A program made the position numbers and the translations under genes. From positions 1 to 24,293 of IMG/VR virus record IMGVR_UViG_3300012928_002293: a stretch of 24,293 nucleotides of DNA, one strand, 5' to 3'. Position 1 is the stretch's first letter. The number at the start of each line of letters is the position of its first letter. Under the pieces are notes generated by a model that saw only the letters and a list, made by a program, of their open reading frames with translations, had not been told where the DNA came from and did no database searches. Source of the DNA: a virus. Shown here one piece after another: positions 1 to 24,293 of the stretch.

Positions 1-1044
1 AAACATGCTCCTACGATTGTCGTAGACCAGCTTTTTAGACCTCCACTTAAGATAGAAAATGTAAAACATTATGCTATGCTTGAATCCTTCCAATTAAAAG
101 ACATTAAAAAAATATTTAACTTTATTCAACAAAAAGAGTTAATAAGATTTCGACTTAATAAATGGAAAACAATTTTAAGAGAGCATAAGCCTAAAGTTGT
201 GATTGTAGAGGGATTTCCTTTTTGTCGACATCAGTTTGCTTATGAATATTTTTCATATATTAAAATAGCAAAAGAGTCAGGCGCAAAACTTATTTGTTCA
301 GTAAGAGATTATCCATGGGATGAACCACATGAAGCGAGTGTTCAAGACTGGATTGCCACAACTCAAAACTTAGTTTTAAGAAGTTTTTTTGAAAAAGTGT
401 TGGTACATGGTGATGACAAAATATTACCATTAATGGCAGATAGGGTTAGAATAACTAACACAAAAGAACTTATTGACGAAATAAAAGATATGATCGTCTA
501 TACAGGTTATGTTTGTGATAAGTCAATACCTAAACATGATACTAAAAATAATCATGTTTATGTAAGTTGTGGATTGAATAAAGAGGAAGTTTTATTAATA
601 TTTAAACAAATACTTAAAGTAGCCGAAAAATTTCCAGACTTGCAATTTGTTATGACAATGGCAAATAGTTACATGGAAAAATTAAGTAATGTTAAAAAAG
701 GCAATGTAATACTTACGGATTATATTCCTCAACTTTCTAAAAAGATGGCTAATTGTAAATTATTAATCGCGTATGGAGGCTATAATACAACTATGGAAAT
801 TTTGCAAGGAGAGTGTCCTGCTATAATTATACCAAGACAAAATGGTCAAAAAGTTGAACAGTTTGTAAGAGCTTACGCATTTGAACCATTAGATGTTTTT
901 AAAGTATGTAATCCAAATGAACTGCGAACATTACCTAAAATTATAGAGTCAGCAATAAAAGATGAGTCGTTTCCAAAACCTTTTGAATATAGTATGAACG
1001 GAGTAGAGAATAGTGCAAAAGAAATCCTCAACCATGTCACTTGA
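1..1044 (+). CDS. Glycosyltransferase of the COG4671/MurG-like type, 5' end outside window
   Basis: The frame is open from base 1 through the first ATG at 76, so the true start lies left of the window and the 322-residue product from 76 is a minimum. Residues around VVIVEGFPFCRHQF, then CSVRD and VLVHGDD, followed by YTGYV, match the layout I know for COG4671 predicted glycosyltransferases. The C-terminal half has the GT-B donor-site pattern ANCKLLIAYGGYNTTMEIL followed by a proline-rich turn (GECPAIIIPR) and Q-x-x-R, as in MurG-type enzymes. It would transfer a sugar from a nucleotide-sugar donor; the acceptor is unknown (virion protein, host surface glycan or modified DNA are possible). It overlaps the next gene by 32 bases and lies opposite to the tail operon. 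Family assignment is good; acceptor is not inferable. Confidence 0.75.
   Translation, partial: KHAPTIVVDQLFRPPLKIENVKHYAMLESFQLKDIKKIFNFIQQKELIRFRLNKWKTILREHKPKVVIVEGFPFCRHQFAYEYFSYIKIAKESGAKLICSVRDYPWDEPHEASVQDWIATTQNLVLRSFFEKVLVHGDDKILPLMADRVRITNTKELIDEIKDMIVYTGYVCDKSIPKHDTKNNHVYVSCGLNKEEVLLIFKQILKVAEKFPDLQFVMTMANSYMEKLSNVKKGNVILTDYIPQLSKKMANCKLLIAYGGYNTTMEILQGECPAIIIPRQNGQKVEQFVRAYAFEPLDVFKVCNPNELRTLPKIIESAIKDESFPKPFEYSMNGVENSAKEILNHVT
1000..1003 (+). promoter_or_regulatory. Shine-Dalgarno GGAG that sets a GTG start at 1013
   Basis: GGAG ends nine bases before the GTG at 1013. The in-frame ATG at 1034 has only a weak purine stretch ahead of it, so the GTG start is preferred for the methyltransferase-like gene. 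Confidence 0.5.
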
Positions 1045-1573
1045 TGATTTTAAAGATATGCGAGAAGAGTGGAGAAAGTCTATTGCTGAAGCAGAGATAA
1101 AAAGAATACAGTATTTAAAAGGGCAAAATCAATTACATCGCACTTACACACAGATTAAGAAAAATCAATATATAGTTCAAACCTTGATTGATAAAAAATT
1201 AAAGTATAGGCTAGATACAGCCAAAAATGTTGTGTTAGTTGGGTGTGGGATGCACCCTTATAGTTTGTTTGACCTTCACCAACAATATCCCCATATTAAA
1301 TCAGTAGGTGTTGAGATAGTGCCTGAAAGGGCTCAGTTAGCAGAAATATTAATTAAACATTCTCCTGCAAAAGATACCATAACAGTTGTAAACCAAAATG
1401 GGTTAGATTATGATTATAGCTGGTTAGATATAGATGATTTAGTTTTTGTGAGTGTTGATGTGGAAGTTGAAAAGAAAATTCAAGAAAAAGTTATTATGAC
1501 GAGCAAAGCATCAGCGTTTCTTTGCGCGCCTTATCACACGTCGTGGAGAGAGGCGTGGCTTAGTAATACTTGA
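1013..1573 (+). CDS. SAM-binding methyltransferase-like / nicotianamine synthase-like protein
   Basis: The 186-residue product has a helical, charged N-terminal third and then a Rossmann-type segment: NVVLVGCGMHPYSL (glycine loop), VGVEIVPERAQLAEIL (acidic residue ending strand 2, followed by a helix), ITVVNQNGLDYDY (motif for the adenine-side aspartate) and LVFVSVDVE (strand 4). The order matches class I SAM-dependent enzymes, and the GCGMHPYS loop and DxxP-like EIVPE motif recall nicotianamine synthases. It may therefore transfer a methyl or an aminocarboxypropyl group; I cannot decide which. The gene overlaps the glycosyltransferase by 32 bases and probably acts with it on the same small molecule or surface structure. 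The GTG start has a good GGAG; ATG 1034 is the alternative. Its last 63 bases overlap a small - strand ORF. Confidence 0.6.
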   Translation: MQKKSSTMSLDDFKDMREEWRKSIAEAEIKRIQYLKGQNQLHRTYTQIKKNQYIVQTLIDKKLKYRLDTAKNVVLVGCGMHPYSLFDLHQQYPHIKSVGVEIVPERAQLAEILIKHSPAKDTITVVNQNGLDYDYSWLDIDDLVFVSVDVEVEKKIQEKVIMTSKASAFLCAPYHTSWREAWLSNT

Positions 1574-1645
1574 TTTCTTACTTTTCCTTTTTTTACGCCT
1601 CTTAACCCCCATACTGCTGACAAAAGAATCGACTTGTGTTATCAT
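1511..1645 (-). CDS. 44-aa very basic small protein at the operon end
   Basis: This ORF encodes 44 residues beginning MITQVDSFVSSMGVKRRKKR and ending RRAKKR, with about 40 percent Lys/Arg. Its ATG overlaps the TGA of the preceding gene as ATGA (1642-1645), the same coupling used elsewhere in this operon, which is the main argument that it is translated. No clear Shine-Dalgarno is present, consistent with re-initiation after termination. It runs tail-to-tail over the last 63 bases of the + strand methyltransferase-like gene. I do not recognise a family. By composition it could bind nucleic acid or be an internal virion peptide. A chance ORF remains possible. Confidence 0.45.
   Translation of the reverse strand: MITQVDSFVSSMGVKRRKKRKSKKSSITKPRLSPRRVIRRAKKR
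1549..1602. repeat. 8-bp inverted repeat between convergent genes
   Basis: AGAGGCGT at 1549-1556 is matched by its perfect complement ACGCCTCT at 1595-1602, around a loop of 38 bases that contains the + strand stop codon and T-rich runs. The long loop and the lack of a T-run after the right arm make a standard intrinsic terminator doubtful. It is the only hairpin-forming sequence I see at the convergence point. Confidence 0.2.
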
Positions 1646-1851
1646 TTTTTCGCTTTAACAGTTTTTACGACCTGTGAGTTTGGATTTTTTACTTCTTTGA
1701 TGGTTCTAGTTTTTTCAGGCAAGGTACGGTAGTACTCGTATGTCTTGCTTTTTACAGCTGAGTCATATTCCTCGATAAGCCCATATCTTGGGTCACCGAT
1801 CATTTCGAGTTTACCTTCACCTTTTCCCTGTCCAAAAGTATTACGTGCCAT
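1642..1851 (-). CDS. 69-aa hypothetical small virion-operon protein
   Basis: The product is 69 residues with a conserved-looking N-terminal part (MARNTFGQGKGEGKLEMIGD, then PRYGLIEEYDSA) and a lysine-rich C-terminus ending VKTVKAKK. There are no membrane segments, cysteines or catalytic motifs. Its start lies nine bases after the stop of the 117-aa gene, with a weak AGAGAT-type ribosome site. Its stop is shared as ATGA with the 44-aa ORF. I do not recognise the family. Its position among small basic proteins at the end of a tail operon suggests a minor virion component, which is inference. Confidence 0.6.
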   Translation of the reverse strand: MARNTFGQGKGEGKLEMIGDPRYGLIEEYDSAVKSKTYEYYRTLPEKTRTIKEVKNPNSQVVKTVKAKK

Positions 1852-1860
1852 AAGTTATCT

Positions 1861-2214
1861 CTACTTCATGTTTTTGATGACTTTGCCACCCATACCTTTG
1901 GTAACATCCTCAGATGCTACTGTGATGTTTCCTTTAATGGAGCCTGAAGCAGGTCCGCCAGTTGTGTAACTAGCAGCCATTGTGCCTGCAGCACCTGGAT
2001 CCATCATAATTGGAGCTTGATCTACGTAACCTGGAGCAGTTTTCATTCCACCCATTGGTCCGCCTGTAACTCCGCCTGATGATCTATTATCACTTGAACC
2101 TGTGAAAGAAGTTCTTTGAGTTCCGCCTTTAGCAGTCTTTGGCATATTTTTAGCATTTTTAATATACTTCATATCCTCTGCACTACCTGGGGCTGTCTTA
2201 GTTATCATCGCCAT
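1861..2214 (-). CDS. 117-aa Gly/Met/Ser-rich hypothetical protein
   Basis: The protein opens with MAMITKTAPGSAEDMKYIKN and continues in a low-complexity part rich in Gly, Thr, Ser and Met (segments such as GGVTGGPMGGMKTAPG and MMDPGAAGTMAAS). There are no cysteines, no hydrophobic helix and no recognisable domain; it is probably disordered or an extended linker. A strong AAGGAGG site lies nine bases before the ATG, so it is likely made in quantity relative to neighbours. It stands between the beta-helix-like protein and a 69-aa protein in the same operon. Function not known; a structural or scaffold-like virion role is a guess. Confidence 0.6.
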   Translation of the reverse strand: MAMITKTAPGSAEDMKYIKNAKNMPKTAKGGTQRTSFTGSSDNRSSGGVTGGPMGGMKTAPGYVDQAPIMMDPGAAGTMAASYTTGGPASGSIKGNITVASEDVTKGMGGKVIKNMK

Positions 2215-2223
2215 ATTATATAT

Positions 2224-2230
2224 CCTCCTT
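2224..2230 (-). promoter_or_regulatory. Full-length Shine-Dalgarno AAGGAGG
   Basis: Reading on the - strand, AAGGAGG overlaps the TAA stop of the beta-helix-like gene and sits nine bases before the ATG at 2214. It is the strongest ribosome site I see in the window. Confidence 0.65.
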
Positions 2231-2960
2231 AGGAAATAAGAGCTTTTACAGTTTCAGTATTATTACCAGCGTTGGCTGCCTCTGAGACTGATGCTTTAAC
2301 TGTTACAGTTGGGCCGCCTCCTGCTGCGATTGATGTGAAGTAGGAGTTTGCGCCTGTAAATGTACAGTGTTCTACAGTTGTAGCTACGTTACTTAACATA
2401 CCTGTGTCAGTTGCAAATGTACAATATCTGTAAGTTTGACTTCCAGAATTGTTGTGTGCCACTACACCGTATCCTGGTAATACATTATCACCAAAAGTAC
2501 ACTTTTCTGCTATGATTACTGATGCGGCATCAGTTGCTGCAACACCTGCATTTGAATCTAGCACACCAGTTGTTATACCTGCGTTAGCAATTGCTAGTGC
2601 AGCTGACCTTGCATTACCGCTTGTACCGTCAAAGATACAATTTTCAAATGTTACTGTTACCGCAGCATTTCCGATAATGGCACCTGGTGAATTTATTTTA
2701 CAGTTTTTGATAACCACATTTGAACCAGCTGTAATTCCTGATGGAATTGAAAAACCAGTAAATACGATATCTTTAGCATCTCCCATACCAACGATTGTCA
2801 CATCTGCAACGTTTGTTGTTCTTGGATCTGTGTAAGAACCTGGTAACACTTGAACTACGTCACCTGCGTTTAAGTGATTTGTAGGAATGTGATCAATAGC
2901 TTTAAACTGTGCCCCCATATTTAGTTCGGGGCTAACTACATGAGTTTGTTTATTAGACAT
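2229..2960 (-). CDS. Parallel beta-helix (pectate-lyase-like fold) protein, probable virion protein
   Basis: The 243 residues show repeating short strands typical of right-handed beta-helices: DVTIVGMGDAKDIVFTGFSI, then VVIKNCKI, VTVTFENCIFDG, VIIAEKCTFGD, QTYRYCTF and TVEHCTFTG. The repeated NC/KC/HC-F pattern marks stacked turns with aligned cysteines. The N-terminus (VVSPELNMGAQFKAIDHI) and the phrase NAGDVVQVLPGSY look like the entry strand of such a helix. Phages use this fold in tailspikes and decoration proteins; at this size and without an obvious catalytic cluster it may be a binding or decoration protein. No signal peptide. It begins two bases after the stop of the 69-aa NG-repeat gene. 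Fold call is moderate, role is inference. Confidence 0.6.
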   Translation of the reverse strand: MSNKQTHVVSPELNMGAQFKAIDHIPTNHLNAGDVVQVLPGSYTDPRTTNVADVTIVGMGDAKDIVFTGFSIPSGITAGSNVVIKNCKINSPGAIIGNAAVTVTFENCIFDGTSGNARSAALAIANAGITTGVLDSNAGVAATDAASVIIAEKCTFGDNVLPGYGVVAHNNSGSQTYRYCTFATDTGMLSNVATTVEHCTFTGANSYFTSIAAGGGPTVTVKASVSEAANAGNNTETVKALIS

Positions 2961-2962
2961 TT

Positions 2963-3172
2963 TTATTTCTTACCCTTCTTTTTAAGAATAGCCTGTTGTA
3001 AGGCTTTTGGTAACTTTTTCTGCTTAGCAGTTAGTCCGTTCTTGCCATTCCCGTTACCGTTCATTGCCTTCCCGTTTTTCTTGGTGTTACCGTTACCATT
3101 TTTCTTTTTAGCCATAAAAGCAGGCATCATCTTGCCTGTTTTAGGATCTTTTTTCATAGGCATCTTTGCCAT
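2963..3172 (-). CDS. 69-aa Lys/Asn/Gly-repeat basic protein
   Basis: The product starts MAKMPMKKDPKTGKMMPAFM, has a middle run of Asn-Gly pairs separated by Lys (NGNGNTKKNGK, NGNGNGKNG) and ends with an amphipathic basic part, LTAKQKKLPKALQQAILKKK. The end segments are patterned rather than random and look conserved; the middle looks like a hypervariable linker. There is no cysteine. GGAG lies about nine bases before the ATG. Its size, basic charge and simple repeat make it a possible small virion protein, or a substrate for the nearby radical SAM enzyme; the latter is speculation. No family name known to me. Confidence 0.6.
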   Translation of the reverse strand: MAKMPMKKDPKTGKMMPAFMAKKKNGNGNTKKNGKAMNGNGNGKNGLTAKQKKLPKALQQAILKKKGKK

Positions 3173-3216
3173 ATCATGTCTCCATTCTCTTAAATAATAG
3201 CATTAAAGTCAAAATT

Positions 3217-3420
3217 TTATTTCTTCTTTTTAGGAAGAGGTTTTCCCGCTGACCTCAGAGCTATTGCTACTGCTTGTTTCCTCTGAGCTTCCTTCCTTGA
3301 TATCCCCTGTTTTTTCGCTAATGTCGTTATCCCTTTCGAACGTGAACGTGAAGGCTTCTTCATCAGCTCCTTTATGTTTTTCGATATTGTCTTCTGACTC
3401 TTCCCTTTTTTCAGCGGCAT
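3217..3420 (-). CDS. 67-aa basic protein overlapping the upstream gene in another frame
   Basis: The sequence (starts MPLKKGKSQKTISKNIKELM, ends with SAGKPLPKKKK) matches a short phage protein type I recognise by its QAVAIALRSAG motif near the C-terminus after a basic helix; similar small proteins are common next to phage structural genes. GGGAG at 3427-3431 stands six bases before the ATG. It lies almost entirely inside the 153-aa gene, in the frame shifted by one base, sharing 191 bases; the two stops are 13 bases apart. Here the frame reads Lys/Arg/Ser while the other reads Glu/Asp/Ser. Function unknown, perhaps nucleic-acid or capsid binding. Confidence 0.65.
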   Translation of the reverse strand: MPLKKGKSQKTISKNIKELMKKPSRSRSKGITTLAKKQGISRKEAQRKQAVAIALRSAGKPLPKKKK

Positions 3421-3691
3421 CTTCTTCTCCCATTGTGACTAACATTTGAGACGGACTTTGAGGCATCGGCTCTTCAGTTGTTTCTGGAGTATCCTCCATC
3501 GTATAAACTAAATAGTCTCTATCTGAATTAATGTATGCAGCGGAAACAGCTAACTTGTTTGTCCACCATGTCGGCAAAGGAGCTGCATCATCATTTGGAA
3601 GAGCTTTTATTATGTCCTGACAATCTTCCATAATGTTATTACATAATCGTCTTGCAGAAGCCACATCAGTGTGTCCATCTTTTCTAATCAT
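3230..3691 (-). CDS. 153-aa hypothetical phage protein with acidic, overlapped C-terminal tail
   Basis: The first 65 residues (MIRKDGHTDVASARRLCNNI onward, then LPTWWTNKLAVSAAYINSDRDYLVY) form a helical domain that resembles a small conserved protein of marine phages, with the WWTNKLAVSAAY signature. After this comes a low-complexity tail very rich in Glu, Asp and Ser. The tail's last 63 residues are encoded by bases also used by the basic 67-aa gene in another frame. The start overlaps the stop of the 70-aa basic gene as ATGA (3688-3691). No enzymatic motif. The N-terminal domain is likely real and conserved; the acidic tail may be shaped by the overlap. Function unknown. Confidence 0.65.
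   Translation of the reverse strand: MIRKDGHTDVASARRLCNNIMEDCQDIIKALPNDDAAPLPTWWTNKLAVSAAYINSDRDYLVYTMEDTPETTEEPMPQSPSQMLVTMGEEDAAEKREESEDNIEKHKGADEEAFTFTFERDNDISEKTGDIKEGSSEETSSSNSSEVSGKTSS
3427..3431 (-). promoter_or_regulatory. GGGAG ribosome site for the nested 67-aa gene
   Basis: GGGAG on the - strand is six bases ahead of the ATG at 3420 and lies inside the coding sequence of the 153-aa gene. It supports independent initiation of the overlapped gene. Confidence 0.5.
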
Positions 3692-3900
3692 CTTTTTTTC
3701 CTTCTTTTAAAGCCAATTGGTTTTGAATACTTTATAGGATAACCTAATTTTCTTTCAGAAATAATATAATTTTCTAATTCTTTAGTAGTAAGTCTACCAC
3801 CAACAGCGCGTTTTCGCAACCGTTCATTTCTACGAATCTTCGGATTGGGAGGCCTTTTAAACTGAAACTTGCCTACTTTCTTAATAGTTCTGTACTTCAT
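3688..3900 (-). CDS. 70-aa highly basic hypothetical protein
   Basis: The product (MKYRTIKKVGKFQFKRPPNP at the start, IGFKRRKKR at the end) is very rich in Lys and Arg with aromatic residues between, and has a short helix-like core LTTKELENYIISERKLGY. Its ATG overlaps the TGA of the radical SAM gene (ATGA, 3897-3900), and its own TGA overlaps the ATG of the next gene in the same way, so it is embedded in a coupled run. No cysteines. Possible nucleic-acid-binding or internal virion protein; no family recognised. Confidence 0.6.
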   Translation of the reverse strand: MKYRTIKKVGKFQFKRPPNPKIRRNERLRKRAVGGRLTTKELENYIISERKLGYPIKYSKPIGFKRRKKR

Positions 3901-4886
3901 GCATTTGCCGCTTGATTAAGAGCATCAACTCTAACCTTTTCTCCTGTGTCTAAATTTTCCTCAGTTTTTTCTATCGACGAGACTATTTTACCACACTGAC
4001 TTTTACAAAGTGGAAAAGCTCTTTCGTACCCGTCTAAGAACTTTATCAATTTACTCCAATATTGATAACTTAATATTTTTTCTAATGGTACATTAAAGCC
4101 ATTAAAAACTTCTTCATAATCTTTTAAATAATAAAACCTATTATTAATTTGGTCATAGTAATGACCACCTGTCCAACAACATCTAAAAACATTACCGTCA
4201 GGTGCTACATACCACTTACCCCAGTTATCCCATATACAGTGTATAACTCTTTCAGCTTCTTCATACTTTTTTGTTTTCTTACTGTGTACATACTGACCTG
4301 ATTTAGGAGCAGAAAAATCTCTCGATGTTTTAACAGTAGAAAAAGTTGTAAACCCTGACTTTTTAGCTAATTCTCTAGCCTCATCTACCTGATGTTTGTT
4401 ATGCTCAAAAACAATATACTTCCAGTGAACTTGAGCTTTTGTGGTGCTAATAACAGATTTCGCATTATTAAATACATTTTCAAATTTAGTATTTATTCTA
4501 TAAATATGGTGGGTATCCCACAAACCATCTAAATCAAAATTTATAATATCGTCTTTATTTAAAATATTACCAACGTCAGACCAATAGTCGTGCCCATGTA
4601 TACCACCATTAGTATGAATTAAAACTCTAGTTCCGTGTGATTTTACATACTCTAATATTTTACGAAAATCTTTATTCATAATAGAGTCGCCAAAGTTGCC
4701 ATTAAATACTAACCACTCTAAATTGTTTAAGAGATCGCTATAAAACAACTTTTTAAAATCTTCAAAAGTTATGGTGTATCTTTTATCGTTTAAATTTATC
4801 CGTAACGGTTTTTGTCTATGACATGCAGGACATTTAGCATTACATCTAAACGTAATCTCTGTTGTCAATTGTCTATATTTTCTCAT
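3897..4886 (-). CDS. Radical SAM enzyme with C-terminal SPASM/twitch-like cysteines
   Basis: This 329-residue protein has the [4Fe-4S] motif C15-x3-C19-x2-C22 (CNAKCPAC), followed by FNGNFGDSIM at 61-70, which occupies the place of the usual GGEP strand. Further cysteines C217, C236-C237, C294 and C298 lie in the C-terminal third, arranged as in SPASM or twitch auxiliary cluster regions, together with WYVAPDGNVFRCC. Such enzymes cleave SAM to a 5'-deoxyadenosyl radical and often modify peptides or proteins. The gene starts directly at the stop of the fibre gene and is coupled to the 70-aa basic protein. Its substrate is not shown; nearby small proteins or fibres are candidates. Enzyme class is firm, target is inference. 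Confidence 0.85.
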   Translation of the reverse strand: MRKYRQLTTEITFRCNAKCPACHRQKPLRINLNDKRYTITFEDFKKLFYSDLLNNLEWLVFNGNFGDSIMNKDFRKILEYVKSHGTRVLIHTNGGIHGHDYWSDVGNILNKDDIINFDLDGLWDTHHIYRINTKFENVFNNAKSVISTTKAQVHWKYIVFEHNKHQVDEARELAKKSGFTTFSTVKTSRDFSAPKSGQYVHSKKTKKYEEAERVIHCIWDNWGKWYVAPDGNVFRCCWTGGHYYDQINNRFYYLKDYEEVFNGFNVPLEKILSYQYWSKLIKFLDGYERAFPLCKSQCGKIVSSIEKTEENLDTGEKVRVDALNQAANA

Positions 4887-6662
4887 CTAACTAAATAATG
4901 TAAATGTCTGTACAGTTAAACCAGCGGGGATTGATGCTTCTGTTAGTTGAATAGTATTATTAGCATTATGAAATATAAAATCATTATTTGAAGTTCCTGG
5001 TACATCTCTTACCTGTTGAACTCCGTCAATCATCACTGATATTACATTATTTAATGCAGTAATATTCTTTCCAATAAAGAAGACGTTTGAAGTGGATGTG
5101 CTAGTGTTTACATTGTGATGTGGGGACAGTAATATACCACCACCAGTTAACGCTGCGACATTATCTTGAACAACATTTAAGTTTGCGTTCAATCTTGTAA
5201 AAGTAACAAAATCATTGGCAGCTGCTACTCCTACGTTTGCATTTCTTCTACTCTCTAGATCGTTGATTTGTGTTTGAATAGCGCTAGTCACGCCATCTAA
5301 ATGACCTATCTCTGTTGATGTTACGGCACTTACTTCTATCTTACCACCACTACCAGAAACTACAGCTCTTGATGCTGTAAGATCACTTGTCAAAACACTA
5401 CTTATTGCTCCTGCAATATTATTAGTTCTTCTTGTCTCTGCACCAGTGAACTGTGTCTGAATTGCTGAAGTTACGCCGTCAAGGTATCCTAATTCAGTCG
5501 CTGTAACGTCACTTACAACTATTTTTCCACTGCCGTCTGAAGCTAAAGCCCTTGAGGCAGTTAAGTTAGTATCGTTTACTGTTGAGATAGCGCCATCAAC
5601 GTTTGATGAAATTAAATCATTTAAAGTAGCACCGTTTTGAGTAATCGCTGTAGATACTAATGATGCTGAGGTGACTATTCCTACATCTAGATTTGAAGCA
5701 GTAACGGGTGATAAAAGAGTATTTGATGAGGGATCTTTTGTGTCACTAAGTTTAAATGTACTTGCACTCTCATCATAAAAGAAAGCAGCGTTACCTTCAT
5801 TACCTCTGTTAAACAACAAACCAACATCTGCAGCAGGAGCTCCCGTTGCAGAGTTTGCTAACATTAACATTCTGTCTTGGACAACCATGTTAACAGAGTT
5901 TGCTGTAGTGGTATCACCGTTAATAATTAAATTACCAGTGATAACAACATCATCGGTAAATGTTGCGCTAACTAAGTTAGCAGCTCGTCTTGCCTCAAGT
6001 GCGTTTATCTGTGTCTGAATAGCGCTTGAAACACCATCTAAATGACCAATCTCCGTGGCGGTTACAGCGCTGACTCCAACTTTACCAGCACCTGTTGATA
6101 TTAGTGCTCTGTCAGCTGTTAAATCAGCGGTGGTAATAGTTGATACAGCTCCAGCTATGTTATTGACTCTTCTTGTCTCAATACCGTTTATATTCACTAA
6201 ACCTGCTGCTGAGTTATCAGAACGTCTTTTTTCTAACGAGTCTATTTGAAGTTGAACATCGGAATTAGCATTTAATATAAAAGCTAAATTAGCAGAGGGA
6301 ACTGTGGATACACTAATTTTACCTGCACCATCAGAGACTAAAGCCCTTGAAGCAGTTAAGTTACCAGCTGTTACAGTGCTTATTGCACCTGCAATGTTAG
6401 CTACACGTCTAGCTTCAATAGCCGTTTGTTCAGTAACATTAGATACTCGCCTACTCTCAATTGCGTCTGCATTTGCATCTAGAACATTGAGGTTTGCATT
6501 GATTCTTGTTTCAAGTGAGGTAACACTAGCATCAGCATCAAGTTTAGCAGCAGTTATGGCACCATCAGCTATATGCCTAGTTATTATAGTATTATTAGCT
6601 AACTTATCAGCATCAATTGCACTGTCTGATATAACGGTTTTGGTAACTCGTGTAAGAGCCAT
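4887..6662 (-). CDS. Tail fibre-like repeat protein (591 aa)
   Basis: The N-terminus (MALTRVTKTVISDSAIDADK) is a pattern common at the start of marine phage fibre proteins, followed by a short heptad-like segment with repeated E-x-RR. Four copies of a unit of about 57 residues occur near 90-147, 169-226, 356-412 and 417-473; the fuller copies share LTASRA-type, GKIxVS, EIGHLDGVTSAIQTQIN and a closing E-x-RR. A distinct middle domain (about 230-345) contains VTGNLIINGD-like beta strands and a VQDRMLMLAN segment. The end carries a beta domain with VMIDGVQQVRDVPGTS and a hydrophobic terminus. This fits a trimeric fibre whose repeats build the shaft. GGAG precedes the ATG. It stands two genes after the collar-domain protein. 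Host receptor unknown. Confidence 0.7.
   Translation of the reverse strand: MALTRVTKTVISDSAIDADKLANNTIITRHIADGAITAAKLDADASVTSLETRINANLNVLDANADAIESRRVSNVTEQTAIEARRVANIAGAISTVTAGNLTASRALVSDGAGKISVSTVPSANLAFILNANSDVQLQIDSLEKRRSDNSAAGLVNINGIETRRVNNIAGAVSTITTADLTADRALISTGAGKVGVSAVTATEIGHLDGVSSAIQTQINALEARRAANLVSATFTDDVVITGNLIINGDTTTANSVNMVVQDRMLMLANSATGAPAADVGLLFNRGNEGNAAFFYDESASTFKLSDTKDPSSNTLLSPVTASNLDVGIVTSASLVSTAITQNGATLNDLISSNVDGAISTVNDTNLTASRALASDGSGKIVVSDVTATELGYLDGVTSAIQTQFTGAETRRTNNIAGAISSVLTSDLTASRAVVSGSGGKIEVSAVTSTEIGHLDGVTSAIQTQINDLESRRNANVGVAAANDFVTFTRLNANLNVVQDNVAALTGGGILLSPHHNVNTSTSTSNVFFIGKNITALNNVISVMIDGVQQVRDVPGTSNNDFIFHNANNTIQLTEASIPAGLTVQTFTLFS
5244..5414 (-). repeat. Fibre repeat unit 4 (residues 417-473)
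   Basis: Copy of the fibre unit, with EIGHLDGVTSAIQTQIN and ending in ESRR. It follows unit 3 almost directly, so units 3 and 4 are in tandem. Confidence 0.65.
5427..5597 (-). repeat. Fibre repeat unit 3 (residues 356-412)
   Basis: Copy with ELGYLDGVTSAIQTQFT and ending in ETRR. Separated from unit 4 by only four residues. Confidence 0.65.
5985..6158 (-). repeat. Fibre repeat unit 2 (residues 169-226)
   Basis: Copy with EIGHLDGVSSAIQTQIN and ending in EARR. Confidence 0.65.
6222..6395 (-). repeat. Fibre repeat unit 1, degenerate (residues 90-147)
   Basis: The first half (GAISTV, LTASRALVSDGAGKISVS) matches the other units; the second half has diverged (VPSANLAFILNANSDVQLQI) but still closes with EKRR. 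Confidence 0.5.
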
Positions 6663-6665
6663 CTC

Positions 6666-7136
6666 TTACTCCTTTTTGTCTGCGTCCTTGTCCTCATCGT
6701 CAAGTTCTGCAAAAAATTCTTCAAGAAAATCCCTTTTTTCAAGTGGCTTTTCTTCTTCGTCAAAAAACTCTTTTATAAAGTCTTCAACTTGTTCGTCAAC
6801 TGATGGTGGAGCGTTCAGATAATCAAACTCATTATTGATGCAAGCTCTATCAATCAATTTTACTAAATACTCTTGATCAGCCTCAGATAATAGTTCAACT
6901 TTACCGTCTAACCACTGTTTCTCAGTGTGAGGTAATCGTGTTCCCATTTGCTCATAGTATACACTAATTATATCCCCAGCGACCATTTCTTTTACTTTAG
7001 GTTCCACTTCGCCTATCTTATCCAAGTCAAAAGACTTAATTATCAGTGGACCCTTTCCCTCTTTACTGATTTCTCTAAACTCACAAAAAACTTTGTCAGC
7101 GTGTAGTTCATCAATAGATATTTTTTTGTATGACAT
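6666..7136 (-). CDS. 156-aa acidic hypothetical protein between two fibre genes
   Basis: The N-terminal 110 residues (MSYKKISIDELHADKVFCEF onward) alternate strands and helices, and the last 45 are strongly acidic and helical (FIKEFFDEEEKPLEKRDFLE). There is one cysteine pair position (C18, C100) and no recognised catalytic motif. A good AGGAGG lies just ahead of the ATG, and the gap to the next gene is three bases. Its place between the collar protein and the repeat fibre is where phages often keep fibre assembly chaperones, so that role is possible, but I do not recognise a family. Confidence 0.6.
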   Translation of the reverse strand: MSYKKISIDELHADKVFCEFREISKEGKGPLIIKSFDLDKIGEVEPKVKEMVAGDIISVYYEQMGTRLPHTEKQWLDGKVELLSEADQEYLVKLIDRACINNEFDYLNAPPSVDEQVEDFIKEFFDEEEKPLEKRDFLEEFFAELDDEDKDADKKE

Positions 7137-7144
7137 GTTTCCTC

Positions 7145-8458
7145 CTATGTCTTAATTAAAAAGTTTACACCACAAGACGCTAACTGTAAATCTAGTGCTG
7201 GTACTGTAGCGGTTATATTTAGTGCTGTTATTGCCGTTCCAGAGGTATCTTTTGTTCCCAACGCAGCAGGAGTCGAACTGGAATGGTTAACTGTTGCAGA
7301 TGCTCCAGTGGTTGTTAACACAGGCACAGAAGCACTACCTGTAATTACCTTTGACGACGTAAAACTTCTTGAAACTGTTGACCCTTTACCAGTAGGTAAT
7401 CTATCTCTAAAATCTGGCACATTAAAAGTAGAAGATCCATCTCCCGTTCCATAAGCGGTACCTAACGCATCAAAAAGAGCCGCAAAATCTGTTCTATCAA
7501 CTGCCTGACCGTTACATAAAAGATATCCGCCAGGTATTGCACTATCAGCGCCTGCCCACATTATAATTGTCCCCGCAGGACACAATGGAGCTACGTCTGC
7601 ATGAGGAGCTACTGTAGCACCAGTAGTAGGTGAGAAAGATTTTGTGGCAACTGATATAGTTCCTACTGCTAAGTTACCATATGTTTTACCATCTTGAGTT
7701 AAAACATTTAAACCATCTTTACCTGCTGCAGATTTTGCAGTTGTAGTGCTTCCATAATGAACAATTGCTGTGTTAGCTGTGTTTATTGTTCCAAACGCGA
7801 TAGCAGTTGGATTTGCAGCTATTGCAGATACTCTAATTTGTGCATTTGCGCCAGCTAACCCCTTTGAAGCATCAAATGCAAAGTTTAATCTATCACCTGT
7901 TATACCAGACGTTTTAGTTACTCCAGGAGTCGTATGATGTAAATCAACCATTGTGTTAGATATAGAACCATTTGTTGGTGGTATACCCACATCAATTAAG
8001 TCACTTGCAGAAGTACCGTTTGACAACTTCATATACAAGCGTCCATTTGAAGTTGTAGCTCCGCCAGCAGCACTAACAGTGGATATCAATTCACCAACCT
8101 CGTAGTGTTGCATTTTATTCATCAACCCAGCAATACCGCCCTCGGCTATTTGTGTTGAGATACCGACACGAGTGAAGTTTCCGCCAACTGGAGCTGTTTT
8201 AAAGTTTACGGAATCGTTAATATAGAGTGCGGTTACTAATGTATTAGAGTGCCTATACAACATACCATTCTCAATACCTGTTGCAGCACCGTCTCTTGTA
8301 ATGTTTCCACTTGTTAGACTTGGAGCAGAACTATTAGTACCATCTCCAGCAAAATTTGTCAGAAGGGATCTTAAAGAGTTGTTAAACTGAGTACGTGCAG
8401 TAGCGAGGGTAGTCGCTGCAGTGGGTTCAACAAAGGTATTTGAATCAATTAAAGCCAT
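7145..8458 (-). CDS. Tail fibre protein with phage tail collar domain
   Basis: Residues near 293-358 form a clear phage tail collar domain (Pfam Tail Collar type): CPAGTIIMWAGA, then PGGYLLCNGQAVDR, ALFDALGTAYGTGDG and STFNVPDFRDRLP. This follows about 290 residues of beta-rich fibre sequence including SNGRLYMKLSNGTS and LINDS-like repeats of Gly, Thr and Ser. The last 80 residues are a hydrophobic Thr/Ala-rich tip. Total 437 residues, similar to other collar-domain short fibres. The gene is preceded by AGGAG and begins three bases after the stop of the J gene, so it is probably attached to or near the tail tip and contacts the cell surface. Confidence 0.8.
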   Translation of the reverse strand: MALIDSNTFVEPTAATTLATARTQFNNSLRSLLTNFAGDGTNSSAPSLTSGNITRDGAATGIENGMLYRHSNTLVTALYINDSVNFKTAPVGGNFTRVGISTQIAEGGIAGLMNKMQHYEVGELISTVSAAGGATTSNGRLYMKLSNGTSASDLIDVGIPPTNGSISNTMVDLHHTTPGVTKTSGITGDRLNFAFDASKGLAGANAQIRVSAIAANPTAIAFGTINTANTAIVHYGSTTTAKSAAGKDGLNVLTQDGKTYGNLAVGTISVATKSFSPTTGATVAPHADVAPLCPAGTIIMWAGADSAIPGGYLLCNGQAVDRTDFAALFDALGTAYGTGDGSSTFNVPDFRDRLPTGKGSTVSRSFTSSKVITGSASVPVLTTTGASATVNHSSSTPAALGTKDTSGTAITALNITATVPALDLQLASCGVNFLIKT

Positions 8459-8461
8459 GTA

Positions 8462-11400
8462 TTATACTCCTGACGCTGATACTGACACTTGTAAACTTCC
8501 AGCGGGTAAAGCCGCGTGGTTCACTAAACTGCCAGCTTGAATATCAAACACTTTAAAAGCTACGTGTGAATTAGTGGTCTCGACTGTTAAACAAACTTGA
8601 GCGGTAGCTGTGTTTATTGGTGTTAATGTTACAGCTGGCGTAAGACCAAAGTTTGCAGTTTCAAAGCTCACAAACTTAATAGTATTATCAAACGTGGCAG
8701 TATTTGTAAATGTCGTTTGATCTTTTTCTATAGTAACTCTAAATTTATCTAATGTAAAGTCAAATTCATTTGGGTTTGTGTTAGTGACCACAAATTTTAT
8801 TTGATAGAATCTAAAACTCCTTGAACCAACCTCATAAGGAAGAAAACCCTCATTTATTGCAAATGAATCAAATGAAGCAACATTAACATTACTATTACTG
8901 TGTACTCCCTCACCACTTACAATCTCAGATTCAGTTCTTGTAGTAAATAAAGTCTCTGGGTCAACACTGCTAGTTCTTAAAAATGTTTCAGTTGAAACTG
9001 CAGTACCTGATCCAGCAAAAGTAGTGGTTGGTACATCCTTAAATTGCTTTAAGTTAACTAACTTATAATTATTTACTCCACCATTTGCAGTTGTTACGTT
9101 AGCAAAGTTATTTCCTCCTGTTGAACTACCATCAGCCTTAAATGTCTCTGCTAACTCTATTCTGTCTGCAGCAAGCACTCTATGAATTAACGCCATTGCA
9201 TTCGCGTTTGCAAAGTCACCTCTATCAGTAACTCCGCCGCTTGTATAAGTGGTAAAACCACCTGAGTTGAGCGGGGTACTCGCTCCAGAATTTTCGTATA
9301 GCTCTGCAGTAGTATTTGAAGTGTATTTTGCAAACAATTCTCTATTATTTATTTCAGTCATGCCACCAACATCATGAATTATTATTCTAGTGGTCGTACT
9401 AACTCTTGCAGCTGTTCCCCCTGAGGTGTAGGTTCCAAAACCTGAACTGTCTGTGCCAGATAATTGAAAAGTATCATCAGTTTTATTAGCAACTGTTTTG
9501 GTAGTTCCATTTAATTGTGTCATGCCTTCAACATTTAAAATCAAAACTTGATCTCCGTTTGAAAATCCATGACTAGCTGCAGTCACAACTGCAGGATTAG
9601 CTTTTGTAATCGCTGATATTGCTGTAGTAACTGTCAGTCCATGATCCTGTGATGTTGTGATCACCGCAGGGCTTGCCTTTGTTATACCGCTTATAGTTTT
9701 TACATTGCCTGTATACTGTCCTGGATTAATAATTGCATACACATTTTGAGAAGTCTCATTATCAACTAAAGTTTGATTTTGCTCATTAAAAGAAACACTG
9801 AAACTACTTCCGTCTGGAAAAGCTGTATTACTAAATCCTAATACAGTTCCTATACCACCAAAGTTAGTATCTCTAAATTCATCATCTTGAGGAGTTCCAG
9901 TTTGAGCCTCTGTTGCTGCACCTGAATATATATCTTCCTGAAAATCTCTGAATGTACTTTTAGTAACTTGCGTGCCACTTATCTCAGCACCTATTGATGC
10001 TGTAATTACCCCGCCCATATCACGAATAGGAGTTATATAAGTAGCTGATGCTCCCTCAGCTGTAATATCTGACGGTGAGGATGCCGCATCATAAGTCCAG
10101 CCAGATGCAGATGCGTTGGCATTGTCAGCCGGGGTTGATTGAATATTTGCAGGATCTGTTCCAGGAAAGTGTGCAACATTATTACCACCTTGGTTAGTAG
10201 CATTAAAACTTACAAAGGCAACTTCAGTAGAATTATCTGGAGCTATTCCAGAGATAGGCACAGTTGGAGAATCAGTGTTAAAAACTTTGAACACAGTTTT
10301 CCCGCCTGGTCGAAAAGTTGTTAAATTAGTAACAACAACAGAATCACTTAAGTTTCCTGATGTATCTCTAGTTTTTGCGAGATATGAGAAAGAACCAAAA
10401 ACATCGATTGGGTGAGATTTTCTTGATACACCAGCAGCGACTGTTAGAAAATCCTCCGCATTATTAAAATTTTCCTCTGTTGCTGCGACAATACCTGGAT
10501 TTCTTCTAATTACAACCTCTTTTAAATCTAAATCTACTAAATCAAGACTTTGTGTTCTCGGATAGTTCCAAAACAAGGTTAGTTGTTCTGCAGATTGACC
10601 AGCACCAAGATTAGTAATATTTTTAGGTTTTGAAGTTTTACCTACAATATCTTTTGTTTGTTGTCTTACTATCCCTCTTAAGTTTTTATTAAGCGGTGTT
10701 ACTTGTACGGTCATCCTAATAACTGACGGTTGACTTCCTCTATCAATATTGTTTATTACGTGCGTAATGTTACCAGTATCATCAACCTGATTTGCTGGTA
10801 TTTTCACAGTAGAAAAAGTTCCAATGTCAACAATATCTTGCGCTAAAAAACTACCATCTGGCTCAGGAAAATTTTGAACTCTCTCAAACTTATATGATAG
10901 TTCATAATCTGTTACCTCTTGACCAGTGATGTGTGGAAACGTTATAATTGCTCTAACAGCCACTCCACCAACTTGTTGTATGTATAATGATTCACCAATA
11001 GTAATTGAAGAAACCTTACGTATCGGTAGCTCTTCCACAGTAACAGTCTTAGTCACAGAGGGACTGAACCTGCCAGTAATATTTCTATTTCTTGCCTTGA
11101 GCGATGTTGTTCCGATAGGTATATCTCTTAATATCCTATCTTTAGCTAAAAATGTTTTTTCAAATTCACCACCTACCAAGAGTTGATAAATACCTGTATT
11201 AGCTAATCTAAAGTTTCCTGGAAAAGTACCAGAATCATATACAACGTTAAATGTTTTATTTGCTACACTTATATCTGCAATAGAACCAACAGGGTTTGTA
11301 GCTAAATTTACTAAAGTAACCCCTGATAAGTTAGCTTTAGGAGTTGTTGCCAACTCAACTTGGAAAATATTATTTTGTGACATGGTCACATTATATGTTG

Positions 11401-14400
11401 GGCTCGCTGTATCATATGAAGTGTTTGAAACTACAAATACATTTCCAGTTGAAAACTGAATATTATCGCCAATTTCAATAGCAGGCACCGTATAATGATC
11501 AATCTCCACCCTTATTGTGGAATCATCAGCATCTGTTACAACACTAATAGTGGCTGGTTGAGTGCTTTTATTTAAAGTGAAAGTTGTTGTTTCGATGTTA
11601 TCTAAAAACACTTTAACAAAGTTTTCGTGCACTGGTTTTATTTGTAAAGGCTCAACATGAGTTGATGAAGGTGTAACAGTGTTTTTTTGTACAAAAGTAA
11701 ATTCGCTACCACCTACAAAAAAGTTTGCTCGTTCATTAAAAAATCTATTATCTAATAGTTGAAAAACTTCAATATAAAAAGGAGGTGTTGGTAATTTACT
11801 TAGTAAAGCCGCTGATCCTAATATATCAGAATCATTGTCTATATAAATATGATTATTTGGGCCGTCAGCTAATCTAATATTTGCTGAGACTGCTGTTACT
11901 GAGGGTCCTGAGGCGACAAAATTTCTCGCACCTCCAGTTTGTGTTACCGATATAGGCACAGTTACAGCATCGTGACCTTTTAATGACCCAAACACTCCTG
12001 CGGGATCTCCATCATTAACCTCTAATAAAGGCGTAGGATCGTTAAAATGCACTTGTCCTCCAGAGGCATAAGCTGTAAAACCTGAAGTACCATCTCTACC
12101 AGTGGTAAGGGCTTCATCAGTGAATAAGTCAAATGTCGTGTCAGTTATCCGTTTTGCAAAACTTGTAACGCCGTTAAGTTGTGTAGTGCCTGTAATAACG
12201 TTTGTAGTGATTTGTCTACCATTAACTAATCCGTGTGCTGCACTAGTAGTAATTCTTATAGGGTTATTAAGTGCAATCCCAGTTATAGTTCTAACTCTTG
12301 CTTCTAAAAAATTAAAATCATGTAGAACGTTCATTCCTTCGACAACCAACTTTAAGTTTGATGAGTCAGCTAACGTAGTATCGGCAAAGGCAGCAACAGA
12401 AACTGCATTACAAAGTAACCTTACTTTACCTGTTAAACTATCAAATCCGTTTTTACCAGCTATCGTTGCAGGGTTATCCCCATCAGTAAGAGCATTAATA
12501 TTAGCAGCATTAAACTTAAGTTTGCCTGGGGTAAATCCGCCAGCTTCATTTGGAATTGCATTAGCAACTAGTTGGGACTCATCAGGTAGTGACACAAAAT
12601 ACTCTGTCTCAAAATTTAATCCATAGTTTAAATCTTCAGAGAAATTTTCAACAATTAAATCCACTCTTACGGATCCGTCTTGTTCTCTAGTAGGCACTGT
12701 TCTAAGATTAAAAACTGGAGCAGGTGGAGCTATCAAGGGTGATTTTGTATCTAAATATGCAGTAGGGGTATAATCAATGAACGTATCAGAGTCTACATAA
12801 ACATTAGATACATATTCAATTGCTGATACACTGACTTCTTCTGTTTCTGGCTCTCTACCGATTGAAGTAATTTTAAATAGTTTATCAGTTTGAGCTTGAT
12901 AAATATTAGGACTTTCGTATTGAGTATTCCACTCTCCTAAAGACCATAAGTCACCTCTTTTTGGTAAGTTATTGGCTGTAAAAGCATCAAAAGCGCTTAA
13001 TGTTTTTGTTATTGGATCGTATCTTCTTCTAAGTCTAACTTCTATCAAATCAGCACCAGCGCTAACATTACCTGTACTGAGCACTGCAAACTTACCAGTA
13101 CCTTCACCTCTACCAGACCCTACATCAACAGTATATAAGTCAATTCTTTCTGAATCAAGTTGAATTACTCTAAGTGCTAAAGGATGGGTGTTAGCAGTGA
13201 AAACAGAACTTGTAATAGAAGGCACAGTAAAGTGCTCTAACATTAAATTGGCATGCCCTGATGTAGTATTTGAATCCCTTGCTAGTTTACCCCCGTATCC
13301 AAACGCAATCCCTATCTGTCGTTGGGCTATAGATATAACATCTCCTGGTGCTAGCATTAGCGCATCTAAACCAGTTATAAAATCAATTTTTCTTCTTAAG
13401 TACTTTGCAGCTGCAATGTGATATTGTGCATAACGTAAAGCTTGAGAGCGCCTGGTTACTCCAAACAAATCCAAAGATGCGATATTTTCAATGACACTTC
13501 TGTCTGTTCCATCATTTGCGTCAGTTGTATCAATTCTGACTGTCTCACGTTTATAGTGGTTTGTAGGATCGATGTACGACACATCAACCCCTGTAAACAT
13601 TTCACTTTCTTTTATACCTGAAATATTAACACTGCCCTCTTTTATATTACTTTCATTAAATACTGCCACAGGTAACTCGTCAGGTAAATCAACAGCTAAG
13701 GTAATTTTACCCCCTGCGTATACTAAAGCACCCCTAATAGAAGCTGCTATTTGATTTAGTAAGTCTAAAGCCTGTCCTTGATCCTGGATTATACCATCAA
13801 AAGTGAATCTTCTCTCTTTAATCTTTGTTCCCTCTGGAATACCTATCAAAGCTTCTCTTACTGTCGTAAATTGCCCTCTTGGTTTGTGTCTAAATGTTCC
13901 ATCAGCTATTCCGTCAACCCCTATAAATTGTCCTGTTACATCGTCACAAGCATCACAATATTTTGCCACCCTATAAAATTTAAATCTATCAACATTTGCT
14001 TCAGCTATACCTAATCCATAAGTCTTATTTGTTAATAAATCATACATAATCCACACAGGGTTTTGTGTCCATGAATACACAAAATTCCCATCCCAGTTAC
14101 CAACGTAAATCTGTGGATTAGCTCCCGATAAAACAGTACCAGGCCCTGTTTTTTGTAAAGTGTAACCTCCCGCATATCCAAATGTTCCTGTCTCTGGTAA
14201 TTCTAACTCTCTCCAGTCAATTTCAAAATTTCTTTGTGCGTCATCTGTTGTTCTAATAGACGTTATGGGTTGATTATAATTTGTAGGAACTTTTACCAAT
14301 AAGCCTTTAACTAAGGAGGTAAAATTAGGAACACCGCCTGTGTGCTCAGAAAAAGCTTTCATTGCATAACCAATAGTAGCTGTTCTAGGATATGCCTGCG

Positions 14401-15553
14401 GGGAATTTTGTATTTCAAACCATCCTATGCTTTGCACTGTTTCTTGGACTTTAGAACTATCGCTATCATCAGAAGTTTTCTCAATGGTAAACTTATAACC
14501 ATCAGTGCTCTTCTCAGCGTCAGGAATAAGCACAATTATTGTAAATTTAAAAGGTGTATTTGTTTTACCTGTTATTGTTTGTTCTTTTTCAACTAAAATG
14601 TCGGTGCCTGTGTGATCAAATACTGTGACTTTTACACTAAGGCTTCTTTTTACAATATCTCCATTACTTTTTGACTCTTGTAATCCTCCAATTACAAAAA
14701 CAAATTTTATTGAATCCCAATCTTTAGCACTAGTTGATTGTAATAATATACGCGATCTAGGAACACCTGATACATTTCCTTTTTTAAGTGTTACAGGAGA
14801 GGAGAAATTCTGTGGCACCACTGTTTGTTCTCCAAAAACTGGTAATGGAGCTTGAGTGGTAGTGCCTGTGTTAACTTCAGTGCGAAAAAACTCTCCATTT
14901 TCTTGACCATCACCGTCAAGATTAATCATGTCATCGATATTTCCATCATTAATTTCAATATCTTGAGGCCCATTAGGGTTTACCCTAAAAATCGGGCCTT
15001 CTCCTAAAGATGATGTTACAAATAAGATGTCAGTAGAAAATAAGTCATTAGGATCTTCTTTTCCTCCGCCACTTCCGCCTTTTCCTCCACCTTTGTTATG
15101 AACTCTAATATCATCAGCTATATAAGTTTGAGTTTCTGGAACAGTAAATGTATAAACTGGTTGATTTTCTACTTGAGTAATTTTTTTAATGGTTGAAGGC
15201 GTTCCACTCTCAAGAACAATTTCGTCACCCACTTCAAATTCTTGTATTTCTTTGAATAAGCCATCTGAACCTATTACCCAATGATTAGGGGTAACATTTA
15301 GTACACCTCTTTGATGTTCTACTTTTAATACGGCATCATCTTCATGGTAAAAAGTTTCTGTAACGCTTGCAGGACCCAACTGACCAAATTTCTTAAATCC
15401 CAAAACTATGTCAGTTGTGTCAATATGCTCAATAGGTTTTTTTGTCCCATCAGCCATGGTAATAAGGGTGCCTGCAGGAAAACAACCTCCTTTAGAACCA
15501 TAAATATTTGGAACCTCTCTACCTTGATAATGTACATATTTACGATTAAGCAT
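8462..15553 (-). CDS. gpJ-like tail tip / host specificity protein with N-terminal Hint domain
   Basis: This 2363-residue protein matches lambda gpJ in order: a Gly-rich start (GGGKGGSGGG near 155-164), SLGEGPIFRVNPNG near 180, ATIGYAMKAF, and WIMYDLLTNKTYGLGIAEAN with NVDRF near 500-530, then fibronectin-like and beta-rich regions to the C-terminus. It is about twice lambda gpJ in length. Before the Gly-rich start a Hint (intein-type) module is inserted (C24 to N153). Three FCCH-like beta modules lie near residues 1088-1166 and 1951-2105. The ATG at 15553 overlaps the gpI stop by eight bases; a GTG at 15568 would add five residues, and neither has a strong ribosome site. The product would form the central tip structure and recognise the host receptor. 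Confidence 0.88.
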   Translation of the reverse strand: MLNRKYVHYQGREVPNIYGSKGGCFPAGTLITMADGTKKPIEHIDTTDIVLGFKKFGQLGPASVTETFYHEDDAVLKVEHQRGVLNVTPNHWVIGSDGLFKEIQEFEVGDEIVLESGTPSTIKKITQVENQPVYTFTVPETQTYIADDIRVHNKGGGKGGSGGGKEDPNDLFSTDILFVTSSLGEGPIFRVNPNGPQDIEINDGNIDDMINLDGDGQENGEFFRTEVNTGTTTQAPLPVFGEQTVVPQNFSSPVTLKKGNVSGVPRSRILLQSTSAKDWDSIKFVFVIGGLQESKSNGDIVKRSLSVKVTVFDHTGTDILVEKEQTITGKTNTPFKFTIIVLIPDAEKSTDGYKFTIEKTSDDSDSSKVQETVQSIGWFEIQNSPQAYPRTATIGYAMKAFSEHTGGVPNFTSLVKGLLVKVPTNYNQPITSIRTTDDAQRNFEIDWRELELPETGTFGYAGGYTLQKTGPGTVLSGANPQIYVGNWDGNFVYSWTQNPVWIMYDLLTNKTYGLGIAEANVDRFKFYRVAKYCDACDDVTGQFIGVDGIADGTFRHKPRGQFTTVREALIGIPEGTKIKERRFTFDGIIQDQGQALDLLNQIAASIRGALVYAGGKITLAVDLPDELPVAVFNESNIKEGSVNISGIKESEMFTGVDVSYIDPTNHYKRETVRIDTTDANDGTDRSVIENIASLDLFGVTRRSQALRYAQYHIAAAKYLRRKIDFITGLDALMLAPGDVISIAQRQIGIAFGYGGKLARDSNTTSGHANLMLEHFTVPSITSSVFTANTHPLALRVIQLDSERIDLYTVDVGSGRGEGTGKFAVLSTGNVSAGADLIEVRLRRRYDPITKTLSAFDAFTANNLPKRGDLWSLGEWNTQYESPNIYQAQTDKLFKITSIGREPETEEVSVSAIEYVSNVYVDSDTFIDYTPTAYLDTKSPLIAPPAPVFNLRTVPTREQDGSVRVDLIVENFSEDLNYGLNFETEYFVSLPDESQLVANAIPNEAGGFTPGKLKFNAANINALTDGDNPATIAGKNGFDSLTGKVRLLCNAVSVAAFADTTLADSSNLKLVVEGMNVLHDFNFLEARVRTITGIALNNPIRITTSAAHGLVNGRQITTNVITGTTQLNGVTSFAKRITDTTFDLFTDEALTTGRDGTSGFTAYASGGQVHFNDPTPLLEVNDGDPAGVFGSLKGHDAVTVPISVTQTGGARNFVASGPSVTAVSANIRLADGPNNHIYIDNDSDILGSAALLSKLPTPPFYIEVFQLLDNRFFNERANFFVGGSEFTFVQKNTVTPSSTHVEPLQIKPVHENFVKVFLDNIETTTFTLNKSTQPATISVVTDADDSTIRVEIDHYTVPAIEIGDNIQFSTGNVFVVSNTSYDTASPTYNVTMSQNNIFQVELATTPKANLSGVTLVNLATNPVGSIADISVANKTFNVVYDSGTFPGNFRLANTGIYQLLVGGEFEKTFLAKDRILRDIPIGTTSLKARNRNITGRFSPSVTKTVTVEELPIRKVSSITIGESLYIQQVGGVAVRAIITFPHITGQEVTDYELSYKFERVQNFPEPDGSFLAQDIVDIGTFSTVKIPANQVDDTGNITHVINNIDRGSQPSVIRMTVQVTPLNKNLRGIVRQQTKDIVGKTSKPKNITNLGAGQSAEQLTLFWNYPRTQSLDLVDLDLKEVVIRRNPGIVAATEENFNNAEDFLTVAAGVSRKSHPIDVFGSFSYLAKTRDTSGNLSDSVVVTNLTTFRPGGKTVFKVFNTDSPTVPISGIAPDNSTEVAFVSFNATNQGGNNVAHFPGTDPANIQSTPADNANASASGWTYDAASSPSDITAEGASATYITPIRDMGGVITASIGAEISGTQVTKSTFRDFQEDIYSGAATEAQTGTPQDDEFRDTNFGGIGTVLGFSNTAFPDGSSFSVSFNEQNQTLVDNETSQNVYAIINPGQYTGNVKTISGITKASPAVITTSQDHGLTVTTAISAITKANPAVVTAASHGFSNGDQVLILNVEGMTQLNGTTKTVANKTDDTFQLSGTDSSGFGTYTSGGTAARVSTTTRIIIHDVGGMTEINNRELFAKYTSNTTAELYENSGASTPLNSGGFTTYTSGGVTDRGDFANANAMALIHRVLAADRIELAETFKADGSSTGGNNFANVTTANGGVNNYKLVNLKQFKDVPTTTFAGSGTAVSTETFLRTSSVDPETLFTTRTESEIVSGEGVHSNSNVNVASFDSFAINEGFLPYEVGSRSFRFYQIKFVVTNTNPNEFDFTLDKFRVTIEKDQTTFTNTATFDNTIKFVSFETANFGLTPAVTLTPINTATAQVCLTVETTNSHVAFKVFDIQAGSLVNHAALPAGSLQVSVSASGV
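9240..9700 (-). repeat. Nested pair of FCCH-like beta modules in gpJ
   Basis: Read along the protein, an N-half (ISGITKASPAVITTSQDHGL) is followed by a complete second module (ISAITKANPAVVTAASHGFS to FGTYTSGGTA, about 9408-9622), and then by the missing C-half (RIIIHDVGGMTEINNRELF to FTTYTSGG). One copy thus sits inside another. The pattern resembles the E1_FCCH-type beta module often annotated in phage tail proteins. Confidence 0.6.
12056..12290 (-). repeat. Third FCCH-like module in gpJ
   Basis: ITGIALNNPIRITTSAAHGL, then TTQLNGVTSFAKRITDTTFD and SGFTAYASGG follow the same strand order as the nested pair, with lower identity. It suggests an older copy. Confidence 0.55.
15095..15484 (-). 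other. Hint (intein-like) domain inside the gpJ protein
   Basis: A 130-residue module from C24 to N153 (ATG 15553 numbering). Block A is CFPAGTLITMADGTKKPIEH; block B is LNVTPNHWVIGSDG with the TxxH arrangement; the F/G end is VYTFTVPETQTYIADD followed by IRVHN. No homing endonuclease fits in this length. The residue after Asn is Lys, not Cys, Ser or Thr, so standard class 1 splicing lacks its second nucleophile. Cleavage next to Cys or Asn, or a splicing variant as in bacterial intein-like domains, remains possible. The flanks are GSKGG and KGGGKGG, so removal would leave one glycine-rich run. Confidence 0.8.
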
Positions 15554-16277
15554 CTTTGAACTGCTCACTTACTTTTATAACATCTTCTTTACCGTGCTGA
15601 GTAGTATCTAAATATCCAGAGATAAATTGTCCAGCAACTCTAGTTTGTCCATACACTAACGCTATAGGTGTTCCACCTTGAGTGGTGTTTTGTAAACTAC
15701 CAAACATATCGCTACCTCTAGTTGAACTATCAACCTGTTCTTGTGGTTTTGGTTTAGAGGTAAATAAACTTGTAACTAAACTCATAGCTAAATTACCGAT
15801 TATAGAACGCGCAAAAGATGCTCCTAAACCTGAACCGCCTAAACTACCACTAAACATTGAACTAAATCCTGCACCCATTTTAGTAAGACCTGCAGAATAA
15901 ACAGAGCCAAAACCAGCGGACATGCTTGCACCACTTGCTAAGCCTACGGCAAAAGGAGCCACCACTGCCACTGCTATCAATAATAAAAACCCTCTTTTAC
16001 CACCGCCTCCAGAGATATAAGGGACAACATAAACAGTATCTCCTGGCTTAAGTTGTTTAAATTCAAAATCCTCAGTAGAGATTACATTAAAATCACCGTC
16101 TACTAAACTATAACTTTCATCAACTTGACTTGTTCTGATTTTACTATCATACTCATTAAATTTTCTTTGTGTGTTGCACAGATAAGGAGCAATATCGCGA
16201 GCATTAGTTATGTCCACTTTATAATTTGGGCTATCAGTCAAATGACGTAATGTTGAATGTATAACTAGGTTAATCAA
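15546..16277 (-). CDS. gpI-like tail assembly protein
   Basis: The 243-residue product has an N-terminal beta-grasp-like part ending LKPGDTVYVVPYISGGGGKR, then a long hydrophobic Gly/Ala-rich stretch (FLLLIAVAVVAPFAVGLASG) and a C-terminal SLQNTTQGGTPIALVYGQTR, followed by VAGQFIS. This order, including the near-invariant N-x-x-x-QGG-x-P-x-x-YG-x-x-RVG end, is that of lambda gpI. The start is TTG at 16277, overlapping the JAMM gene stop by eight bases, because the encoded MINLVIHSTLRHL fits the family N-terminus; an in-frame TTG at 16301 is the alternative. gpI acts in tail tip assembly between K and J. The hydrophobic stretch may be a membrane-active or buried segment. Confidence 0.82.
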   Translation of the reverse strand: MINLVIHSTLRHLTDSPNYKVDITNARDIAPYLCNTQRKFNEYDSKIRTSQVDESYSLVDGDFNVISTEDFEFKQLKPGDTVYVVPYISGGGGKRGFLLLIAVAVVAPFAVGLASGASMSAGFGSVYSAGLTKMGAGFSSMFSGSLGGSGLGASFARSIIGNLAMSLVTSLFTSKPKPQEQVDSSTRGSDMFGSLQNTTQGGTPIALVYGQTRVAGQFISGYLDTTQHGKEDVIKVSEQFKDA

Positions 16278-16638
16278 GGTGCTTTCTCTGAAACTTATCA
16301 AATTTTAGTGCGTCAATTTCTTTATCTTGCCAATAAATATAAAATTTTTTCCCAAATCCTACAATAAATTTATATTGCGAAAATCCTGCTGCATGCTTAT
16401 CGTCTCTACTAGGAATTGGCTGATCTTCACCTGGATGTGAGTGAAAAATACCCCATATTTGTTCATCATATTTTACTAAAATGCCAGGATCTAAGATAAA
16501 ACTTATCTTGGGCTGTAAACTTTTATTCTCAGCACGAACATAAGAGAAGTCTTTTAATATTACACCACAACATTCTCGTGGGTATTCTAGCTGGGCATGT
16601 TTACCCATATCGTCAACTAACTTGTCAAACCTGTCCAT
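16270..16638 (-). CDS. JAMM/MPN metallopeptidase (gpK N-terminal-domain-like)
   Basis: This 122-residue protein carries the JAMM zinc signature: E22 in YPRECCG, then H66-S-H68-P, S77 and D80 in HSHPGEDQPIPSRDD. Zinc is bound by the two His and Asp, and Glu acts as the general base. Lambda gpK has such a domain at its N-terminus fused to an NlpC domain; here it is a gene of its own. AGGAG lies seven bases before the ATG, and the gene overlaps the preceding peptidase gene by 22 bases. It may process a tail protein or act on the cell wall or a peptide bond during tail assembly. All metal ligands appear present. Confidence 0.85.
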   Translation of the reverse strand: MDRFDKLVDDMGKHAQLEYPRECCGVILKDFSYVRAENKSLQPKISFILDPGILVKYDEQIWGIFHSHPGEDQPIPSRDDKHAAGFSQYKFIVGFGKKFYIYWQDKEIDALKFDKFQRKHLD

Positions 16639-17063
16639 CTATAAACTCCTGTTGTATATTGTTGATAATAACTTCCATAAGGTGAAACCCAACTTGTATG
16701 ATCAACCATCGCATGTAATATCCTATTAGTGTCCACGTATAAAGCACAGTGGTTACTTATGAGTGTTGAACCTATGCTCATAACAATAACGTCAAAAACT
16801 TTAGGAGCATCATCTACTTTTTTAAATATGTGTGAAAACTTTTTAAAACCATCTTCGTATAATGACTGAGTTGTTTTGTTGTACCAGTTATCGTCAACTA
16901 TGTTACAAAAATCAATAGTTCTTTGTTTTATATCAATGTTACGATGATCTCTGTAAATATACATACAGAGATTCCAACAATCTATCCCAGTTTTAGGATC
17001 GTCACCAAGATGTAAGAAAGGAAGGCCTGTGTATTTGTTATACCACTTGTCTGTAGATTGCAT
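16617..17063 (-). CDS. NlpC/P60-like peptidase, second copy (gpK C-terminal-domain-like)
   Basis: The 148-residue product shows GIDCWNLCMYIYRD, with the catalytic Cys (C29) after Asp; then FDVIVMSIG, the strand that usually reads GDVV, and SNHCALYVD with the catalytic His (H105); and RILHAM with a third polar residue (H117). This is the NlpC/P60 order. The end (SPYGSYYQQYTTGVYRW) resembles the C-terminus of phage tail NlpC proteins. The ATG at 17063 has GGAG 11 bases upstream; a TTG at 17090 would extend the product by nine residues. It overlaps the first NlpC gene by 26 bases. It would cleave peptidoglycan stem peptides at infection. Confidence 0.75.
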   Translation of the reverse strand: MQSTDKWYNKYTGLPFLHLGDDPKTGIDCWNLCMYIYRDHRNIDIKQRTIDFCNIVDDNWYNKTTQSLYEDGFKKFSHIFKKVDDAPKVFDVIVMSIGSTLISNHCALYVDTNRILHAMVDHTSWVSPYGSYYQQYTTGVYRWTGLTS

Positions 17064-17460
17064 GTATTCTATCACTCCAATAATTATCAATATTCGTAAT
17101 CATAGAGCGACCACCTTCTTCTAAATGAAACATTCTCATATGGTGGATATACATTCCAAAGTGGATTGGGTTATCGCCCCTCAACGATCTAAATACTATT
17201 ACATCATAATTTTCAGCATCTGTCAATGTAACTTTTTTCGCACATGATTTAGCCCACTTATCAATATTAGAGAGACTTATTTGTTTCATCCATTTTCTTG
17301 TTGTAATGTTTTTATTTTCGTTTTTTATCGTTCTAAACAGATTGTCAAAAACATTACTTTTTAACTCTTGTTTATAAAAATGAGCTAAAATAGTTATACA
17401 ATTTATATCCCCATAATGATGGGTGAGTCCTAAATAATTTATTATATTTTTTGATACCAT
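17038..17460 (-). CDS. NlpC/P60-like peptidase, first copy, divergent
   Basis: The 140-residue protein has YGDINCITILAHFYK (Cys C21 with Asn rather than Asp before it), then ENYDVIVFRS, DNPIHFGMYIHH (His H100) and MFHLEEGG (possible third residue H112), ending YWSDRIHAIYR. This matches the NlpC/P60 fold order and pairs with the next gene, which has the same fold but little direct identity. The start overlaps the radical SAM gene by 19 bases. It may be an active peptidase, or an inactive or structural partner; the Cys-His pair being present favours activity. Two NlpC-like genes in a row is unusual. Confidence 0.65.
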   Translation of the reverse strand: MVSKNIINYLGLTHHYGDINCITILAHFYKQELKSNVFDNLFRTIKNENKNITTRKWMKQISLSNIDKWAKSCAKKVTLTDAENYDVIVFRSLRGDNPIHFGMYIHHMRMFHLEEGGRSMITNIDNYWSDRIHAIYRQVV

Positions 17461-18650
17461 TCTGCATACTCTGGAAATACTTGTGTAAAGTCTTCATTCC
17501 TACTTGCGTCTAGTTTGTCATTAAAACTTTTTAATTGTGGTAGTAAGTGAGAATCATCTCTTGCGTTCATATGTCTTAAACTATCAAATATTGTGCCCAG
17601 TTCATTTGGTCCCATATAATGACGTGCGTTACTTAAAAATGTTTTATACTTAGCTGCTACCCACTGTTTCGCTTGGCTTGGGAGCACTTTTGTTGACATA
17701 AACTCAGGGCTTATCAAATTTGTTATATGAAAGGTTAGTCCTTGTTTCTTTAACCATTTAAAAAATTCAGGGCCACTACCGATGCTATATATGCTTGAGG
17801 TAACACTAACACAAACAATTTTTTCACGAAATACTTTTACATTTTCTTCAAAGGTATCCCAGCTAAATCCTTTTCTACTGTACTCACATTGTTCCTTATA
17901 ACCCTCTGCACTAGGCCAAAGGTTGACAGTCTTAAACTTACCCCAAATATCTAAAAGATCATAGTCTTTATATTTTCGATAAGATAAATTTGAGTTATAC
18001 TGTAGTTCAACATTTGTATTACCATTATCTAATAAAAACTTTAACATTTTATAGTGACCATCTTGCACAAAAGGTTCGCCACCTGCAAAGTATATTACCT
18101 GTATATACTTTACAATTTTTTTCATGTCTTTCCAAAAATCTTCATTATGAGTCCAGGGATCGACTCCAGGTCTTTTTTGTTCTTTAGAGGTAAAAGCAGC
18201 TAGGTGCTTTTCCTTAAACCAAGAAGTGGAAATCTCAGGACCACACATTCGACATCTAAAGTTACAAGTGTTACCAAACCTAAAATCTAAATAAATCGGA
18301 GGATGTTTAACTTCCCCGTCGGGGGATGTTTTATTTTGTATCCAGGCTAGATGTTCATATTTAGTATTAACTCTAGTTCGATGACTACTTTGCCCGTTGC
18401 GTTCTATCTGATAACATACATGTTCACATTGAGGAGGTATAACATCATTTAAAAAATCTTTTCTTACTTTATTGTAGCCAGAATTATGCCACACAGATAA
18501 CGGATTTTGTTGAGCGTTTCCATAATTTGCGCCAATAAAACTTCCATCCGGTTGTGTCTCTTTAAAATTATCAGTATGACAACAAAGTTTATAGTCACCA
18601 TGTAGGTTGCCGAACATGTGAATCCATGGAAGTATGCACCCTTTAATCAT
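17442..18650 (-). CDS. Radical SAM enzyme with N-terminal twitch-like cluster region
   Basis: The 402-residue protein has its radical SAM motif late: C129-x3-C133-x2-C136 (CNFRCRMC) after YLDFRFGNT, with YFAGGEPF near 187-194. Before it, C5 (CILPWIHMF), C23-C24 (KLCCHT), C75 and C79 form a twitch-like half that normally follows the catalytic domain; this N-terminal placement is known from phage twitch-domain radical SAM proteins. The enzyme would generate a 5'-deoxyadenosyl radical and probably act on a peptide or protein. It is inserted between L and the K-type peptidases and coupled to L by ATGA (18647-18650), so expression is tied to tail synthesis. The substrate is unknown; tail-tip proteins made beside it are candidates. 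Confidence 0.85.
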   Translation of the reverse strand: MIKGCILPWIHMFGNLHGDYKLCCHTDNFKETQPDGSFIGANYGNAQQNPLSVWHNSGYNKVRKDFLNDVIPPQCEHVCYQIERNGQSSHRTRVNTKYEHLAWIQNKTSPDGEVKHPPIYLDFRFGNTCNFRCRMCGPEISTSWFKEKHLAAFTSKEQKRPGVDPWTHNEDFWKDMKKIVKYIQVIYFAGGEPFVQDGHYKMLKFLLDNGNTNVELQYNSNLSYRKYKDYDLLDIWGKFKTVNLWPSAEGYKEQCEYSRKGFSWDTFEENVKVFREKIVCVSVTSSIYSIGSGPEFFKWLKKQGLTFHITNLISPEFMSTKVLPSQAKQWVAAKYKTFLSNARHYMGPNELGTIFDSLRHMNARDDSHLLPQLKSFNDKLDASRNEDFTQVFPEYAEWYQKI

Positions 18651-20503
18651 TGTCTTGGAATAGTTCTACCTGTTGCAGGGAAACCGCCAAAGTGAATTTG
18701 GTTGTTCCTTAATTGACATGCTTTTAATGACTTACCACAAACATCAAGCGCAGCCGTTACTTCTTCATTAGCCGCGTTAAAGCCTTTATCAGGTGCTGAA
18801 AGTTGTGGATTAAAAGTGCCTGGTATGGCTCCCCCATCTACACCAGGATATTGACACTCTGGGCCTTTGTATACCCATTGACATGTGTTCTTGTAATATT
18901 TTCTTTTTGGTACCGCTAATCTAAAATACTGTAACCATGAAATTAATCCAAACCTAGCAACGTTTTGATCTAAACTTTCTAAGTTATCAATCTTAAAAAT
19001 ATCTTCTACATACGCTTCAGTATCAGCTTGTGGATTAACAATATATATGTTATCTCCTACACTTGTATTTGCGTCTAAAGAGTTGGATAATATTAAAAAT
19101 CTATTTTCTTCAATTCTTCTTATAGTTCCCTCTGTTGTGCCGTGCTCGGCTATGACATTATCTCCCACTCTGTATGCTAACGCACTTAGTACTTCTACAA
19201 CATTAGAACTGACATATCTAGCAGAGCTATACTCAGGCCAAAAATCTAAAAATTTAGCAAAAGTTGTCTTTACCTCGACCACTCCACCTAATAAATCTCG
19301 AGTATCCTGTTTTTGCTCTTGCCATACGTCTGTAGGATTATCACCGCCTGTATCTATAGATTCACTGTAAGTCCAAGAAGCGTTTGCTGTGCCATACCTA
19401 CCCACTACGTCTGCACTATAACTTAAACCATTAGCTCTAGCTCTAGTTAAAGTATCAAAAGCCTCATCGCCTTCAGAACCTACATCTGATGGATTTGCAT
19501 TTACAGTTCTAGGATCTATACCATGAACAAATTCATCGTTTACTAGTGCAACAACAGAATTTGATATATTGTTTCCTGTTAAAAAAGGGTTCTCAACAAA
19601 AGTACTTATAATATTGTCAAAGTTTGATATGGAGATTGTAACTTCATTTATTTTACCATCACTACCAGTTTCAACGGTTGTAAAATCAACTGGGTACGGG
19701 ATATATTTTCTATCGTCATATTCTACTCTATACACTGTATCACTCTGTGTATCTCCTACGATCTCAGCAAATCTATATGGAACATCGGTTGGCCAAGCTC
19801 TGCCTGCTCCTTGTTCACTAGGGTTACCATTAGGGTTTGGTGGATACCATTCTCCTGGGTAATAAATTGAGTAAAGTCTTACGACAGGGTCTTGAACGAA
19901 TGCGTTTTTCTCAGCTATAAAAGGAGAATTTGCAATGGCAGAGATGCTTGTAGATGCAAGAATAGAGTCACTAGAAATGGTGTTTGCTACAAAGAAAGGT
20001 ATTTTATCTATTTGGGTAACAGTTCCCGCACTAGTATATGTAGAAAAATCGGTAGTGTCTGTATTTAGAAGCTCAAAAGTATCAGTTGTTTTGTTTGCAA
20101 CCTTATACCTATTTCCATTAACTTGTGTCATCCCTACAACACCAGTTATTTGAATAGTATCACCGTTATCAAAACCATGACTAGCTGCAGTGACTACGCC
20201 TGGATCAGCTTTTGTAATCGCAGTTATTGTTTTTGTACTAACGATTACCTCAGAAGTGTTTATCTCTCCGTTTGATGTTCCAGCTAAGTTAGTCATAATG
20301 AAAACATTATCTGTAATTGTCTCACCGACAGAGAACTCCTGTTGAGTGTTATCTATTTTTACTTTTAATTGATTAAGGGTTGAATTAACATTTGCAATAA
20401 CACCAATTGTTTTTGATGTCACACCTACTATACTATTACCTGATACAAAACCGGAGGCACTTGCAACATTAAGTATTCTATCATAGGTTCTTACACTAGG
20501 CAT
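18647..20503 (-). CDS. gpL-like tail tip protein with C-terminal four-cysteine site
   Basis: The C-terminal part matches lambda gpL: NTCQWVYKGPECQYPG, then LDVCGKSLKACQLR and IHFGGFP, giving C541, C550, C589 and C596. In lambda gpL such cysteines hold an iron-sulfur cluster, so the same is expected here. The middle part (LLGGVVEVKTTFAKFLDFWP) also fits the gpL type. The N-terminal 165 residues are extra relative to lambda, and include an FCCH-like beta module at about 91-164 closely similar to one in gpJ. The gene begins at a TAATG overlap with the M gene. It forms part of the distal tail between M and I/J. Length 618, clearly longer than lambda gpL. Confidence 0.82.
   Translation of the reverse strand: MPSVRTYDRILNVASASGFVSGNSIVGVTSKTIGVIANVNSTLNQLKVKIDNTQQEFSVGETITDNVFIMTNLAGTSNGEINTSEVIVSTKTITAITKADPGVVTAASHGFDNGDTIQITGVVGMTQVNGNRYKVANKTTDTFELLNTDTTDFSTYTSAGTVTQIDKIPFFVANTISSDSILASTSISAIANSPFIAEKNAFVQDPVVRLYSIYYPGEWYPPNPNGNPSEQGAGRAWPTDVPYRFAEIVGDTQSDTVYRVEYDDRKYIPYPVDFTTVETGSDGKINEVTISISNFDNIISTFVENPFLTGNNISNSVVALVNDEFVHGIDPRTVNANPSDVGSEGDEAFDTLTRARANGLSYSADVVGRYGTANASWTYSESIDTGGDNPTDVWQEQKQDTRDLLGGVVEVKTTFAKFLDFWPEYSSARYVSSNVVEVLSALAYRVGDNVIAEHGTTEGTIRRIEENRFLILSNSLDANTSVGDNIYIVNPQADTEAYVEDIFKIDNLESLDQNVARFGLISWLQYFRLAVPKRKYYKNTCQWVYKGPECQYPGVDGGAIPGTFNPQLSAPDKGFNAANEEVTAALDVCGKSLKACQLRNNQIHFGGFPATGRTIPRQ
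20012..20233 (-). repeat. FCCH-like module in gpL, near-duplicate of one in gpJ
   Basis: ITAITKADPGVVTAASHGFD to FSTYTSAG in L parallels ISAITKANPAVVTAASHGFS to FGTYTSGG in J. At DNA level the stretches near 20175-20225 and 9560-9620 share runs such as CCATGACTAGCTGCAGT and AGCTTTTGTAATCGC, which points to a fairly recent copy event within the genome. Confidence 0.6.
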
Positions 20504-22146
20504 TAGTCAAATACCTCTTTCAAAGTAAAGTTTACAGTGAAAAAGTTATCTCTTAAATTACTTGTAGCTGATAAAACATTTCTAATTTGTAAATTATTTT
20601 CAAATCTTACTGTGGCAGTACCACTCTCATTTATGTGTCCTAAATCAAAAGTAAAAGATTCAAAATTTCCACTTCTAGCTACATAAAAATCGTCTATAGC
20701 TTTTTTTGCTATTCCATGCAAATTTGTGTAAGTTAGTTGAAAAGTTCGTTTAGATCTTCTGCTTCTCAATCTTCTTTTTTCATAACCTGCTTGACTTTCA
20801 AACACGACTGTATCAAAAGCTCTATCAATTTGATGACCTCTATCAGGTTTTCTATCTGCCATTGAATTGAATCTGTCATCTCTTTCAACAGTGCCTTGAA
20901 AAACTCTTAATTCTAAAGTGTCACCAGGATCAACTGACCCCAATGCTCCACCCCCAAGTTTTGTAGGTGCAGTTAACATTGGTTGTATCATGTCTGTTCT
21001 ATATTTAGTGCTTTTAGAAAATCTTAGTGCATCTACTTTACCATTGAAAAATTCAGCATGTGTGCCTGGACCTGCTGCACCAGTGTTGAATACACCAATT
21101 TTAGTATTACCTGTAAAAACGTTTGCATAATTTACCGCTGTAAGTTGAGCTTGTTTTGCATTGTTTACATATAAACTAATGCTACTGTTTGCATAGTCAG
21201 CAGATACAGCAACATGAAAAAACTTTGATGTGACTATAGCTGTTGCATTAGAATAAAGCTCAGTAACAGTAGGAGTGGCCGCTGATGGGTGTTTTACACT
21301 TGAAACAAAACCAAATTTAGCATTTGCTACTGATCTGAGTACAAAATAGTTACTAGCATCTTGATATCTGGCAAAAATAGTACCATTAGCTGATACTGTA
21401 TCAGGTTGCGCAAAACACTCTAAAGTAAAAGGTTGAGCGCCTCCAGGCTCTAAAAGAGTTGAACTGCCATAATCTAGAAAATGGCTGGTGCCATTTAAGT
21501 CTAAAGATTTTGATCCAAATGCAGCAGTTGAGCTGTATACTTTTGCGGCACTGTTAATATCTGTAAAACCATTGTCACTTTCGTCTGTAGCATTACTACT
21601 ATCAAAATTTAATAATAACTGTGTCGCATTATCGCCTATGTCAATTCCTTGAGTTCCGTATACTGAGCTTGGAAAGGTAAAAGAGCTAGGACTTTGAAGA
21701 ACACCTGATAAAAATACTAGTATGTTGTTTGCATCAGTAGCCGTGCTACCTACGGGTAATGCAAAAGATTCAGTATTAGAATTAATCAAAAAGGTATTAC
21801 TATTAACAATTGTTGCTGAGGTGTTACTATATGTAGCACTCCCTGTAAGTTCAAATTTTCTGTTAAATTTAAAACGGGTAGGTAAACTTAGCACTCTTAG
21901 GGTAAGATTGCTTGATGGATTGGGAGCACTTGCAAAAGTTACAGTGATTCCATTGTTTGAAAGAGTGGTTGAAGTAGTAGGCTGAGCTGCACCATCAACA
22001 ACAGCTAACACTTCAGCTATGGAAGTTGCTGCAGTTGGTAAATTAAATTCTGTTTTGCCGCTCGCATCACTGCTACTTATTATTGACTCTCCAACGGAAG
22101 CAAACTCAAATACATTAGCGGTGGCGTCATCAGGATATGTAGCCAT
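20503..22146 (-). CDS. gpM-like distal tail protein fused to a LamG/concanavalin-like domain
   Basis: The 547-residue product ends in a gpM-type part (about 430-547) with AFDTVVFESQAGYEKRR, then RTFQLTYTNLHGIAKKAIDD and GNFESFTFDLG, comparable with lambda gpM. The middle part, about 176-395, has the LamG layout: LLLNFDSSN, AAFGSKSLDLNGTSHFLDYG, PFTLECFAQPD, SISLYVNNAKQAQL and GKVDALRFSKSTKYR. The first 170 residues have two fibre-type repeats with VLVFLSGVLQSPSSF-like strands. It would bind carbohydrate near the distal tail while capping the tape-measure/tube end. It is coupled to H by TAATG. gpM with an extra lectin-like domain is larger than lambda gpM by about 430 residues. Confidence 0.78.
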   Translation of the reverse strand: MATYPDDATANVFEFASVGESIISSSDASGKTEFNLPTAATSIAEVLAVVDGAAQPTTSTTLSNNGITVTFASAPNPSSNLTLRVLSLPTRFKFNRKFELTGSATYSNTSATIVNSNTFLINSNTESFALPVGSTATDANNILVFLSGVLQSPSSFTFPSSVYGTQGIDIGDNATQLLLNFDSSNATDESDNGFTDINSAAKVYSSTAAFGSKSLDLNGTSHFLDYGSSTLLEPGGAQPFTLECFAQPDTVSANGTIFARYQDASNYFVLRSVANAKFGFVSSVKHPSAATPTVTELYSNATAIVTSKFFHVAVSADYANSSISLYVNNAKQAQLTAVNYANVFTGNTKIGVFNTGAAGPGTHAEFFNGKVDALRFSKSTKYRTDMIQPMLTAPTKLGGGALGSVDPGDTLELRVFQGTVERDDRFNSMADRKPDRGHQIDRAFDTVVFESQAGYEKRRLRSRRSKRTFQLTYTNLHGIAKKAIDDFYVARSGNFESFTFDLGHINESGTATVRFENNLQIRNVLSATSNLRDNFFTVNFTLKEVFD

Positions 22147-24293
22147 TATGCACTTCCTCCACCACGTAATGATTTTCTAATTGGTCCATTATTTCTTAAA
22201 TCTCTTGTCACTACATCAATCACAATCTTATCAACATCAAATCTAGGCTTAGCGTCTGTTGCCTCTTGAGGAGTTCCCTCATTGTTAATATTAACACTAA
22301 TTGGTGGCATACCACCAGAATTCATTTGTTGCATGGCGGGTAGTCCAGCTGCATTTACAGCACCACGGCTCATCACAAATTCACCTGGTTCTAATAAAGC
22401 AGGAACACGGTCACGAGGTGATCCACCCATGCTTCCTCCTGCTGCCATACTTCTAACACCTGGAATAAGACCGCCAGATGCGACATATACTCCAGAACCT
22501 GTAGCGCCTCCAAAAAAACTAGCTGCTGAGGAAGCACTACTCATGGTAGACGCTTGGGCAATGGTGCTGCCACTGAATAGCTTACTAAGAAAATCAGTAG
22601 CTCCACCACCACCTCCAGAACCAGTAAAACCTTTAAATATATTTGTAACAGTATCTCCTAAACTTCCAAAGGCATCTCCAGCTTTATTAGCAAATCCTGT
22701 AATCATATCCCCTAAATTCAAATTAGTTTTTTCAATTTCATTTTGTAAACCTACATATTCATTCTTAGCCTTTGAAGGATCAAGTCCAAGCTTTTTAAAT
22801 AAATCCTCTGAGCTTTGTGTGGTTCCTAAACTAACAGGTACTCTGCCATTTTCTAGTACAACTTGATCTATTCCCTTTTGTTGTTCCAAATTAAAAAGTC
22901 CTCCAATAGCTTCATCAATAAAATTATTCATAGGCTCAATTAAGGTGCGCTCTAACACTTTAACTCTTATGCCTTCCATAATTCCTCCAAGCATATCTTT
23001 AAAACCTTGCTTAAAGTTTTCAGTTGTTAATGTTCCTTCAGCTATTGCTTTAAATAAATCCTGTATACTTCCACCTATCTGATTTTTCAATACTCCAGAG
23101 ATATCATTAGCAAGATTTCTAATTAGATTTTGCTCTCGCTCTAACGCTTCAAATCTCTGATTAGCTATTTGAATAATTTTTTTCTTTTCATCCTCAAGAC
23201 CATCTAACTTAGACTTTAAGATTTCTTCTATTTTATCTTTTTCAAGTCCTAAGCCGTCTAACTTTTTCCTAATAATCGTAGCTTGTGCTAATAATTCCCC
23301 TTGAGCTGCGTCTTGTTTGTCTTCCCTTAGTTGAGTTTCTAATTCAATTAATTCATTTAATAATTTTAGCGCATCTTTATTTTGTGTAATTCTTAAGCCT
23401 ATATCACTTTGTTTAGCTTGGCTTGCACCTATGTTAATGCCAGCTTGAGTCATTACATTTGATCTTCTTGCTGTAAAAGCATCTCCCGCAGTCCTTTTCA
23501 ACTCATCTAAGCTCTTTTTTAAGTCAAGTGGGTCAGGGGCTTTTATCAACTCAACTGACACATTTTGAGCTTTTGCAAAGGCTTCTACAGCTTTAACAAA
23601 CACATTTGTTGATTCACCAAATGAGTTTACAGCAGCTACCTGTGCCTCTATTTGAAATATTCTTTGTTTAAATAATTTTTCTTGAGCAGTAATTTCTTTT
23701 ACTTGATTAATCGCTGTTTGTTTAATAACTTCTTCTCTACGCTCTTCAATCTCTTTTTGCTTTTGTAGGTTTAATCCTTCATCTACAATAGCTGCTCGTC
23801 TCGAAGCGTCATTTAGTTGTGCTATCTTTTCCTCTATTTTTTGTCTAGCCAACGCTCTTTCTTGTAATACCAAGTTATCAGCTAACTCTTTGTCAAGGGC
23901 AGTTTTTCTCTGTGCTAATAACGCTTTTGCATCAGTGGCCTCTTGTTTAGCCACTCTCTCTTTTTCTTTGATTAGTGCCATCTGCAAATTACCTTCTAGC
24001 ACAATGAGTTTTCTACGTTCTTCCATCATTTGTCTATCGCTAAACAAATTTGGTACTTCCTCCATAGCGGAGATACGATCTTGTTGACCACTTATCTCTC
24101 TACGTTGACCTGCAATTCCTCTTGCTGCTCCTGCCTTTGCTTGAATGTTTTCAATATCTCTAGCAATATTTAATTGTTTATTAGCTTCTTGTGTAACTTG
24201 TTTTTGTAAATCTGATACTTTTTGAATTTGCCTTGTTTGTTCATCAAAAATTTTTAACTTAGCATCTTCTATGTTTTTACTTGCCTCTGCTGT
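22146..24293 (-). CDS. Tail tape measure protein (gpH-like), 5' part beyond window
   Basis: The frame is open to the window's right edge, so the start is not seen; the visible part is at least 715 residues. It contains long heptad-type coiled-coil sequence rich in Glu, Lys, Gln and Ala, as in tape measure rods. A hydrophobic/helical part follows (FKDMLGGIMEGIRVKVLERT, then LIEPMNNFIDEAIGGLF). The C-terminus has the Gly-rich pattern GSVYVASGG-like, then GGSPRDRVPALLEPGEFVMS and RGAVNAAGLPAMQQM, which is diagnostic of many siphovirus tape measures. The protein sets tail length and is ejected at infection. It heads the visible operon and is coupled to the M-like gene by a TAATG overlap. An ATG at 24065 exists but the sequence continues upstream of it without a stop. 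Confidence 0.87.
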   Translation of the reverse strand, partial: TAEASKNIEDAKLKIFDEQTRQIQKVSDLQKQVTQEANKQLNIARDIENIQAKAGAARGIAGQRREISGQQDRISAMEEVPNLFSDRQMMEERRKLIVLEGNLQMALIKEKERVAKQEATDAKALLAQRKTALDKELADNLVLQERALARQKIEEKIAQLNDASRRAAIVDEGLNLQKQKEIEERREEVIKQTAINQVKEITAQEKLFKQRIFQIEAQVAAVNSFGESTNVFVKAVEAFAKAQNVSVELIKAPDPLDLKKSLDELKRTAGDAFTARRSNVMTQAGINIGASQAKQSDIGLRITQNKDALKLLNELIELETQLREDKQDAAQGELLAQATIIRKKLDGLGLEKDKIEEILKSKLDGLEDEKKKIIQIANQRFEALEREQNLIRNLANDISGVLKNQIGGSIQDLFKAIAEGTLTTENFKQGFKDMLGGIMEGIRVKVLERTLIEPMNNFIDEAIGGLFNLEQQKGIDQVVLENGRVPVSLGTTQSSEDLFKKLGLDPSKAKNEYVGLQNEIEKTNLNLGDMITGFANKAGDAFGSLGDTVTNIFKGFTGSGGGGGATDFLSKLFSGSTIAQASTMSSASSAASFFGGATGSGVYVASGGLIPGVRSMAAGGSMGGSPRDRVPALLEPGEFVMSRGAVNAAGLPAMQQMNSGGMPPISVNINNEGTPQEATDAKPRFDVDKIVIDVVTRDLRNNGPIRKSLRGGGSA

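Follow-up and report, generated by a model that had tools for sequence, protein, structure and literature searches.

A Hint Domain in the N-Terminal Glycine Linker of a gpJ-Like Phage Tail-Tip Protein and Its Putative Self-Processing

Introduction

In the gpJ-like tail-tip gene of an IMG/VR virus record (24,293 bases, analyzed over its whole length and referred to as the window), a Hint (intein-like) domain interrupts the glycine-rich linker near the protein N-terminus, and a Lys follows its terminal Asn. This raises the question of what a Hint domain without a nucleophile at the +1 position does in a host-recognition virion protein: whether it splices, only cleaves, or is inert. Type A BIL domains (Amitai 2003; Dassa 2004; as reviewed in PMC4031507) are reported to form a thioester at Cys1 and to undergo Asn cyclization, after which the freed amine of the C-terminal part can attack the thioester, so that no +1 nucleophile is needed; those tested yield mainly cleavage products (PMC4031507). 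The bacterial proteins in whose variable regions BILs have been described are not conserved ones (PMC7765530), whereas the Hint of gpJ (J-Hint) is found at a conserved place in a conserved phage virion protein, the tail-tip J, its immediate insertion site there being a variable linker.

A Complete Hint Domain in the gpJ Linker

The ORF hosting the Hint (8462–15568, minus strand, as are all features of J given below) encodes 2368 aa from a GTG, with an ATG at 15553, and matched FNIII-A_GpJ (PF24801, 14432–14743, 4e-11) and Phage-tail_3 (PF13550, 13322–13783, 4e-20) in Pfam, as well as phrog_31 ‘central tail fiber J’ (1e-95). Upstream of it, gpI-, gpK-, and gpL-type genes were found, of which the gpI-like gene for a tail assembly/plug protein (15546–16301, minus strand; phrog_32, 2.5e-16) overlaps the J start. 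With its FNIII-A plus Phage-tail_3 core and the tail-tip gene cluster, the ORF is a lambda gpJ homologue, sharing with the lambda tail tip both the core and a gene order of the L-K-I-J type.

The J N-terminus consists of the conserved peptide MLNRKYVHYQGREVPNIYGSKGG as N-extein (15485–15553), followed by the Hint, which reads CFPAGT...TPNHW...VHN, and then by KGGGKGGSGGGKEDPNDLFSTDILF. The Hint covers 130 residues from Cys1 to Asn130, that is, residues 29–158 of the ORF and exactly 15095–15484, the extent given in the preliminary description. Within it, the Cys1 codon, the predicted thioester nucleophile, lies at 15482–15484, the B-block TPNH at 15281–15292, and the C-terminal His-Asn, predicted to undergo Asn cyclization, at 15095–15100. 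The +1 Lys codon (15092–15094) opens the C-side glycine linker KGGGKGGSGGG (15062–15094), in which the KGG of the N-side is repeated, so the two flanks of the window Hint are indeed both of the KGG type, as had been noticed earlier.

As to the identity of the domain, the polymorphic-toxin model PT-HINT (PF07591) was the sole Pfam Hint model over its cut-off (30.5 bits vs. 27.7), while Hom_end_hint (31.8 bits) stayed just under its cut-off of 32.1, and the Hint and Intein_splicing models were below theirs. The best PDB sequence match of the J-Hint family profile was the A-type BIL domain 2lwy of Clostridium thermocellum (E 1.8e-14). The AF2 model, with pLDDT >90 across nearly the whole domain, had a horseshoe beta fold with adjacent N- and C-termini, and VIA Z scores of 22.2, 21.2, and 21.0 were obtained with the NpuDnaB intein (4o1r), BIL2 (6y75), and 2lwy, respectively; BIL2 was also the top Foldseek match. 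These results confirmed, far beyond chance, that 15095–15484 (minus strand) is a complete Hint domain in the gpJ linker.

Among the known systems, the A-type BIL 2lwy shares with the J-Hint its size, fold, Cys1, B-block His within TxxH, and C-terminal His-Asn, as well as the lack of a +1 nucleophile and of an endonuclease. The class 1 mini-inteins (NpuDnaB and the Vibrio phage helicase inteins L008–L010) have the same fold and the A, B, and G blocks and are likewise in-frame insertions with empty alleles, but they carry a Cys at +1 (HNC in the Vibrio phages) and reside in replication enzymes. Pretoxin HINT domains are located just before a C-terminal toxin, whereas the J-Hint stands at the N-terminus of a tail protein and is followed by the J core and no toxin; a polymorphic-toxin PT-HINT was thus rejected.

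Catalytic Residues Are Conserved Among J-Hints

To sample J independently of the Hint, homologues were fetched from IMG/VR with J-core queries containing no Hint. Among the 225 J ORFs obtained, 56 carried a Hint at the N-terminal glycine linker (34 distinct sequences), and together with those found via the Hint itself, 58 distinct J-Hints were aligned. Cys1, the B-block His, and the terminal Asn were each present in 58/58, and in 34/34 of the J-core-fetched subset; a domain kept after loss of the catalytic Cys or Asn, which the preliminary description had named as speaking against processing, was therefore found in none of the 58. The B-block Thr was present in 57/58. The F-block His was retained in 50/58, being replaced by Gln in six (the window included), Lys in one, and Arg in one, and the penultimate His, present in the window, in 50/58, with Ser in the other eight; these two His were never both missing in one sequence. 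The +1 residue was Lys in 48, Gly in eight, and Ala in two, and Cys, Ser, or Thr in 0/58, so that the absence of a nucleophile after the terminal Asn holds throughout, while a Lys is not always there. The −1 residue was Gly in 50/52 of an earlier sequence set that included non-J hosts.

This conservation persisted while identity among J-Hints fell to about 30–40%. In addition, over 13 pairs the Hint had a pooled uncorrected pN/pS of 0.19, close to that of the J core (0.20), while the 20 codons preceding it gave 0.33, indicating that the Hint is under purifying selection. With Cys1, the B-block His, and the terminal Asn invariant, both half-reactions therefore appear selected. This excludes a Hedgehog-type (Hog-like) domain capable of N-cleavage only, as does the J core, which follows the Hint where such a protein would have a sterol region or end. 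The same conservation argues against an inert passenger, that is, a Hint tolerated in the linker and no longer reactive. The flexible-linker insertion point, the near relatives without a Hint, and the missing +1 nucleophile would all suit such a passenger, but catalytic residues kept at so low an identity under strong purifying selection make it improbable.

The J of Leptolyngbya sp. PCC 7375 (L171), a cultured cyanobacterium, likewise carries a Hint in that position, followed by Gly. Five Hint queries against INPHARED found no cultured phage with a Hint in J, and no J-Hint was found in named phage isolates; those INPHARED matches that were examined proved to be either mini-inteins, located in helicases and a DNA polymerase, or Hint proteins of Ruminococcus phages, and among the plasmid matches listed, most were polymorphic-toxin HINT proteins.

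Hint-Less Alleles and Exchange of the Hint

Hint-less J of the same family read, e.g., VPVIGGAKGGKGGGGGSAT-EDPN. Their pattern is G[AS]KGG-KGGGG, and GAKGG joined to KGGGG was found among them, as had been supposed for Hint-less versions, whereas occupied J read GAKGG-[Hint]-KGGGKGGG, with one extra KGGG-like unit on the C-side. Because this unit is repeated, the linker after splicing would be 16–22 residues long (median 19), compared with 11–19 (median 14) where no Hint is present. The spliced product had been expected to equal the empty allele exactly, but it would be about 5 residues longer. The earlier proposal of a seamless linker on excision therefore stands in that the KGG flanks would leave a glycine-rich linker, but not in its length.

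A particularly close pair consists of L296, with a Hint (2173–2754), and L314, without (1901–2032), whose J genes, compared across 2.0 kb on either side, are 91% identical in DNA. They differ by an in-frame 432 bp, made up of 130 Hint codons, nine codons of AGLGAGAIQ, and five of GAGGG, and at the edges of this addition stands a 15–16 bp repeat composed of glycine-rich codons. The difference would be explained by recent acquisition of the addition or by its deletion when the repeats recombined. The element in this pair has no endonuclease, yet it still comes and goes.

On the tree of J sampled by core, presence or absence of the Hint changed at least 8 times, five of the changes being forced by well-supported branches. 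A first J tree had suggested a single change, but its distant members had been collected by way of the Hint, and that reading was rejected. Hint and J distances agreed weakly (Mantel Spearman 0.22, with 17/2000 permutations as high; 0.41 within window-type J), and in L017/L119 the J groups with the window J while the Hint groups away from the window Hint. Hints have thus probably been exchanged between phages at a fixed place. Such exchange and the presence/absence alleles are what an ordinary selfish intein, with homing and canonical class 1 splicing, would also leave behind. This explanation is nevertheless scarcely credible, given the lack of Cys, Ser, or Thr at +1 in all 58, a length of 130 residues that leaves no room for an endonuclease (none was matched in Pfam), and a site located in a linker instead of a conserved active-site motif.

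Putative Processing of the Window J

Taken together, the J-Hint is on balance regarded as a putative autocatalytic, A-type-BIL-like domain that would splice without a +1 nucleophile. In the proposed reaction, Cys29 would form a thioester with Gly28, and Asn158 would cyclize and free the alpha-amine of Lys159; this amine would then attack the thioester, ligating the conserved 23-residue N-peptide to the KGGG that leads into the J core and releasing the Hint. The fold, the intact catalytic set, its conservation under selection, the conserved site, and the Hint-less alleles are observed; a reactive Hint, with ligation as its principal result, is what we infer. The two parts of this inference differ in strength: some autoprocessing is predicted with considerable confidence, while the chances of ligation being the main result in window-type J are predicted to be about even. 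A fraction of the product is probably only cleaved, by analogy with the tested A-type BILs. The preliminary description had called such a splice non-canonical, which is right as to the missing +1 nucleophile, though nucleophile-free splicing of A-type BILs has a published precedent (PMC4031507).

The main argument for ligation comes from the N-peptide. Its P-x-[IV]-x-G motif is common to Hint-bearing and Hint-less J, with P, I, and G invariant in 28 Hint-less J, where the motif stands directly before the glycine linker and is joined to KGGGG; this speaks for the peptide staying attached. In window-type J, the motif is found only upstream of the Hint, a few residues away, and its conservation equals that in Hint-less J, by which ligation is favored there. 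An AF2 model of the Hint-less J N-terminus, run to place the N-peptide, had a pLDDT of about 45 in that region, too low to place it. Counted against the proposed reaction are the excess length of the spliced linker, the dominance of cleavage products in tested A-type BILs, and the loss of the F-block His, replaced by Gln, in the window clade.

The same BIL behavior would suit cleavage-only maturation, in which the short N-peptide and the Hint are both released and mature J starts at Lys159 (KGGGKGG...). Moreover, the C-side linker alone (11–16 residues) matches the whole Hint-less linker (11–19) in length, and N-exteins can be as short as MADGKKG. In L143, L152, L167, and L296, all four of them lambda-type J, the Hint is also followed by another copy of the hydrophobic-x-G-x-GGG motif, and cleavage by itself would there restore an N-terminus resembling that of Hint-less J. 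In window-type J, however, the motif precedes the Hint and has no copy behind it, so cleavage would discard a peptide that is kept as well as in Hint-less J. This objection is weakened by lambda J, which is not known to have a Hint or such a hydrophobic N-peptide. Overall, cleavage-only maturation is considered the main rival, though the less likely reading.

Possible Role of the +1 Lysine

Lys occupied +1 in 21/22 distinct window-type linkers, whereas 14/31 Hint-less linkers had it at the corresponding place (Fisher p 1e-4, the sequences being related). Such an enrichment could point to isopeptide splicing, in which the side-chain amine of Lys+1 would attack the thioester and the N-peptide would end on the lysine side chain. 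BIL2 of the Tetrahymena BUBL1 polyubiquitin locus, the top Foldseek match, has a similar fold and is reported to make a Lys-epsilon-amine isopeptide (PMC8616854), so a lysine is a possible acceptor. But BIL2 is eukaryotic, has ubiquitin-like flanking domains and zinc, and its acceptor is described as a lysine of the neighboring ubl5 domain, not as the +1 residue (PMC8616854). Further, Gly or Ala stands at +1 in 10/58 J-Hints with no fixed-place lysine nearby, and Lys is frequent in these linkers anyway, which makes a side-chain linkage very improbable. Lys+1 is best read as mostly linker composition, perhaps with some preference, because Lys is found in 14 of the 31 Hint-less linkers and Gly or Ala serve elsewhere.

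Novelty and Implications

The fold and chemistry of the J-Hint are already known. In the open-access full-text literature searched, no description of a Hint or intein in phage tail or gpJ proteins was found, and the conserved tail-tip place, the very divergent J host lineages, and the polymorphic alleles are undescribed there. As the domain recurs in this linker in many uncultured phages, a host-recognition virion protein may be matured by self-splicing or self-cleavage; if the domain works, the host-recognition protein of a lambda-type tail would be self-processed, a maturation step found in none of the open-access full-text papers searched. If true, A-type BIL domains would also gain a conserved host and natural Hint-less controls, which make testable both the purpose of BILs and the natural use of splicing without a nucleophile. 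For annotation, J N-termini and virion peptides of these phages would be misread if J is processed.

Hints in Other Tail Proteins and Further Features of the Tail Cluster

Hints were also found in proteins neighboring J. In L140/L141, one lies in the glycine linker of a gpI homologue (L140: 5626–6948), with a phrog_32 part on the N-side and a plug-like part after it, and a further Hint lies inside the next tail protein at about residue 789. In L150, the gpI homologue (2375–3580) ends in a divergent Hint followed by four residues (DHTYYANRFLAHN-RGDN) and directly precedes a gpJ (3577–9729) with its own N-terminal Hint; the products of these two neighboring hub genes, whose Hints face each other, might become covalently linked. 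It would be a long shot that J is matured by nucleophile-free splicing with a lysine acceptor, possibly through the side chain to give a branched tail-tip protein, and that the gpI Hints of L150 and L140 cut or join hub proteins likewise. Two glycine-rich proteins, L151 and L163, carry a Hint as well. In L170 (5332–7836; Magnetococcales), a tail protein carries a Hint at residue 223, upstream of the J central domain, a position different from the N-terminal linker.

In the window, positions 123–270 of the phrog_31 (J) profile aligned to the gpI (15546–16301, minus strand) and those from 275 onward to the J core; some phages may therefore have a natural gpI-gpJ fusion. Over 16270–17460 (minus strand), the gpK function is divided into a JAB ORF (16270–16638) and an NlpC/P60 ORF (16617–17090), beside which lies an additional, weaker NlpC/P60 ORF (17038–17460). 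Finally, a radical SAM/SPASM-like protein is encoded within the tail-tip cluster at 17442–18650 (minus strand), flanked by the gpL-type gene and the two NlpC/P60 genes, and a weaker second radical SAM match was found at 3897–4886.
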